Origin: Oxalobacteraceae bacterium
GTDB lineage: Bacteria; Pseudomonadota; Gammaproteobacteria; Burkholderiales; Burkholderiaceae_D
Direction: 5' to 3'
Assembly: GCA_013284265.1 (NCBI GenBank)
Contig: JABTBR010000026.1
Location: 1-64,000, forward strand
DNA length: 64,000 nt
The translations under genes and the position numbers were made by a program. How positions within the stretch are numbered: position 1 is the first letter of the stretch; the number at the start of each line of letters is the position of its first letter. Below the pieces are notes generated by a model. That model saw only the letters and a program-made list of their open reading frames with translations. It did not search any database and was not told the origin of the DNA. Below are positions 1-64,000 of this stretch, piece by piece.

Positions 1-66
1 CCGTGGGTTTCAGGATGCTGCGGCGGCCCGCTCGCCGGGATGTAACCCAGGGTAGGCCGTGGTTTA
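1..66 (-). repeat. Truncated copy of the intergenic palindromic repeat
   Basis: The window opens inside a copy of the repeat family that recurs at 4431, 11745, 16242, 18001, 25944, 44681 and 46472. Bases 1-10 are the end of one arm (ccgtgggttt), followed by a GC-rich linker and a decayed second unit (cccaggg, then ggccgtggttta) ending near 66. The order of parts matches the composite copy at 16242-16433, so it is read as the reverse orientation. The left boundary is outside the window. Confidence 0.6.
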
Positions 67-100
67 TGTTGCGCCGCCGGCCCGCCAGCAGGGACCTCGC

Positions 101-451
101 TTAGCTGCCGCGATAGGTCGAGTACGACCAAGGCGACACCACCAGCGGTACGTGGTAGTTCTGGGTCGCGTCGTAGATACCGAAGGCCAGGGTCACCTGG
201 TCGATGAACGGTGGCGATGGCAGTTCGGTGCCCTGGGCGGCGAAATAGTCGCCGGCATTGAATACCAGCTCATACTTGCCAACCTTCACGTCCGCGCCTT
301 CGAGCAGCGGCGGGCAGCGGCCATCGGCATTGGTCACGTCGGTTTTCAGCAGGACCTTGCCTTCGGCGCCGACCGAAAACAAGGCGACGCTCACGCCCAC
401 GCCGGGTTTGCCGATGGTGATGTCCAGAACGTGTGTACTCAGTTTGCCCAT
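101..451 (-). CDS. uraH: 5-hydroxyisourate hydrolase (transthyretin-like)
   Basis: A 116-residue protein of the usual size for the transthyretin-related 5-hydroxyisourate hydrolases, which convert 5-hydroxyisourate from urate oxidation to OHCU. The N-terminal LSTHVLD stretch carries the conserved catalytic histidine, and the C-terminus ends in the family signature YRGS. No signal peptide, so cytosolic. It is divergent from the allantoinase gene on the right, the normal partner in ureide catabolism. OHCU decarboxylase and urate oxidase are not seen in the window and may lie to the left. The start at 451 gives the family-typical N-terminus MGKLSTHVLD. Confidence 0.95.
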   Translation of the reverse strand: MGKLSTHVLDITIGKPGVGVSVALFSVGAEGKVLLKTDVTNADGRCPPLLEGADVKVGKYELVFNAGDYFAAQGTELPSPPFIDQVTLAFGIYDATQNYHVPLVVSPWSYSTYRGS

Positions 452-563
452 GATTTGTCCTATATGTTTAAGTGAAACTGTTTATTCAGCAAATCATATA
501 CCGATGAAAGTGAGTCAATATATTATTGGACATATATTCTTCATTGCCCATTTTGCGAAACCG
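452..563. promoter_or_regulatory. Divergent uraH/puuE promoter region with a palindrome
   Basis: This 112-bp AT-rich gap must hold both divergent promoters. It contains an inverted repeat, AATATAT at 517-523 and ATATATT at 532-538, separated by 8 bp, which is a plausible operator. The half-site TTGGACATATA at 526-536 is partly mirrored by TGTCCTATATG near the uraH start. Which regulator binds is unknown; no regulator gene lies next to it in the window. Confidence 0.35.
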
Positions 564-1517
564 ATGACTACCTACGACAACTACCCGCGCGACCTGATCG
601 GCTACGGCCCCAAGCCTCCCCACGCCCAATGGCCCAAGCGCGCCCGCGTCGCCCTGCAATTCGTATTGAACTACGAAGAAGGCGGCGAAAACAATGTGCT
701 GCACGGCGATCCCGCCTCCGAAACCTTCCTGTCCGAGATCATCGGCGCGGCCGCCTTCCCGGCGCGCCACCTGAGCATGGAATCGATCTACGAATATGGT
801 TCGCGCGCCGGCCTGTGGCGTTTGCTGCGCATGTTCGAAGAGCGCAAGATGCCGCTGACCATCTTCGGCGTGGCCATGGCGCTCAAGCGCAATCCGGAAG
901 CCGTGTCCGCCTTTAAAGAGCTGGGCCACGAAATCGCCTGCCATGGCCTGCGCTGGATCTCCTACCAGAACGTGGACGAGGCCACCGAACGCGCGCACAT
1001 GCACGAAGCCGTCGCCATCATCAAGGAACTGACCGGTGCCGCGCCGCAGGGCTGGTACACCGGCCGCGATTCGCCCAACACCAAACGCCTGGTGGTCGAG
1101 CACGGCGGCTTCCGCTACGACGCCGACAATTACAGCGACGATCTGCCGTTCTGGCAAAAAATCGATTACACCGACGCCAACGGCCAGGCCGCCGTCGCGC
1201 CCCAGCTGATCGTGCCGTACACGCTGGACACCAACGATATGCGCTTCGCCGCGATGCAGGGCTTCAACTCCGGCACCCAGTTCTTCGACTACCTGAAGGA
1301 TGCCTTCGATGTGCTGTACGCGGAAGGCGATCCGAACGGCCTGAACCAGCCGAAGATGCTGTCCATCGGTCTGCACTGCCGTCTGCTGGGCCGTCCGGCC
1401 CGCGCCGCCGCGCTGGCGCGCTTCCTCGATTATGTGCAGAAGCATGATCAGGTCTGGGTCACCCGCCGTATCGACATCGCAGAGCACTGGCACGCTACCC
1501 ATCCCTTCGCCGGCTGA
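564..1517 (+). CDS. puuE: PuuE-type allantoinase (polysaccharide-deacetylase fold)
   Basis: A 317-residue NodB/polysaccharide-deacetylase-fold protein of the PuuE family, which opens the allantoin ring to allantoate without the metal site of classical allantoinases. The start MTTYDNYPRD at 564 is chosen because it gives the family N-terminus; the frame stays open upstream to 258 but that part overlaps uraH and the promoter gap. Family-typical stretches are the FVLNYEEGGENN region, ESIYEYGSRAG, HEIACHGLRW and GWYTGRDSPNT. Cytosolic. Divergent to uraH; together they cover 5-hydroxyisourate to allantoate apart from OHCU decarboxylase. Confidence 0.93.
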   Translation: MTTYDNYPRDLIGYGPKPPHAQWPKRARVALQFVLNYEEGGENNVLHGDPASETFLSEIIGAAAFPARHLSMESIYEYGSRAGLWRLLRMFEERKMPLTIFGVAMALKRNPEAVSAFKELGHEIACHGLRWISYQNVDEATERAHMHEAVAIIKELTGAAPQGWYTGRDSPNTKRLVVEHGGFRYDADNYSDDLPFWQKIDYTDANGQAAVAPQLIVPYTLDTNDMRFAAMQGFNSGTQFFDYLKDAFDVLYAEGDPNGLNQPKMLSIGLHCRLLGRPARAAALARFLDYVQKHDQVWVTRRIDIAEHWHATHPFAG

Positions 1518-1631
1518 TAGAATCGGTCAGACCGCCCGCCGCATCGAATGCGGCGGCGCAGCTAGCCGCAGTGCGGCTGACCGGGCAGGGCGGCGCAGTA
1601 TCTCCGCAACGCAGCACTCTGAGAGGAAGCC

Positions 1632-2942
1632 ATGTCCACTCCGCAACTGCAAGCCTACCGCGCCAGCCTGCTGCATTTCCACGCCGACCCGGCCTTCAGC
1701 GATAGCGCCCATACCTGGCATGAAGATGGCCTGCTGCTGGTGGCCGATGGCAAGGTGCAAGCGGCCGGCGACTACGCGCTGCTGCACGCCAGCCTGCCGC
1801 CCGGCACCGAACTGCACGACTACAGCGGCAAGCTGATCCTCCCCGGCTTCATCGACAGCCATCTGCATTACCCGCAGACCGATATGATCGGTTCGCCCGC
1901 TCCCGGCCTGCTGCCCTGGCTGGAAAACTATACCTTCCCCACCGAACGTCCCTTTGGCGATGCTGCCCATGCGGCCGAAGTGGCCGAATTCTTCCTCGAC
2001 GAACTGCTGCGCTGCGGCACCACCACGGCCATGGTGTATTGCACCGTGCATGCCGAATCGGTCGATGCCTTCTTTAATGCCAGCGAGCGGCGCAATCTGC
2101 GCATGGTGGGCGGCAAGGTGCTGATGGACCGCAACTGCCCCGAGTTCCTGCGCGACACCGCCGAGTCCGGCGCGCGCGACACCGAGGCGCTGATCCAGCG
2201 CTGGCACCAGCGCGGCCGCGCCCTGTACGCGATCACGCCGCGTTTCGCACCCACCTCGACCGATGCGCAGATGGGCCTGGCCGGCGAGCTGGCGCGTGCC
2301 TATCCGGACACCTTCATCCAGACCCATGCGGCGGAAAACCAGGACGAGTGCGCCTGGGTCAGATCGCTGTTCCCGCAGGCACGCAGCTATATGGATGTGT
2401 ACGATGGCTATGGCATGCTGCGGCCCCGGTCCATGTACGGCCACTGTGTCTGGCTTGATCAGCAGGACCGAGTCCGCATGGCGGAAACGGGCGCGGCGGC
2501 GGCGTTCTGTCCCACCTCCAATCTCTTCCTCGGAAGCGGCCTGTTCGACGTCGCCCAGGCCGACAGCGCCGGCATGCTGGTGTCGCTGGCCAGCGACGTG
2601 GGCGGCGGTACCTCCTTCTCAATGTTGCAAACCATGAATGAAGCCTATAAAGTAGCGCGACTGAAAGGCAGTTATCTGCCGGCTTTGCGCATGTTTTATC
2701 TGGCCACGCTGGGGGCAGCCCGCAGCATGCAGCTGGAAGGCACGATCGGCAATTTCGCCGCCGGAACCGAAGCCGATTTCATCGTCCTCGATCCCCAGGC
2801 AACTCCGCTATTGCAGCGCCGCAGCTCGCGCAGCAACAGTCTGGAGGAATTGTTGTTCGCGTTCGCGCTGCTGGGCGATGACCGCGCGGTGGCCGCCACC
2901 TATGCGGCCGGACGCCGGGTCCACGCAAGGGAGGCTGCCTGA
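1632..2942 (+). CDS. guaD: Guanine deaminase
   Basis: A 436-residue amidohydrolase that hydrolyses guanine to xanthine and ammonia, feeding the urate/allantoin branch. Metal-binding HxH (H77, H79) sits in PGFIDSHLHYPQ; further ligands are in FIQTHAAENQDE, YGHCVWLD and ASDVGGG, the guanine-deaminase rather than generic amidohydrolase versions of these motifs. PWLENYTFPTE is a strong family signature. Length matches bacterial GuaD. A good Shine-Dalgarno (gagaggaag) precedes the start. It is 22 bp upstream of the exported adenosine deaminase gene and same-strand, so the two probably share a transcript. Xanthine dehydrogenase, the next step, is not in the window. Confidence 0.95.
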   Translation: MSTPQLQAYRASLLHFHADPAFSDSAHTWHEDGLLLVADGKVQAAGDYALLHASLPPGTELHDYSGKLILPGFIDSHLHYPQTDMIGSPAPGLLPWLENYTFPTERPFGDAAHAAEVAEFFLDELLRCGTTTAMVYCTVHAESVDAFFNASERRNLRMVGGKVLMDRNCPEFLRDTAESGARDTEALIQRWHQRGRALYAITPRFAPTSTDAQMGLAGELARAYPDTFIQTHAAENQDECAWVRSLFPQARSYMDVYDGYGMLRPRSMYGHCVWLDQQDRVRMAETGAAAAFCPTSNLFLGSGLFDVAQADSAGMLVSLASDVGGGTSFSMLQTMNEAYKVARLKGSYLPALRMFYLATLGAARSMQLEGTIGNFAAGTEADFIVLDPQATPLLQRRSSRSNSLEELLFAFALLGDDRAVAATYAAGRRVHAREAA

Positions 2943-2964
2943 CATCTAACCCAAGGGAAAATCC

Positions 2965-4392
2965 ATGCACAAGAAAATCGCCAGCCTGCTGGTCACCGCC
3001 GCACTGTCCGCCGGTCTGCCGCAGGCCGCGCACGCGGCCAGCAATGAAACCATCACCAAACGCTATTTCGCCGCGCTGGTAGGCAGCGAGCCCAGGCTGG
3101 CCGAGCTGACCATGTTCTTCACGCTGATGCCCAAGGGCGGCGATCTGCACCACCATTATTCCGGCGCCATCTACGCCGAACAGTTCCTGGAATGGGTCGA
3201 CAAGCAGAACTATTGCGTCGACTCGACCGCGCTGACGATCCAGGCCATGCCGCCGGCCGGCGCCTGCGTCTCCGGCGCCAGCGTCATGAACAACAATGCC
3301 CTGCTGGCGCAAGTGCTGCAGCGCTGGTCCGACAAGGACTTCTACAACCATGGCGCGCTGCAATCGCCGCCGGACCGCCAGTTCTTCGACACCTTCGGCT
3401 ACTTCGGCCCGGTCGCCTCGACCAACACGGCCGATGGCCTGCAGCGCCTGAAGCAGCGCGCCATCCAGGAAAACGTCAGTTACCTGGAGACCATCTTCGA
3501 ACTGGCGCCGATGGTGTTGAACGCCGACTTCGACAAGCAGGCGGCAAGCGGCGTCAACGATGCGATGCTGACGGCCTTCAGCGAACAGCTGGACAAGAAC
3601 CAGGATTTCAAAAAGGGCATCGATGCCTACCTGGCCAACGTCAACACCAGCGGCGCCGGCATCGACGATGACAAGTTCACCCTGCGCTACCAATCCTTCG
3701 TGCTGCGCTTCCTGTCGCCGTCGCAGGTGTTTTCCACCATGCTGGCTAGCTTCAAATTGGCCAGCATGGATAGCAAGATCGTCGGCGTCAACATCGTCGG
3801 CCAGGAAAGCGTGAATGTGTCGATGCGCGATTACGCGATGCATATGCAGATGTTCAAGTATCTGAAGGCGCGCTATCCGAAGGTGAAACTGGCGCTGCAC
3901 GCCGGCGAGCTGGCGCTGGGCCTGGTGCCGCCGGAAGGCCTGAGCTTCCACATCCGCGACGCGATCGACGTGGCCGGCGCCCAGCGCATCGGCCATGGCA
4001 TCGACATCGCGCATGAAACGAATCCGATCGGCATCATGAAAAAGATGCGCGAGCAGAATATCGCGGTCGAGGTCAATCTGAGCAGTAATGACTTCATCCT
4101 GGGTATCAAGGACCAGGCCCATCCGGTGACTCTGTACCGCAAATATGGCGTGCCTTTCGTCATCTCCACCGATGATGCCGGCGTGTCGCGCAATAATTTG
4201 TCGGGCGAGTACGTGCTGTTTGCCAGCCGCTACAAGACCAATTATGCCGAGGTGAAAAAACTGTCGTATGACAGCCTGCGCTACTCCTTCCTGGCCCAGG
4301 ACGACAAGGATCGCCTGATCAAGGCGCTCGACGGCAAGTTCGCCCGTTTCGAGGCCGATATCGCAGCAGGCGAAGCGCGCAAAGGCAAGTAA
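2965..4392 (+). CDS. Exported adenosine deaminase (adenosine/AMP deaminase superfamily)
   Basis: A 475-residue adenosine deaminase-fold enzyme with a clear Sec signal peptide (cleavage expected after AAHA, about residue 24), so it acts outside the cytoplasm, converting (deoxy)adenosine to (deoxy)inosine. Metal and catalytic motifs are present: KGGDLHHHYSG (H62-H64), LHAGE (H312, E315), RIGHGIDI (H344) and STDDAGVS (D403, D404). The length and the KGGDLHHH start resemble secreted ADGF/CECR1-like deaminases more than the roughly 340-residue cytosolic Add. It follows guaD by 22 bp. Periplasmic versus fully secreted location cannot be decided from the sequence. Substrate (adenosine, deoxyadenosine, perhaps AMP) is an inference. 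Confidence 0.88.
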   Translation: MHKKIASLLVTAALSAGLPQAAHAASNETITKRYFAALVGSEPRLAELTMFFTLMPKGGDLHHHYSGAIYAEQFLEWVDKQNYCVDSTALTIQAMPPAGACVSGASVMNNNALLAQVLQRWSDKDFYNHGALQSPPDRQFFDTFGYFGPVASTNTADGLQRLKQRAIQENVSYLETIFELAPMVLNADFDKQAASGVNDAMLTAFSEQLDKNQDFKKGIDAYLANVNTSGAGIDDDKFTLRYQSFVLRFLSPSQVFSTMLASFKLASMDSKIVGVNIVGQESVNVSMRDYAMHMQMFKYLKARYPKVKLALHAGELALGLVPPEGLSFHIRDAIDVAGAQRIGHGIDIAHETNPIGIMKKMREQNIAVEVNLSSNDFILGIKDQAHPVTLYRKYGVPFVISTDDAGVSRNNLSGEYVLFASRYKTNYAEVKKLSYDSLRYSFLAQDDKDRLIKALDGKFARFEADIAAGEARKGK

Positions 4393-4430
4393 TTGTCCTG
4401 TTCCGCCGGTCAGCGCGCCGGCGGCAGACT

Positions 4431-4536
4431 TAAAACCCACGGCAAAGAGCCGGGGTCTGACCCCAGGGTCCGGAGAGGGGCTACGCCCCGCCGGTCCCGA
4501 CGGGACCGGCCCCCAGGGTTGAGCCGTGGGTTTAAA
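4431..4536 (-). repeat. Intergenic palindromic repeat, copy A
   Basis: About 106 bp bounded by TAAAACCCACGGC at the left and GCCGTGGGTTTAAA at the right. It has the nested inner hairpins of the family (ggggctacgcccc and ggtcccgacgggacc). The ggcaaagagccgggg end is on the left, so it is in the reverse orientation relative to copies B, D, E, F and G. A decayed extra arm (ctttgcccccgggttttaaa) follows at about 4580-4600. It lies 38 bp after the adenosine deaminase stop and could also act in transcription termination. Confidence 0.85.
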
Positions 4537-5224
4537 TATGGGCGGCGGCACCTGGGCGCTGCAAATCGCCAGCCTCCGGCGCTTTGCCCCCGGGTTTTAA
4601 ACAAGCGGCTCGCGCTCCCATCTGTGGCCATCCTGCTACACAATTTGGTAGCGACCCTCTAGCTTTGTTGCTCTATGGTTATGAATCAATTTCACGCAAC
4701 CATGTCTCTACTATAATTAATTCACGGTACGCCCCGCTGGGCCTGCCATTCTTAAGTTCCTGACAAGCATCTCGCACTATTTATATCTCTATCGTATAAA
4801 TCTTGAAGGCAAAACGTATTTGTCATCGGTTTTGGGCTCATGCATAGTTCACGAAATGATCCAAATAAGCAATATTTAGCTTTCGGAACGACGGCCAGAG
4901 TGTAGGGGCAGGCTGGCGTCGCTTGTTGCAGTCAAAAGCTGGTCACACAGGCGTCATCGCCCTGAAATAAAGAATCGTTACACTCATGCGTTGCTCCGAG
5001 AGGAGCGACGCTTTTGCTTTCTAGCAGAGTCATTTTGCCGCGCGCGCCGCGCGCGCCGCCCCGATTGAACAGCGGCCGGCAGATGCAGCAGAAACACCCA
5101 TTTCCAGATCCGCCGGCAAGGCGGGTAGCCAGGTTCCTGGCGTACCAAATGCAGCACAGTAAGAGGGAAGCCCCGCCACCAGCAGGGATGCCAGATAACT
5201 ATTAGTCTTTTTTGGGGTTACACA
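4537..5224 (+). promoter_or_regulatory. Long leader region upstream of the Oar-like TonB receptor
   Basis: A 688-bp stretch without a convincing gene; it is more AT-rich than its surroundings up to about 4980. A perfect TATAAT is at 4712-4717 but with only a weak -35 in front. A stem-loop GTTGCTCC/GGAGCGAC with GAGA loop is at 4990-5009, followed by a weak T-rich tail. A run of alternating GC with inverted symmetry is at about 5039-5057. A short frame at 5014-5205 has no supporting features. No known riboswitch was recognised. Confidence 0.3.
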
Positions 5225-8200
5225 ATGATCAATCACAAACGGCTCCGCTTGACGCAGATTGCGCTTAGCCTGTCGATCGCGCTTGCAGCACCGGCCTACG
5301 CACAGAACACCACCTCGGCCATCGGCGGACGCATCTCCGCCACCGACGGCAAACCTGCCAGCGGTGCCACCGTGACCATCGTTCACGTGGAATCGGGCTC
5401 GGTCAACAATGTCGTCACCGACGCCGAGGGCCGCTATGTGGCACGCGGCCTGCGTACCGGCGGTCCGTACACGATCACGATCACCAAAGATGGCGTCTCC
5501 GAAAAACGCGAAGGCGTATTCATCCAGCTGGCCGAAACGGCCAATGTGGATGCGACGCTGGGCGCGCCTGCGATGCAGACCGTGACCATCGCCGGCGTGG
5601 CCGGTGGCCGTTCGGACAAATTCTCCAAAACGAATATGGGTTCCGGTACCAACATTACCGCGACCGAACTGGCGATCCAGGGTTCGATCAACCGCAATCT
5701 GCAGGATTACGCGCGTAGCGATCCACGTGTGTCGCAGACCGACAAGGAACGCGGCGAAATGTCCGTGGCCGGCCAGAACTCGCGCTACAACTCGCTGACC
5801 ATCGATGGCGTGGCCGTCAACGATACCTTCGGCCTGGAGTTTTCCGGCAGCCCGACCGCCAAGCAGCCGATCTCGATCGAAGCGATCCAGTCGGTGCAGG
5901 TCAATGTGGCCAACTACGACGTCACGCAAAAAGGCTACACCGGCGGCAATATCAATGCCGTGACCAAGTCCGGCACCAACACCCTCAAGGGCAGTGTCTA
6001 CTATGTGTTCCGTAACGACGGCCTGGCTGGCGACCGCTACAACAGCACCACCAATACCTATTCCGCGCCGCCACCGTCGAAGGACACCACCAAGGGCTTT
6101 ACCGTCGGCGGCCCGCTGATCAAGGACACCCTGTTCTTGTTCGCCGGTTACGAAAAACTCGAATCGAGCCGCACCGCGCCAGCCTTCGGCCCTCTGGGCA
6201 GCTCGCTGACCAATGTCGGCATCACCGAATCGGCGATTGCTTCAGCCCAGAGTATTGCGCTGAATAAGTACAAATTCGATGCCGGCAGCTCGACCATCCC
6301 GTCGGGCAATAAGTTGTCGGTTGACGACACCTTGCTGAAACTGGATTGGAACATCAACGAGGCGCACCGCGCCATGTTCCGCTACTCGAAAACCAAGCAG
6401 ACCGAGCCGCAATTTGCCGGACTGAACGCGACCACCTTGTCGCTCAATTCGCAGTGGTACACCCAAGGCAAGGAAATTGAAACCAAGGTAGGCCAGTGGC
6501 TGGCAGACTGGACCCCGACGTTCTCGACCGAATTCAAGGTTTCCTCGCGCGACTACGAGGCGATACCGAAACTGAATGCCGAATTGCCGTTCATTAGTTT
6601 GCAGTTCACCGGCGCGACGCCTCCGGGCACGCCGTCGACGGTGTCGACCGCGCAGCGCTCGCTGTTCTTCGGTACCGACAGCAGCCGTCACCGTAATGCC
6701 CTCGCCACCAAGACCAAGGATGCTTACCTGGGGGCCAACTGGACGCTGGGCGACCACGAAGTCAAGTTCGGCGGAGACTACCAGAAGAATGATGTGTACA
6801 ACTCCTTCTTGCAAAATGTCTGGGGCAACTACACTTTCAACTGTACGCCAAATTTGCAATACAACTTCATCGGCGGCACCTTCGACTGCGGCGCCAAGGC
6901 GACCGCGGCCCAGATCGAGCAAGCTGTACTGGAGAATTTCAGCCGCGGCCGTCCATCTGCCTATACCCTGCAAGTTCCTAACGATGGCCGGACCCTTGAA
7001 GACGCCGTCTCGCGCTTCAGCCTGAAAAACTACGGTACCTTTGTGCAGGATACCTGGACCGTCAATCCGCGTCTGACGGTCAGCTATGGCCTGCGTCTGG
7101 ATGCTTCGCGTACCAGCGATCGTCCACTGAAAAACAATGCAGTGGCAGCACCGGTGATCGCCGCCGTTGGTCCGAATGGTCGTCAGACTGGCGGCTTCGA
7201 TCTGGACAATACCGTCACTTTCGACGGTACCAATCTGATCCAGCCGCGCGCCGGCTTCAACTACAAGTTCGACAGCGCGCGCCAGATGCAGATACGCGGC
7301 GGTGCTGGCCTGTTCCAGGGCGCTGCCGCAACCGTGTGGTTGTCCAACCCATTCTCCAATACCGGCATGGCTACCCATTCCATCGTCTGCGGCGGAACCA
7401 ATCCATGTACCGGAGAGGATAAATTCAATTCGGACATCAATAATCAGCCGACGAACTATCCGGCAGGTTCCTCCGTTGTGGCGGTTGACGCCTTGGCTCC
7501 CGGACTGCGCCAGCCTTCGATCTGGAAGTCGAATATCGCTTTCGAAACCGAAACGCCTTGGTTCGGTATCGTGTTTGGCGCCGAGTATCTGTACACCAAG
7601 AACAAGGATGGTATCTACTACCGCAACCTGAATTTGGGCGTACCGACCAAGACCGGCACTGATGGCCGCGAACTGTTCTATACCGCTCAAGGCTATAGCA
7701 AGGATTGCTGGACACCCGCAGGCGTCGCCATCACCAATGGCGCGTGTACTGGTAACCGTACCAAGGCTGCCAGCAATGCGGCCTTCAGCAACGTGCTGGT
7801 CGCCACCGGCACCGACAAGGGCAGCAGCAGCCTGGCCACGGTATCGCTGAGCCGTCCGATGACCTCGGGTCTGGGCTGGTCGGTTTCCTACACCTATACC
7901 GACGCCAAGGAAGTCTCCCCACTGGCGGCGACCACCTCCGGTTCGAACTTCAGCGCGCGCTCGGTATTCAATCCGAACGAAGAAGCGCTGGCCAACTCGA
8001 GCTATCTGGTCAAGGATCGCATCAACGCCCTGGTCAACTTCCAGAAGCGTTTCTTCGGTTCCTATAAAACCACCTTCGGCATGTTCTATGAAGGCCGTTC
8101 CGGCAAGCCATACAGCTGGACCGTCAACAATGACTTGAACGGCGACGGTATCGGCAGCAATGACTTGATGTTCATCCCGTCGGCGCCAGGTTCGGGTCAG

Positions 8201-8638
8201 GTAAGCTTCTCCGGCGATACAGCGACCAGCCATGTCAACGAAGACAAGTTCTGGGCCATCGTCAACGCCAATCCGGAACTGAAACGTTCGGCTGGCAATG
8301 TGATGAAGCGTAACGACAGCTTCGGTCCATGGACCAACAGCTTTGACGTGCGCATCAGCCAGGAAATTCCAGGCCTGTTCAAGAACAACAAGGCTTCCTT
8401 CACCTTCGACATCTTCAACTTCGGCAATCTGCTGAACAAGAAATGGGGCCGTATCAATGAGATCGGTTTCAACAGCTTCGGTGGCCAGGCGCGCAGCTTC
8501 GTCGATTTCGTCGGTCTGGATGCCAACGGCAAGTACATCTACAAAGTGCGCGACAGCGGCGTGGAAAACTATGATGTGCGCCAGGTTAAAGGCGAATCGC
8601 AATGGGCCATCCAGGCGACCGTCAAGTACGAATTCTAA
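5225..8638 (+). CDS. Oar-like TonB-dependent receptor with N-terminal carboxypeptidase-regulatory domain
   Basis: An 1137-residue outer-membrane receptor. Order: signal peptide (cleavage about AYA-QN, residue 26); a carboxypeptidase-regulatory-like beta-sandwich (about 30-115, containing GGRISATDGKPASGA and VVTDAEGRYV); a plug domain (about 130-260, with NSRYNSLTIDGVAVND and GYTGGNINAVTKSG); and a large beta-barrel ending in the aromatic residue F (TVKYEF). The architecture matches Oar-family receptors, which are long and whose ligands are mostly unknown. It sits between the adenosine deaminase and 5'-nucleotidase genes, so uptake of nucleic-acid products is possible, but nothing in the sequence proves the ligand. 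A strong terminator follows. Confidence 0.88.
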   Translation: MINHKRLRLTQIALSLSIALAAPAYAQNTTSAIGGRISATDGKPASGATVTIVHVESGSVNNVVTDAEGRYVARGLRTGGPYTITITKDGVSEKREGVFIQLAETANVDATLGAPAMQTVTIAGVAGGRSDKFSKTNMGSGTNITATELAIQGSINRNLQDYARSDPRVSQTDKERGEMSVAGQNSRYNSLTIDGVAVNDTFGLEFSGSPTAKQPISIEAIQSVQVNVANYDVTQKGYTGGNINAVTKSGTNTLKGSVYYVFRNDGLAGDRYNSTTNTYSAPPPSKDTTKGFTVGGPLIKDTLFLFAGYEKLESSRTAPAFGPLGSSLTNVGITESAIASAQSIALNKYKFDAGSSTIPSGNKLSVDDTLLKLDWNINEAHRAMFRYSKTKQTEPQFAGLNATTLSLNSQWYTQGKEIETKVGQWLADWTPTFSTEFKVSSRDYEAIPKLNAELPFISLQFTGATPPGTPSTVSTAQRSLFFGTDSSRHRNALATKTKDAYLGANWTLGDHEVKFGGDYQKNDVYNSFLQNVWGNYTFNCTPNLQYNFIGGTFDCGAKATAAQIEQAVLENFSRGRPSAYTLQVPNDGRTLEDAVSRFSLKNYGTFVQDTWTVNPRLTVSYGLRLDASRTSDRPLKNNAVAAPVIAAVGPNGRQTGGFDLDNTVTFDGTNLIQPRAGFNYKFDSARQMQIRGGAGLFQGAAATVWLSNPFSNTGMATHSIVCGGTNPCTGEDKFNSDINNQPTNYPAGSSVVAVDALAPGLRQPSIWKSNIAFETETPWFGIVFGAEYLYTKNKDGIYYRNLNLGVPTKTGTDGRELFYTAQGYSKDCWTPAGVAITNGACTGNRTKAASNAAFSNVLVATGTDKGSSSLATVSLSRPMTSGLGWSVSYTYTDAKEVSPLAATTSGSNFSARSVFNPNEEALANSSYLVKDRINALVNFQKRFFGSYKTTFGMFYEGRSGKPYSWTVNNDLNGDGIGSNDLMFIPSAPGSGQVSFSGDTATSHVNEDKFWAIVNANPELKRSAGNVMKRNDSFGPWTNSFDVRISQEIPGLFKNNKASFTFDIFNFGNLLNKKWGRINEIGFNSFGGQARSFVDFVGLDANGKYIYKVRDSGVENYDVRQVKGESQWAIQATVKYEF

Positions 8639-8669
8639 GCACGCCTTGATGCGAATGTGACACCCCGAA

Positions 8670-8701
8670 AACGGCTGATGGCGACATCAGCCGTTTTTTT
8701 T
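8670..8701 (+). terminator. Rho-independent terminator after the TonB receptor
   Basis: A perfect stem AACGGCTGATG/CATCAGCCGTT (about 11 bp) with a GCGA loop, followed by eight T residues. It separates the receptor gene from the downstream 5'-nucleotidase gene. Confidence 0.93.
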
Positions 8702-8750
8702 GCCCGCTTTGAGCTGTACAATATTTCCTTACCACCCGATCACCGACGCA

Positions 8751-10439
8751 ATGAAAAAATCCCTGTGTCCTATCGTCGCCGCCGTCCTCGTTACCCTGCT
8801 GGCCGGCTGCGCGACCCGACTGCCACCCAATACGGTCGAACTCAACCTCGTGGCCGTGAATGACTTTCACGGCAATCTGGAACCGAGCAAATTTACCTAC
8901 ACCAGCGCCGATGGCGCGCGCGAGCGCAGCGTCATCGCCGGCGGCATCGACACCCTGGGCGCGGCCCTGCAAGCCTGGCGCAAGGAAGACCCCCAACTGC
9001 TGCTGGTCGGCGCCGGCGACCTGATCGGTGCCAGCCAGTCTATCTCCTCGATGTGGGCCGATGAACCGACCGTCGGCGCGATGAATCTGCTGGGCCTGCG
9101 CGCCAGCTCGGTCGGCAACCACGAATTCGACGCCGGCCGGCTGGAACTGCTGCGCCAGCAAAAAGGCGGCTGCGTGTCGCCGCGTGCCGACAAGGCCTGC
9201 AAATTCGCGCCCGACTACCAGGGCGCCCGCTTCCAGTACCTGGCCGCCAATGTGCTCGACATGGTCACCGGCAAGCCGGTGCTGCCGGCCTACCGGATCG
9301 AAGAGACGCGCGGCGTCAAGGTCGGCCTGATCGGCGCGGTGCTGCGCGATACCACCGGCATGGTGCTCGCGTCCGGTATCGCCGGCCTGAACTTCGCCGA
9401 CGAGGCCGACTCCATCAACCGCGTACTGCCCGAGCTGCGCAAGCAGGGGGTAGACGTGTTCGTGGTGCTGATACACCAGGGCGGCCGCACCCCCGAACCC
9501 TTCGACCAGCCCGATTGCGGCAAACTGAGCGGCCCGATCGTCGACGTCGTCAAGCGCCTCGATCCGGCCATCCGCGTGGTCATCAGCGGCCACTCGCATA
9601 CCGGCTATCTGTGCCGCGTCGACGGCCGCCTGGTGACCCAGGCCGATATGGGCGGCCATGTGCTGTCGCGCATCAAGCTGCAGGTCGACACGGCCAGCAA
9701 CAAGGTACTGGCGGCCACGGCGCGCAACGTCATCATGACGCCAGGCCAGTATCCGCCCGACCCGGCGCTGGACGCCTATCTGGCGCAGATCCGCGAACGC
9801 AGCGCCAGCGCGCTGACGCGGCCGGTGGCCAAGCTGGCGCTGCCCGTCATTACGCGCAAGCTCAACCCTAGCGGCGAATCGGCGCTGGGCGATCTGGTGG
9901 CCGATTCGATGCTGCACGCCGGCCGTCCCTTCGGCGCGCAGATCGCCTTCATGAACAACCACGGCATGCGCCTCGACCTGGCCAGCGGTCCGGGCCTGGT
10001 GGCCACAGCCGGCCAGGCACAGGCGGTGCTGCCGTATGCGAATGGCCTGGTGGCGATGAACCTGACCGGCAGCCAGCTGCTCGAGCTGCTGGAGCAGCAG
10101 TGGGGTGGCCAGAAGGCGGCCGAGCGCGGCCTGCTGCAGGTGTCCGAAGGTTTCACCTATGCATGGGATAGCAGGCAGCCGGAAGGGCAGCGCATCGTGC
10201 CCGGCAGCGTGACCCTGCATGGCGTGCCGCTGGAGCCGGACAGCTATTACCGCGTGATGGTCAATGTGTTCCTGGCCGAAGGCGGCGACCTGTTCCCGCT
10301 GTTTCTGAAAGGCAGCCAGCGCGCCGACACGGCCATGCTCGACATCGACGCGCTGAAGCTGTTCCTGGCCAAACGCGAACAACTGGGCAAGCCGGCCGGG
10401 TCGGCCGACGCTCTCGGACGCATCAAGCGTCTTCCCTGA
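8751..10439 (+). CDS. Lipoprotein 5'-nucleotidase / UDP-sugar hydrolase family (UshA-like)
   Basis: A 562-residue dimetal phosphohydrolase that removes the 5'-phosphate from nucleotides. The start at 8751 gives a lipoprotein signal with lipobox LAGC (C about residue 20); alanine follows the cysteine, so outer-membrane sorting is expected. Metal-site motifs are in order: NDFHGN, GAGDLIGAS, GNHEFDAG and SGHSHTG. The C-terminal 5'-nucleotidase domain has FMNNHGMRLDL and YANGLVAMNLTG, which shape the base-stacking pocket. It lies 16 bp before the PLD-fold gene, so the two are likely co-transcribed and work in sequence: exonuclease products to nucleosides. Confidence 0.92.
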   Translation: MKKSLCPIVAAVLVTLLAGCATRLPPNTVELNLVAVNDFHGNLEPSKFTYTSADGARERSVIAGGIDTLGAALQAWRKEDPQLLLVGAGDLIGASQSISSMWADEPTVGAMNLLGLRASSVGNHEFDAGRLELLRQQKGGCVSPRADKACKFAPDYQGARFQYLAANVLDMVTGKPVLPAYRIEETRGVKVGLIGAVLRDTTGMVLASGIAGLNFADEADSINRVLPELRKQGVDVFVVLIHQGGRTPEPFDQPDCGKLSGPIVDVVKRLDPAIRVVISGHSHTGYLCRVDGRLVTQADMGGHVLSRIKLQVDTASNKVLAATARNVIMTPGQYPPDPALDAYLAQIRERSASALTRPVAKLALPVITRKLNPSGESALGDLVADSMLHAGRPFGAQIAFMNNHGMRLDLASGPGLVATAGQAQAVLPYANGLVAMNLTGSQLLELLEQQWGGQKAAERGLLQVSEGFTYAWDSRQPEGQRIVPGSVTLHGVPLEPDSYYRVMVNVFLAEGGDLFPLFLKGSQRADTAMLDIDALKLFLAKREQLGKPAGSADALGRIKRLP

Positions 10440-10455
10440 AGAAAGATATTGCCAT

Positions 10456-11670
10456 ATGCGACGCTTGTTACTCACCGCGCTGCTGAGCGCGGCCGGCCTG
10501 GCTCAGGCCGAATTTTCCATTCCCGGCTATGAACTGGTGCAAACCGCGCCCGTCGAAACGACTTTGTCGAATGCCGACTTGCGCGACCCCGTCACGGTCT
10601 GGAGCGAGCTGTTCGACCGCGCCGCCAGCGAGATCGTGATCGGCCAGTTCTATGTGGTCGGCAAGGCCGGCACGCCCTTCGACAAGGTGCTGGCCAGTTT
10701 GACGGCGGCCGGCCAGCGCGGCGTGAAGATCCGCTTCCTGCTGGACCAGAAGGGCGTCGGCCTGTCCGACAAGGACACCATCGCGCAGCTGAAGGCGATT
10801 CCGAATCTGGAGCTGCGCATCCTCGACTTCAGCAAGCTCACCGGCAACGGCATCATCCACGCCAAGTACCTGGTGAGCGACCGCGCCACTGCCTATGTGG
10901 GGAGCCAGAACTTCGACTGGCGCTCCTTCAGCCACATCCACGAAACCGGCCTGCGCATCAGCGATCCGGCCGTGGTGGCGCAGGTGCAGGCGATCTTCGA
11001 CAACGACTGGCGCGCCCAGACGCTGGTGGCGCAGGGCATGGCGGTGCCTGTGCTCAACAGCAAGACTGTGGCGGCCGACGCCAGCCGCAATGCCTATTTG
11101 CTGGCCAGTCCGAATGCCTACAACCCGGCCGGCGTGGGCGACTCGGAAACCGGCCTGCCGGCGCTGCTGGCCGGCGCCCAATCCGAAGTGCGGGTACAGC
11201 TGCTCGACTATGCGCCGCTCAGCTACGGGCCCAAGGGCACGCGTCCTTACTACGCCGTGATCGACAACGCCGTGCGCAGCGCCGCCAACCGCGGCGTCAA
11301 GATCAAGCTGATGGTGTCGAACTGGAACCTGGAAGCGCCCGCGCTGCCCTACCTGAAAAGCCTGGCGATCCTGCCGAATGTGGAGATCCGCGTGGTGACC
11401 CTGCCGCGCGCGGCCAGCGGCTTCATTCCCTTCGCCCGCGTGATCCACAGCAAGAACATGGTCATCGACGGCAAGCTGGCCTGGGTCGGCACCAGCAACT
11501 GGAGCGGCGGCTATCTGGACCTGTCGCGCAACCTGGAAGTGGTGATGCGCAACGAGGCCATGGCCCAGCGCATTGGCGCGCTGCATGAGCAGCTGTGGAG
11601 CTCGGCATACGCCCAGCCGCTCGATATCAACAAGAGTTATCCGAAGCCACAGAAGGGCAGCGCGGATTGA
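10456..11670 (+). CDS. Exported phospholipase D-fold protein resembling PLD3/PLD4 exonucleases
   Basis: A 404-residue two-domain PLD-superfamily protein with a short Sec signal (cleavage about AQA-EF, residue 19). Both HKD motifs are intact: H135-K137-D142 in HAKYLVSD and H331-K333-D338 in HSKNMVID. The residues around them, VGSQNFDWRS after the first and VGTSNWSGGY after the second, resemble eukaryotic PLD3/PLD4 and the poxvirus K4 type rather than classical bacterial PLD or cardiolipin synthases. PLD3/PLD4 are known as 5'-exonucleases on single-stranded nucleic acid. Coupling to the upstream 5'-nucleotidase supports a nuclease role; that activity is inferred, and a phospholipase activity remains possible. 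Confidence 0.85.
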   Translation: MRRLLLTALLSAAGLAQAEFSIPGYELVQTAPVETTLSNADLRDPVTVWSELFDRAASEIVIGQFYVVGKAGTPFDKVLASLTAAGQRGVKIRFLLDQKGVGLSDKDTIAQLKAIPNLELRILDFSKLTGNGIIHAKYLVSDRATAYVGSQNFDWRSFSHIHETGLRISDPAVVAQVQAIFDNDWRAQTLVAQGMAVPVLNSKTVAADASRNAYLLASPNAYNPAGVGDSETGLPALLAGAQSEVRVQLLDYAPLSYGPKGTRPYYAVIDNAVRSAANRGVKIKLMVSNWNLEAPALPYLKSLAILPNVEIRVVTLPRAASGFIPFARVIHSKNMVIDGKLAWVGTSNWSGGYLDLSRNLEVVMRNEAMAQRIGALHEQLWSSAYAQPLDINKSYPKPQKGSAD

Positions 11671-11744
11671 GTGCCGCTGGGCTTGGGGCGGGCAGTAGGT
11701 TCTGGCTTCACTGCCCTTACCTTAGAGGGCCGCATGCAGGCGCC

Positions 11745-11847
11745 AAAAACCCACGGCGTAACCCTGGGGTCTGACCCAGGGTCCGGGGAGGGGCTACGCC
11801 CCGCCTGCCCCTGCGGGACAGGCCCCCGGCTCTTTGCCGTGGGTTTT
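11745..11847 (+). repeat. Intergenic palindromic repeat, copy B
   Basis: About 103 bp between AAAACCCACGGCG and GCCGTGGGTTTT, with the gtaaccctggggtctgaccc half on the left and ccggctctttgcc on the right (forward orientation). The inner GC hairpin reads ctgcccctgcgggacag, a compensated variant of the ggtcccgatgggacc loop in other copies. It lies between convergent genes (PLD-fold protein and the binding protein on the minus strand). Confidence 0.88.
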
Positions 11848-11895
11848 GGACAGCGACCGCGGCCCGTCAGCGAAGGACGGCGGCCTTCCTGCGCC

Positions 11896-12801
11896 TTATC
11901 TATTCGCCAGCGGATCGAACCACAGCTCGCTGCGTCCCAGCGGCGTCTTCGGTGACAGCGTGGGATTGGGAATTTGCAGCACGCGCCGCTTGCGCAGGCC
12001 GGACTTGTCGATGATCTCGCCCTTGTAGCGCTCGAACAGGGCATTCCAGGAACCGTCGCGCAGCATGATTTCCAGCCCCGCCTCGATGCGCTCGCGCAGA
12101 TGGCGGCCTTCGTCGTCGCGCCGCACGAAGAAGTAGCGCGGCAGCGGATAGTGCAGCAGCAGCGTCGGCTCGATCGCCAGCGTGGGATGGGCCGCGCGCC
12201 TTTCCTCATATTCGCGCACCGCCTCGTCGGTCGCACGCGAGAAATAATCGAAGCGCTTGGCCTCCAGCATGGCGAACAGGCCGTCGTAGACCGAGCCTTC
12301 CACCGTCTCCAGCCCGGCCGCGCGCAGGATGGGCACATCGGCCCAGTCCTTGCCCTGGCCGGCGCGGAAGCGGCGCAGGTCGTCGAGTGTGCGGATGGCG
12401 GCGAAGCGCGCCAGGTCGGCCTTGCGCACCAGGAAAATCCGGTAGCCCAGCAGGCCCTTGTCGACCGGATAGCGGATCGGCATGAACTGCTTCTCCAGCT
12501 CGGGCGCGGTGGCGCGTACGAAGATGTTGATATGGCCGGTCTGCATGCCCAGTTCATGGGTGATGCGCTGGGGCGACATTTCGGTGCCGGCCTGGTGCAT
12601 CTGGAAGGCGCCGAACTGCCTGGTGGTTTTTTCCAGCGCACTGCGCAACACCGCCCAGTCGTAGTCGTAGCGGCTGTCGATGCCGATGGCCGTCAGCGGA
12701 TAAACGATATTGGTGTTGGCGCGCGCGGCCGGAACGGCCCATAGCATGGCCAGCAGCGCGCAGCAGGCGATGCTGTTCAGGAGAGCGCTGGTCTGCTTCA
12801 T
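11896..12801 (-). CDS. Periplasmic solute-binding-protein-like protein (family 3 fold)
   Basis: A 301-residue exported protein. The start MKQTSALL at 12801 gives a good signal peptide ending at about AARA; the frame stays open further upstream without support. The rest resembles the periplasmic amino-acid-binding (SBP family 3) fold, with TLDDLRRFRAGQGKDW, a segment typical of the uncharacterised betaproteobacterial members. No transporter permease or ATPase is adjacent, so it is an orphan binding protein that may be a sensor or have another partner. The ligand is not predictable. Confidence 0.7.
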   Translation of the reverse strand: MKQTSALLNSIACCALLAMLWAVPAARANTNIVYPLTAIGIDSRYDYDWAVLRSALEKTTRQFGAFQMHQAGTEMSPQRITHELGMQTGHINIFVRATAPELEKQFMPIRYPVDKGLLGYRIFLVRKADLARFAAIRTLDDLRRFRAGQGKDWADVPILRAAGLETVEGSVYDGLFAMLEAKRFDYFSRATDEAVREYEERRAAHPTLAIEPTLLLHYPLPRYFFVRRDDEGRHLRERIEAGLEIMLRDGSWNALFERYKGEIIDKSGLRKRRVLQIPNPTLSPKTPLGRSELWFDPLANR

Positions 12802-12961
12802 GCGGCACAACTTCAAAACGGGGGAAAAGACTAGTGTGCCATGCCTAACGGCAATATACCAAGTCATTTTCCCATCAGACTGCGAATGCAAGGGGGCAAC
12901 GCCGCGCGGGTCCGAAAATTCCCATTAAACAACACATTGTTACAGCGCGGCGCGCACACAA

Positions 12962-12991
12962 TTGACATATCCGAGGCGGCATCCGTATGCT
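12962..12991 (+). promoter_or_regulatory. Candidate sigma-70 promoter of the TorF-like porin gene
   Basis: A perfect -35 TTGACA at 12962-12967, an 18-bp spacer, and a partial -10 TATGCT at 12986-12991. It points to the gene starting at 13178, giving an untranslated leader of about 180 nt. The rest of the gap 12802-13177 shows no other clear feature. Confidence 0.45.
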
Positions 12992-13177
12992 AGTCCTCAG
13001 CATTGGTGAATCTTTACGGCAACGAAACATTCCTCCGATTGCATGTTGTCCTTTCATGGTCACGAATCCGCCTGACTCAAGCAGCTGGTGTATCCCGCCC
13101 GCTGCTGTTTGCCCACTATCGTATCGACGCGGGCGGCAGCGATTCCGCTGTTGCCGGCAAAACCGGAGATTTTCGCC

Positions 13178-13987
13178 ATGAACCATCGCATAGCCGGCCG
13201 TCTTCTTCCGCCTGGTTTCGCCACGGGCCTGAGCCTGAGTCTGGGCCTGCTGCTGGCGCTTCCCGCCGGCGCGGCCGACGCCGAGGCACCCGCCGCCGCC
13301 AGCGCGCTGACGGCCAACGTGACGCTCGCCTCGCAATATGTGTCGCGCGGTTTCCGCCAGACCTGGGGCAAACCTGCGCTGCAGGGCGGCGCCGACTATG
13401 CCGCGCCCAACGGTTTTTCCGTCGGCACCTGGCTCTCGACGATGAGCAATCGCTTTATCGAAGGCGGCACGCTGGAGTGGGACCTGTACGGCGGCTACAA
13501 CGGCGCCGCCGGCGAGATCGGCTACAGCGCGCTGCTGTATTACTACCTTTATCCGGGCGCCGAATACCGCGCCACCGCCACCAAATACGACTACAGCGAA
13601 CTGTCCTTCGGCCTCACCTACAAGATGGTCTACGCCAAGTACAACTACACCGTCAGCCACGACTTCTTCGGCATCGTCGATGCGCGCGGCACCGGCTATC
13701 TGGATGTCGGCGCCAATGTCGACCTGGGGCAGGGCTACACGCTCAATCTGCACGCCGGCGACGCCCGCGTGGCCAATAACAGCATCTGGAACTGGCGCGA
13801 TGTGAAGGTGGGCGTGAGCAAAACCCTGGCGGGCGGCTGGACCCTGGCCGGCGCCTACACGCGCGCCTGGGGCGCCACCAACGCCTACGACAACTACACG
13901 CTGGGCATTCCCAATTCCGCCGGGGTCGTCGAGACGTCCGACCCTGCCGCCGGCACGCTGCTGGTGATGCTGACCAAAACGTTTTAA
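13178..13987 (+). CDS. TorF-family putative porin
   Basis: A 269-residue outer-membrane beta-barrel protein of the proteobacterial TorF/TIGR02001 group. The start MNHRIAGR at 13178 follows the Shine-Dalgarno ccggagat and gives a signal peptide ending near PAGAADA. Family-typical opening of the mature protein is LTANVTLASQYVSRGFRQT; the last residues are VMLTKTF, ending in the aromatic residue needed for barrel assembly. Members are thought to be small-molecule porins, but few have been studied. It is upstream of the chemoreceptor gene on the same strand, 54 bp apart. Confidence 0.85.
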   Translation: MNHRIAGRLLPPGFATGLSLSLGLLLALPAGAADAEAPAAASALTANVTLASQYVSRGFRQTWGKPALQGGADYAAPNGFSVGTWLSTMSNRFIEGGTLEWDLYGGYNGAAGEIGYSALLYYYLYPGAEYRATATKYDYSELSFGLTYKMVYAKYNYTVSHDFFGIVDARGTGYLDVGANVDLGQGYTLNLHAGDARVANNSIWNWRDVKVGVSKTLAGGWTLAGAYTRAWGATNAYDNYTLGIPNSAGVVETSDPAAGTLLVMLTKTF

Positions 13988-14041
13988 GGCTCACTCCAGG
14001 ACCGTCCTGTCCGGACGTTCCGGTTTAAAGGAAACCAGACC

Positions 14042-16216
14042 ATGCAAGACGCAATTCCCTCGCCCGGCTTGAAAGGCCGGATGCGCTTTCAGCTTTCACT
14101 CAACAGCAAAATCTGCGCGGCCGCCACGGCGCTGGTGGTGCTCAGTCTGGGCGTGACCGCCACGGTGATCGGCATCCGCAGCAGCGCTTCGGCCGAAGCG
14201 GCCGCCATGGATCTGGCACGCACCTCGGCGCGTGAAGTGGCGGGCACGCTGCAAAGCCGCATTACCGGCAATCTGGCGGCGGTGATCAATCTGGCGGGCG
14301 CCATGCGCGCCACCAAGGAAGCCGAGATGGCGCCTTCGCGCGAGCAGATCAGCGAAATGGTCAAGGCCACGCTGGGCGGCTCGCAGGACCTGATCGGCGC
14401 GCTGGTCACCTTCGAGCCGAACGCGCTCGATGGCAAGGACGCCGAGTTCGCCGACAAGAAACCGCTGTACGATGCCACTGGCCGCTTCATGCCTTACTGG
14501 ACCCGCAGCGCCGGCGGCGGCATGCAGGCCGAGCCGAATATCTTCGATCCCAAACCGGGTGCCAACGACTGGTACGACATCCCCAAGCGTAGCGGCAAGG
14601 TGTTCTTCACCGAGCCGTATAACTATCCGGTCAATGGCAAGGACGTGCTGATGGCGTCGCTGGTGGCGCCTATCATGATCAAGAGCCAGTTCCAGGGCAC
14701 GGCCAGCGCCGACTTCATGCTCACCAAGCTGGGCGCCATCCTGGCCGAGCTGAAGGTGATCGAAGGCGGCAAGCTGTCGCTGGTGTCGAACGGCGGCGTG
14801 TATGCCAGCAATCCGCTGGCCGAACGGCTGGGCAAGCCGGCCGACGACGTGCCGGCGGCGGGGCTGGAACATGTGAAGCAGGGCCAGGCCTACGAGTACG
14901 AGGATGGCGCCGGCATGATTCATCTGCTGCAGCCCTTGCTGATCCATGCCGACTCGCCGCCATGGAGCGTCAAGCTGAGTTTCCCGCGCAGCGTGGCCAC
15001 GGCGTCCGCGCGCAATCTGCTGATGTACACGCTGGTGGTGGCGCTGATCTGCGCGCTGGCCACCGCCGCCATCCTGATCACGGTGGTGTCGCGCCTGACC
15101 AAGCCGCTGCGGGTGCTGGGCGCGACCATGACCGACTTGTCCAGCGGCGACGCGGACCTGAGCATCAAGCTGGAAGTGAAGGGCAATGACGAACTGGCGC
15201 AGATCGGCGCGGGCTTCAATCAGTTCGTCGCCAAGATCCATGCGGTGCTGCTGCAGGTGCGCACCAGCGCCGACAATGTGGCGCGCGGCAGCGAGGAAAT
15301 CTCGCACGGGAACAGCGATCTGTCGGCCCGTACCGAACAGCAGGCCAGCGCGCTGGAAGAGACCGCGGCGTCGGTGGAGGAACTGACCAGCACCGTCAAG
15401 GAAAATGCCGAGAACGCACGCCAGGCCAATCAACTGGCCGCTTCGGCCTCGGACGTGGCGCAGCGCAGCGGCAAGGTGGTTGCCGAGGTCGTGTCGACGA
15501 TGGCCTCGATCAACGATTCGTCGAGCAAGATCGTCGACATCATCAGCGTCATCGACGGCATCGCTTTCCAGACCAATATCCTGGCGTTGAATGCGGCAGT
15601 AGAAGCGGCGCGTGCCGGCGAGCAGGGACGCGGCTTCGCGGTGGTCGCGTCCGAGGTGCGCAATCTGGCCCAGCGCAGCGCGGCGGCGGCCAAGGAGATC
15701 AAGGTGCTGATCGACGACTCGGTCAGCAAGGTGGCGGTGGGCACGAAGCTGGTCGACCAGGCCGGCAGCACGATGGATGAAGTGGTCAGCAGCGTGCGCC
15801 GCGTGACCGAGATCATGGGCGAGATCAGCATTGCGACGCACGAGCAGAGCGAGGGGATTACCCAGGTCAATCAGGCCATCGTGCAGATGGATGGCGTGAC
15901 GCAGCAGAATGCGGCGCTGGTGGAAGAGGCGGCGGCGGCGGCGGAAAGCCTGCAGGAGCAGGCGGCGCATCTGGCCGAGGTGGTCAGCGTGTTCAAGCTC
16001 GATGATGGCGCGGGCGGAGGGCGGCAGGCAGCGCATGCCGCCACACGGCCGGTGTTGCTTAGGCCGCAGTTGGGTGGAGCGGGCAAGGGCGGTTCGGGCG
16101 AGAGTGCATCCAAGGCTGTCGCACCGGTTCGCAAGCCAGCGGCACCGGCTCGCGCAGCCAAGCCGGCCAGCCGTGTCTCCGCGCCCAGCGACGCAAGCGA
16201 GTGGGAAGAGTTCTGA
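14042..16216 (+). CDS. Methyl-accepting chemotaxis protein with periplasmic dCache-like sensor
   Basis: A 724-residue chemoreceptor. Order: cytoplasmic N-terminus; TM1 about 25-46; a periplasmic double-Cache-like sensor about 50-325 (contains YWTRSAGGG and [14 protein letters not shown]); TM2 about 326-348; HAMP about 349-400; signalling domain with the hairpin tip [20 protein letters not shown]; a proline/alanine-rich linker of about 60 residues; and the terminal tetrapeptide WEEF, the xWxxF type of tether that recruits CheR/CheB. It is a membrane receptor for a small molecule. Its place in a nucleobase island makes a purine-type ligand attractive, as known for Pseudomonas McpH, but ligand residues cannot be assigned here. 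Confidence 0.93.
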
Positions 16217-16241
16217 ACGCGTGAGTGCCGATACGTCAGCT

Positions 16242-16433
16242 AAGAACCCACGGCAAAGAGCCGGGGGCCGGTCCCCTCGGGGACCGGCGGGGCGCAGCCC
16301 CTCCCCGGACCCTGGGGGCAGACCCCAGGGTTACGCCGTGGGTTTTAGGCCGCGGCCGGCGGCCCGCGAACTAAACATTTTTCTTAACTTAGCGGCATTA
16401 GGGTCTGACCCCAGGGTTACGCCTTGGGTTTTA
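16242..16433 (-). repeat. Composite intergenic palindromic repeat, copy C (reverse orientation)
   Basis: A full core (16242-16347) with ggcaaagagccgggg at the left and ccccagggttacgcc at the right, then a GC-rich linker and an AT-rich segment (aactaaacatttttcttaac, about 16369-16388), then a second partial unit ending in gccttgggtttta at 16433. The linker and second unit match the reverse complement of copy E at 25944-26046 with only a few differences, making the two composite copies an inverted pair. It fills the gap between the chemoreceptor and deoR-like genes. Confidence 0.9.
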
Positions 16434-16493
16434 GATGGCCGCCAGCGGCCTGCCTGCCAGCAAAGCATCGCTGGCGCCACGAACCCACGTCAT

Positions 16494-17261
16494 TCACGCC
16501 AGCACAAGCTCAATCCCCATCTCCCGATACGGCGCCAGCAGCGCCGGCTCCACACCGCTAGCCACCACGATCGCGCCTATGCTCCCCAAAGGCGCGATCT
16601 GGAACGGCGACGCCGTCTCCAGCTTCTCCGGCGAGGCCAACACCACCGTCTTGCGCGCCGCCTGGCTGATGGCGCGCTTGGTGCCCGCCTCCTCATAATC
16701 CCCGGTGCTGATGCCGCTCTGCGGATGCAGGCTGCACACCCCCATGAAATACAGATCCGTGCGGATCTGCGCAATCGCCTCCAGCGCGCTGGGACCCATC
16801 GCCACGATGGAGTGCTTGAACAGGCGCCCGCCGATCATGATCACCTCGATATGCTCATGCCCGATCAGTTCCAGCGCAATCGAGGGACTATGCGTGACCA
16901 CGGTAGCGCGCAGTTCGCGCGGCAGTTGGCGCGCCATCTGTACCGCCGTGGTGCCGCCATCGATGAACACCACCTGGCCGTCCCTGACCATGGCCGCCGC
17001 CGCCCGTCCGATGGCCGGCTTGGCCTCGGCCGACAATTGCTGGCGCTGGGCGAAGTTGCCCATCGCCGGGGAGGGCGGCAGGTCCAGCGGCAGCGCGCCG
17101 CCGTGCACCCGTTGCAGTAAGCCCTCTTTGGCCAGTTCGCGCAGGTCGCGCCGTATCGTGTCTTCCGATAGCCCCAGCTGCTCGCTGAGCGCCTTGGCGA
17201 CGATCTGGCCGTCCTGTTTGAGCAGATTGAGCAGCATTTCCTTGCGTTGGCGGGTCAGCAT
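16494..17261 (-). CDS. DeoR-family transcriptional regulator
   Basis: A 255-residue repressor-type protein. The N-terminal helix-turn-helix (LTRQRKEMLLNLLKQDG, then LSEQLGLSEDTIRRDLRELA, about residues 1-55) and the LQRVHGGA boundary are classic DeoR family; the C-terminal DeoRC sensor domain contains VFIDGGTTA, MIGGRLFK and the YEEAGTKRAI stretch. Start MLTRQRKEM at 17261 was chosen because all relatives begin there. DeoR proteins respond to phosphorylated sugars. Divergent from nudK with a triple tandem repeat between them, so self-regulation and nudK control are likely; control of the nucleoside transporter is conjecture. Confidence 0.9.
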   Translation of the reverse strand: MLTRQRKEMLLNLLKQDGQIVAKALSEQLGLSEDTIRRDLRELAKEGLLQRVHGGALPLDLPPSPAMGNFAQRQQLSAEAKPAIGRAAAAMVRDGQVVFIDGGTTAVQMARQLPRELRATVVTHSPSIALELIGHEHIEVIMIGGRLFKHSIVAMGPSALEAIAQIRTDLYFMGVCSLHPQSGISTGDYEEAGTKRAISQAARKTVVLASPEKLETASPFQIAPLGSIGAIVVASGVEPALLAPYREMGIELVLA

Positions 17262-17290
17262 CCGGTGTCCTTGTTTGCACGAATTATCTT

Positions 17291-17320
17291 GATATTGCAC
17301 GATATTGCATGATAATGTTT
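17291..17320. promoter_or_regulatory. Triple 10-bp tandem repeat, candidate DeoR-family operator
   Basis: Three adjacent 10-bp units, gatattgcac, gatattgcat and gataatgttt, at exact helical-turn spacing in the divergent deoR-like/nudK gap. DeoR-family operators are commonly short direct repeats of about 10-bp period, so this is the best candidate site for the product of the adjacent gene. The remaining gap holds the Shine-Dalgarno for nudK (cggagc at 17362-17367). Confidence 0.55.
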
Positions 17321-17372
17321 AAAAAGGCAAGCAAGAAACTCGGCTATATCTCACTCAAAATCGGAGCAAACC

Positions 17373-17966
17373 ATGCCAGAAGACCGTGTCCGCATCCATG
17401 CCGTGCAAACTTTGTCGCAAGACTGGTTTCTGCTGCAGAAAACCACCTTCGACTATCGGCGCAGCGATGGCAGTTGGCAGACCATGACGCGCGAAACCTA
17501 CGACCGCGGCAACGGCGCCGTGATCCTGCTGTACAACCGCGCGCGCCGCAGCGTGGTGCTGATCCGCCAGTTCCGCTTTCCCACCTACGGCAATGGGCAT
17601 GATGGATTTTTGATCGAAGCGGCGGCCGGGCTGCTGGACCACGCCAGTCCGGAACAGCGCATCAAGGCAGAGGTGGAGGAGGAAACCGGCTACCGCGTCA
17701 GCGAGGTGCGCAAGGTGTTTGAAGCCTTCATGAGTCCAGGCTCGGTGACGGAGCGGCTGTACTTTTTCGTGGGCGAATACGAGCCGGATTCGCGGCCAGG
17801 CACGGGTGGCGGCATTGCGGAGGAGGGGGAGGATATCGAAGTGCTGGAGCTGCCCTTCGAGCAGGCGCTGGCGATGATGGCGAGGGGCGAGATCTGCGAT
17901 GGCAAGACCATTATGCTGCTGCAGTATGCGCAGCTGCATTTGTTGCCGGTAGCGGGAGGGAGGTAG
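17373..17966 (+). CDS. nudK: NudK-type Nudix hydrolase (GDP-mannose pyrophosphatase family)
   Basis: A 197-residue Nudix hydrolase closely resembling E. coli NudK, which hydrolyses GDP-mannose and related GDP-sugars to GMP plus sugar phosphate. The Nudix box begins [11 protein letters not shown] and ends EVEEETGY, with the one-residue-shorter spacing and the substitution of the usual arginine that NudK also has. The NudK-like tail has [16 protein letters not shown], then [18 protein letters not shown] and [14 protein letters not shown]. Cytosolic. Divergent from the DeoR-type regulator. It would add a GMP-producing route to the surrounding purine genes. Confidence 0.92.
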
Positions 17967-18000
17967 GGAAATGCCCGGTGGCGGGCCGCCGGCTTCAACC

Positions 18001-18140
18001 TTAAACCCACGGCGTACCCCTGGGGTCTGACCCAAGGGTCCGGGGAGGGGCTGCGCCCCGCCGGTCCCGATGGGACCGGCCCCCGGCTCTTTGCCGTGGG
18101 TTTAAAAGAGGTTCCCCGGCACTTTGCCGTGGTTTAAAAA
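18001..18140 (+). repeat. Intergenic palindromic repeat, copy D with extra half-unit
   Basis: Core 18001-18106 bounded by TTAAACCCACGGCG and GCCGTGGGTTTAAA, forward orientation, with the ggtcccgatgggacc inner hairpin identical to copy E. A further half-unit (ccccggcactttgccgtggtttaaaaa) follows to 18140, as if a partial tandem duplication had occurred. It sits between convergent nudK and the ABC permease gene, 13 bp from the permease stop codon. Confidence 0.88.
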
Positions 18141-18153
18141 CGAGGCAGCGTGT

Positions 18154-19125
18154 TTAACGCGACTTGACGAACGGCGTGCCGAGCGCCTTCGGTGCGACCG
18201 ACTTGGCCATCAGGCCAGCGAGCACGATCACGGTGACCACATACGGCACCATCTGGATCAGCGAGCCTGGAATGCGGCCGATACCCGGCAGGTCCACACC
18301 TTCGATCTGGATCTGCACCGCGCCGAAGAAGCCGAACATCAGGCAGCCCAGGAAGGTATAAACCGGACGCCAGTTACCGAACACCATCGCCGTCAGCGCC
18401 AGGTAGCCGGCACCGGCCGACATGTCGCGCAGGAAGAAGCCGCTCTGCACGATCGCCAGATAAGCGCCCGAGAACGAGCACAGTATCCCGGCAACCAGCA
18501 TCGCCATATAGCGCTGGCCGGCCACGTTGACGCCGGCCGCGTCGGCCGCGTGCGGATTCTCGCCGCAGGCGCGCAGGCGCAGGCCGAAACGGCTGTGATA
18601 AATCACCCAGTGCACCAGCGGCACCAGACCGAAAGCCAGATACACCAGCACCGAATGGCCGCCGATCAGATGCGCATACAGCCAGCCGAAGAAGGGGATG
18701 CCTTCCACTGCGGCCGAACCGGGCAGCACCACGTCGAACAGGCGCGCCTGCCCCAGGTCCGGCGTGCGGCCGCCCTGCTGGAAGATGTACTGGGCCAGCA
18801 CGAAGGTCAGGCCGCTCATGGCGATGTTGATCGCGATGCCGCCCACCAGCTGATTGCCTTTTTGCGTGATGCTGACAAAACCCTGCAGCAGCGCCAGCGC
18901 CACCGACACCAGCATGCCCGCGCCGACGCCGAGCCAGGGGTTCTGGGTCGTGTAAGCCACGGCGGCCGAGGTAAAGGCCGACGCCAGGATCTTGCCTTCG
19001 AGGCCCAGGTCGATCACGCCGGAGCGCTCCGCGAACAGGCCCGCCATGGCGGCGAAAATGAGCACCGGCGCATTGCGCACGGTCGATACCAGAATACTGG
19101 CGAAATGGAAGTCGTCAAACGTCAT
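18154..19125 (-). CDS. Nucleoside ABC transporter permease (second subunit, NupQ-like)
   Basis: A 323-residue hydrophobic inner-membrane permease of the branched-chain/sugar-type (BPD_transp_2) family as found in nucleoside importers (Bacillus NupQ/YufQ). Seen: FAAMAGLFAERSGVIDLGLEGK near residue 30, the sequence typical of the nucleoside-type permeases, and CGENPHAADAAGVNV, the cytoplasmic loop that contacts the ATPase. About 8-10 membrane segments. It is the last gene of the minus-strand operon binding protein - ATPase - permease - permease, 10 bp after the first permease gene. Substrate specificity is inferred from family and context. Confidence 0.92.
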   Translation of the reverse strand: MTFDDFHFASILVSTVRNAPVLIFAAMAGLFAERSGVIDLGLEGKILASAFTSAAVAYTTQNPWLGVGAGMLVSVALALLQGFVSITQKGNQLVGGIAINIAMSGLTFVLAQYIFQQGGRTPDLGQARLFDVVLPGSAAVEGIPFFGWLYAHLIGGHSVLVYLAFGLVPLVHWVIYHSRFGLRLRACGENPHAADAAGVNVAGQRYMAMLVAGILCSFSGAYLAIVQSGFFLRDMSAGAGYLALTAMVFGNWRPVYTFLGCLMFGFFGAVQIQIEGVDLPGIGRIPGSLIQMVPYVVTVIVLAGLMAKSVAPKALGTPFVKSR

Positions 19126-19135
19126 ATGGTTCCCC

Positions 19136-20214
19136 TCAAGCCTTGGCCTGCTTGAGCAGGCGGGCGACTACCGGTGCGTAGAAGTTTTCCATCGCGCCGC
19201 AGAACAGGATGATCAGACCCTGGATAAAGATGAAGGTCTCGGGCGGAATGTTCTGTTTTTCCAGCGACAGGTCGAAGCCGCCCTGGATCAGCGCGCCGAA
19301 CAGCACCGCCGACAGGAAGATGCCGACCGGATGCTGGCGCCCCATCAGCGCGATGGCGATGCCGACGAAGCCGGCGCCGCCGACGAAGTTCAGGCTCAGG
19401 TAGTGGGTCGAACCCATGATGGAGTTGACCGAGCCCAGGCCGGCCAGCGCGCCAGCGATCAGCATGACGATGATGATCATCTTGCTGATGCGGATGCCGG
19501 CGTAGTGCGCCGCATGCGGATTGAGGCCGGTGGTGCGCAGCTTGAAACCCCACGAGGAACGCGTCACCACCACGCCGTAGATGGCCAGTGCCACGATCGC
19601 CAGCAGGAAGCTGATGTTGAGCGGGGTGTCGCCCAGCGCCGGGAACCAGGTGCCCAGGCGCGGCATGGCCGCGCTGTCGGCGAACACGCGGCTGGCGGTA
19701 TTCTGCTCGCCCGGCGGGATCAGGTATTTGACGATGATGAAATTCATCAGCTGGCTGCAGATGTAATTGAACATGATGGTGGTCACCACCACGTGGCTGC
19801 CGCGCTTGGCCTGCAGATAGCCGGGCAGGAAGGCCCACAGCGCGCCGAATAAGGCGGCGCTGAGCATGGCCACGGGGATCAGCGCCCAGGGCGACAGCGA
19901 GCTGTCGAAGGCCAGCATGGCCAAGGTCAGGCCTAGGCCGCCAAAGTACATCTGGCCTTCGGAGCCGATGTTGAACAGGCCGGCCTGCATGGCGATCGAC
20001 ACCGACAGGCCGGTGAAGATGAAGGTGGAGGCGTAGAACAGCGTGTAGCTCAGCCCTTCCGGGTTGATGATGGCGCTGTTGATCAGGATGCCCATCGATT
20101 CGACCGGATCTTCCTTCAGGAACAGGATCACCAGCGCGGCCACCAGCAGGGCCGACATCAGGTTCAGGACGGGCAGGACAAACGCGGTTACCCAGCGTGG
20201 CAGGTCGTGGTTAT

Positions 20215-20218
<4 letters not shown>
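19136..20218 (-). CDS. Nucleoside ABC transporter permease (first subunit, NupP-like)
   Basis: A 360-residue inner-membrane permease, paralogous to its neighbour and resembling Bacillus NupP/YufP. Family features are FTGLSVSIAMQAGLFNIGSEGQ around residue 75, the FNYICSQLMNFIIVKYLI region, and TTGLNPHAAHYAGI, the coupling loop for the ATPase. Its start overlaps the end of the ATPase gene by 4 bp (20215-20218), so translation is coupled. With the other permease it forms the heterodimeric membrane channel for imported nucleosides. Confidence 0.92.
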
Positions 20219-21744
<1,526 letters not shown>

Positions 21745-21808
21745 AGGATCGTTTTTAATTAAGAACGCGCCGCACGGAGCAGGACTCCGGCGGCGCGTTC
21801 AGTGCTAG

Positions 21809-21918
21809 TAAGAGGAACTTGTTTCAAAATGAGCGCAGCGAGGCGTGGCGACGAAGGCAGTACGACTGTACGGCAAGGCGCCACAACGAAGCTGCGGTCT
21901 TTTTGAAACGAGTTCTTA
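21809..21918. repeat. 110-bp imperfect palindrome with terminal inverted repeats
   Basis: The left end reads GAACTTGTTTCAAAATGAG and the right end, in reverse complement, GAACTCGTTTCAAAAAGAC. The interior continues pairing (gcgcagcgaggcgtggcg against the complement of cgccacaacgaagctgcg) up to a GTAC-GACT-GTAC tip, so nearly the whole element folds as one hairpin. It is unrelated in sequence to the AAAACCCACGGC family. It overlaps the stop codon of the binding-protein gene and may tune expression between that gene and the ATPase. Confidence 0.8.
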
Positions 21919-22911
21919 GACCGGGCAGCTATTGGCGGCGCGATAGTCGATGACCTTGACCTTGCCATCAATGATGTCCTTGCGCGCACCGAGTACGCGT
22001 TTTTCGATTTCCGGCGTGATCAGGCTGCGGTTATGCTCGTCCAGCGCCCAGTCCACACCGCCATCCTTGATGCCCTTGGAGGTCACGCCGGCTTTCCAGG
22101 TGCCGTTCTTGAGCTGCATGAAGGAGTCGTAGACGGCATTGTCGACGCGCTTGACCATCGAGGTCAGCATCGTGCCCGGATACAGGTGGTTCTGGTTCGA
22201 ATCGACGCCGATGGCCAGCTTGCCTTTTTCCTTGGCCGTCTGCAGCGTGCCCAGGCCACTGCCGCCGGCCACCGCGAAGATCACGTCGACGCCGCGGTCG
22301 AACTGCGAGCGCGCCAGTTCGCCACCCTTGGCCGGATCGTTCCACGCGGCCGAGGTGGTGCCCACCATGTTCTGGGTGACTTCGGCCTTGGCCACGGCGG
22401 CCTTGGCGCCCTGGGCGTAGCCGCAGGCGAAGGTGCGGATCAGCGGAATGTCGATGCCGCCGACGAAGCCGAGTTTTTTGGTTTTCGATGCCATGGCAGC
22501 GGCCACGCCGACCAGATACGAGCCTTCTTCTTCCTTGAAGACGATCGAGTTGACATTGCTGCCCTGGGCGACGCCGTCGATCAGGATGAAGCGCACTTTC
22601 GGGAATTCCTTGGCGACCTTCTGCACCGCCTGGGTCTGGGCGAAGCCGATCGAGGCGATCAGGTCGAGGTTCTTGCGGGCCAGGCCTCGCAGCACCTGTT
22701 CGGCCTGGGTGTCGCTGGACGCTTGCACCTCGATGAAGCCGATATTGGTTTCCTTCTTGAAGCGCGAGGCGCCTTCGAAGGCGGACTGGTTGAAGGACTT
22801 GTCGAACTTGCCGCCTGCGTCATACACGATGCCAATCTTAGGATCGGCCGCGGACGCGTTGGCAGCCATGCACAGCGCTGCGATCGTCAAACTAAAGGGT
22901 GTGAGTTTCAT
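21916..22911 (-). CDS. BMP-family nucleoside-binding lipoprotein-like/periplasmic protein
   Basis: A 331-residue periplasmic binding protein of the basic membrane protein (BMP/PnrA/NupN) family, the receptor for purine and other nucleosides. Start MKLTPFSL at 22911 gives a Sec signal ending ANASA-ADPK; no lipobox cysteine is seen. Family motifs are IGIVYDAGGKFDKSFNQSA, the FGGID-type stretch GFVGGIDIPL and VDVIFAVAGGSG. First gene of the nucleoside ABC operon. The frame remains open for 88 codons upstream but that part overlaps the regulatory gap and lacks protein-like features. The hairpin element begins exactly at its stop codon. Confidence 0.92.
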   Translation of the reverse strand: MKLTPFSLTIAALCMAANASAADPKIGIVYDAGGKFDKSFNQSAFEGASRFKKETNIGFIEVQASSDTQAEQVLRGLARKNLDLIASIGFAQTQAVQKVAKEFPKVRFILIDGVAQGSNVNSIVFKEEEGSYLVGVAAAMASKTKKLGFVGGIDIPLIRTFACGYAQGAKAAVAKAEVTQNMVGTTSAAWNDPAKGGELARSQFDRGVDVIFAVAGGSGLGTLQTAKEKGKLAIGVDSNQNHLYPGTMLTSMVKRVDNAVYDSFMQLKNGTWKAGVTSKGIKDGGVDWALDEHNRSLITPEIEKRVLGARKDIIDGKVKVIDYRAANSCPV

Positions 22912-23656
22912 GTATGGGCTCCTGGAAGATCGGTATTGTATATTTTTATTCGTCAAAACAGCTAATACAGGCACATCAAACCGGTTCCAGCCTGCCGCCG
23001 GCAGAAGCTTTCGCGGTGCAGCCCATGAAGGCCAAATCCATTCCCAAAAATATTGCAACGCAACAAGAAAGCCACATTGCCAGAAATGCATCTTCATTCT
23101 ATGTCGTACTGCAACAACATCCTGTTTCGGTCCAAACACAATTTCGCATTGTTGTTTTTCTGTGAGGATGGACAATAAATCACGCGATTTTGACCATTGT
23201 CAAAACTCCAGCAAACTTTCGATTTTTTGCCGCCACAACGCTTGCTTGCTGAGTACTATTGCGCTCCTGTCCAGAGTGGCGAAGCCACTCAAAAGCGGAC
23301 CGGACCGGGCTGGGACGTCACTTCTGTTTTGCTAGCGATCTGCCACGTGTCCGCTAGCCATGTGCTGCTGACAGAGCCACCCATTACTATGCATCAGCCC
23401 CGATATGTTCGGCAAATACGATTTTATTTGCCTATTTATATAAATATCATATCAATGGAAACATCCAAGAAGTGATTTCCTGCCATTTTTATTAATGCTA
23501 GCATCGGCTGTGCTTTGATATTTTGCAAAGTAAACGGCCATTTATTGCACGTAGGCTGGCGTGCTCCGCCATTGGTTTTCGAGCGAGACGCAGTCCATGC
23601 TGCCGCATTCCGTATTCCGCATTCCGTATTGACGCCTATCCACAGGGAGTTGGACC
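22912..23656. promoter_or_regulatory. Divergent control region of the nucleoside ABC operon and TonB receptor
   Basis: A 745-bp AT-rich gap between the divergent binding-protein and receptor genes. It holds an 18-bp inverted repeat TTTTGACCATTGTCAAAA (23188-23205; 7-bp arms, 4-bp spacer). On the minus strand this overlaps a perfect -35 TTGACA (23203-23198) with a TTTATT -10 (23179-23174) at 18-bp spacing, so a factor bound there would block the transporter promoter. A second half-site GTCAAAAC is at 22962-22969. Small frames in the gap have no protein-like support. No riboswitch was recognised. Confidence 0.45.
23603..23630 (+). repeat. Perfect 14-bp tandem duplication in the receptor leader
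   Basis: CCGCATTCCGTATT occurs twice back to back at 23603-23616 and 23617-23630, 27 bp before the TonB receptor start codon. It lies just upstream of the Shine-Dalgarno (cagggag at 23642-23648). Confidence 0.8.
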
Positions 23657-25948
23657 ATGAAGAAAATGAACACCACGATCGCAGCACGCCCAGGGGCACG
23701 ATCCTTGACGCTGTCGGCCATTACGCTGGCGGTCGCGGGCGCCTTCCCGCTGCACGCGGCCATGGCAGCCGAGGCCGATGCCGGCCAGACCGAGGCGGCC
23801 GCGCCGGAAGTGCGCCGTGTCCCGGGCCAGCTGGAAACCGTGATCGTGACGGCCCAGCGCCGCGCCGAGAACATCAAGGACGTGCCGATGTCGATCGCCA
23901 CGCTGAAGGGCGAGAAGCTCGACGTGCTGACCTCCGGCGGCCAGGACATCCGCTTCCTGAACGGCCGCAGCCCGAGCGTGTCGGTGGAGTCGGACTATGG
24001 CCGTAGCTTCCCGCGTTTTTATATCCGTGGCCAGGGCAATACCGATTTCGATCTGAACGCCTCCCAGCCGGTGGGCCTGGTGATGGACGATATCGTGCTG
24101 GAAAACCCGATGCTCAAGGGTTTCCCGGTGTTCGACGTGGACCAGATCGAAGTGCTGCGCGGCCCGCAGGGCACGCTGTTCGGACGTAACTCGCCGGCCG
24201 GCGTGATCAAGTTCGATTCGGCCAAGCCGGTGTTCAAGACCGAGGGCTATGTGTCGGCCGGCTTCGGCAAGGACGGCGTGAAGAATTTCGAGGGTGCCTA
24301 TAACCTGCCGGTCAGCGATACCGTGGCGGCGCGCTTCTCGGCCCAGTCGCAGCACCGCAACGACCGCGTGCACAATCCGAATCCGAGCGGCACCAGCGAC
24401 TTCGAAGGCTATGTGGACAATGCCTACCGCCTGCAATTGCTGGTCAAGCCGAGCAAGGACTTCAGCGGCCTGTTCAATCTGCACGAGCGTGCCATGCACG
24501 GCAGCGCCACGCTGTTCCGCGCAAATATCCTCAAGAAGGGCACGAACGATCTGGTCGACGGCTTCGACTACAAGAGTTATCCGAGCGATGGCTTCAATAC
24601 CCAGCGCCTGAGCACCAAGGGCGGCAGCATGCGCCTGCGCTGGGATCTCGATGGCCTGACCCTGCATTCGATCACCGGTTACGAAAAGCTCAAGTTCTAC
24701 AGCCGCGCCGACGTCGATGGCGGCATTGGCGACGCCTCGCACCCGCCGATGTCGCCAGGCTTCATTCCGTTTGCCGTGCAATCGGCCGATGTGCTGCCCA
24801 AGCACAAGCAGCTGACCCAGGAGTTCCGCGTCGAGTCCAGCTACAAGGGGCCGCTGCAATGGATCGCCGGCGTGTTCTACTTCAAGGAAGACATCCTGAT
24901 CGACAGTATCCAGTACGATACCTTCCTGCCTGGCCACCCGCTCAAGCCGGGCTACGCGACCCAGACCCAGGATGCCAAGTCCTGGGCCGCATTCGGTTCG
25001 CTCAACTACAGCGTCAGCGATCAGCTCAAGCTGCGCGGCGGCCTGCGCTACACCAATGACAAGAAGGACTTCACGGCGGTTCGTTTCGATCCTCCCGCCA
25101 CCTCGGGCGTGCTTCCACTGGATAGCAATACCCATAACATCAGCTGGGATCTGAGCGGCACCTATACGCTGGACAAGAACACCAATCTGTTCGCCCGCAT
25201 CGCCACCGGCTACCGCGCGCCCAGTATGCAGGGTCGTCTGTTCGGTGTGAGCGACGTGCCATCGTTTGCCGGCGCCGAAAAAGCGCTGTCCTACGAGGCC
25301 GGCATCAAGCAGGATCTGTTCGACCGTCGCGCGCGCCTGAGTGCCAGCGTGTTCCAGTACCGCGTGAAGGACAAGCAGCTCACCGCCGGCAGCGGCACGA
25401 TCAATATGAACCAGTTGATCAATGCCGACAAAGTCACCGGCCATGGCGTGGAGCTGGACTTCCAGGCCAATCTGAGCGACAGCCTGGCGCTGACGGTGGG
25501 CGGCAGCTACAACAAGACCGAGATCAAGGATACCGACCTGTCCGTCGCCGCCTGCGGCGCGCCGTGCACCGTGACCAACCCGCTCGCTGCGAATGGCGCT
25601 GCCCTGATCAACGGCAACCCGCTGCCGCGCGCGCCTGAATGGCAGGGCAACTTCACGCTGCGCTACAGCGTGCCGGTGGCCAATGGCGAGTTCTATGCCT
25701 TCACCGACTGGGTCTACCGCACCAGCTATAACTTCTTCCTGTACGAGGCGACTGAATACAAGGCCAAATCCCTGCTCGAAGGCGGCCTGCGCGCCGGCTA
25801 CAAATGGGGCGGCAAGTATGAGGTGGCCGCATATGGCCGCAACATCACCAACCGCGTCCAGGCGCTGGGTGCGATCGACTTTGATAACCTGACCGGTATC
25901 GTCAATGAACCGCGCACTTATGGCGTGCAGTTCAAGGCTAGTTTTTAA
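23657..25948 (+). CDS. TonB-dependent outer-membrane receptor, candidate nucleoside/nucleobase receptor
   Basis: A 763-residue receptor. Signal peptide to about residue 38 (LHAAMAAEA); TonB-box-like LETVIVTAQRRAENI at about 59-73; plug domain to about 190 with RFYIRGQGNTDFD, QIEVLRGPQGTLFGRNSPAG; a 22-strand-type barrel with YRAPSMQGRLFG, and a terminal aromatic F (FKASF). The plug and barrel resemble the FyuA/FecA-like group often fitted to diverse ligands. Divergent from the nucleoside ABC operon and sharing its control region, so delivery of nucleosides or oligonucleotides across the outer membrane is a reasonable inference. The stop codon lies within the first bases of repeat copy E. Confidence 0.88.
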   Translation: MKKMNTTIAARPGARSLTLSAITLAVAGAFPLHAAMAAEADAGQTEAAAPEVRRVPGQLETVIVTAQRRAENIKDVPMSIATLKGEKLDVLTSGGQDIRFLNGRSPSVSVESDYGRSFPRFYIRGQGNTDFDLNASQPVGLVMDDIVLENPMLKGFPVFDVDQIEVLRGPQGTLFGRNSPAGVIKFDSAKPVFKTEGYVSAGFGKDGVKNFEGAYNLPVSDTVAARFSAQSQHRNDRVHNPNPSGTSDFEGYVDNAYRLQLLVKPSKDFSGLFNLHERAMHGSATLFRANILKKGTNDLVDGFDYKSYPSDGFNTQRLSTKGGSMRLRWDLDGLTLHSITGYEKLKFYSRADVDGGIGDASHPPMSPGFIPFAVQSADVLPKHKQLTQEFRVESSYKGPLQWIAGVFYFKEDILIDSIQYDTFLPGHPLKPGYATQTQDAKSWAAFGSLNYSVSDQLKLRGGLRYTNDKKDFTAVRFDPPATSGVLPLDSNTHNISWDLSGTYTLDKNTNLFARIATGYRAPSMQGRLFGVSDVPSFAGAEKALSYEAGIKQDLFDRRARLSASVFQYRVKDKQLTAGSGTINMNQLINADKVTGHGVELDFQANLSDSLALTVGGSYNKTEIKDTDLSVAACGAPCTVTNPLAANGAALINGNPLPRAPEWQGNFTLRYSVPVANGEFYAFTDWVYRTSYNFFLYEATEYKAKSLLEGGLRAGYKWGGKYEVAAYGRNITNRVQALGAIDFDNLTGIVNEPRTYGVQFKASF

Positions 25949-26152
25949 ACCCAAGGCGTAACCCTGGGGTCTGACCCGGCGGGTCAGACCCAAATGCCGC
26001 TAAGTTAAGAAAAATATTTAGTTCGCGGGCCGCCGGCCGCAGCCTAAAACCCACGGCGTACCCCTGGGGTCAGACCCCAGGGTCCGGGGAGGGGCTGCGC
26101 CCCGCCGGTCCCGATGGGACCGGCCCCCGGCTCTTTGCTGTGGGTTTTAAAA
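25944..26152 (+). repeat. Composite intergenic palindromic repeat, copy E (forward orientation)
   Basis: Begins at the receptor stop codon with a short unit (tttaaacccaaggcgtaacc, then gtctgacccggcgggtcagac), followed by the AT-rich/GC-rich linker at about 25994-26045 and a full core to 26152. The first 100 bp are the reverse complement, with few differences, of 16345-16435 in copy C. The two composites thus form long inverted repeats about 9.7 kb apart. Confidence 0.9.
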
Positions 26153-26252
26153 GGAGTGCGGCGCGCTGGTGTTTTCCATTGCTACAGAACGCATTAACTA
26201 GTACGTAAACCGAGTAAGATGCAGCGATCCAAACTTTTCGGAGCGGGAGTCG

Positions 26253-26978
26253 ATGCAATCTGCAGTCAGTTTATGGCCCCTGGCGGGCGTGGCCGTGATC
26301 ATCGCGGGCTTCGCGCTCCGCTGGAATCCGGTGCTGGTGGTGATCGCCGCCTGCGCCGTCACCGGCATTGCCGCCGCCATGCCGGTCGAGCACATCCTGG
26401 CCTCGCTGGGCACGGCCTTCATCAAGACCCGCAACCTTCCCCTGATCCTGCTGCTGCCGGTGGCTGCCATCGGCCTGCTGGAACGCTTCGGCCTGAAAGA
26501 ACACGCGCAGAACAGTATCGCCAAGATCCGTTCGGCCACCACCGGCCGCTTGCTGATCGTCTATCTGGCGATCCGCGAAGTGGGCGCGGCCTTCGGCCTG
26601 ACCAGCATCGGCGGCCATCCTTCGATGGTGCGTCCGCTGATCGCGCCGATGGCCGAAGGCGCGGCCGCCACCCGCCACCCCGGCCTGACCCTGGCGCTGC
26701 GCCAGCGCATCCGCGCGATGGCCGCGGCCACCGATAACGTCGGCCTGTTCTTCGGCGAAGACGTGTTCGTCGCCTTCGGCGCCATCGTGCTGATGCAGAC
26801 CATCCTGCGCGCCGAGGGGCTGGAGGTCAATCCGCTGCACATGGCGCTGTGGGGCATACCGACCGCAGTGACCGCCTTCATCATCCATGCATGGCGTTTG
26901 CAGCGGCTCGATGGGCAGATCGCCCGCGCGATGGCGCTCGAGCCCAAGCCGGAGCCGGATGGCGGAGCCGGCGCATGA
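26253..26978 (+). CDS. DUF969 family integral membrane protein
   Basis: A 241-residue hydrophobic protein of the DUF969 family with about 5-6 membrane segments (first at 7-25, then 27-45, 62-80). Conserved stretches are LPLILLLPVAAIGLLERFGLKE, REVGAAFGLTSIGGHPSMVRPL and TDNVGLFFGEDVFVAFGAI. It overlaps the DUF979 gene by 4 bp (ATGA at 26975-26978), implying a fixed-ratio complex. DUF969/DUF979 pairs usually stand next to pyroglutamyl peptidase, as here, so a transporter for 5-oxoproline or pyroglutamyl peptides is a fair inference; nothing in the sequence proves it. Confidence 0.88.
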   Translation: MQSAVSLWPLAGVAVIIAGFALRWNPVLVVIAACAVTGIAAAMPVEHILASLGTAFIKTRNLPLILLLPVAAIGLLERFGLKEHAQNSIAKIRSATTGRLLIVYLAIREVGAAFGLTSIGGHPSMVRPLIAPMAEGAAATRHPGLTLALRQRIRAMAAATDNVGLFFGEDVFVAFGAIVLMQTILRAEGLEVNPLHMALWGIPTAVTAFIIHAWRLQRLDGQIARAMALEPKPEPDGGAGA

Positions 26979-27931
26979 TACTCACGCTCGACTTCTTCTA
27001 CGTGCTGCTGGGCGTGATGCTGCTGCTGATCGCCTTCTTCAATCTGCGCGACCGCCACAATCCCCGGCGTTATTCCACCGCGCTGTTCTGGACCCTGTAC
27101 GCCATCGTCTACCTGCTGGGCCAGCGCCTGCCGCCTGCCGTGGCAGGCCTGATCATGGTGACGATGGCGCTGATCGCCGGTTGCGGCGGCATCAGCCTGG
27201 GACGCTATGGCGTGCGCAGCGCGGAAGAGCGCCGCGTCAGCGCCGCCTCGCTGGGCCACCGCCTGCTGCTGCCGGCGCTAATGATTCCCTTCGTGACCAT
27301 GCTCGGCTCCACCGTCTTCAAGGATGTCCAGATCAACGGCCAGCTGCTGCTCGACAAGGGCAATCCGACCCTGGCCAGCCTGGGCTGCGCCAGCGTGCTG
27401 GCGGTGGTGGCGGCCTGCTGGCTGACCCGCTCGACCCCGGCGCAAGCCATGCGCGAGGGACGACGCCTGATCGACTCGATGGGCTGGGCGGTGGTGCTGC
27501 CGCATATGCTGGCGGTGCTCGGCCTGCTGTTTTCCGAGGCCGGCGTGGGCAAGGCGGTGGCGCATCTGAGCACCGCCTACATCCCGATGGATAGCCGGCT
27601 GGTCGCGGTGATCGTCTATTGTGTCGGCATGGCCCTGTTTACCGTTATCATGGGCAACGGCTTCGCCGCCTTCCCGGTGATGGCGGGCGGGGTGGGCATT
27701 CCGGTGCTGGTCGGGGTGTACCATGCGAATCCGGCCCTGATGGCGGCGATCGGCATGTTTTCCGCTTACTGCGGGACCCTGATGACACCGATGGCCGCGA
27801 ACTTCAATATCGTTCCGGTGGCCTTGCTGGACCTGCCGGACAAGCATAGCGTCATCAAGGCCCAGATTCCGACGGCTTTGCCACTGCTGGCCGCGAATAT
27901 CGGCTTGTTGTATTTCCTGATGTATCAGTAA
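26975..27931 (+). CDS. DUF979 family integral membrane protein
   Basis: A 318-residue membrane protein of the DUF979 family with roughly 9-10 hydrophobic segments. The start MILTLDFFYVLLG at 26975 is set by the ATGA overlap with the DUF969 gene. Family-typical parts are YAIVYLLGQ, the AGCGGISLGRYG stretch, ALFTVIMGNGFAAFPVM and YCGTLMTPMAANFNIVPVALLDL. The two small integral proteins with extended gated hydrophobic segments look like halves of one carrier. Followed 12 bp later by pcp. Confidence 0.88.
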   Translation: MILTLDFFYVLLGVMLLLIAFFNLRDRHNPRRYSTALFWTLYAIVYLLGQRLPPAVAGLIMVTMALIAGCGGISLGRYGVRSAEERRVSAASLGHRLLLPALMIPFVTMLGSTVFKDVQINGQLLLDKGNPTLASLGCASVLAVVAACWLTRSTPAQAMREGRRLIDSMGWAVVLPHMLAVLGLLFSEAGVGKAVAHLSTAYIPMDSRLVAVIVYCVGMALFTVIMGNGFAAFPVMAGGVGIPVLVGVYHANPALMAAIGMFSAYCGTLMTPMAANFNIVPVALLDLPDKHSVIKAQIPTALPLLAANIGLLYFLMYQ

Positions 27932-27943
27932 GGAGTTAGCGAG

Positions 27944-28594
27944 ATGAAAAGAACAGTGTTGTTAACGGGCTTTGAGCCGTTTAACAAGGAGCGTGTCAAT
28001 CCTTCCTGGGAGGCGGTGCGCGCGCTCGAAGGCTGGGCAGAAGAAGATTTTTCCGTGGTGATCCGCCAGTTGCCCTGTTCCTTCGGGCTGGCCAACAAGG
28101 TGATGAAGGAATACATCGAGGAACTGCAGCCGGGCGTGGTGATCGCCGTCGGCCAGGCCGGCGGACGCTCCGATTTGTCGGTCGAACGGATCGCCATCAA
28201 TATCGACGATGCGCCGATCAACGACAATTCGAAGCGCCAGATCGTCGACCAGCCGGTGGTCAATGGCGGACCGGCCGCGTATTTTTCCACGCTGCCGATC
28301 AAGGCGATTGTGCATACGCTGCGCGAGCATGGCTTGCCGGCTTCGGTCTCGCATACGGCCGGCACGTTTGTGTGCAACCACGTGTTCTATGGATTGATGC
28401 ATCAGGCGGCCGAGTGGGGCACGGTGATGCGCGCCGGCTTTATTCACATTCCCTATCTGCCGCAGCAGGCGGCGGCCCATCCGGGCACGCCCAGCATGGC
28501 GCTGGCCGATATGGTCGAAGGACTGCGCATCGCGGTGCGTACCACGCTGACCGTGCAGTCGGATATGCGCGAGGCCGGCGGCCTGACGCACTGA
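27944..28594 (+). CDS. pcp: Pyroglutamyl-peptidase I (pyrrolidone-carboxylate peptidase)
   Basis: A 216-residue cytosolic cysteine peptidase that removes N-terminal pyroglutamate from peptides. It begins with the family hallmark VLLTGFEPFNKERVNPSWEAV. The catalytic triad is visible: Glu in LSVERIAIN (about residue 86), Cys in SHTAGTFVCNH (about 145) and His in FIHIPYLP (about 168). Third gene of the DUF969-DUF979-pcp set, 12 bp behind DUF979, with ggag Shine-Dalgarno. Likely releases 5-oxoproline from imported peptides. Confidence 0.95.
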   Translation: MKRTVLLTGFEPFNKERVNPSWEAVRALEGWAEEDFSVVIRQLPCSFGLANKVMKEYIEELQPGVVIAVGQAGGRSDLSVERIAINIDDAPINDNSKRQIVDQPVVNGGPAAYFSTLPIKAIVHTLREHGLPASVSHTAGTFVCNHVFYGLMHQAAEWGTVMRAGFIHIPYLPQQAAAHPGTPSMALADMVEGLRIAVRTTLTVQSDMREAGGLTH

Positions 28595-28618
28595 ATTCAG
28601 GCTGAGCTGGCAGCTCTA

Positions 28619-28643
28619 CCGGCCGCGCACCTGGCGCGGCCGG
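28619..28643. terminator. Convergent GC-rich terminator between pcp and the Ig-repeat gene
   Basis: Perfect 10-bp stem CCGGCCGCGC/GCGCGGCCGG with a 5-nt loop, followed on the plus strand by atctttct. It lies 25 bp past the pcp stop and 10 bp before the stop of the minus-strand gene, so it can serve both directions. Confidence 0.75.
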
Positions 28644-28652
28644 ATCTTTCTG

Positions 28653-31600
28653 CTACCAGAGGTTTTCCATCGGTGCCGCGGCATTACCGGTCAGGACGGC
28701 GTCGACATGATTGGCGTCGGCGGTATTGTCCGGTGCCGCTTGCGCGTTCACCGGGGCGACCAGCTGGGTACCCAGCGGTGCACCGGTCGCCCGTTGAATC
28801 CAGCTATGCACGTCGAGGCGGGCCTGGAACAGCGTGGCGTCATCCCTGAGACTGTCCATATACAGGTTGGCCTGGGCGAGCGCGCCCGCGCCGGAGTAGC
28901 CTGCTACTTCCGCACTGGTGTCCATATAGTGCGTAAAGTACTCCGCCGCCATGACCTTGCTGACCTCCTTGCCAATATCGCTGAGTTGGGCACCGTTGAA
29001 TATTTCAATAAATATCCTGGCGCGGCTGATGCTGCCGTCATCGAGCTTGCCGACCCAGAAGTTTTCTCCGGGTAAAGGCGAGCGGTCGAACAGGTTCTGG
29101 TAAATCCTGTCCACCATCTGGCTATTCGTCAGCGTGTCATAGATCGCGTGGAACTCGGGTGTGGTCGCCATGAAATCCAGGTGCTCATAAATGGTGCGGG
29201 GATGGACCGGGTCGTTAAACAGCTGCAAGGTGTTCGCCAGCCCCTGGACGTCGGCGGGGCGGTTGAATACGGCAACATACAGTTTCTGGATATCGTTGAC
29301 GTAGTTGCGGGCGTCGTCCACCTGGGTGACGTCCACGGTGACATAGCCGACGTTGCCCGTGTTGAGCGTATAGCTGAACTGGGCTTTGCCATAGAAATTG
29401 GCCAGTGGTGTGAACTTGATATTGCCGCCAGCGTCGAAGACCACCGGTCCGCCCACCAGCGCCTTGACGCTGGCGATGGACAGCGCGGTATCCGGATCGT
29501 AGTCATTGGCCAGCAGCGTTGCCTTGGAGACAGTGAAGATATTATCTTCCAGCACCGTCCCACTGTCGTTGCCCACCTCGGTGGGGTCGTCGACGTCGGG
29601 CGGCGGCAGGATTGTGACATCGAGGGTGCCCGACGCGGCGCTGGCGTTGCCGGCCAGGTCAGTCTGCACGGCGCTGAACTGGATATGGTTGCCCGGCGCG
29701 AGCGACACGCTGGCGGTCCAGTCGCCATTGGCATTGGCGGTGCCTGCGGCGCCGCTGATCAGCGTGCCGTTGGCATACAGGCGGATGGACGCGCCGGGTT
29801 CGGCACCGCTACCTTTGAATGACTGCGTGGCGGCATCGGTGATGTTGTCGCTCCCCGAGGCGCCGGTATCCGACGTCAGATCAGGTGCCGACGGCGCCGT
29901 CACCTGCGTATCGATCTTGAGCGGCAGGGGAGCCGAGAGTACCGAGGCATTGCCGGCCAGGTCGGTGGCGATGGTGGTGATCGAGTGCGTGCCATCGCCG
30001 AGCGCGCTGGCTGGCAGGTATTTCCAGGCTCCGGCCGCATTGGCGTACACGGTGGAGATCTGCGTGCCGTTGTCGTACACATCGACCCGTGCATTGGCTT
30101 CGGTGGTCCCGCTCAGCGTAGGCAGATTGATTTTGGTAATGTTGTCGGTGTTTAATTTTCCGGTATCCTCAGCCGTCCCCAGATCGGCGATGCTGGCCAC
30201 CGGAACCGTGAAGTCGATGGTGAGCGTGAGTGGCGCCGACGATGAAAGATTGCCGGCGAGATCCTTGGAGCTGGCGTAAATGGTGTGCGGACCGCTGGTC
30301 AGCGCCGTGGTGGCGATGCTCCAGTTACCTTGCGCATCGGCATTTCCGAAGCCGACCTTGACGGCCCCCTCGTACAGTTCGACCAATATACCGGCTTCCG
30401 CCGTGCCAGTCAGTATCGGCGTCTTGATCTTGGTGACACTGTCGTAGTTGAACTGCCCGGTATCCGACGCAGCCTCGATCACCGGCCGGGATGCGGCGAC
30501 CGGCAAGGTGGTGTCGATCGTGATGGTGAGCGCATCGGACACGGGCGAGACATTGCCCGCCACATCGGAGGCAACCGCCGTGATGCTGTGCTGGCTGTCG
30601 CTGAGCACGCTGGTCGACGTGATCGTCCATTTGCCTGCGGCATCGGTCACGGCTTTGCCGATCTCGCCGCCATCGCTATACAGTGTCACGGTGCTGCCCA
30701 CCTTGGCGCTGCCGCTGATAATCGGTTTGCTGACACTGGTGATATTGTCGGTCGTCAGAATGCCTTTGTCGGAAGCGGTGGTCAGGTCCAGTGCCGCCGG
30801 CTTGGCGATGGCGGCCCCGTTGACGATGACGGACAGTGCCGCCGAAGCGGCCGACAGATTGCCTGCCGCATCCTTGGCTTTGACCGTCATCGAATGGGTG
30901 CTGTCGCTGAGCATCACATTGCTGGTGATTTTCCAGGCGCCGCCCGCGTCCGCGCTGGCCGAGCCAACGGCGACGCCGTTGTCGTACAGGAACACTTCGG
31001 CAAATGCCTCGGCCTGGCCGCCAAACGTTGGCTGCTTGACGTTGGTGTTGTTGTCGGTGTTGGAGAAGCCATGGTCCGAGTCGACCAGCAGATCCGGCGC
31101 CGCCGGCGCCACCGGCGCCGTGGTATCGATCACCACGCGCAGGGGTTCCGACTTGGCCCAGTTGTCGGCCAGGTCGACTATGCGTGCCGTCATGTCGTGC
31201 GAGCCAGCCGTCAGTGCCGATGAGGTGATGGTCCATTTTCCGCTCGCATCTGTCGTGGCCGAGCCGCGCAGCACTTCCCCGTCGTACAGTTTGACCAGGG
31301 AGCCCGCCGTCGCGATGCCGGTAAACACCGGTGCGGTGACGCTGGTGATGTTGTCGGCGTTGGAGAGGCCGCTGTCGGAATCTATGCGCAGATCAGGCTG
31401 GCTCGGCGCCGGATCGGCGATCGTGTCGAGCATGATATTGAGCTGGCTCGACAGGATCGAAATGTTGCCGGCGACGTCGGTTGCGGTGGCGCTCAGCGCA
31501 TGCTTGCCTTCGCCTGTCAGCGTGACGTCGCTGGTGATGGTCCAGGCGCCGTTCGCGCCAGCCAGTGTGCTACCGATCTGCGTGCCGCCATCGAACAGGG

Positions 31601-34202
31601 TGATCAGCAGCGAGTCGACCGGCGCGGTGCCGCTGATGGTGGGCCGGGTGTTGTTGCTCAGGTTGTCGGTGTTGGAGCTGCCACTGTCCGAGGCCGGCGC
31701 CAGGTCGAGCGCGGTTGGCGTGCCCGGCGTCAGCAGATCGATGTTGAACACGATTTGGCCCGCCGCGGATTTGTTGCCGGCCGCATCGGTGGCATAGGCC
31801 TTCAACGTGGTGGTCGGTCCATTCGGCAAGCTCACGAGGGAGGTGATCTGCCAGTCGCCGTTGGCATCGGCCGTGCCCTTGCCCAGCGAGGTGAGGCCAT
31901 TGAACAGCTCCACGCTGCTGCCGGCCTCCGCTTTGCCGCCGATGGTGGGCGTAGCGATATTGGTGATGTTGTCCGTGCGGGAGCGTCCGCTATCGGCCAA
32001 GTCCAGCAGATCGAGTGCGCTAGGCGCCGCCGGCGCGCTGGCGTCGAGCGTCACGCTCAACTGGTCCGACATGGCCGAGGCATTGCCGGCCAGGTCGGTC
32101 ACCTGGACCGTCATCTGATGTTGGCCGGCGCTCAGCGCGGTGGCCGTTGCGCTCCACAGGCCGGCGGCGTCGGCGGTCTTGGTGGCGATCAGGGTGCCGT
32201 CCGCATACAGGTTGACGGTGGCGCCGGCTTCGGCGACGCCGTCATATACGGGCTGCATGGTGCTGGTGATGTTGTCGTCGTTGCTGCCGGTGTCGCTGGT
32301 GGAAACCATATTGGGCGCGGCCGGTTTGGCGCTCACGGTGTCGATGGTGACCGGCAGCTTGGGCGAATCGGGCGATAGATTGCCGGCCATATCCATGTAG
32401 CGGGTGGTGATGTCGCGCACGCCGTCGGCCAGCGCGACGGTGCTGTCGATATTCCACTGGCCGCTGGCATTGCTCAAGCCACGTCCGATTTCCTGGCCAT
32501 CGGCGAACAGCACCACGGTGGTGCTGGCCAGGCCGGTGCCGCTGAAGGCCGCCAGCTGCGCGTTGGTGAGATTGTCGTAGTTGAACTTGCCGCTGTCGAA
32601 TTTGTACGACAGATCGGGCGCCGTGGCGGGCGCGGACAGGGCGATGGTGTCGACGGTGATCAGCAGGACATCCGACGCGATGGCGTCGTTGCCTGCCGCA
32701 TCGCGCGCGCGCGCCGTGATCGGGTGCTGGCCTTCGCCCAGCGCGCCGGTGGTCAGTGTCCACACGCCGTTCGCGTCGGCGGCGCTGTTGCCGATGAGAG
32801 TCTCGCCATCGTAGACGGCGATGGCGGCGAGCGCTTCGCTGAGGCCGCTTAGCGAAGGCGTATTGTCGTTGGTGTAGTCGTCGCTTGTCGAGACGCCGCC
32901 ATCGGAGGTCGTCAGCAGATCGGGCTTGCCGGGCTGGGCCAGCTGGGTGTCAATCTCGATGTCCAGCGCGACCGGGGCCAGCACATTGCCGGCGAGGTCG
33001 CTGGTGCCGACCGTCAGATGATGGATGCCATCGGCCAGCACGCCGGTCGTGAAGGACCAGGCGCCGCTGGCGTCGGCGCTGGCGTTGCCGATCTGCTGCC
33101 CGCCATCGAACAGGGCCAGCAAGGCACCCGCTTCGGCGCTGCCGCTCAGCGTGGGCGTGTTGACGCGGGTCAGCCTGTCGCTGTTGGAGCTGCCGCTGTC
33201 GCTGGCCGTTGCCAGGTCGATGGTGGTGGCCGCGCTGATCTGGGTGTCGATCCGGACCTGGAGCTGCGCCGAGGCAGCTCCGCTGTTGCCGGCCGCGTCA
33301 GTCGCGCGTGCGGACAGTGCGTGCGGGCCTTCGGACAGCGGCGCGGTCTGGAAGGACCAGGCGCCCAGGCTGTCGGCGGTGGTGCTGCCCAGCTGGATGA
33401 GACCGTCATAGACGTCGACGCGGGCATTCGCTTCGGCGCTGCCGATCAGCTTGGGGGTGCTGAGCGCGGTGATTCCATCTGTATTGAACAGTCCGCTGTC
33501 GTCGTTAGCGAGCAATTGCGGGATGGCCGGCGCCGCCGGCGCCTGGCGGTCGATGGTGACGGCCAGGCTGGGCGAGCGCAGCACGCTGACGTTGCCCGCC
33601 AGATCGACCTGATCGATCGAAAAGAGGATGTTCTGGCCATCGGCCAGTCCACCGGCATTCACCGTCCAGTTTCCCAGCGCATCGACCTTGCCGGCGGCGA
33701 TGGCGATCCCGTTGGCGTACAGGTTCACGGTGGCGCCCGGTTCGCCAGCGCCGCCAAAGACCAGATCGGCGGCGTTGGTGATGTTATCGCCAGGGTTGGC
33801 GCTATCGGACAGGGAGGACAGATCGGGGGCGGCAGCCTGGGCGGGGGCGCTACGGTCGATCGTGATGACGAGGGGCAGTGAAGGTCCGCTGCGGCTCCCT
33901 GTGCCCATGTTGGCGATGGCCCGGTAGGTATGAAGGCCCTCGCCCGGCTGCGAGCTGGTTTGAATTGACCAGCTACCGTCGGCGTCGACGGAGCTTGATC
34001 CAAGGGGGAGGCTGCCTTCATAGAGCGTGACGGAGGAACCGGGCGTGCCGAAACCGGTGACGGCGGGCTTCAGGACGTTGGTGTAATTATCTGTGTGGGA
34101 GGGACCGCTGTCGCTTAGCGTGGTGAGAACAAGTCCATAGGGTACGAGCAGTGTGAGAGGGACTTCTGCTGGCTGAGCTGCTGCTTGAGGAAGCTGTGTC
34201 AT
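28653..34202 (-). CDS. Giant Ig-like-repeat surface protein with C-terminal DUF4214 domain
   Basis: An 1849-residue protein made of about 15 tandem Ig-like repeats of roughly 100 residues. Each starts around a DSG-x-S-x-T-D-N-I-T motif, continues with G-x-A-x-A-G-A-x-V-x-L-Y-D-G and A-D-A-x-G-x-W, and ends A-x-D-x-A-G-N-x-S followed by an IDT linker. Then comes a cadherin-like/tandem-95 module (about 1525-1600, LANDYDPD and FTPLANFYGKAQFSY) and a DUF4214 domain (about 1610-1790, LYVAVFNRPAD and LFDRSPLPGENFW). No Sec signal peptide and no RTX nonapeptides; DUF4214 proteins are often type I secretion substrates, but no exporter is adjacent. Likely an adhesin or matrix protein. The 215-bp upstream gap is AT-rich and holds a palindrome, GACGGAA/TTCCGTC, at 34269-34286. 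Confidence 0.88.
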   Translation of the reverse strand: MTQLPQAAAQPAEVPLTLLVPYGLVLTTLSDSGPSHTDNYTNVLKPAVTGFGTPGSSVTLYEGSLPLGSSSVDADGSWSIQTSSQPGEGLHTYRAIANMGTGSRSGPSLPLVITIDRSAPAQAAAPDLSSLSDSANPGDNITNAADLVFGGAGEPGATVNLYANGIAIAAGKVDALGNWTVNAGGLADGQNILFSIDQVDLAGNVSVLRSPSLAVTIDRQAPAAPAIPQLLANDDSGLFNTDGITALSTPKLIGSAEANARVDVYDGLIQLGSTTADSLGAWSFQTAPLSEGPHALSARATDAAGNSGAASAQLQVRIDTQISAATTIDLATASDSGSSNSDRLTRVNTPTLSGSAEAGALLALFDGGQQIGNASADASGAWSFTTGVLADGIHHLTVGTSDLAGNVLAPVALDIEIDTQLAQPGKPDLLTTSDGGVSTSDDYTNDNTPSLSGLSEALAAIAVYDGETLIGNSAADANGVWTLTTGALGEGQHPITARARDAAGNDAIASDVLLITVDTIALSAPATAPDLSYKFDSGKFNYDNLTNAQLAAFSGTGLASTTVVLFADGQEIGRGLSNASGQWNIDSTVALADGVRDITTRYMDMAGNLSPDSPKLPVTIDTVSAKPAAPNMVSTSDTGSNDDNITSTMQPVYDGVAEAGATVNLYADGTLIATKTADAAGLWSATATALSAGQHQMTVQVTDLAGNASAMSDQLSVTLDASAPAAPSALDLLDLADSGRSRTDNITNIATPTIGGKAEAGSSVELFNGLTSLGKGTADANGDWQITSLVSLPNGPTTTLKAYATDAAGNKSAAGQIVFNIDLLTPGTPTALDLAPASDSGSSNTDNLSNNTRPTISGTAPVDSLLITLFDGGTQIGSTLAGANGAWTITSDVTLTGEGKHALSATATDVAGNISILSSQLNIMLDTIADPAPSQPDLRIDSDSGLSNADNITSVTAPVFTGIATAGSLVKLYDGEVLRGSATTDASGKWTITSSALTAGSHDMTARIVDLADNWAKSEPLRVVIDTTAPVAPAAPDLLVDSDHGFSNTDNNTNVKQPTFGGQAEAFAEVFLYDNGVAVGSASADAGGAWKITSNVMLSDSTHSMTVKAKDAAGNLSAASAALSVIVNGAAIAKPAALDLTTASDKGILTTDNITSVSKPIISGSAKVGSTVTLYSDGGEIGKAVTDAAGKWTITSTSVLSDSQHSITAVASDVAGNVSPVSDALTITIDTTLPVAASRPVIEAASDTGQFNYDSVTKIKTPILTGTAEAGILVELYEGAVKVGFGNADAQGNWSIATTALTSGPHTIYASSKDLAGNLSSSAPLTLTIDFTVPVASIADLGTAEDTGKLNTDNITKINLPTLSGTTEANARVDVYDNGTQISTVYANAAGAWKYLPASALGDGTHSITTIATDLAGNASVLSAPLPLKIDTQVTAPSAPDLTSDTGASGSDNITDAATQSFKGSGAEPGASIRLYANGTLISGAAGTANANGDWTASVSLAPGNHIQFSAVQTDLAGNASAASGTLDVTILPPPDVDDPTEVGNDSGTVLEDNIFTVSKATLLANDYDPDTALSIASVKALVGGPVVFDAGGNIKFTPLANFYGKAQFSYTLNTGNVGYVTVDVTQVDDARNYVNDIQKLYVAVFNRPADVQGLANTLQLFNDPVHPRTIYEHLDFMATTPEFHAIYDTLTNSQMVDRIYQNLFDRSPLPGENFWVGKLDDGSISRARIFIEIFNGAQLSDIGKEVSKVMAAEYFTHYMDTSAEVAGYSGAGALAQANLYMDSLRDDATLFQARLDVHSWIQRATGAPLGTQLVAPVNAQAAPDNTADANHVDAVLTGNAAAPMENLW

Positions 34203-34417
34203 ATTTACCCTGAGTCAATGGTTGAGTCAGCGCCGGCCGCGGGTGGCCGGCGGCGTAGTTTCTTCCCGACGGAAAATATTCCGTCAGGGAAAAATTACGC
34301 TATCGGTAAAATAGTGGCAACGAAACAATTGTTATATTTGTTACTTAATTAAATAATGTTTGATTTTTGAGTATTTAACAACAGTTGGTGCCGGTTTTCA
34401 TCCGCGCCACCGCTGGT

Positions 34418-35326
34418 TTACTCCAGCCGCGAGGGCGGGTTGAGGATATTCAGGAAAGCCCGCACCACCGGCGCGTCGTCCAGCGCGGTATAGCTGATGT
34501 AGAGATTGGCCGAGGGAGGATTGCTGCGGATCGGCAGGAACACCACGCCGGGCCAGCCGATACGGCTGGTCGTTTCCGGCACCAGGGTCACGCCCAGACC
34601 CGCGCCCACCATGGCCAGCAGGGTTTGCGGCTCGTTCGCTTCCTGGAAGATCACCGGCTCGAAGCCGGCCTTGACGCAGCACTGGATCAGGTAGCGCGGG
34701 AAGGCCGATTTATCCAGCGCCAGGGTCAGCATGGGCTCGTTGGCGATATCCATCATCTCGATTTCGCTCTGCGTGGCCAGCGGGTGATGTTCATTGATCG
34801 CCACGCACACATCTTCGCGGAAGCACAGCTCCTGGCGCAGATTGTCGCGCTTGAGTTCATCGTCGTCCAGTTTCGGCTCGCGCCAGAAACCCACGTCGAT
34901 CTGCTTGGCGCGCAGCGCCTCGTACTGCACATTCGGTCCCAGCTCGTGCAGGGTCCAGGTCACGCGCGGGAACTTGGTCTGGAATTCCTCCAGCAGGCTG
35001 GGGATCGGTCCCCACATGGCCGAACCGACGATGCCCACGCGCAGGCGGCCCACTTCGCCGCGGTCGATCTGGCGGATGGTGTCGATCGTCATGCGCATCT
35101 TGCCCAGCAGCTCGGCCGCTTCCGTCATCAGCGCGCGGCCCGCCACCGTCAGCTCGAAGGTGCGGGTGGTGCGCGCGAACAGGCGCACACCGAGTTCGCT
35201 TTCGAGCTTCATGATCTGCTGGCTCAGCGGCGGCTGCGAGATGTGCAGGCGCTCGGCGGCGCGGCTGAAGCTTTTCTCTTCGGCGACGGCGAGAAAATAG
35301 CGTAACTGTTTCAGGTCGATGGACAT
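34418..35326 (-). CDS. LysR-family transcriptional regulator
   Basis: A 302-residue regulator. The N-terminal winged helix-turn-helix reads LKQLRYFLAVAEEKSFSRAA followed by LHISQPPLSQQIMKLE, and a LysR substrate-binding domain starts at about residue 92 (GRLRVGIVGSAMWGPIPSLL). In the binding domain MVGAGLGVTLVPE is typical. It lies 15 bp downstream of psuG on the same strand, so it is probably the third gene of a psuK-psuG-lysR operon and could respond to an intermediate of pseudouridine or ribose metabolism. Ligand unknown. Confidence 0.9.
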   Translation of the reverse strand: MSIDLKQLRYFLAVAEEKSFSRAAERLHISQPPLSQQIMKLESELGVRLFARTTRTFELTVAGRALMTEAAELLGKMRMTIDTIRQIDRGEVGRLRVGIVGSAMWGPIPSLLEEFQTKFPRVTWTLHELGPNVQYEALRAKQIDVGFWREPKLDDDELKRDNLRQELCFREDVCVAINEHHPLATQSEIEMMDIANEPMLTLALDKSAFPRYLIQCCVKAGFEPVIFQEANEPQTLLAMVGAGLGVTLVPETTSRIGWPGVVFLPIRSNPPSANLYISYTALDDAPVVRAFLNILNPPSRLE

Positions 35327-35341
35327 GGTGTCGTGGTGTGA

Positions 35342-36262
<921 letters not shown>

Positions 36263-36273
36263 GATGGGTTCCT

Positions 36274-37482
36274 TCAGGTGAGGTGGGTGGCGGCGGGCAG
36301 GGAAGCGGAGGCGCCGGACGCGCCGGCATCCGGGACCAGGTCGTCGAACAGGCCGGCATCCAATGCGGGGACGACGGTGCTGCGGCAGGCCAGCGTCAGC
36401 GCGGACAGGCGCAGGCCGCAGCGGCAGGCCTGCGCCAGGTCGGCCTTGCCCTGATCGGCGCTGTGGTAGAGCGACCAGCATACAGCGGCGGCGAAGGCAT
36501 CGCCCGCACCGGTGACGTCGACGACATCGACATCGAGCGCGGCCAGCCAGGCCAGCTCGCCGCCATCGGTGTAATACACGCCTTCGCTGCCGCAGGTGAC
36601 GATGACGTCGCGCGCGCCGTCGGCCTGCAGGGCGCGGCAGGCGGCGGCCAGGTCGGCGCGGCCGGGCAGGGCGCGGCCGGCGCGCGCTTCCAGCTCGCCG
36701 CGGTTGAGGATCAGCAGGCGCAGGCCGTGCAGCCGGGCGGGCAGGCGCGCCATCTTCGGCTGCGACACGGCGACGATCACCAGCGGCGCGCCATCGCCCG
36801 CGCCGTTGCTCGGGCCGTTGTTCGCGCCGTTGTTCGTGATGCCGCGGGCGGCGTCGGCCAGCAGGGCTGCGATGCTCTCGCGTGGCAGGTTCAGGTCGGC
36901 CACGGTCAGCGCGGCGCCGGCGCGCTGCGGCAGGCGGCTGGCCAGGAAGGCCGGGTCGATCCGTTCATAGATGGCCATGTCGGCCAGCGCCACCACCAGT
37001 TCGCCCGCGTGATCGAGTACCGCCGTATAGGTGCCGCTGATGGCGTCCGTCAGCAGCATGCTGCCGCGGGTGTCGATGCCGGCCGCTTCCGCGTGCTGCT
37101 GCAGCGCGCGTCCGGCCGCGTCGTGGCCCAGCACCGTCAGCAGGGCGGTGGGCAGTTTCAGGCGCGCCAGGTTCTCGGCGATGTTGCGGGCCACGCCGCC
37201 GAACACTTCCTCGGCATTGGCCGGGTTCGAGGTGCCCATTTGCAGCGGCGCCACGGTGCGCAGCTTGCGGTCCAGATTGGCCGCGCCTATACATAACAGG
37301 GGACGCTGGCCGGGCAGCACATAGGCGCGCCCGAGCAGGCGGCGCTCGCGGATCAGGCCGGCGATATGGCCGGCCACGGCCGAGCGCGACAAGCCCAGCT
37401 CCGCCGCCAGATCCTGCTGGGAGATGAAGGGATTGGCACGGATCAGCTCGTATAACTGGTCTTTTTTGGAAGTATCGCTCAC
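36274..37482 (-). CDS. psuK: Pseudouridine kinase with N-terminal helix-turn-helix (PfkB family)
   Basis: A 402-residue protein: residues 1-55 are a winged helix-turn-helix ([20 protein letters not shown], then [19 protein letters not shown]), followed by a ribokinase/PfkB kinase domain. Kinase motifs are [31 protein letters not shown] and the anion-hole/catalytic [13 protein letters not shown]. It phosphorylates pseudouridine for PsuG. An alanine/asparagine/glycine linker at about residues 214-230 is encoded by a 12-bp tandem repeat. The HTH suggests self-regulation through the repeat sites at 37521-37550. First gene of the psuK-psuG-lysR set. Confidence 0.88.
36799..36834 (-). repeat. Three 12-bp in-frame tandem repeats inside psuK
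   Basis: Units cgcgccgttgct, cgggccgttgtt and cgcgccgttgtt follow each other directly. On the coding strand they encode Asn-Gly-rich tetrapeptides in a surface loop of the kinase. Copy-number change would keep the reading frame. Confidence 0.8.
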
Positions 37483-37803
37483 GGGCGCTTCAGTCTGAAG
37501 GTTCGGCTTACATTCGGATTAAACATTTGTTCATGATAGTAAACATATGTCTGCGCAAGATCAATGTAAACGGCGTTTGATCCCCCTCAATTTAGACGAA
37601 TATCGTATAAAAGCGAAAGAAAAATGGTATTTGCCATACATATAGACCATGATGCATAGTGTCGGCAGTACATTTTTTCGCATCAGCAGCAGTCCCCGTC
37701 AGCCGCCTCGCGCGCAGGGCCGCGCCTTGCACAGCAGGCGCAGCGACCGCGCACCGCAATGGTTGCACGGCAGGCAGTCTCCAACATAAAAACGAGGATA
37801 ACC
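37483..37803. promoter_or_regulatory. Divergent psuK/xapA control region with two direct 10-bp sites
   Basis: A 321-bp gap between divergent genes. Two near-identical sites, aaacatttgt at 37521-37530 and aaacatatgt at 37541-37550, are spaced exactly 20 bp, two helical turns, and lie 39-68 bp upstream of psuK; the second is a perfect palindrome ACATATGT. They could bind the HTH of PsuK. A TATAAA at 37606-37611 faces xapA but without a good -35. No gene is supported in the gap. Confidence 0.5.
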
Positions 37804-38643
37804 ATGTCGAACAACTCCCCTTTCCAGGCCGCAGCGCTGATCCGCGCCCGCCTTCCCGCCGACTTCCAGCCGCGCGTTGCGATGATCCTCGGTTCGGGTC
37901 TGGGCGTGCTGGCCGAACAGATGAGCGATGCGGTCACCATCAGCTATGACGAGCTGCCAGGCTTCCCGATCAGCACCGTGCACGGCCACGCCGGCGAGCT
38001 GGTGATCGGCACCCTGTCGGGCGTGCAGGTGGTGTGCATGAAGGGCCGCGGCCACGTCTACGAAGGCTATGGCCTGGGCGTGATGACCAGCGCCGTGCGC
38101 ACCATGAAGCTGCTGGGCTGCGAGATGCTGTTCGTGACCAATGCGGCCGGTTCGCTGCGTCCCGAAGTGGACGCCGGCAGCTTGGTGGCGTTGACCGACC
38201 ATATCAACTTCCTGCCGGGCACCCCGATGATGGGCCCGAACGACGAACGCTTCGGCCCGCGCTTCTTCAGCATGGCCAATGCCTACGACGGCGAACTGCG
38301 CCAGCGGCTGCAGGCCACCGCCGCCGCGCGCAACATCACCCTGCACGAAGGCGTGTACATCGCCTACGCCGGCCCGAACTTCGAAACCCCGGCCGAGATC
38401 CGCGCCTTTGGCCGCCTGGGCGCCGACGTGGTCGGCATGTCGGTGGTGCCGGAAGTGGTGTCGGCGCGCCACTGCGGCCTGAAGGTGATCGGCGTGTCGG
38501 TGATCACCAATCTGGCCGAGGGTCTGTCGCCATTCCCGCTGTCGCATGAGCAGACGCTCAAATATGCGGCGGTCGGCGCCAAGTCGCTCATTGAGCTGAT
38601 CCTGGGCTTCCTGGACACCGTGGCGCAAGCGCCGCAAGCATAA
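37804..38643 (+). CDS. xapA: Purine nucleoside phosphorylase of the XapA/PunA type
   Basis: A 279-residue phosphorylase that splits purine (deoxy)nucleosides to base and (deoxy)ribose 1-phosphate. It closely resembles E. coli XapA, which accepts inosine, guanosine and xanthosine but not adenosine: ILGSGLGVLAEQ, PGFPISTVHGHAGELV, MKGRGHVYEG and TNAAGSLRPEV are shared. Catalytic/base-binding residues are E194 in NFETPAEIR and N236 in ITNLAEG. Start MSNNSPFQ at 37804 follows the Shine-Dalgarno cgagga. Heads the deo-type operon; specificity beyond 6-oxopurines is not certain. Adenosine would be handled after deamination. Confidence 0.92.
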   Translation: MSNNSPFQAAALIRARLPADFQPRVAMILGSGLGVLAEQMSDAVTISYDELPGFPISTVHGHAGELVIGTLSGVQVVCMKGRGHVYEGYGLGVMTSAVRTMKLLGCEMLFVTNAAGSLRPEVDAGSLVALTDHINFLPGTPMMGPNDERFGPRFFSMANAYDGELRQRLQATAAARNITLHEGVYIAYAGPNFETPAEIRAFGRLGADVVGMSVVPEVVSARHCGLKVIGVSVITNLAEGLSPFPLSHEQTLKYAAVGAKSLIELILGFLDTVAQAPQA

Positions 38644-38649
38644 TCCCTG

Positions 38650-38674
38650 CGGGGCGGCCTGGTCCGCCCCGTTT
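38650..38674 (+). terminator. GC hairpin after xapA (terminator or attenuator)
   Basis: Stem CGGGGCGG/CCGCCCCG (8 bp, 6-nt loop) 7 bp past the xapA stop, followed by only three T residues. It may reduce rather than abolish read-through into deoB, whose start is 115 bp downstream of the xapA stop. Confidence 0.6.
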
Positions 38675-38757
38675 GCATTCCGGCGCAAATTTCGGCGTAA
38701 CACCACGCGCCCACACCGACTTAACCTTTATCGTCCGAGCCCGATCGGAGCCACATC

Positions 38758-39951
38758 ATGAAACGTGCATTCATCCTCCTGCTAGATTCCTTCGGTCTGG
38801 GCGCCACGCCCGACGCGGCCAAGTACAACGACATCGGCGCCAACACCTTCGGCCACATCGCCTCCTGGGCCGCGGCCCAGGGCACGCCGATGGACCTGCC
38901 GACGCTCGAAGGCCTGGGCCTGGCCGCCGCCGCGCATACCGCCTGCGGCGAGTGGGCCGCCGGCTTCAACCAGCGCGAAGGCTTCGGCGCTGCCTACGGC
39001 GCGGCGCGCGAGCGCTCCACCGGCAAGGACACCCAGAGCGGCCACTGGGAAATCGCCGGCGTGCCGGTGGAATTCGACTGGGGCTACTTCCCGCGCACCA
39101 CGCCATCGTTCCCGGCTGAACTGACGGCGCGCCTGCAGCAGCTGGGCGAGGTGCCCGGCTTCCTGGGCGACTGCCACGCCTCCGGCACCGACATCATCAA
39201 CAAGCATGGCGACGAGCATGTGGCCAGCGGCAAGCCGATCATCTACACCTCGGCCGACTCGGTGCTGCAGATCGCCGCGCACGAGGAATCGTTCGGGCTG
39301 GAACGCCTGTACGCGCTGTGCGAAATCGCCTTCAAGCTGGTCGAGCCCTACAACATCGGCCGCGTGATCGCGCGTCCGTTTACCGGCAGCGACGGCAAGT
39401 ACACCCGCACCTTCAACCGCCACGATTACGCGGTGGCGCCACCCGCGCCGACGCTGCTGGACCACGTCAAGGATGGCGGCGGCGAAGTCATCGCGCTGGG
39501 CAAGATCAGCGACATCTTCGCCACCCAGGGCGTATCGCGCGTGGTCAAGGGCATTGACAATATGGCCCTGTTCGACGCGCTGCTCAAGGTCAGCGACGAA
39601 GCCGGCGACGGCTCGCTGACCTTCGTCAACTTCGTCGACTTCGACCAGGCCTTCGGCCACCGCCGCGACGTCACCGGCTACTCGAACGCGCTGCACGAGA
39701 TGGATGCGCGCCTGCCGGAATTCATCGCCAGGCTGCAGCCGGGCGACCTGGTGGTGATCACCGCCGACCACGGCTGCGATCCGACCTGGCCCGGTTCCGA
39801 CCACACCCGCGAACATATTCCGATGATCTTCTTCGGCCCGGACGTGCAGCCGCGCGCGCTCGGCATCTCCGAAACCTTTGCCGACATCGGCCAGACCCTG
39901 GCCCATCACCTTGGCGTTCAACCACTCTCGAACGGAAGCAATCTGTTATGA
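38758..39951 (+). CDS. deoB: Phosphopentomutase
   Basis: A 397-residue alkaline-phosphatase-fold mutase that interconverts (deoxy)ribose 1- and 5-phosphate. The metal-site LDSFGLG opens the protein; the phosphorylated threonine is T92 in GKDTQSGHWEIAG, and the second metal half-site is ADHGCDPTWPGSDHTRE. Length matches E. coli DeoB. Cytosolic. Overlaps deoC by 4 bp (39948-39951), so the two are translationally coupled. Confidence 0.97.
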   Translation: MKRAFILLLDSFGLGATPDAAKYNDIGANTFGHIASWAAAQGTPMDLPTLEGLGLAAAAHTACGEWAAGFNQREGFGAAYGAARERSTGKDTQSGHWEIAGVPVEFDWGYFPRTTPSFPAELTARLQQLGEVPGFLGDCHASGTDIINKHGDEHVASGKPIIYTSADSVLQIAAHEESFGLERLYALCEIAFKLVEPYNIGRVIARPFTGSDGKYTRTFNRHDYAVAPPAPTLLDHVKDGGGEVIALGKISDIFATQGVSRVVKGIDNMALFDALLKVSDEAGDGSLTFVNFVDFDQAFGHRRDVTGYSNALHEMDARLPEFIARLQPGDLVVITADHGCDPTWPGSDHTREHIPMIFFGPDVQPRALGISETFADIGQTLAHHLGVQPLSNGSNLL

Positions 39952-40910
39952 CCATCATTACCGGCTTCAAGCGCAACGAAGCGGTCGGCCTGGATCTGGG
40001 CTGGATCAATCATCTGCATGTGAACAAATCGGCGGCGGACCGCCGCGCGGCCAGCCTGGCCAACCGCCGCACCGTCAAGAAGGAATACCAGGCGGCCTGG
40101 CTGGTCAAGGCCATCGGCCTGATCGACCTGACCACGCTGTCGGGCGACGATACGCCGGGCCGCGTCGAGCGCCTGTGCATGAAGGCCATGCGTCCGCTGC
40201 GCGCCGACCTGGTGGCCGCGCTGGGCCTGCAGGATGTGCCGCTGACGACCGGCGCCGTATGCGTCTACCACGAGATGATCAAGCCGGCCGCGCAGGTGCT
40301 GCAAGGCCGCCTGCCGATCGCCGCCGTGTCGACCGGCTTCCCGGCCGGCCTGACCAGCATGGAAACCAAGGTGCGCGAGATCGAACTGTCGGTCGCCGCC
40401 GGTGCTTCCGAGATCGACATCGTCATCACCCGCCAGCACGTGCTGACCGGGAACTGGCAGGCGCTGTATGACGAAATGGTGGCTTACCGCAAAGCCTGCG
40501 GCGAAGCGCATGTGAAGGCCATCCTGGCCACCGGCGAACTGGTGACGCTGGAGAACGTGGCCAAGGCCTCGTGGGTATGCATGATGGCCGGCGCCGACTT
40601 TATCAAGACCTCCACCGGCAAGGAGCCGGTGAACGCGACGATTCCCGTGTCGCTGACGATGGTGCGCGCGATCCGCGAATACCACGAGCAGACCGGCTTC
40701 AAGATCGGCTACAAGCCGGCCGGCGGCGTCAGCACGGCCAAGGCCGCGCTGCAGTACCTGACCCTGATGAAGGAAGAACTGGGCAACGAGTGGCTGGAGC
40801 CGCATCTGTTCCGCATCGGCGCATCGAGCCTGCTGACGGACATCGAGCGCCAGCTGGAGCATTACGTGACCGGCCACTACTCGGCCGCGCATCGTCACGC
40901 TCAACCCTAA
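39948..40910 (+). CDS. deoC: Deoxyribose-phosphate aldolase
   Basis: A 320-residue TIM-barrel aldolase that cleaves 2-deoxyribose 5-phosphate to glyceraldehyde 3-phosphate and acetaldehyde. The Schiff-base lysine is K220 in ADFIKTSTGKE; the proton-relay lysine is in IGYKPAGGVS. The N-terminus carries about 50 residues more than E. coli DeoC, as in many beta-proteobacterial forms. Start ATG overlaps the deoB stop. The acetaldehyde is probably oxidised by the aldehyde dehydrogenase 36 bp downstream. Confidence 0.96.
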   Translation: MTIITGFKRNEAVGLDLGWINHLHVNKSAADRRAASLANRRTVKKEYQAAWLVKAIGLIDLTTLSGDDTPGRVERLCMKAMRPLRADLVAALGLQDVPLTTGAVCVYHEMIKPAAQVLQGRLPIAAVSTGFPAGLTSMETKVREIELSVAAGASEIDIVITRQHVLTGNWQALYDEMVAYRKACGEAHVKAILATGELVTLENVAKASWVCMMAGADFIKTSTGKEPVNATIPVSLTMVRAIREYHEQTGFKIGYKPAGGVSTAKAALQYLTLMKEELGNEWLEPHLFRIGASSLLTDIERQLEHYVTGHYSAAHRHAQP

Positions 40911-40945
40911 TCGAACGCACACGCACGCACATCAACGGATTCGTC

Positions 40946-43324
40946 ATGCCAACAATCAAAGAGATTTTATCCACCATGGACTACGGCCCCGCACCAGAGA
41001 GCACCAAGGAAGCGCAAGCCTGGCTGGAGCAGCACGCGCGCACCTTCGGCCTGTTCATCGACAATGCCTGGAGTGAGCCGGGCGAGCTGTTCGCCTCCAC
41101 CAATCCGGCCGATGCCACGCCATTGGCGCAGCTGACGCAGGCGAGCGGCGACGATGTGGACCGCGCCGTGGCCGCGGCGCGGCGCGCCCAGCCGCAATGG
41201 CAAGCCTTGGGCGGCCATGGCCGCGCGCGCGTGATGTACGCGCTGGCGCGCCAGCTGCAAAAGCATGCGCGCCTGTTCGCCGTGCTGGAAACCCTGGACA
41301 ACGGCAAGACCATCCGCGAGACGCGCGACGTCGACATGCCGCTGGCCGCGCGCCATTTCTACTATCACGCCGGCTGGGCGCAATTGCAGGCGGAAGAATT
41401 CGCCGACCATCGCGCCGTGGGCGTGGTGGGCCAGATCGTGCCCTGGAATTTCCCGCTGCTGATGCTGGCGTGGAAAATCGCGCCGGCACTGGCGGCCGGT
41501 AACACGGTCGTGTTCAAGCCGGCCGAATTCACTTCGCTGACGGCGCTGCTGTTCGCCGAGATCTGCCAGCAGGCCGGCGTGCCGGCCGGCGTGGTCAATA
41601 TCGTCACCGGCGATGGCCGCGTGGGCGAAGCCATCGTCAACCATCCTGGCATCGACAAGCTGGCCTTTACCGGTTCGACCGAAGTGGGCCGCCTGATCCG
41701 CGGCGCCACCGCCGGCAGCGGCAAGAAGCTGTCGCTGGAACTGGGCGGCAAGTCGCCCTTCATCGTGTTTGAAGACGCCGACCTGGATGCCGCCGTCGAA
41801 GGCCTGGTCGATTCGATCTGGTTCAACCAGGGCCAGGTCTGCTGCGCCGGTTCGCGCCTGCTGGTACAGGAGTCGGTCGAGCAGCGCTTCCTGGCCAAGC
41901 TGCGCGCGCGCATGGACAAACTGACCCTCGGCTCGCCGCTGGACAAGTCGATCGACATCGGCGCGCTGGTCGATCCGGTACAGCAGCAGCGCATCGCCGC
42001 GCTGGTCGATTCGGCCCGCGCCGAAGGCTGCACCGTGTATCAGCCGGCCTGCGAACTGCCTGCCAATGGCTCGTGGTTCCCGCCGACCCTGATCACCGGC
42101 GCCTCCACCTCGGCCGCCGTGGCCCAGGCCGAGATCTTCGGTCCGGTGCTGGTGGCGATGAGCTTCCGCACTCCGCCGGAAGCGGTTCAGCTGGCGAACA
42201 ACACCGTCTACGGCCTGGCCGCCTGCGTCTGGAGCGAGAACATCAGCCTGGCGCTCGATGTGGCGCCGCAGATCAAGGCTGGCGTGGTGTGGATCAATAC
42301 CGCCAACCAGTTCGACGCCGCTTGCGGCTTCGGCGGCTACCGCGAATCGGGCTATGGCCGCGAAGGCGGCCGCGAAGGCATGTACGAATACCTGGTGCCG
42401 CTGTCGGAAGATGCGCGTCCGGCCGCACCGTTGCTGCCAACTCCTGGCAAGGCCAAGGCCGCCGCCAGCGCCGACCCGTTCGCGCTGGACCGCACCGCCA
42501 AGCTCTATATCGGCGGCAAGCAGGCACGCCCGGATGGCGCCTACACCCGCGCGATCCATGGCGCCAGCGGCGCCGTGGTCGGCGAAGTGGGCGAGGGCAA
42601 CCGCAAGGACATCCGCAATGCGGTGGAAGCGGCGCACAAGGCCGGCGGCTGGGCCAAGGCGACTTCGCACAACCGCGCGCAGGTGCTGTACTACATCGCC
42701 GAAAACCTGGCGGCGCGCGCCACCGAGTTCGCCGAGCGCATCCGCTCCATGACCGGCAGCGCGCAGGCCGAACAGGAAGTGCAGGCCGCCATCGAGCGCC
42801 TGTTCTACTACGGCGCCTGGGCCGACAAATATGACGGCCTGGCCCATCAGCCGCCTATGCACGGCATTACCGTGGCGCTCAATGAGCCGGTCGGCGTGAT
42901 CGGTATCGTCTGCCCGAACGAGTCGCCGCTGCTGGGCTTCATCGCGCTGGTGGCGCCGGCGATCGCGCTGGGCAACCGCGTGGTGGTGGTGCCGTCGGAA
43001 GCATTCCCGCTGTCGGCCACCGATCTGTACCAGGTGTTCGATACCTCGGATTTGCCGGGCGGCGTGGTCAACATCGTCACCGGCAGCGCCGACGAACTGG
43101 CGCGCACGCTGGCGACCCACGGCGACATCGATGCGGTGTGGCGCCACGACGGTTCGGCCGAAGGCTGCGCCGAAGTCGAACGCCTGTCGGCGGCCTCGCT
43201 CAAGCGCACCTGGGTGGGCGGCGGCAAGGGACGCGACTGGTATAGTACCGCCCAAAGTGGCGGCCGCGCCGTGCTGGCGCACGCCTCGCAAGTGAAGAAT
43301 GTGTGGATCCCTTACGGGGTCTGA
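40946..43324 (+). CDS. Tandem-domain aldehyde dehydrogenase (ALDH16-like)
   Basis: A 792-residue protein with two aldehyde-dehydrogenase domains. The first (about 25-490) is complete: GQIVPWNFPLLM, FTGSTEVGR, the general-base LELGGKSP and the catalytic C299 in NQGQVCCAGSR. A linker (about 495-515) leads to a second domain (about 515-790) that keeps the fold (PVGVIGIVCPNES, PGGVVNIVTG) but lacks the ELGGK and GQxC motifs, so it is probably structural. This matches the ALDH16 family architecture. Sitting between deoC and deoA, it most likely oxidises acetaldehyde from DeoC to acetate. Start at 40946; the open frame reaches further upstream into deoC. Confidence 0.9.
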   Translation: MPTIKEILSTMDYGPAPESTKEAQAWLEQHARTFGLFIDNAWSEPGELFASTNPADATPLAQLTQASGDDVDRAVAAARRAQPQWQALGGHGRARVMYALARQLQKHARLFAVLETLDNGKTIRETRDVDMPLAARHFYYHAGWAQLQAEEFADHRAVGVVGQIVPWNFPLLMLAWKIAPALAAGNTVVFKPAEFTSLTALLFAEICQQAGVPAGVVNIVTGDGRVGEAIVNHPGIDKLAFTGSTEVGRLIRGATAGSGKKLSLELGGKSPFIVFEDADLDAAVEGLVDSIWFNQGQVCCAGSRLLVQESVEQRFLAKLRARMDKLTLGSPLDKSIDIGALVDPVQQQRIAALVDSARAEGCTVYQPACELPANGSWFPPTLITGASTSAAVAQAEIFGPVLVAMSFRTPPEAVQLANNTVYGLAACVWSENISLALDVAPQIKAGVVWINTANQFDAACGFGGYRESGYGREGGREGMYEYLVPLSEDARPAAPLLPTPGKAKAAASADPFALDRTAKLYIGGKQARPDGAYTRAIHGASGAVVGEVGEGNRKDIRNAVEAAHKAGGWAKATSHNRAQVLYYIAENLAARATEFAERIRSMTGSAQAEQEVQAAIERLFYYGAWADKYDGLAHQPPMHGITVALNEPVGVIGIVCPNESPLLGFIALVAPAIALGNRVVVVPSEAFPLSATDLYQVFDTSDLPGGVVNIVTGSADELARTLATHGDIDAVWRHDGSAEGCAEVERLSAASLKRTWVGGGKGRDWYSTAQSGGRAVLAHASQVKNVWIPYGV

Positions 43325-43351
43325 GCAGAACAACAGGAGTAAGAGACCACC

Positions 43352-44674
43352 ATGTTTTTACCTCAAGAGATCATCCGCAAGAAGCGTGACGGCGGCGTCA
43401 TGAGCGCCGAAGAGATCCAGTTCTTCGTGCGCGGCATCACCGACGGCAGCGTCACCGAAGGCCAGATCGCGGCGCTGGCCATGGCCGTGTTCTTCAACGA
43501 CATGACGATGGACGAACGCGTGGCCTTTACGCTGGCCATGCGCGACTCCGGCGAAGTGCTGGACTGGCGCGCGCTGAACCTGAACGGCCCGGTGGTGGAC
43601 AAGCATTCCACCGGCGGCGTGGGCGACGTGGTGTCGCTGCTGCTGGGCCCCATGATCGCCGCTTGCGGCGGCTATGTGCCGATGATCTCGGGCCGCGGCC
43701 TGGGTCACACCGGCGGCACGCTGGATAAATTCGATGCGATTCCCGGCTACTGCACGGTGCCGGACAATGCGCTGTTCCGCAAGGTGGTGCAGGACGTGGG
43801 CGTGGCCATCATCGGCCAGACCGCCTCGCTGGCGCCGTCGGACAAGCGTTTCTACAGCATTCGCGATACCACCGGCACGGTGGAATCGGTGGCCATGATC
43901 ACCGGCTCCATCCTGTCGAAGAAACTGTCGGCCGGCCTTGATGCGCTGGTGATGGATGTGAAGGTGGGCAGCGGCGCCTTCATGCCGACTTACGCCAAGT
44001 CGGTGGAACTGGCCGAGAGCATTGTCGGTGTCGGCAACGGCGCGGGCATGCATACTTCCGCCATCCTGACGGATATGAACGAATCGCTGGCGCCTTACGC
44101 CGGCAACGCGCTGGAAGTACGCGGCGCGATGGATTATCTGACTGGAAAATCGCGTCCGGCGCGCCTGCACGAAGTGACGATGGCGCTGTGCGCCGAGATG
44201 CTGGTGCTGGGCAAGCTGGCCGATACGGAGCAGGCTGCGCGCGTCAAGCTGCAGGCCGCGCTCGATAGCGGCGCGGCGGCCGAGCGCTTTGCGCGCATGG
44301 TGACGGCGCTGGGCGGCCCGGCCGATTTGCTGGAACAGCCGGACCGCCATCTGGAGCGCGCGCCGATCGTGGTGCCGGTGCCGGCGCTGCAGGCGGGTTA
44401 CGCCAGCAATACCGATTGCCGCGGTATCGGACTGGCTGTGGTTAGCCTGGGCGGTGGTCGCCGCCGTCCGGCCGATGCGATCGACTTTGCCGTTGGTCTG
44501 ACCGAGCTGGTGGGGCTGGGCGAGCAGATCGCCGTGGGGCAGCCACTGGCCATCGTGCATGCGCGTACCGAGGCGGCTGCCGAGCAGGCGGTGCGCGAAG
44601 TGCAGCAGGCTTACCAGATCAGCGCCAGCGCGGGCGAAGCCAATCCGGTGGTGTACCGTACGATTCGGCCGTAA
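43352..44674 (+). CDS. deoA: Thymidine phosphorylase
   Basis: A 440-residue class-II pyrimidine-nucleoside phosphorylase that converts thymidine (and deoxyuridine) to base and deoxyribose 1-phosphate. The family signature [16 protein letters not shown] and the phosphate-binding [14 protein letters not shown] are present, together with [12 protein letters not shown]. Length fits E. coli DeoA. It follows the aldehyde dehydrogenase gene by 27 bp with a good Shine-Dalgarno (caggag). Repeat copy F separates it from cdd. Confidence 0.96.
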
Positions 44675-44680
44675 GTAATT

Positions 44681-44785
44681 TAAAACCCACGGCGTAACCC
44701 TGGGGGCCTGCCCCGAAGGGACAGGCGGGGCGCAGCCCCTCCCCGGACCCCGGTTCAGACCCCGGCTCTTTGCCGTGGGTTTTAA
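44681..44785 (+). repeat. Intergenic palindromic repeat, copy F
   Basis: 105 bp from TAAAACCCACGGCG to GCCGTGGGTTTTA, forward orientation with gtaaccctgggg at the left and ccggctctttgcc at the right. The inner part (cctgccccgaagggacaggc) is again a compensated variant. It lies inside the deo-type gene set, between deoA and cdd, 7 bp past the deoA stop. Confidence 0.88.
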
Positions 44786-44825
44786 GCCGGCCGCCGGCTC
44801 GCGCAGAATTAAAACAGGAAACGCT

Positions 44826-46456
<1,631 letters not shown>

Positions 46457-46471
46457 GTCACGGGATAAGCC

Positions 46472-46586
46472 TTTAAAACCTACGGCTTACCCCTTTAAAA
46501 CCCACGGCGTAACCCTGGGGTCTGACCCGCCGGGTCAGACCCCGGCTCTTTGCCTTGGGTTTTAAAAAGGTCCCCGGCTCTTTGAC
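46472..46586 (+). repeat. Decayed intergenic palindromic repeat, copy G
   Basis: Two partial units: a short one starting tttaaaacctacggcttacc at 46474, and a shortened core 46494-46567 in which the inner hairpins are reduced to tctgacccgccgggtcaga, then an additional ccccggctctttgac tail to 46586. It lies between convergent genes, 2 bp from the VOC stop codon. Confidence 0.82.
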
Positions 46587-46588
46587 GC

Positions 46589-47014
46589 TCATTCCCATGG
46601 GTCGTAGGTGCCGATACTCCAGATGTGCCCCTCGGGATCGCTGCAGGTGAACCCTCTGCCACCGTAATCTTCATCCTTGATATCGAGCAGAATTTTCGCG
46701 CCGGCTTCCAGCGCGCGCCCGTACACCAGATCCGCATCGTGCACGATCAGGTAGGAGCTTTGCGTGACCTTGCTGCCGATCTCGGAAGGCTGCTTCATCA
46801 GCCGGCCGAATTCTGTATCGAAGATGGAACCGAGCATAATCATCCCGTTCCCATATGCCAGCTGGGCGTGGGCGATGCTGCCGTCTTCATTCGGTACGAC
46901 CAGCTGTTTCTGAAAGCCGAAGGTGGCGCACAGCCACTCGATGGCGGCGGGGGCATCGCGGTAGCGCAGGCAAGGCACGACCGTGGTCCTGGTTTCTTTG
47001 GGTATCGTTGACAT
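46589..47014 (-). CDS. VOC-family protein (glyoxalase/bleomycin-resistance fold)
   Basis: A 141-residue single-domain VOC protein of the PhnB-like sort. The start MSTIPKETRTTVVP at 47014 follows a ggagag Shine-Dalgarno. Seen: RYRDAPAAIEWLCATFGF, a beta-alpha-beta-beta-beta unit; YGNGMIMLGS; and DEDYGGRGFTCSDPEGHIWSI, the second metal-side unit. Cytosolic. The substrate is unknown, and it appears unrelated to the nucleoside genes on its left. The 238-bp gap to the response-regulator gene on its right shows no gene. Confidence 0.85.
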   Translation of the reverse strand: MSTIPKETRTTVVPCLRYRDAPAAIEWLCATFGFQKQLVVPNEDGSIAHAQLAYGNGMIMLGSIFDTEFGRLMKQPSEIGSKVTQSSYLIVHDADLVYGRALEAGAKILLDIKDEDYGGRGFTCSDPEGHIWSIGTYDPWE

Positions 47015-47252
47015 CGTTCTCTCCCTTTGGTGGCTGGAACAACTTCGATCACGGATTTCGGTGGCAGGTTCGCAGCGCCGCAGCAAAAAAAGCCATGCCT
47101 TGACGGCGCGCAGATGGGGGCTAAAACGGCCGGGCCGGCGTGGAACAGAAGAGACAAACGCGTGCATGCGCAGGCTGGCACAGGCCTGCCGTGCGCTCAA
47201 TATAGACTAGTGCGCCCGCCACCACAATCGAAGAATGGCGGCGGCCACCACG

Positions 47253-48017
47253 CTACATTTGCTGGAATAAATGGGCATTGCCGCGGCTCACCTCAAGTTG
47301 CTCATCGAAGTTGCGGATGCGGACCATCTGGCGCCCGCGCAGGTCGCGCGTGACTTCGGCGATGGCGTCCACGCGCACCAGGGTGGAGCGGTGGATGCGC
47401 CAGAATTCGTCGGGATCGAGTTCGTCGGCCAGTTCCTTGAGCGTCTTGCGGATCAGCACTTCCGAGCCCTCGGTCTGCACCCGCGTGTATTTTTCGTCGG
47501 CGCGGAAGAACAGCACTTCGCGCGTGCTGATCATGCGCAGGCTGCTGCCCACCACCGCCTGAATCCAGCGCAGATAGTCCGGCTTGGCCGGTGCCTGCCC
47601 CTGCAGCAGGGCGCTGAGCTGGCGCTCGATATTGGCCGGCGTCTTGCCGAGGCGCGCCTGCAGGCGCGTGCAGGCCATCTTCAGACGTTCGCCGCCCACG
47701 GGCTTGAGCAGGTAGTCGAGCGCGCCCTGTTCAAACGCCTCTATCGCATACTGGTCGTAGGCGGTGACGAACACCAGGTGGCAGCGGTTGAACAGCATGC
47801 GCGCCGCCTCGATGCCGGACAGGCCGGGCATGCGGATATCGAGGAACACGATGTCGGGCTGGTGCTGTCCGGCCAGCGCCACCGCTTCGATGCCGTTGCG
47901 CGCTTCGGCCACGATGCGCAGGCCGGGCCAGGCATCGAGCAGGCGGCTGCGCAGCTGGTCGCGCATCGGGTCTTCATCGTCGGCGATCAGCGCGCTCGCT
48001 TGCAGTTGCGGATTCAT
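47253..48017 (-). CDS. LytTR-family response regulator
   Basis: A 254-residue response regulator. The receiver domain has the phosphorylation site in DIVFLDIRMPG (Asp about 55) and VTAYDQYAIEAFEQGALDYLLKP; the C-terminal LytTR DNA-binding domain (about 145-250) has FRADEKYTRV, FWRIHRSTLVRVDAI and RGNAHLF. Start MNPQLQASAL at 48017 was chosen from the 4-bp overlap with the histidine kinase gene; the frame is open upstream. Target genes unknown. Confidence 0.93.
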   Translation of the reverse strand: MNPQLQASALIADDEDPMRDQLRSRLLDAWPGLRIVAEARNGIEAVALAGQHQPDIVFLDIRMPGLSGIEAARMLFNRCHLVFVTAYDQYAIEAFEQGALDYLLKPVGGERLKMACTRLQARLGKTPANIERQLSALLQGQAPAKPDYLRWIQAVVGSSLRMISTREVLFFRADEKYTRVQTEGSEVLIRKTLKELADELDPDEFWRIHRSTLVRVDAIAEVTRDLRGRQMVRIRNFDEQLEVSRGNAHLFQQM

Positions 48018-48943
48018 GCCGGGCTCCCGGCGAAGATGTCCGGCGCGTAGGGCAGGCGGATGCTGGCGCGGGTGCCGCCGCTGATCGGCGTTTCGATCAC
48101 CAGCTGGGCGCGCTGGCCATGCTGCAGGCGCAGGCGTTCGCGCACATTGGCCAGGCCCACGCCGTCGCGCGCATGCAAGCTGAAACCGGCGCCGTCGTCG
48201 ACCACATCGACCTGCAGCATGCCGTTGTCGACGCTGGCGCGCAGGTCGATGCGGCCACCGTCTATCTTCGGTTCCAGGCCATGCTTGATGGCGTTCTCGA
48301 TCAGGATCTGCAGCATCATCGGCGGAAAGCTGGCGCTGGAAAATTCGCTCGGCACATCGATCGACACGGCCAGCCGCGATTTCATCCGCGCCTGCATGAT
48401 GGCCAGGTAGGCGCGTGCCATGTCGAGCTGGCGGCCCAGGGTACCGCTGCCGCGCGCGCGCATCTGCGGCAGGGTGGCGCGCAGGTAGGCGATCAGGTGT
48501 TCGTGGATGCGCGCCGCCTGGGGCGGATCGGTTTCGATCAACTGGCCGATCAGGGCCAGGGTGTTGAACAGGAAGTGCGGTTCCACCTGCGCCTGCAGCG
48601 CCGCCATCTGCGCCTCCACCAGGCGCCGTTCCAGCGATTCTTCGCCGGCCTGGGTGCTGGCCTGGCGCGCCTCGATCTCGGCCTTGCGCTTGCCGCCGGC
48701 CAGTACCTTCAGGCCGAAGGACAGCACCAGGAAGCCGGCGAACTGCTCGGGCATCAGGAAGGGCGACGGGACCAGCAGCGCCATCAGGAACCAGATCACG
48801 GCCAACTGGCGCCAGCTTACCTGTGCCAGCCAGTCGAAGAAGCGCCACCATAGCGTGCTGGCGGTGTCACCCATCTCTCGGATGAATTCGAGCACGCCGC
48901 TGCCACGCCGTGCGGAAGCTTTGGCGCCGCCTTCCTTGCTCAT
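48014..48943 (-). CDS. LytS-type sensor histidine kinase
   Basis: A 309-residue kinase with two short membrane segments (about 45-60 and 67-84), a coiled-coil, and a His_kinase domain: the phosphoaccepting histidine is in QVEPHFLFNTLA, the N-box in LQILIENAIKHGLEP, and the G-boxes in DDGAGFS and GVGLANVRERL. No extracytoplasmic sensor domain, so it senses inside the cell or in the membrane. It overlaps both neighbours by 4 bp (small membrane protein upstream, response regulator downstream). Confidence 0.93.
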   Translation of the reverse strand: MSKEGGAKASARRGSGVLEFIREMGDTASTLWWRFFDWLAQVSWRQLAVIWFLMALLVPSPFLMPEQFAGFLVLSFGLKVLAGGKRKAEIEARQASTQAGEESLERRLVEAQMAALQAQVEPHFLFNTLALIGQLIETDPPQAARIHEHLIAYLRATLPQMRARGSGTLGRQLDMARAYLAIMQARMKSRLAVSIDVPSEFSSASFPPMMLQILIENAIKHGLEPKIDGGRIDLRASVDNGMLQVDVVDDGAGFSLHARDGVGLANVRERLRLQHGQRAQLVIETPISGGTRASIRLPYAPDIFAGSPA

Positions 48944-49206
48944 GGCAGGTGGCGGCGCTGCTGACGGGCGCGGCGGCGGGCGAGGAAGAACACGCCAATG
49001 ACCAGTTTGACCAGCAGCAGGGCGAGGAACAGCATCAGCGCCAGCGGCACGATGGTCAGCATCACGGCGGCCACCAGGCTGACGGCCAGCAGCGCCGGCC
49101 AGGAGGCGCGCTGCAAGCCATGCATCAGCAGGCGCGCCGTGCGGCCCAGGGCGTGGAACAGGTCGCCCAGCAGTTCGGAAAAGCTTTGGGTATACAGTTT
49201 GTTCAT
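48940..49206 (-). CDS. Small membrane protein, first gene of the LytS/LytTR operon
   Basis: An 88-residue protein starting MNKLYTQSFSELL at 49206, chosen because GGAG lies six bases upstream. One long hydrophobic region (about 36-76, SWPALLAVSLVAAVMLTIVP onward) probably forms two membrane helices, then a basic tail (RRRARQQRR). It overlaps the kinase gene by 4 bp, so the three genes form an operon; it may act with the kinase. No named family recognised. Confidence 0.7.
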   Translation of the reverse strand: MNKLYTQSFSELLGDLFHALGRTARLLMHGLQRASWPALLAVSLVAAVMLTIVPLALMLFLALLLVKLVIGVFFLARRRARQQRRHLP

Positions 49207-49354
49207 CGTGCGCTCCATGTCGATCGGTGGGATGACATCACTGTAGCAAGCCTGGGCGCCGCTTTGAAGCGGCGTCCGATCAAGTGCCGCTTTGGCGGGA
49301 TGACCGGCAGGAAGGGGCGATGAACGGTGGCATCGATTGATGTCCCAGGCCGTA

Positions 49355-49924
49355 CTAAGCCTGGGCGGCGCGCCAGTCCGCGGCCAGCAGGCCGTAGATG
49401 ATGCTGTCCGAGATCTCGCCATTGACGAACCAGCGTTCGCGCAGGTGGCCCTCCTGGCGGAAATGCAGGCGCCGCAGGATGCTGGCCGAGGCCGTGTTGG
49501 CCGGATGGATGTCGGCCTCGATACGGTGCAGTTCCAGCGCGCCGAAGCCGTACTCGACCAGCGCCGCCAGCACTTCGGGCATATAGCCGTGGCCCCAGTG
49601 GCCGCGCGCCAGCATGTAGCCGATGTCGCAGCGGTGGTTGCGGCGGTCGAAGGCGTACAGGGTGGCGGTGCCGATCAGTTCCCCGGTGGCCGTCAGCACC
49701 ACGGCCAGGCGCAGCGCGCTGCCGTCGTCATAGGCGCGCAGCGTCTGTTCGATGCTGTCGCTGGCCTGGGCCGGATGCAGCCAGGGGCCGCTGCTCCAGT
49801 AGCGCAGCGCTTCCGGGTCGGAAAACAGGGTGAACAGGGCGGCGGCGTCGCCCGTGTCGATCAGGCGCAAGCTTAGTCTGGCCGTGTGCAGGGTAAGGGG
49901 TTCAAAGACGGGCATGGAGGGCAT
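49355..49924 (-). CDS. GNAT-family N-acetyltransferase (RimJ/RimL-like)
   Basis: A 189-residue acetyltransferase of the RimJ/RimL type. It begins LTLHTARLSLRLIDTGDAAAL; the acetyl-CoA binding loop is in GYMLARGHWGHGYMPEVLAA, and the later conserved stretch is RIEADIHPANTASASILRRL. Cytosolic. The start may instead be the second methionine at 49915. Acceptor unknown. A likely stand-alone gene. Confidence 0.9.
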   Translation of the reverse strand: MPSMPVFEPLTLHTARLSLRLIDTGDAAALFTLFSDPEALRYWSSGPWLHPAQASDSIEQTLRAYDDGSALRLAVVLTATGELIGTATLYAFDRRNHRCDIGYMLARGHWGHGYMPEVLAALVEYGFGALELHRIEADIHPANTASASILRRLHFRQEGHLRERWFVNGEISDSIIYGLLAADWRAAQA

Positions 49925-50097
49925 GGCAAATTTTCAATGATGACCAGCTTACCCGATTTCCAGCCCGGCGCAGACGAGGGGTACTGTTGCGTTGCAGCAA
50001 ATCGAAGAAGAGAGCGCAAAAAAGCCTGCTGCTCACGCTAAATAGTGCCGCACAGCATGCTATCCTTGCGGTAACTAGTTTCCATAGGGAAAGCATA

Positions 50098-51060
50098 ATG
50101 TCAATGATGTCGAAATCCTCAGCTTCTGTTTTCATCCTCGCCATGGCCGCCGGCGGCGCCGCGCAGGCGGGCGTGCTCGATCTGGGCATCAGCGGTGCCA
50201 ACCTTTTTTCGCTGGGTAATTTCAGCGCCAGCGGCAGCGATGTGGAAGGCGCCGTCGTGGTCGCCGGCAATTTGACGGCATCGAATTATTCGATCAACGA
50301 CAAGAACGCCGATGCCTTCGGCAAGAACAATGGTTCCGGTTTCTCGCTGGTCGTCGGCGGCAAGCTCGACTACAGTTCCGGCTCGATCAAGCACGGCAGC
50401 ATCTATGCCGGCGGCGGCAGCGTGTTGAAAAACACCGACCAGAACGGCAACAGCAATTTCGTCGCCAGTGCGCCGGTCGATTTCAATGCCATGGCCAGCA
50501 ATGCCAAGCAACTGTCGACCAGCCTGGCCCAGACCAGCGCCACCGGCACCAGCAAGATCGCCTACGGCGGCATGACCCTGACCGGCAGCAACAAGTCGGT
50601 GGAAGTGTTCGATCTGAAGGGCACCGACCTGGCCAGCGTCAACAACTTCAAGTTGGCCGGCCTGAGCAAGGACGCCACCCTGATCTTCAACGTCAGCGGC
50701 GCCAACGCGATCGGCTTCAACCAGAATGGCGTGGGCCTCGATGACTTCAAGAAGTACAACGTGCTGTTTAATTTCTACCAGAGTACCGCGCTCAACATCC
50801 AGAACGTCGGCATCCAGGGCAGCCTGCTGGCGCCGCTGGCCAGCGTGACGGGCGGCTCGGGCCAGATCAATGGCAATGTGATTGTGGGGAACTGGCTGTC
50901 GCAGGTGCAGGTCAACGCCAATCATTATTTCAAGCAGGCGAACATCAACGGCTACACCGCGCCGACGCCGGTACCGGAACCGGAAACCTACGCGATGCTG
51001 CTGGCCGGCCTGGCGCTGGTGGGCATGGTGGCGCGCCGCCGCAAGGCGGGCGGCCGATAA
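50098..51060 (+). CDS. PEP-CTERM protein with choice-of-anchor A domain
   Basis: A 320-residue exported protein. Signal peptide to about AAQAGV (residue 24); a collagen-binding-like choice-of-anchor A domain (about 28-285: SLGNFSASGSDVEGAVVVAG, LIFNVSGAN and QGSLLAPLASVTGGSGQING); and a C-terminal sorting signal VPEPETYAMLLAGLALV followed by RRRK. This PEP-CTERM motif implies processing by an exosortase encoded elsewhere. Probably a surface or matrix protein. Start at 50098 fits the Shine-Dalgarno aggga and the signal peptide. Confidence 0.93.
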   Translation: MSMMSKSSASVFILAMAAGGAAQAGVLDLGISGANLFSLGNFSASGSDVEGAVVVAGNLTASNYSINDKNADAFGKNNGSGFSLVVGGKLDYSSGSIKHGSIYAGGGSVLKNTDQNGNSNFVASAPVDFNAMASNAKQLSTSLAQTSATGTSKIAYGGMTLTGSNKSVEVFDLKGTDLASVNNFKLAGLSKDATLIFNVSGANAIGFNQNGVGLDDFKKYNVLFNFYQSTALNIQNVGIQGSLLAPLASVTGGSGQINGNVIVGNWLSQVQVNANHYFKQANINGYTAPTPVPEPETYAMLLAGLALVGMVARRRKAGGR

Positions 51061-51110
51061 GCCGCCCCGGCTTTTGCGGGCGTTGCGCCCGCGTTTAGTC
51101 TACTCCTCTT

Positions 51111-51143
51111 CGGCCCCGTGAATTTTTCCGGGGCCGTTTTTTT
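51111..51143 (+). terminator. Rho-independent terminator after the PEP-CTERM gene
   Basis: Stem CGGCCCCG/CGGGGCCG with a 10-nt loop, followed by seven T residues. A second smaller GC stem (gcgggcgttgcgcccgc) precedes it at 51076-51092. Confidence 0.92.
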
Positions 51144-51233
51144 ATCAAAGTCAATTGGGGGAATCGCATAGGGTGCTTGGCGAGCGAAACTACTAAAATG
51201 GATTTCCATTCGGGAAACTTTCTTGGAAGCCAT

Positions 51234-52196
51234 ATGAAAATGCTGTTCATGATCGCCATGCTGTTCGGTTTTTCACTGCCCTCGGCGCAGGCGGCGAGAA
51301 CCGATGCCGCGGCGGCGGAATGTGAGGGATTGAAGGTCGCCACGGGCAAGCCGGGCAAGGGATATTCGAAACTGTTCGGCGATATCGTCAAAGTGTCGAA
51401 GGGGGCCATCGCCCTGTGTGAAGTTCACACCGAAGGCGGACTGGACAACCTGGAAGCCCTGTCGATCAAGAAGGCCGATGTGGGTATCGTGCAGATCGAT
51501 GCCTTGAAGAAGCTGGGCGAGGGCGACAGCAATCTCGCCAACTTGCTGGTGGTCGCCACCTTGAACAGCAACTTCCTGCACATCGTGGTCGCGGCCAATG
51601 GCGTTGCCGTCGAAGGGCCGAAGAAATTCGGTCTGCTCAAGGGGGATAGCAAATCGCTGCGCGTAGCACGCATGACCGAGCTGCGCGATGCGCCGGTCGC
51701 CCTGGTGGGGTCGGCGCAATTGCTGGTGCGCCAGCTGGACAAGCTGCTCGGCCTGAATATGCAGTACGTCGATGTGGATACCGACGAAGCGGCATTCAAG
51801 AAGGTGCAGTCGGGTGAAGTTTATGCGGCATTCACGGTCGCCGGCTGGCCGCATGGGCCGGTGTCGAAATTGACGCCGGCACAAGGGCTGACACTGGCCA
51901 GTTTCGATGGGGCCATCCGTGCCCCCTACCTCATTCGCCCGATCAGCTACAAGGGTGTGGGTGTCTACAATGTGCAGGCCTTGTCGATCCAGAATGTGCT
52001 GGTCACGCGCTCCTTCGCTGGCGCCAGGAATGGCGAAGTCGCGGCCTTGAAGCGCATGCTCGAAAAAGAGCTGATTGAACTCAAGGATGGCGGCTATGAG
52101 CCGGCCTGGAACGAAATCAGATCGCTCGACGCCAAGGTTGACTGGCCGCGCTTCGACGCGAGCAGCTTCGTGGTGATGGTGAAGGCGAAGAAGTAA
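51234..52196 (+). CDS. TAXI/NMT1-type periplasmic solute-binding protein
   Basis: A 320-residue exported protein of the TAXI (TRAP-associated) / NMT1-like binding-protein fold. Start MKMLFMIAMLFG at 51234 gives a signal peptide ending SAQA-AR. It shows LKVATGKPGKGYSKLFGDIV as ligand-pocket entry and a repeated KKADVGIVQIDALKKL stretch; later VQSGEVYAAFTVAGWPHGPV is typical. No TRAP membrane subunits are adjacent. The ligand is unknown. A fragment related to residues 65-85 recurs downstream at 52556-52612. Confidence 0.75.
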   Translation: MKMLFMIAMLFGFSLPSAQAARTDAAAAECEGLKVATGKPGKGYSKLFGDIVKVSKGAIALCEVHTEGGLDNLEALSIKKADVGIVQIDALKKLGEGDSNLANLLVVATLNSNFLHIVVAANGVAVEGPKKFGLLKGDSKSLRVARMTELRDAPVALVGSAQLLVRQLDKLLGLNMQYVDVDTDEAAFKKVQSGEVYAAFTVAGWPHGPVSKLTPAQGLTLASFDGAIRAPYLIRPISYKGVGVYNVQALSIQNVLVTRSFAGARNGEVAALKRMLEKELIELKDGGYEPAWNEIRSLDAKVDWPRFDASSFVVMVKAKK

Positions 52197-52264
52197 GTCC
52201 CACAGAAATCGCTATCCTCCAGCCGAACACGATATATCCCCGTTCGGCACCTGGCTCTCCTTGT

Positions 52265-52613
52265 TTGTCCTGCCATTTCCTGGCCGCGCGTGCCGCGGAG
52301 CAGCGACACTATTTCACGCATCCGCAAGTGGGCATCGCCCTGTTCCAGACCTTGCCGCTGCTGGGCCAAAAACTGGAAAACAGACTGCTGGCGGCGCGCA
52401 AGGCCGAAGCCCGCGCCAATCCGATTGAACAACTGCAGAACTTCCTCATGCAAAAGCGCGAGCGCGTCAGGGCCTTCAAAGGCGCCGTGGTGCAGATCGG
52501 CGCCCAGATCAAGAGCATGTCGGACATGATCGATGAGCGCAAACGCCAGAAAGGCCGACTGGATAAGCTGAAGACGCTGTCGACCAAGAAGGCCGGCGTC
52601 GGCATCGTGCATG
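52265..52613 (+). pseudogene. Degenerate coding remnant with a partial copy of the TAXI gene
   Basis: A stretch with coding-like composition, rich in charged helix formers (LENRLLAARKAEARANPIEQ, then KRERVRAFKGAVVQIGA, a coiled-coil-like pattern). It ends in a segment (52556-52612) that at DNA level matches the TAXI gene near 51436-51493 closely (KTLSTKKAGVGIVH against EALSIKKADVGIVQ). No signal peptide or good start. The frame then runs into the low-complexity tract. Probably the scar of a duplicated or recombined gene rather than a working gene; the first part might alternatively be a small coiled-coil protein. Confidence 0.45.
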
Positions 52614-52755
52614 CTTTTTCTCCTCTTTTTTTCTTCTTTTTTCGCCTCTTTCAGACTCCAGGAACGCCGCAGTGCTTCCGCGAAAAGAGGAATGGGGGAG
52701 AAAAAGAAGGAAAAAGAAGGAAAAGAGAAGGTTGGCTATAGGGGGGGGCAGGGGG
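52614..52755. repeat. Pyrimidine/purine strand-switch tract with G8 run
   Basis: A pyrimidine-rich stretch (about 52614-52655, runs such as cctctttttttcttc) is followed, after 25 bp, by a purine-rich stretch (about 52681-52730, repeated gaaggaaaaa) and then eight G and a further five G (52741-52748 and 52751-52755). The two arms are near-complementary, so a long hairpin is possible; the purine arm has mirror symmetry. It is downstream of both convergent genes, and overlaps the last codons of the RutR-like gene. Confidence 0.7.
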
Positions 52756-53449
52756 TAACCACACCACCCGGCAGTTTCACCGCGCACAGCACCATATCCA
52801 CGATCACCTTCTCCGCCTCATCAAAGTCCTTGCGGGTGAGCTGCTTGCGGTTCAATACCAGCGCCATCTGCTTGGAAAAATCCGCATACGACTGCGTCAT
52901 CGCCCAGATGGCGAACAGCAGGTGCGTCGCATTCACCGGCGCGATCTTGCCCGCCGCGACCCACTGCTCGAACACGTCGATATCCTTGCGCAGCATCGGC
53001 ACCACGCGGCTCTGGATCTGCGCGCCGTAGAGCTGCGCGCCGCTGATCACTTCCATCGCATATACCCGCGACCCCCAGGGCTGCTCGCGCGAGAAACGCA
53101 GCTTGGCCTGCACGTAAGCGCGCAGCACGTCGTGCGGCTCGTGTTCCGGATGGGCCAGGTGTTCCATCCGCTCCAGCCAGTCGTCCAGCACGTCGTCGAG
53201 CACGCGCTGATACAGCGCCTGCTTGGTGGGGAAGTAGTACATCAGGTTCTGCTTGGACAGGCCGGCCTGTTCGGCGATGGTAGCGATCGAGGTGCCCTCG
53301 TAGCCGCATTCGGCGAACACCCGCACGGCGTGGGCGGCGATTTCTGTTTCGACCCGGTCGCGGTTCAGCGCGCGCCGCGATGGCTGCGCGCTCCTGCCTG
53401 ACGCATCCTTCAGGGAAGCCGGTGCGGCAGCATCTTTGGCATTGGCCAT
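52736..53449 (-). CDS. TetR-family regulator of the RutR type
   Basis: A 237-residue regulator resembling E. coli RutR, which senses uracil and controls pyrimidine catabolism. The HTH has GTSIATIAEQAGLSKQNLMY with the typical YYFPTKQALY; the C-terminal RutR-type domain has ATHLLFAIWAMTQSYADFS, the counterpart of the RutR ligand-pocket helix. Start MANAKDAAAP at 53449 fits. The C-terminus (VVTPCPPL) is encoded by the G-run tract. It follows the MocR gene by 10 bp on the same strand, and stands beside the reductive pyrimidine genes. Confidence 0.88.
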   Translation of the reverse strand: MANAKDAAAPASLKDASGRSAQPSRRALNRDRVETEIAAHAVRVFAECGYEGTSIATIAEQAGLSKQNLMYYFPTKQALYQRVLDDVLDDWLERMEHLAHPEHEPHDVLRAYVQAKLRFSREQPWGSRVYAMEVISGAQLYGAQIQSRVVPMLRKDIDVFEQWVAAGKIAPVNATHLLFAIWAMTQSYADFSKQMALVLNRKQLTRKDFDEAEKVIVDMVLCAVKLPGGVVTPCPPL

Positions 53450-53459
53450 GGTGTCTCTC

Positions 53460-54953
53460 TCAGCTTGGTCGTATCGATTGCAGGAACCGCAGCAGCTGCG
53501 GGCGGTCGGTATAGGCGACATTGAAACGGAACCACACGGTATCGGCGCGGCGCAGCATGAAGAACTCGCAGGGCGAGAGCAGGATGCCGGCTTTCAGCGC
53601 CTGGTCGGCGATCAGCTTGCCGTTCCACTCGCCGCTGGGCGGCGCGTCCCAGCCGGCGCTGACGAACATGCCGCCGCGCGGGCGCGCCAGCGGCGCCATG
53701 CCGGCCTCGCGCAGGCTGTCGATGGCGCGCTCGCGCCCCGCGTCGAGCTGGTTGACCAGTTTGTCCAGCATGCGCCGATAGGGCCGCGCGGTGACGGCGT
53801 GGTAGACCGCGCGCTCATTGATTTCGGAGGTGGTCAGGCCGGCCAGCATCTTCACCCGCAGCAGTTCGGGCAGCAGCGAGGACGAGGCGCAGATCGAGCC
53901 GACCCGCAGCACTGGCGACAGGGTCTTGGAAAAACTGCCGACCCGGATCACCCGGCGCAGGCCGTCCATCGCGGCCAGCGAGGCGTCGCCACGCGGCGCC
54001 AGTTCGCGGTAGATATCGTCCTCCACCAGCCAGAAGTCGAACTGCTCGGCCAGTCCCAGCAGGCGATGGGCCTGGGCCTGGCTGAGCGAGGTGCCCAGCG
54101 GGTTTTGCAGCGCGGTGTTGACGAACATGAGCTTGGGCTGGCAAGCCCTGGCCTGCGCCGCCAGCACATCCATGTCGAGCCCCTGCTCGCCGCGCGGAAT
54201 GCCGACCGGGATGCAGCCGTGGTGGCGGATCAGCGACAGCAGATTGCTGTAGCCGGGATCTTCGACGAAGACGGTGTCGCCCGGCTTGGTGAGCGTGCGC
54301 AGGATCAGGTCGAAGGCATGGGTGGCACCGTGGGTCAGCAGGATCTGCTCCGGCTCCACCGGAAACAGCTCGTCCGACAGCGTGGCCGCCATCTGCTGGC
54401 GCAGCGTGGGGAAGCCGAGCGGGTGGCCATAGCCGCGCAGGCGGTTGGCGGGGATGCGCATGGCCTGGCGCACCGCGTCGAGGATGGTGTCCTCGCCATA
54501 CCACTCGGGCGGCAGCCAGCCGGCGCCCACCGGCAGCGCGTCCGAGACGCCCGAATACAGGTCGGGGGTGAGCGCGTCGATGGCGCTGGGCGTGGCATGG
54601 AAGGGCAGCGGCAGCAGCGCCGCCGGCACATCCTGGCGCGCCACGAAATAGCCGGAACCGCGGCGCGAGGACAGCAGGCCCAAGGTGACGAGCCGGTCGT
54701 AAGCTTCGACAACTGTAAAGGTGGAGACGCCATTACACTTGGCAAATTGCCGCACCGAGGGCATTTTAGTGCCGATGCGCAACTCGCGGGCGGCCACCAT
54801 CGCCGTCACCGCGGCGACGATCTGATCGACCAGGCTGCCTTTCTTGCTGCGCTCGATCGCCACCACGGGCCAGCCCTCGGAAGCCGGGCCGCAGCCGCCC
54901 AGATCGATGGCAGGAGTGAGGGTGTCCGTGACTGCGTCCGTCGCTGCGTCCAT
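53460..54953 (-). CDS. MocR-family PLP-dependent regulator (GntR HTH plus aminotransferase domain)
   Basis: A 497-residue MocR protein. The start MDAATDAVTD at 54953 gives an N-terminal tail, then a GntR winged HTH (about 45-110: SLVDQIVAAVTAMVAARELR, then MPSVRQFAKCNGVSTFTVVEAY) and a fold-type I aminotransferase domain with the PLP lysine expected in RVGSFSKTLSPVLRVG. It is divergent from the omega-aminotransferase gene, whose promoter carries repeated TTTTGCCA sites, so it is the likely activator or repressor of the beta-alanine genes, perhaps sensing beta-alanine through PLP. Confidence 0.93.
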   Translation of the reverse strand: MDAATDAVTDTLTPAIDLGGCGPASEGWPVVAIERSKKGSLVDQIVAAVTAMVAARELRIGTKMPSVRQFAKCNGVSTFTVVEAYDRLVTLGLLSSRRGSGYFVARQDVPAALLPLPFHATPSAIDALTPDLYSGVSDALPVGAGWLPPEWYGEDTILDAVRQAMRIPANRLRGYGHPLGFPTLRQQMAATLSDELFPVEPEQILLTHGATHAFDLILRTLTKPGDTVFVEDPGYSNLLSLIRHHGCIPVGIPRGEQGLDMDVLAAQARACQPKLMFVNTALQNPLGTSLSQAQAHRLLGLAEQFDFWLVEDDIYRELAPRGDASLAAMDGLRRVIRVGSFSKTLSPVLRVGSICASSSLLPELLRVKMLAGLTTSEINERAVYHAVTARPYRRMLDKLVNQLDAGRERAIDSLREAGMAPLARPRGGMFVSAGWDAPPSGEWNGKLIADQALKAGILLSPCEFFMLRRADTVWFRFNVAYTDRPQLLRFLQSIRPS

Positions 54954-54991
54954 TGCCGGCTTTCTTTGCTGCACCGCATTAAAGTGTATTG

Positions 54992-55091
54992 TTTTTGCCA
55001 GCTGTACGGTTGGCAGGTTTTGCGATTTGTGTATCTGTGCCATAGTTGTTGCGCTGTCTATTATTGCATCATCATTTTGCCAACTGGTAAA
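54992..55091. promoter_or_regulatory. Candidate MocR operator: repeated TTTTGCCA sites
   Basis: Three related half-sites in the divergent gap: TTTTTGCCAGCTGTA at 54992-55006, an inverted TTGGCAGG at 55010-55017, and TTTTGCCAACTGGTAAA at 55075-55091. The first and third are direct repeats 82 bp apart; the first pair form an inverted repeat. A TATTAT at 55059-55064 lies between. MocR proteins commonly bind direct repeats upstream of the divergent enzyme gene, so the arrangement fits. Confidence 0.55.
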
Positions 55092-55144
55092 TTATTTTTA
55101 CGGATCGTCAAAAATAATCCGCCTCAGATTTTCAGGAGATATGC

Positions 55145-56461
55145 ATGAACGAATCCCGCCCAGCCTCGATGTCCGCGTTCTGGATGCCCTTTACGAATAA
55201 CCGCGATTTCAAAGCCAATCCGCGCCTGCTGGTGTCGGCCGAAGGCATGTACTACAAGGACGTCGACGGTCGATCCATCCTGGACGGCACCGCCGGCCTG
55301 TGGTGCGTCCCCTGCGGCCACGCCCAGCCGAGAATCGTCGCCGCCGTGCGCGAGATGATAGGCCAGCTCGATTTCGCGCCGACCTTCCAGATGGGCCACC
55401 CGGCCGCCTTCGACCTGGCCGAGCAGCTGATGGAATACACCAAGCACCGCTACGGCCAGGTGTTCTACACCAACTCCGGCTCCGAAGCGGTGGACACGGC
55501 GCTGAAGATCGCGCTGGCCTACCACAAGGCGCGCGGCGAAGCCGGGCGCACCCGCCTGATCGGCCGCGAGCGCGGCTACCACGGCGTGGGCTTCGGCGGC
55601 ATCTCGGTGGGCGGCATCGCCGGCAACCGCAAGCCTTACGGCCCGCTGCTGACCGGTGTCGACCACCTGCCGCATACCCACGATCTGGAGAAGAACGCCT
55701 ACACCCGCGGCGAGCCGGAATTCGGCATGAACCTGGCCGATGAACTGGAACGCATCGTCGCCCTGCACGACGCCTCCACCATCGCCGCCGTGATCGTCGA
55801 GCCGGTGGCCGGTTCCACCGGCGTGCTGATCCCGCCCAAGGGCTATCTGAAGCGACTGCGCGAGTTGTGCACCAAGCACGGCATCCTGCTGATCTTCGAC
55901 GAAGTGATCACCGGCTTTGGCCGCCTGACCACGCCGTTCGCCTCGGACTATTTCGACGTCGAGCCGGACATGATGACGGTGGCCAAGGGCCTGACCAATG
56001 GCGTGGTGCCGATGGGCGCCGTGTTCACCAAGGCCTTCCTGTACGACACCTTCATGGAAGCGCCGGCCGGCATCGAGCTGTTCCACGGCTATACCTATTC
56101 CGGCCATCCGCTGGCCTGCGCGGCCGCACTGGCCACGCTGGAAGTGTTCAAGGAACAGAAGGTCCTGGAGCACGCGGCCGGCATGCAGGAATACTGGGCC
56201 GACGCGGTGCATTCGCTCAAAGGCCTGCCCAACGTGATCGACATCCGCACCATCGGCCTGATCGCCGGCATTGAACTGGCGCCGATCGCCGGCAAGCCGG
56301 GCGCACGCGGCTTTGCCGCCTTCAAGCAGGCCTTTGCCGACGGGGTGCTGATCCGCACCACCGGCGACATCATCGCCCTGTCGCCGCCGCTGGTGCTGGA
56401 GAAAACCCATATCGACGAATTGTTCGGCAAGCTGGCCAAGGTACTGAAAAATCTGGAGTGA
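55145..56461 (+). CDS. Beta-alanine:pyruvate (omega-amino acid) aminotransferase
   Basis: A 438-residue class-III PLP aminotransferase. It opens SAFWMPFTNNRDFKANPRLL, the signature of the omega-amino acid:pyruvate group; the PLP lysine is K281 in TVAKGLTNGVVPMG, with the cofactor-contact DEVITGFGRL. It transfers the amino group of beta-alanine to pyruvate, giving malonate semialdehyde and alanine. First gene of the pyrimidine/beta-alanine set, 19 bp before ald, divergent from the MocR gene. It could accept other omega-amino acids such as GABA. Confidence 0.9.
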   Translation: MNESRPASMSAFWMPFTNNRDFKANPRLLVSAEGMYYKDVDGRSILDGTAGLWCVPCGHAQPRIVAAVREMIGQLDFAPTFQMGHPAAFDLAEQLMEYTKHRYGQVFYTNSGSEAVDTALKIALAYHKARGEAGRTRLIGRERGYHGVGFGGISVGGIAGNRKPYGPLLTGVDHLPHTHDLEKNAYTRGEPEFGMNLADELERIVALHDASTIAAVIVEPVAGSTGVLIPPKGYLKRLRELCTKHGILLIFDEVITGFGRLTTPFASDYFDVEPDMMTVAKGLTNGVVPMGAVFTKAFLYDTFMEAPAGIELFHGYTYSGHPLACAAALATLEVFKEQKVLEHAAGMQEYWADAVHSLKGLPNVIDIRTIGLIAGIELAPIAGKPGARGFAAFKQAFADGVLIRTTGDIIALSPPLVLEKTHIDELFGKLAKVLKNLE

Positions 56462-56479
56462 TAACACAAGGAGAACAGC

Positions 56480-57595
56480 ATGCTAGTTGGCGTCCCAAAA
56501 GAAATCAAAAACCAGGAATCCCGCGTCGGCCTTACCCCGGCCAGCGTCAAGGAGCTCGTACTGCGAGGTCATCAGGTTCTGGTACAGCACAACGCCGGTA
56601 ATGCCATCGGTCTGTCCGACGCCCTGTACGAGGGCGCGGGCGCCACCATCATCGCCACGGCGGCGGAAATCTTTGCCCGCGCCGAGATGATCGTCAAGGT
56701 CAAGGAGCCGCAGCCAGAGGAATGCGCGATGCTGCGCGAAAACCAGATCCTCTACACCTATCTGCACCTCGCGCCCGACCCGGAACAGACCCGCGCGCTG
56801 ATCAAATCCGGCGCGGTCTGCCTGGCCTATGAAACCATCACCGGCGCCAACGGCGGCCTGCCCTTGCTCGCGCCGATGAGCGAAGTGGCGGGACGCATGG
56901 CCATCCAGGCCGGCGCCGCGCACCTGGAAAAATCCAAGGGCGGCATGGGCCTGCTGCTGGGCGGCGTGCCTGGCGTGGCGCCCGGCCATATCGCCATCAT
57001 CGGCGCAGGCGTGGTGGGCACCAATGCGCTGCAGATGGCCGTGGGCATCGGCGCGCGCGTGACCATCCTTGATAAAAACATCGACCGCCTGCGCCAGCTC
57101 GACCTGATCTACGGCAACCGTATCTCCACCATGTACTCGAACGCGCAGACGATCGAGGAAGCGGTGCTCGATGCCGACCTGGTGATCGGCGGCGTGCTGG
57201 TGCCGGGCGCGGCCGCGCCGAAGCTGGTGACGGCCGCCATGATCGCGCGCATGAAGCAGGGCGCGGTGGTGGTGGACGTGGCCATCGACCAGGGCGGCTG
57301 CTTTGAAACCTCGCACGCCACCACCCACGAAAAGCCAACCTATGTCGTCGACGGCGTGGTGCACTACTGCGTGGCCAACATGCCGGGCGCGGTCGCGCGT
57401 ACCTCCACCTTCGCCTTGAACAACGCCACCATAGGCCATGCGCTGGCGCTGGCCGACAAGGGCTGGCAGAAAGCCCTGAAAGCCAACCCGCATCTGAAAC
57501 ACGGTTTGAATGTCTGCCAGGGCAAGGTCACCTATGATGCGGTGGCCCATGCCCTAGGCTATTCCTATGTCGACCCCGACGGCCTGCTGGGCTGA
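56480..57595 (+). CDS. ald: Alanine dehydrogenase
   Basis: A 371-residue NAD-dependent alanine dehydrogenase. It starts [20 protein letters not shown], as all Ald proteins do; the Rossmann motif is [17 protein letters not shown], and substrate contacts lie in [10 protein letters not shown]. It deaminates the alanine formed by the preceding aminotransferase back to pyruvate plus ammonia and NADH, closing a pyruvate cycle. 19 bp after the aminotransferase gene and 25 bp before mmsA. Confidence 0.96.
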
Positions 57596-57620
57596 GCGGA
57601 CTTACCCTGAACGGAACATC

Positions 57621-59132
57621 ATGAGCAAGCTCGATACCCTCGATACCATCACCCACTTCATCAACGGCGTCAACGTCGATACCAGCAGCGGCCGCTATGC
57701 CGACGTGTTCAATCCGGCACTCGGCGAGCCGGTGGCGCAGGTGGCGCTGGGCACGGCGGAGGAAGTCGACAGCGCCGTCAAGGCGGCGGCGGCGGCCTTT
57801 CCGGCGTGGGCCGCCACGCCGCCGCTGACGCGTGCGCGCGTGCTGTTCCGTTATCTTCAGCTGTGCCAGCAGCACACCGACGAATTCGCCGCCATGCTGA
57901 CGCGCGAGCACGGCAAGACCTTCGCCGATGCACAGGGTGAAGTGGGGCGTGGCATCGAGATGGTGGAATTCGCCGTCGGCATTCCGCAACTGCTGAAGGG
58001 CGAATTCACCGACCAGATCGCGCGCGGCATCGATGCCTGGTCGATGCGCCAGCCGCTCGGCGTGGTGGCCGGCATCACGCCGTTCAACTTCCCGGTAATG
58101 GTGCCGATGTGGATGTTCCCGGTGGCCATCGCCTGCGGCAACTGCTTCATCCTCAAGCCATCCGAGCGCGATCCTTCGCCGTCGCTGCTGCATGCGCGCC
58201 TGCTGAAGGAGGCCGGCCTGCCGGATGGCGTGTTCAACGTCATCCAGGGCGACAAGGTCACCGTCGATGCGCTGCTCGACCATCCGGAAGTGCAAGCCAT
58301 CAGCTTCGTCGGCTCGACCCCGATCGCCGAGTACATCTATGGACGCGGCAGCGCCAGCGGCAAACGGGTGCAGGCATTGGGCGGCGCCAAGAACCATATG
58401 GTGGTCATGCCCGACGCCGATATGGAAATGACGGTCGATGCGCTGATGGGCGCGGCCTACGGTTCCGCCGGCGAGCGCTGCATGGCCATTTCCGTGGTGG
58501 TGGCGGTGGGCGACGCGGGCGACAAACTGGTGCATGCACTGGCACAGCGCACGGCCGCACTGAAAATACGCGATGGCATGGCGGCCGATGCCGAAATGGG
58601 GCCGGTGGTGTCGCAGGCGGCCAAGCAGCGTATCGAGAAACTGATAGGCGAAGGCGTGGAGCAGGGCGCCACCCTGGTGGTCGATGGACGCGACTGCAAG
58701 GTGGCCGGGCGCGAGAACGGCTTCTTTGTCGGCGGTACCCTGTTCGATCACGTCACGCCGGAAATGTCGATCTACAAGGAAGAGATCTTCGGCCCGGTGC
58801 TGTGCATGCTGCGCAGCCCGGACGTGGGCCATGCGGTGGAGCTGATCAACCGCAATGAGTACGGCAATGGCGTGGCGATCTACACCCGCGACGGCGGCGT
58901 GGCGCGCGAGTTCGTGCGCCAGATCCAGGTCGGCATGGTGGGGGTGAACGTGCCGCTGCCGGTGCCGATGGCCTTCAATAGTTTCGGCGGCTGGAAGCGC
59001 AGCCTGTTCGGCGACCATCACGCCTATGGTCCGGAAGGCGTGCGTTTCTACACCCGCCACAAGGCGGTGATGCAGCGCTGGCCGAATACGGCAAGCGCTG
59101 GTGCGGAATTTGCTTTTCCTCAAATGAAGTAA
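57621..59132 (+). CDS. mmsA: CoA-acylating methylmalonate/malonate-semialdehyde dehydrogenase
   Basis: A 503-residue dehydrogenase that converts malonate semialdehyde (or methylmalonate semialdehyde) to acetyl-CoA (propionyl-CoA), CO2 and NADH. The catalytic Cys is in [15 protein letters not shown]. The general-base glutamate of other ALDHs is absent ([13 protein letters not shown]), as is normal for this CoA-dependent family. [16 protein letters not shown] is a family signature. Start [10 protein letters not shown] at 57621 with Shine-Dalgarno acgga; the frame extends upstream into ald. Confidence 0.96.
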
Positions 59133-59146
59133 GCCTTGCCGCGTCT

Positions 59147-59162
59147 GGCCCGCTTGCGGGCC
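59147..59162 (+). terminator. GC hairpin between mmsA and preT
   Basis: Stem GGCCCGC/GCGGGCC with a two-base loop and no T run; possible weak terminator or mRNA stabiliser in the 91-bp gap. Confidence 0.35.
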
Positions 59163-59223
59163 GGGTGCGGCCAAGCGGCAGTCCGATTGCATCTTTAACT
59201 CAGCTCTTCAGCCAGGAACTAGA

Positions 59224-60603
59224 ATGATGATCGAATCCCTCCGTTACATGCCGCAGCCGAAGGAAGCCAACAGCGAATTGGCGCAACAGTTCACCGACCT
59301 TGCGCCTCCCCTGAACGAACGCCAGGCCGCGATAGAAAGCGCGCGCTGCCTGTACTGCTACGACGCGCCCTGCACCCGCATCTGCCCGTCCGAAATCGAT
59401 GTGGCCAGCTTTATCCGCAATATCCACGACGGCAATGTCAACGGCGCCGCCGTCGGCATCCTCAAGCAAAACATCCTGGGCGGCAGCTGCGCGCGCGTTT
59501 GCCCCACCGAAATCCTGTGCGAAGACGCCTGCGTGCGCAACCACGACGCCGAAGGCCAGCCGGTCAAGATCGGCCTGCTGCAGCGCTATGCGGTCGATAA
59601 TCAAACCCTGGCCGGCCATCCCTTCCAGCGCGCGCCATCGACCGGCAAGCGCATCGCCGTCGTTGGCGCCGGTCCGGCCGGCCTGTCCTGCGCACACCGC
59701 CTGGCCATGCTGGGCAACGATGTCGTCATCTTCGAGGCCAAGGAGAAATCGGGCGGCCTGAATGAATACGGCATCGCCAAATACAAGCTCACCGATGATT
59801 TCGCGCAGAAGGAAGTCGACTTCCTGCTCGGCATAGGCGGCATCGAAGTGCGTCATGGCCAGACCCTGGGCGGCAACGTCGAACTGAAGGATCTGCACGC
59901 GCAGTACGATGCCGTGTTCCTCGGCCTGGGCCTGGGGGCCAGCCGCCGGCTCGGGCTGACGGGCGAGGATGCACCGGGCCTGCTGGCCGCCGTCGACTAC
60001 ATCGCCGCGCTGCGCCAGGCCGGCGATCTGTCCAAGCTGCCGCTGCCGGAACGGGCCATCGTCATCGGCGCGGGCAATACCGCCATCGACATGGCGGTGC
60101 AGATCCAGCGCCTCGGTGCACAGGAGGTCACGTTGGTGTACCGGCGCGGCTTCGATGCGATGAGCGCGACCGAACACGAACAGCATATCGCCAAGGAGAA
60201 CCAGGTACGCATGCGCACCTGGGCCCAGCCGCAGCAGGTGCTGCTCGATGACGCGGGCCGCGTGCGCGGCATGCGCTTCGAAAAAACCGCGTTGAACAAT
60301 GGCCGCCTGGCCGGCACCGGCGAAACTTTCGAGATCGCCGCCGACGCCATCTTCAAGGCCATCGGCCAGAGCCTGAACGAGGACAGCATCGGCGATCCGC
60401 TGGCGCGCACGCTCCAGCGCGAGGGCGACAAGATCCATGTCGACGCCTCGTTCCGTACCGTGCTGCCGGGGATATACGCCGGCGGCGACTGCGTGGCGCC
60501 GGGTCAGGATCTGACGGTGCAGGCGGTACAGCATGGCAAGCTGGCGGCCCACGCCATGCATCAGGATATTCAACGCAATAACGTGAGTGTGGAGGCTGCA
60601 TAA
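59224..60603 (+). CDS. preT: NAD-dependent dihydropyrimidine dehydrogenase, FAD/Fe-S subunit
   Basis: A 459-residue glutamate-synthase-small-subunit-like protein. The N-terminal Fe-S domain has RCLYCYDAPCTRICP and NILGGSCARVCPTEILCEDAC; an FAD-binding GAGPAGLSCAHRL and an NAD-binding VIGAGNTAIDMAVQ follow; the second FAD contact is YAGGDCVAPG. It passes electrons from NADH to PreA for uracil/thymine reduction. Two adjacent ATG codons (59224, 59227) are possible starts. Its stop overlaps the preA start by one base (TAATG). Confidence 0.95.
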   Translation: MMIESLRYMPQPKEANSELAQQFTDLAPPLNERQAAIESARCLYCYDAPCTRICPSEIDVASFIRNIHDGNVNGAAVGILKQNILGGSCARVCPTEILCEDACVRNHDAEGQPVKIGLLQRYAVDNQTLAGHPFQRAPSTGKRIAVVGAGPAGLSCAHRLAMLGNDVVIFEAKEKSGGLNEYGIAKYKLTDDFAQKEVDFLLGIGGIEVRHGQTLGGNVELKDLHAQYDAVFLGLGLGASRRLGLTGEDAPGLLAAVDYIAALRQAGDLSKLPLPERAIVIGAGNTAIDMAVQIQRLGAQEVTLVYRRGFDAMSATEHEQHIAKENQVRMRTWAQPQQVLLDDAGRVRGMRFEKTALNNGRLAGTGETFEIAADAIFKAIGQSLNEDSIGDPLARTLQREGDKIHVDASFRTVLPGIYAGGDCVAPGQDLTVQAVQHGKLAAHAMHQDIQRNNVSVEAA

Positions 60604-61955
60604 TGGCTGATCTGTCCATCAATTTCTGCGGCATCAAGGCGCCTAACCCGTTCTGGCTGGCCTCCGCGCCGCCGACCGACAAGGCCTATAACGTGGTGCG
60701 CGCATTCGAGGCCGGCTGGGGCGGGGTGGTGTGGAAAACCCTGGGTGAAGATCCGGCCGCCGTCAACGTCTCTTCGCGCTATTCCGCGCACTATGGCAAG
60801 AACCGCGAGGTGCTCGGCTTTAACAACATCGAGCTGATCACCGACCGCACGCTGGAAATCAATCTGCGCGAAATCACCCAGGTCAAGAAGGACTGGCCGG
60901 ACCGCGCGATGATCGTCTCGCTGATGCTGCCCTGCGAGGAGAAACTCTGGGCCGACATCCTGCCGCTGGTGGAGGCGACCGGCGCCGACGGCATCGAGCT
61001 CAATTTCGGCTGCCCGCACGGCATGCCGGAACGCGGCATGGGCGCGGCCGTGGGCCAGGTGCCCGAGTACGTGCAGATGGTCACCAGCTGGTGCAAGAAG
61101 CACAGCAAGCTGCCGGTGATCGTCAAGCTCACGCCCAACATCACCGATGTGCGCGCCCCGGCGCGCGCGGCCAAGGCGGGCGGCGCCGATGCGGTCTCGC
61201 TGATCAATACCATCAACTCGATCACCCATCTGGACCTGGACCGCATGGTGGCCTTTCCCATCGTCGGCAACGCCAGCACCCACGGCGGCTATTGCGGTTC
61301 GGCCGTCAAGCCGATCGCGCTGAACATGGTGGCCGAAATCGCGCGCGACCCGGCCACCCAGGGCTTGCCGATTTCCGGCATCGGCGGCATCGGCAACTGG
61401 CGCGACGCGGCCGAGTTCATCGCGCTGGGCGCGGGCTCGGTGCAGGTCTGTACCGCCGCCATGCTGCATGGCTTCCGCATCGTCGAAGAGATGAAGGACG
61501 GCCTGTCGCGCTGGATGGACGAGAAGGGCTACACCAGCATCGCCGACTTCGCCGGCAAGGCCGTGGCCAATACCACCGACTGGAAATACCTGGACATGAA
61601 CTACCAGGTGATCGCCCAGATCAACCAGGACGACTGCATCAAATGCGGCCGCTGCTACGTCGCCTGCGAGGACACCTCGCACCAGTCGATCGCGCAGCTG
61701 ATCGATGCCTCCGGCGTGCGCACCTACGAGGTGATCAAGGATGAATGCGTGGGCTGCAATCTGTGCGAAATCACCTGCCCGGTGCAGGGCTGCATCACGA
61801 TGGTGCCGCAGCCGAACGACAAGCCGTATATGAACTGGACCCAGGACCCGCGCAATCCGCACGCGACCTCGCCAGCGCCCGATGCGCAGGCCGCGCAGGC
61901 CGTTGCCAGCGGGCCCGCGGACGGGGCGCAACAGCTGCCGGCGCTGGTGCCTTAG
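60603..61955 (+). CDS. preA: NAD-dependent dihydropyrimidine dehydrogenase, catalytic subunit
   Basis: A 450-residue subunit: a dihydroorotate dehydrogenase-like FMN barrel (about 1-320) with NPFWLASAPPTDKAYNV, the active-site loop NFGCPHGMPERGMGAAVGQ and SISGIGGI-type phosphate loop GLPISGIGGIGNW, then two 4Fe-4S clusters (CIKCGRCYVAC and CVGCNLCEITCPVQGC). It reduces uracil and thymine to 5,6-dihydro products. A variable alanine-rich tail (about 425-450) follows. Forms an alpha2beta2-type complex with PreT. Confidence 0.96.
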   Translation: MADLSINFCGIKAPNPFWLASAPPTDKAYNVVRAFEAGWGGVVWKTLGEDPAAVNVSSRYSAHYGKNREVLGFNNIELITDRTLEINLREITQVKKDWPDRAMIVSLMLPCEEKLWADILPLVEATGADGIELNFGCPHGMPERGMGAAVGQVPEYVQMVTSWCKKHSKLPVIVKLTPNITDVRAPARAAKAGGADAVSLINTINSITHLDLDRMVAFPIVGNASTHGGYCGSAVKPIALNMVAEIARDPATQGLPISGIGGIGNWRDAAEFIALGAGSVQVCTAAMLHGFRIVEEMKDGLSRWMDEKGYTSIADFAGKAVANTTDWKYLDMNYQVIAQINQDDCIKCGRCYVACEDTSHQSIAQLIDASGVRTYEVIKDECVGCNLCEITCPVQGCITMVPQPNDKPYMNWTQDPRNPHATSPAPDAQAAQAVASGPADGAQQLPALVP

Positions 61956-61989
61956 GTGGTACCTGACTTGGTACGTTAATTGCACGTTT

Positions 61990-61998
61990 TGCTATAGA
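61990..61998 (+). promoter_or_regulatory. Candidate extended -10 promoter of the NCS1 permease gene
   Basis: TGCTATAGA at 61990-61998 is an extended -10 element, with no good -35 at standard spacing. Just upstream a GGTAC doublet (ggtacctgacttggtac, 61956-61975 region) might be a regulator site. It gives a leader of roughly 65 nt. Confidence 0.35.
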
Positions 61999-62069
61999 CT
62001 GAATCCGTGGTGGACAGGCGAATCCGCCGCGGTGTTCAGAAAACGTCATCTAACCATGGAGAGACCACT

Positions 62070-64000
<1,931 letters not shown>

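Follow-up and report, generated by a model that had tools for sequence, protein, structure and literature searches.

A PLD3/PLD4-related protein in a probable phosphate-scavenging gene unit of an Oxalobacteraceae bacterium

What is the role of an exported-looking protein of the phospholipase D (PLD) fold that is encoded directly behind a 5′-nucleotidase in an Oxalobacteraceae bacterium? The original prediction for this locus was a single scavenging line, in which an exonuclease of the PLD3/PLD4 kind supplies nucleotides to the 5′-nucleotidase and then to an exported deaminase. Our analysis fits best with two adjoining units of different purpose: a purine unit (guaD and the deaminase-like gene) and a phosphate-starvation unit (receptor, 5′-nucleotidase, and PLD). 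The window, meaning the whole 64,000-nucleotide stretch that was analyzed, lies on a contig labeled C58 of a 6.94-Mb genome in 138 contigs; the bacterium is related to Rugamonas, and the window PLD is 83% identical to the PLD of Rugamonas rubra.

Gene order around the PLD gene

The following features of the window are used below.

101-451, minus strand: 5-hydroxyisourate hydrolase (HIU hydrolase), purine catabolism, flanking (TIGR02962, 119.7 bits; cut-off, 87.45)
540-1517, plus strand: allantoinase PuuE, flanking (TIGR03212, 521.1 bits; cut-off, 424.6)
1632-2942, plus strand: guanine deaminase GuaD (TIGR02967, 584.4 bits; cut-off, 375.4)
2965-4392, plus strand: putatively exported adenosine-deaminase-like protein, 475 aa (PF00962 [A_deaminase], 5.4e-23)
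4929-4968, plus strand: array of four PhoB-like half-sites spaced at 11 bp (score of 23.3, equaled in 0 of 300 shuffles)
5225-8638, plus strand: Oar-like TonB-dependent receptor, 1137 aa (PF25183, PF13620, PF00593)
8751-10439, plus strand: putative lipoprotein 5′-nucleotidase, 562 aa (PF02872, PF00149)
10456-11670, plus strand: putatively exported two-HKD PLD of the SpPLD and PLD3/PLD4 group, 404 aa (PLDc_2 in two stretches; H135, K137, N152, D154, H331, K333, N348)
11671-11895, no strand: gap at the position where 52 of 90 loci have an S1/P1 gene, with a dispersed repeat
18154-22965, minus strand: ABC transporter with a PnrA/Bmp-type binding protein, two permeases, and an ATPase (PF02608, 8.5e-67; PF02653 twice)
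4432-4533, 11746-11847, 16245-16365, 18003-18103, 26027-26148, and 44682-44783: full copies of the dispersed repeat
16401-16450, 25947-25977, and 46497-46563: partial copies of the repeat

The order on the plus strand is guaD, the deaminase-like gene, 832 bp without a called gene, the receptor, the 5′-nucleotidase, and the PLD. Open reading frames and Pfam matches thus bear out the predicted grouping of three putatively exported enzymes with a TonB receptor, all on the plus strand, and the predicted 16 bp between the nucleotidase stop and the PLD start was measured again with the same result. Beyond that prediction, the 832-bp region holds PhoB-like boxes, and guaD, puuE, and the HIU hydrolase gene lie upstream. 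The start codon of puuE is uncertain (our gene caller places it at 504), and guaD ends 22 bp before the deaminase-like gene. Signal peptides and N-termini here and below were assessed by eye, without SignalP; no signal peptide was seen at the N-terminus of GuaD.

The deaminase-like protein begins with MHKKIASLLVTAALSAGLPQAAHA, read as a signal peptide. Because it misses the NCBIfam adenosine deaminase cut-off (TIGR01430, 83.7 versus 216.55 bits) while passing the Pfam A_deaminase threshold (82 versus 27 bits), we label it adenosine-deaminase-like; it carries HHH, HAGE, GHG, and TDD, which we take to be adenosine deaminase motifs. The receptor, for which the name Oar was taken over from the original prediction, matches OMP_b-brl_4, CarboxypepD_reg, and the TonB barrel. 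The longest open reading frame of the nucleotidase begins at 8700 (TTG), and its likely lipoprotein start, with the lipobox LLAGC, is at 8751. Its Metallophos and 5_nucleotid_C domains give the make-up of UshA/CD73-type enzymes, which act on 5′-nucleotides. The nucleotidase reaches no NCBIfam cut-off; its nearest solved structures are 3ivd (1e-37) and 2z1a (1.7e-36), with CpdB-type structures at 2e-11, and by such matches the phosphatase is closest to 5′-nucleotidases.

Other genes lie farther along the window. A divergent solute-binding-protein-like gene (11896-12891; SBP_bac_3 at an E value of 0.035 only) adjoins the unit in 28 of the 80 loci taken from genome contigs. After other genes, positions 16494-22965 hold genes for a DeoR-type regulator and a Nudix protein, along with the PnrA/Bmp-type ABC transporter, a candidate nucleoside importer; a permease of this cluster occurs anywhere in the examined stretch in 48 of the 53 loci that carry both guaD and the deaminase, the window included. 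Genes for DUF969, DUF979, and a pyroglutamyl-peptidase follow one another at 26289-28594, and 28653-34202 encodes a protein of 1849 aa with many bacterial Ig-like repeats and a DUF4214 domain.

Kinship and active site of the PLD

The PLD begins with MRRLLLTALLSAAGLAQA, a cleavable-looking signal peptide. Profile and structure comparisons match it to PLD3 and PLD4 over nearly its whole length, at about 26 to 28% identity, and this whole-length similarity exceeds that to other PLDs; it also closely resembles SpPLD (7e0m) across its whole length. There was no close profile or structural match to canonical lipid PLDs (Streptomyces, human PLD1/2). The kinship to PLD3/PLD4 that had been predicted is borne out and is strong. 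Placement in a lipid-acting PLD clade, the outcome that the original prediction had set against itself, was not found, though poxvirus F13, named an envelope phospholipase, is also fairly near the PLD group. NCBIfam matches to DrmC, cardiolipin synthase, and NucT all score below their cut-offs, and so none of these readings is claimed.

Conservation was assessed in 90 loci, comprising 80 of 148 relatives confirmed in genome contigs, the window, and nine stretches from further genomes; the neighborhood counts leave out one match (G028) of the search that supplied these nine stretches, as well as the loci of a separate search. Class-wide sampling found PLD relatives in 2 of 369 genomes, the window's genome included, and yielded only one distant relative, already present in the phylum-level search. 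The HKD/GSxN and GxSN motif residues H135, K137, D142, G149, S150, N152, H331, K333, D338, G345, and N348 are present in 90/90 loci, and S347 is serine in 88/90. The predicted DWRS and SNWSG contexts hold up, with D154-W155-R156 and N348-W349 invariant (90/90); residue 350, the second serine of SNWSG, is serine in 40/90 loci and alanine in 40/90.

According to PMC10783504, PLD3 holds the phosphate with H201, K203, N218, H416, K418, and N432, and its Y126, D220, and Y411 contact the first nucleotide. The equivalents H135, K137, N152, H331, K333, N348, Y66, and D154, matched by hand on alignments, are identical in 90/90 loci. The counterpart of Y411 is F326 in the window; this position is Phe in 82/90 loci and Tyr in eight (L090, L110, L111, L122, L123, L127, L128, and L129). 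A phenylalanine could still stack on the base, without the hydroxyl that contacts O5′. In the second PLD motif, Asp stands at the position of PLD3 E423. The PLD is likely a nuclease. A reduced tree of 49 rows, in which three outgroup rows sit on very long branches, does not settle how PLD3, L128/L129, and the main group branch relative to one another.

Neighborhoods of relatives and PhoB-like boxes

Genes in the 90 loci were called by our own script and clustered by BLAST, and each cluster took its name from the Pfam matches of a single member. A 5′-nucleotidase lies directly upstream of the PLD in 58 loci. An S1/P1 nuclease gene (PF02265; the R. rubra copy scores 103 bits) follows immediately downstream of the PLD in 52 loci, of which 38 show a 4-bp overlap with the PLD. 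By counts made by hand, S1/P1 follows the PLD in Rugamonas (6/6, the window not counted), Janthinobacterium (12/14), Duganella (19/19), Pseudoduganella (7/7), Massilia (6/6), and two loci named by family only. Because these loci form one supported clade (17 of the 49 rows of the reduced tree), the counts show conservation in one lineage and not repeated gain. The nucleic acid context predicted for the PLD thus finds support in its nucleotidase neighbor and, at other loci, in the S1/P1 neighbors.

The genes guaD and the deaminase lie upstream of the PLD in 53/90 loci, all of which also have a receptor and the nucleotidase; xdhC belongs to the purine unit as well in most relatives of this kind. 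Another arrangement, ExbD-TonB-receptor-ExbB ahead of the PLD, occurs in 25/90 loci, Pseudomonas included, with a nucleotidase intervening in three; L074, L111, L122, and L125 are examples of such a unit ending with the PLD. Its receptor is homologous (34 to 44% identity in two pairs) to the receptor that some of the nucleotidase-PLD loci have instead of Oar. None of these neighbors is present in 10/90 loci.

The window PLD lacks an S1/P1 neighbor, most simply through loss: the 225 bp that separate the PLD from the next gene contain a dispersed repeat, and no S1/P1 remnant was found in the window (no match better than an E value of 0.31). The one S1/P1 match of the genome, on contig C73, shares about 30% identity with the protein of the relatives and lies behind an open reading frame that we presume, from the motif HEWPKHGTC, to be RNase T2-like; the two may form another secreted pair digesting RNA and DNA. 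The dispersed intergenic repeat, about 100 bases long and partly palindromic, has a copy at 11746-11847, the spot occupied by the S1/P1 gene elsewhere, to which the other full copies are 81 to 91% alike by blastn.

The PhoB consensus is CTGTCAT-N4-CTGTCAT. By our own weighted four-half-site score, the array at 4929-4968 is the best site on both strands of the window (next non-overlapping site, 19.6), and a -10-like TTACACT follows it at 4978-4984. By a two-half-site score the array is degenerate (10/14), yet its four half-sites are in register. Across relatives, the gap between deaminase and receptor has a sense-strand two-half-site match of at least 11/14 in 33/53 loci, compared with 5/53 on the antisense strand, 14/530 other intergenic strands, and 2.7% of 1060 dinucleotide shuffles. 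A sizable share of the loci show three to four half-sites spaced at 11 bp that lead into a -10-like TTACACT. When at most 3 of 300 shuffles may equal the score, 22/51 receptor-led units pass (29/51 with three half-sites), along with 1/24 TonB/ExbBD-type units and 0/15 others, the latter including nucleotidase-PLD loci L042, L050, L072, and L079, where the walk to the first gene halted at the nucleotidase. As a positive control, pstS of the window's genome has a box of the same kind. About 4 kb from pstS lies the best PhoB match, at 294.5 bits just below the cut-off of 296.2; the model matches 151 times in the genome, and this best match alone is read as PhoB. Phosphate-starvation control of the unit through PhoB is probable on these sequence grounds.

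A phosphate-scavenging reading, its rivals, and known systems

On balance, we favor the view that the receptor, nucleotidase, and PLD make up one PhoB-controlled unit, presumably co-transcribed, which takes phosphate from extracellular nucleic acid, with the PLD acting like PLD3/PLD4. The gene order, the kinship, the catalytic residues, the PhoB-like boxes, and the S1/P1 linkage in relatives were all found by computation, and we regard the system as probably a variant for phosphate scavenging. Because the gene group looks phosphate-starvation-induced, the PLD probably helps to obtain phosphate from nucleic acids, and a receptor substrate from the same source may be supposed. The deaminase gene precedes the promoter region with the PhoB-like boxes and probably belongs to another transcription unit, and phosphate starvation is a likelier driver than a purine line.

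PLD3-type enzymes and spleen exonuclease yield 3′-nucleotides, and S1/P1 enzymes leave 5′-phosphate ends and also have 3′-nucleotidase activity. The PLD, if exported, would work by having one HKD histidine attack a phosphodiester bond in single-stranded DNA or RNA and the other help to hydrolyze the phospho-enzyme, freeing nucleotides singly from the 5′-OH end. Since the 5′-nucleotidase takes 5′-nucleotides, it would not be fed directly by the PLD. In most close relatives, S1/P1 as a third enzyme would close this gap by cutting strands internally and dephosphorylating the 3′-nucleotides made by the PLD, giving a 3′ branch (PLD and S1/P1) and a 5′ branch (S1/P1 and the 5′-nucleotidase, which would handle 5′-nucleotides). 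Nucleosides might then enter through the nearby PnrA-type ABC transporter or be deaminated beforehand, and so feed the upstream purine genes. PLD3 and PLD4 are reported to be 5′-exonucleases of single-stranded DNA that also digest single-stranded RNA, a 5′-phosphate protected a dinucleotide (PMC8497607, PMC7857491), and the two enzymes correspond to spleen exonuclease.

A PhoB-controlled lipid PLD is a possible reading, in which a secreted phospholipase D or transphosphatidylase frees lipid phosphate in starvation while the nuclease-like neighbors serve other phosphorus sources in parallel; we consider it unlikely. Pho regulons commonly combine enzymes for different phosphorus sources, and four Pseudomonas-type loci have a PhoD-type phosphatase gene close to the unit (one member scanned). 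The solved relative is named a phospholipase, as is F13 near the PLD group, and PLD3/PLD4 have been reported to make the lipid BMP, whereas another paper denies that PLD3 is a phospholipase. The kinship to genuine lipid PLDs is much weaker, however, S1/P1 and the 5′-nucleotidase directly adjoin the PLD in many loci, and SpPLD lacks a lipid gate and carries a positive loop (PMC8004604).

Still less probable is that the protein, once exported, serves as a phosphodiesterase acting on diesters that are small or unusual (dinucleotides, NAD, glycerophosphodiesters, or envelope polymers) and not as a polynucleotide exonuclease: the S1/P1 linkage indicates polymers, even if PLD3 and PLD4 cut dinucleotides (PMC8497607) and the replacement of Tyr411 by Phe may change end recognition. 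The single purine route of the original prediction, with PLD nucleotides taken directly by the neighboring 5′-nucleotidase and then by the exported deaminase, was not supported in that form and seems very improbable. The co-occurrence of all five genes in the 53 loci speaks for it; PLD3-type products are 3′-nucleotides, however, the phosphatase is nearest to 5′-nucleotidases, and the PhoB-like region parts the deaminase from the remaining genes.

Among the closest systems, SpPLD (PDB 7e0m) from Serratia plymuthica AS9 is called a phospholipase D in the paper that gives its structure, whose authors ask whether it hydrolyzes nucleic acid (PMC8004604). Its nearest relatives in our tree, L125 and L126, are in a TonB/ExbBD unit and not beside S1/P1. 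In PMC literature, as judged by titles and the starts of abstracts, we found no paper tying SpPLD to PLD3 and none telling of a bacterial PLD3-like nuclease operon; no activity assay of a bacterial member was found either, the available part of the SpPLD paper included. The window PLD offers a concrete, cheap test of those authors' question. More tentatively, PLD3/PLD4-type exonucleases may also, or originally, be bacterial nutrient enzymes, a family of general exported exonucleases coupled in several lineages to dedicated TonB/ExbBD/receptor import of their products and in one lineage PhoB controlled with S1/P1 and the 5′-nucleotidase; if so, the Serratia "phospholipase D" would be a misnamed nuclease.

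With the animal lysosomal 5′-exonucleases PLD3 and PLD4, the window PLD shares the near whole-length match, the HKD histidines, and most substrate contacts. It differs in that its N-terminus looks like a cleavable signal peptide where the animal proteins have a membrane anchor, in the changes from Tyr411 to Phe and from Glu423 to Asp, and in belonging to a bacterial gene cluster. Such proteins would offer soluble bacterial models of PLD3/PLD4, which are studied in Alzheimer's disease and lupus. The S1/P1 family (PF02265), for its part, is directly behind the PLD in the 52 loci and absent beside that of the window. Pseudomonas aeruginosa EddA/EddB is reportedly a secreted nuclease and phosphatase pair for the use of extracellular DNA under phosphate limitation. 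The window unit would work alike, as a phosphate-controlled pairing of an exported nuclease with a phosphatase, whereas the enzyme families differ; it would add an enzyme family to the bacterial ways of using nucleic acids as phosphate.
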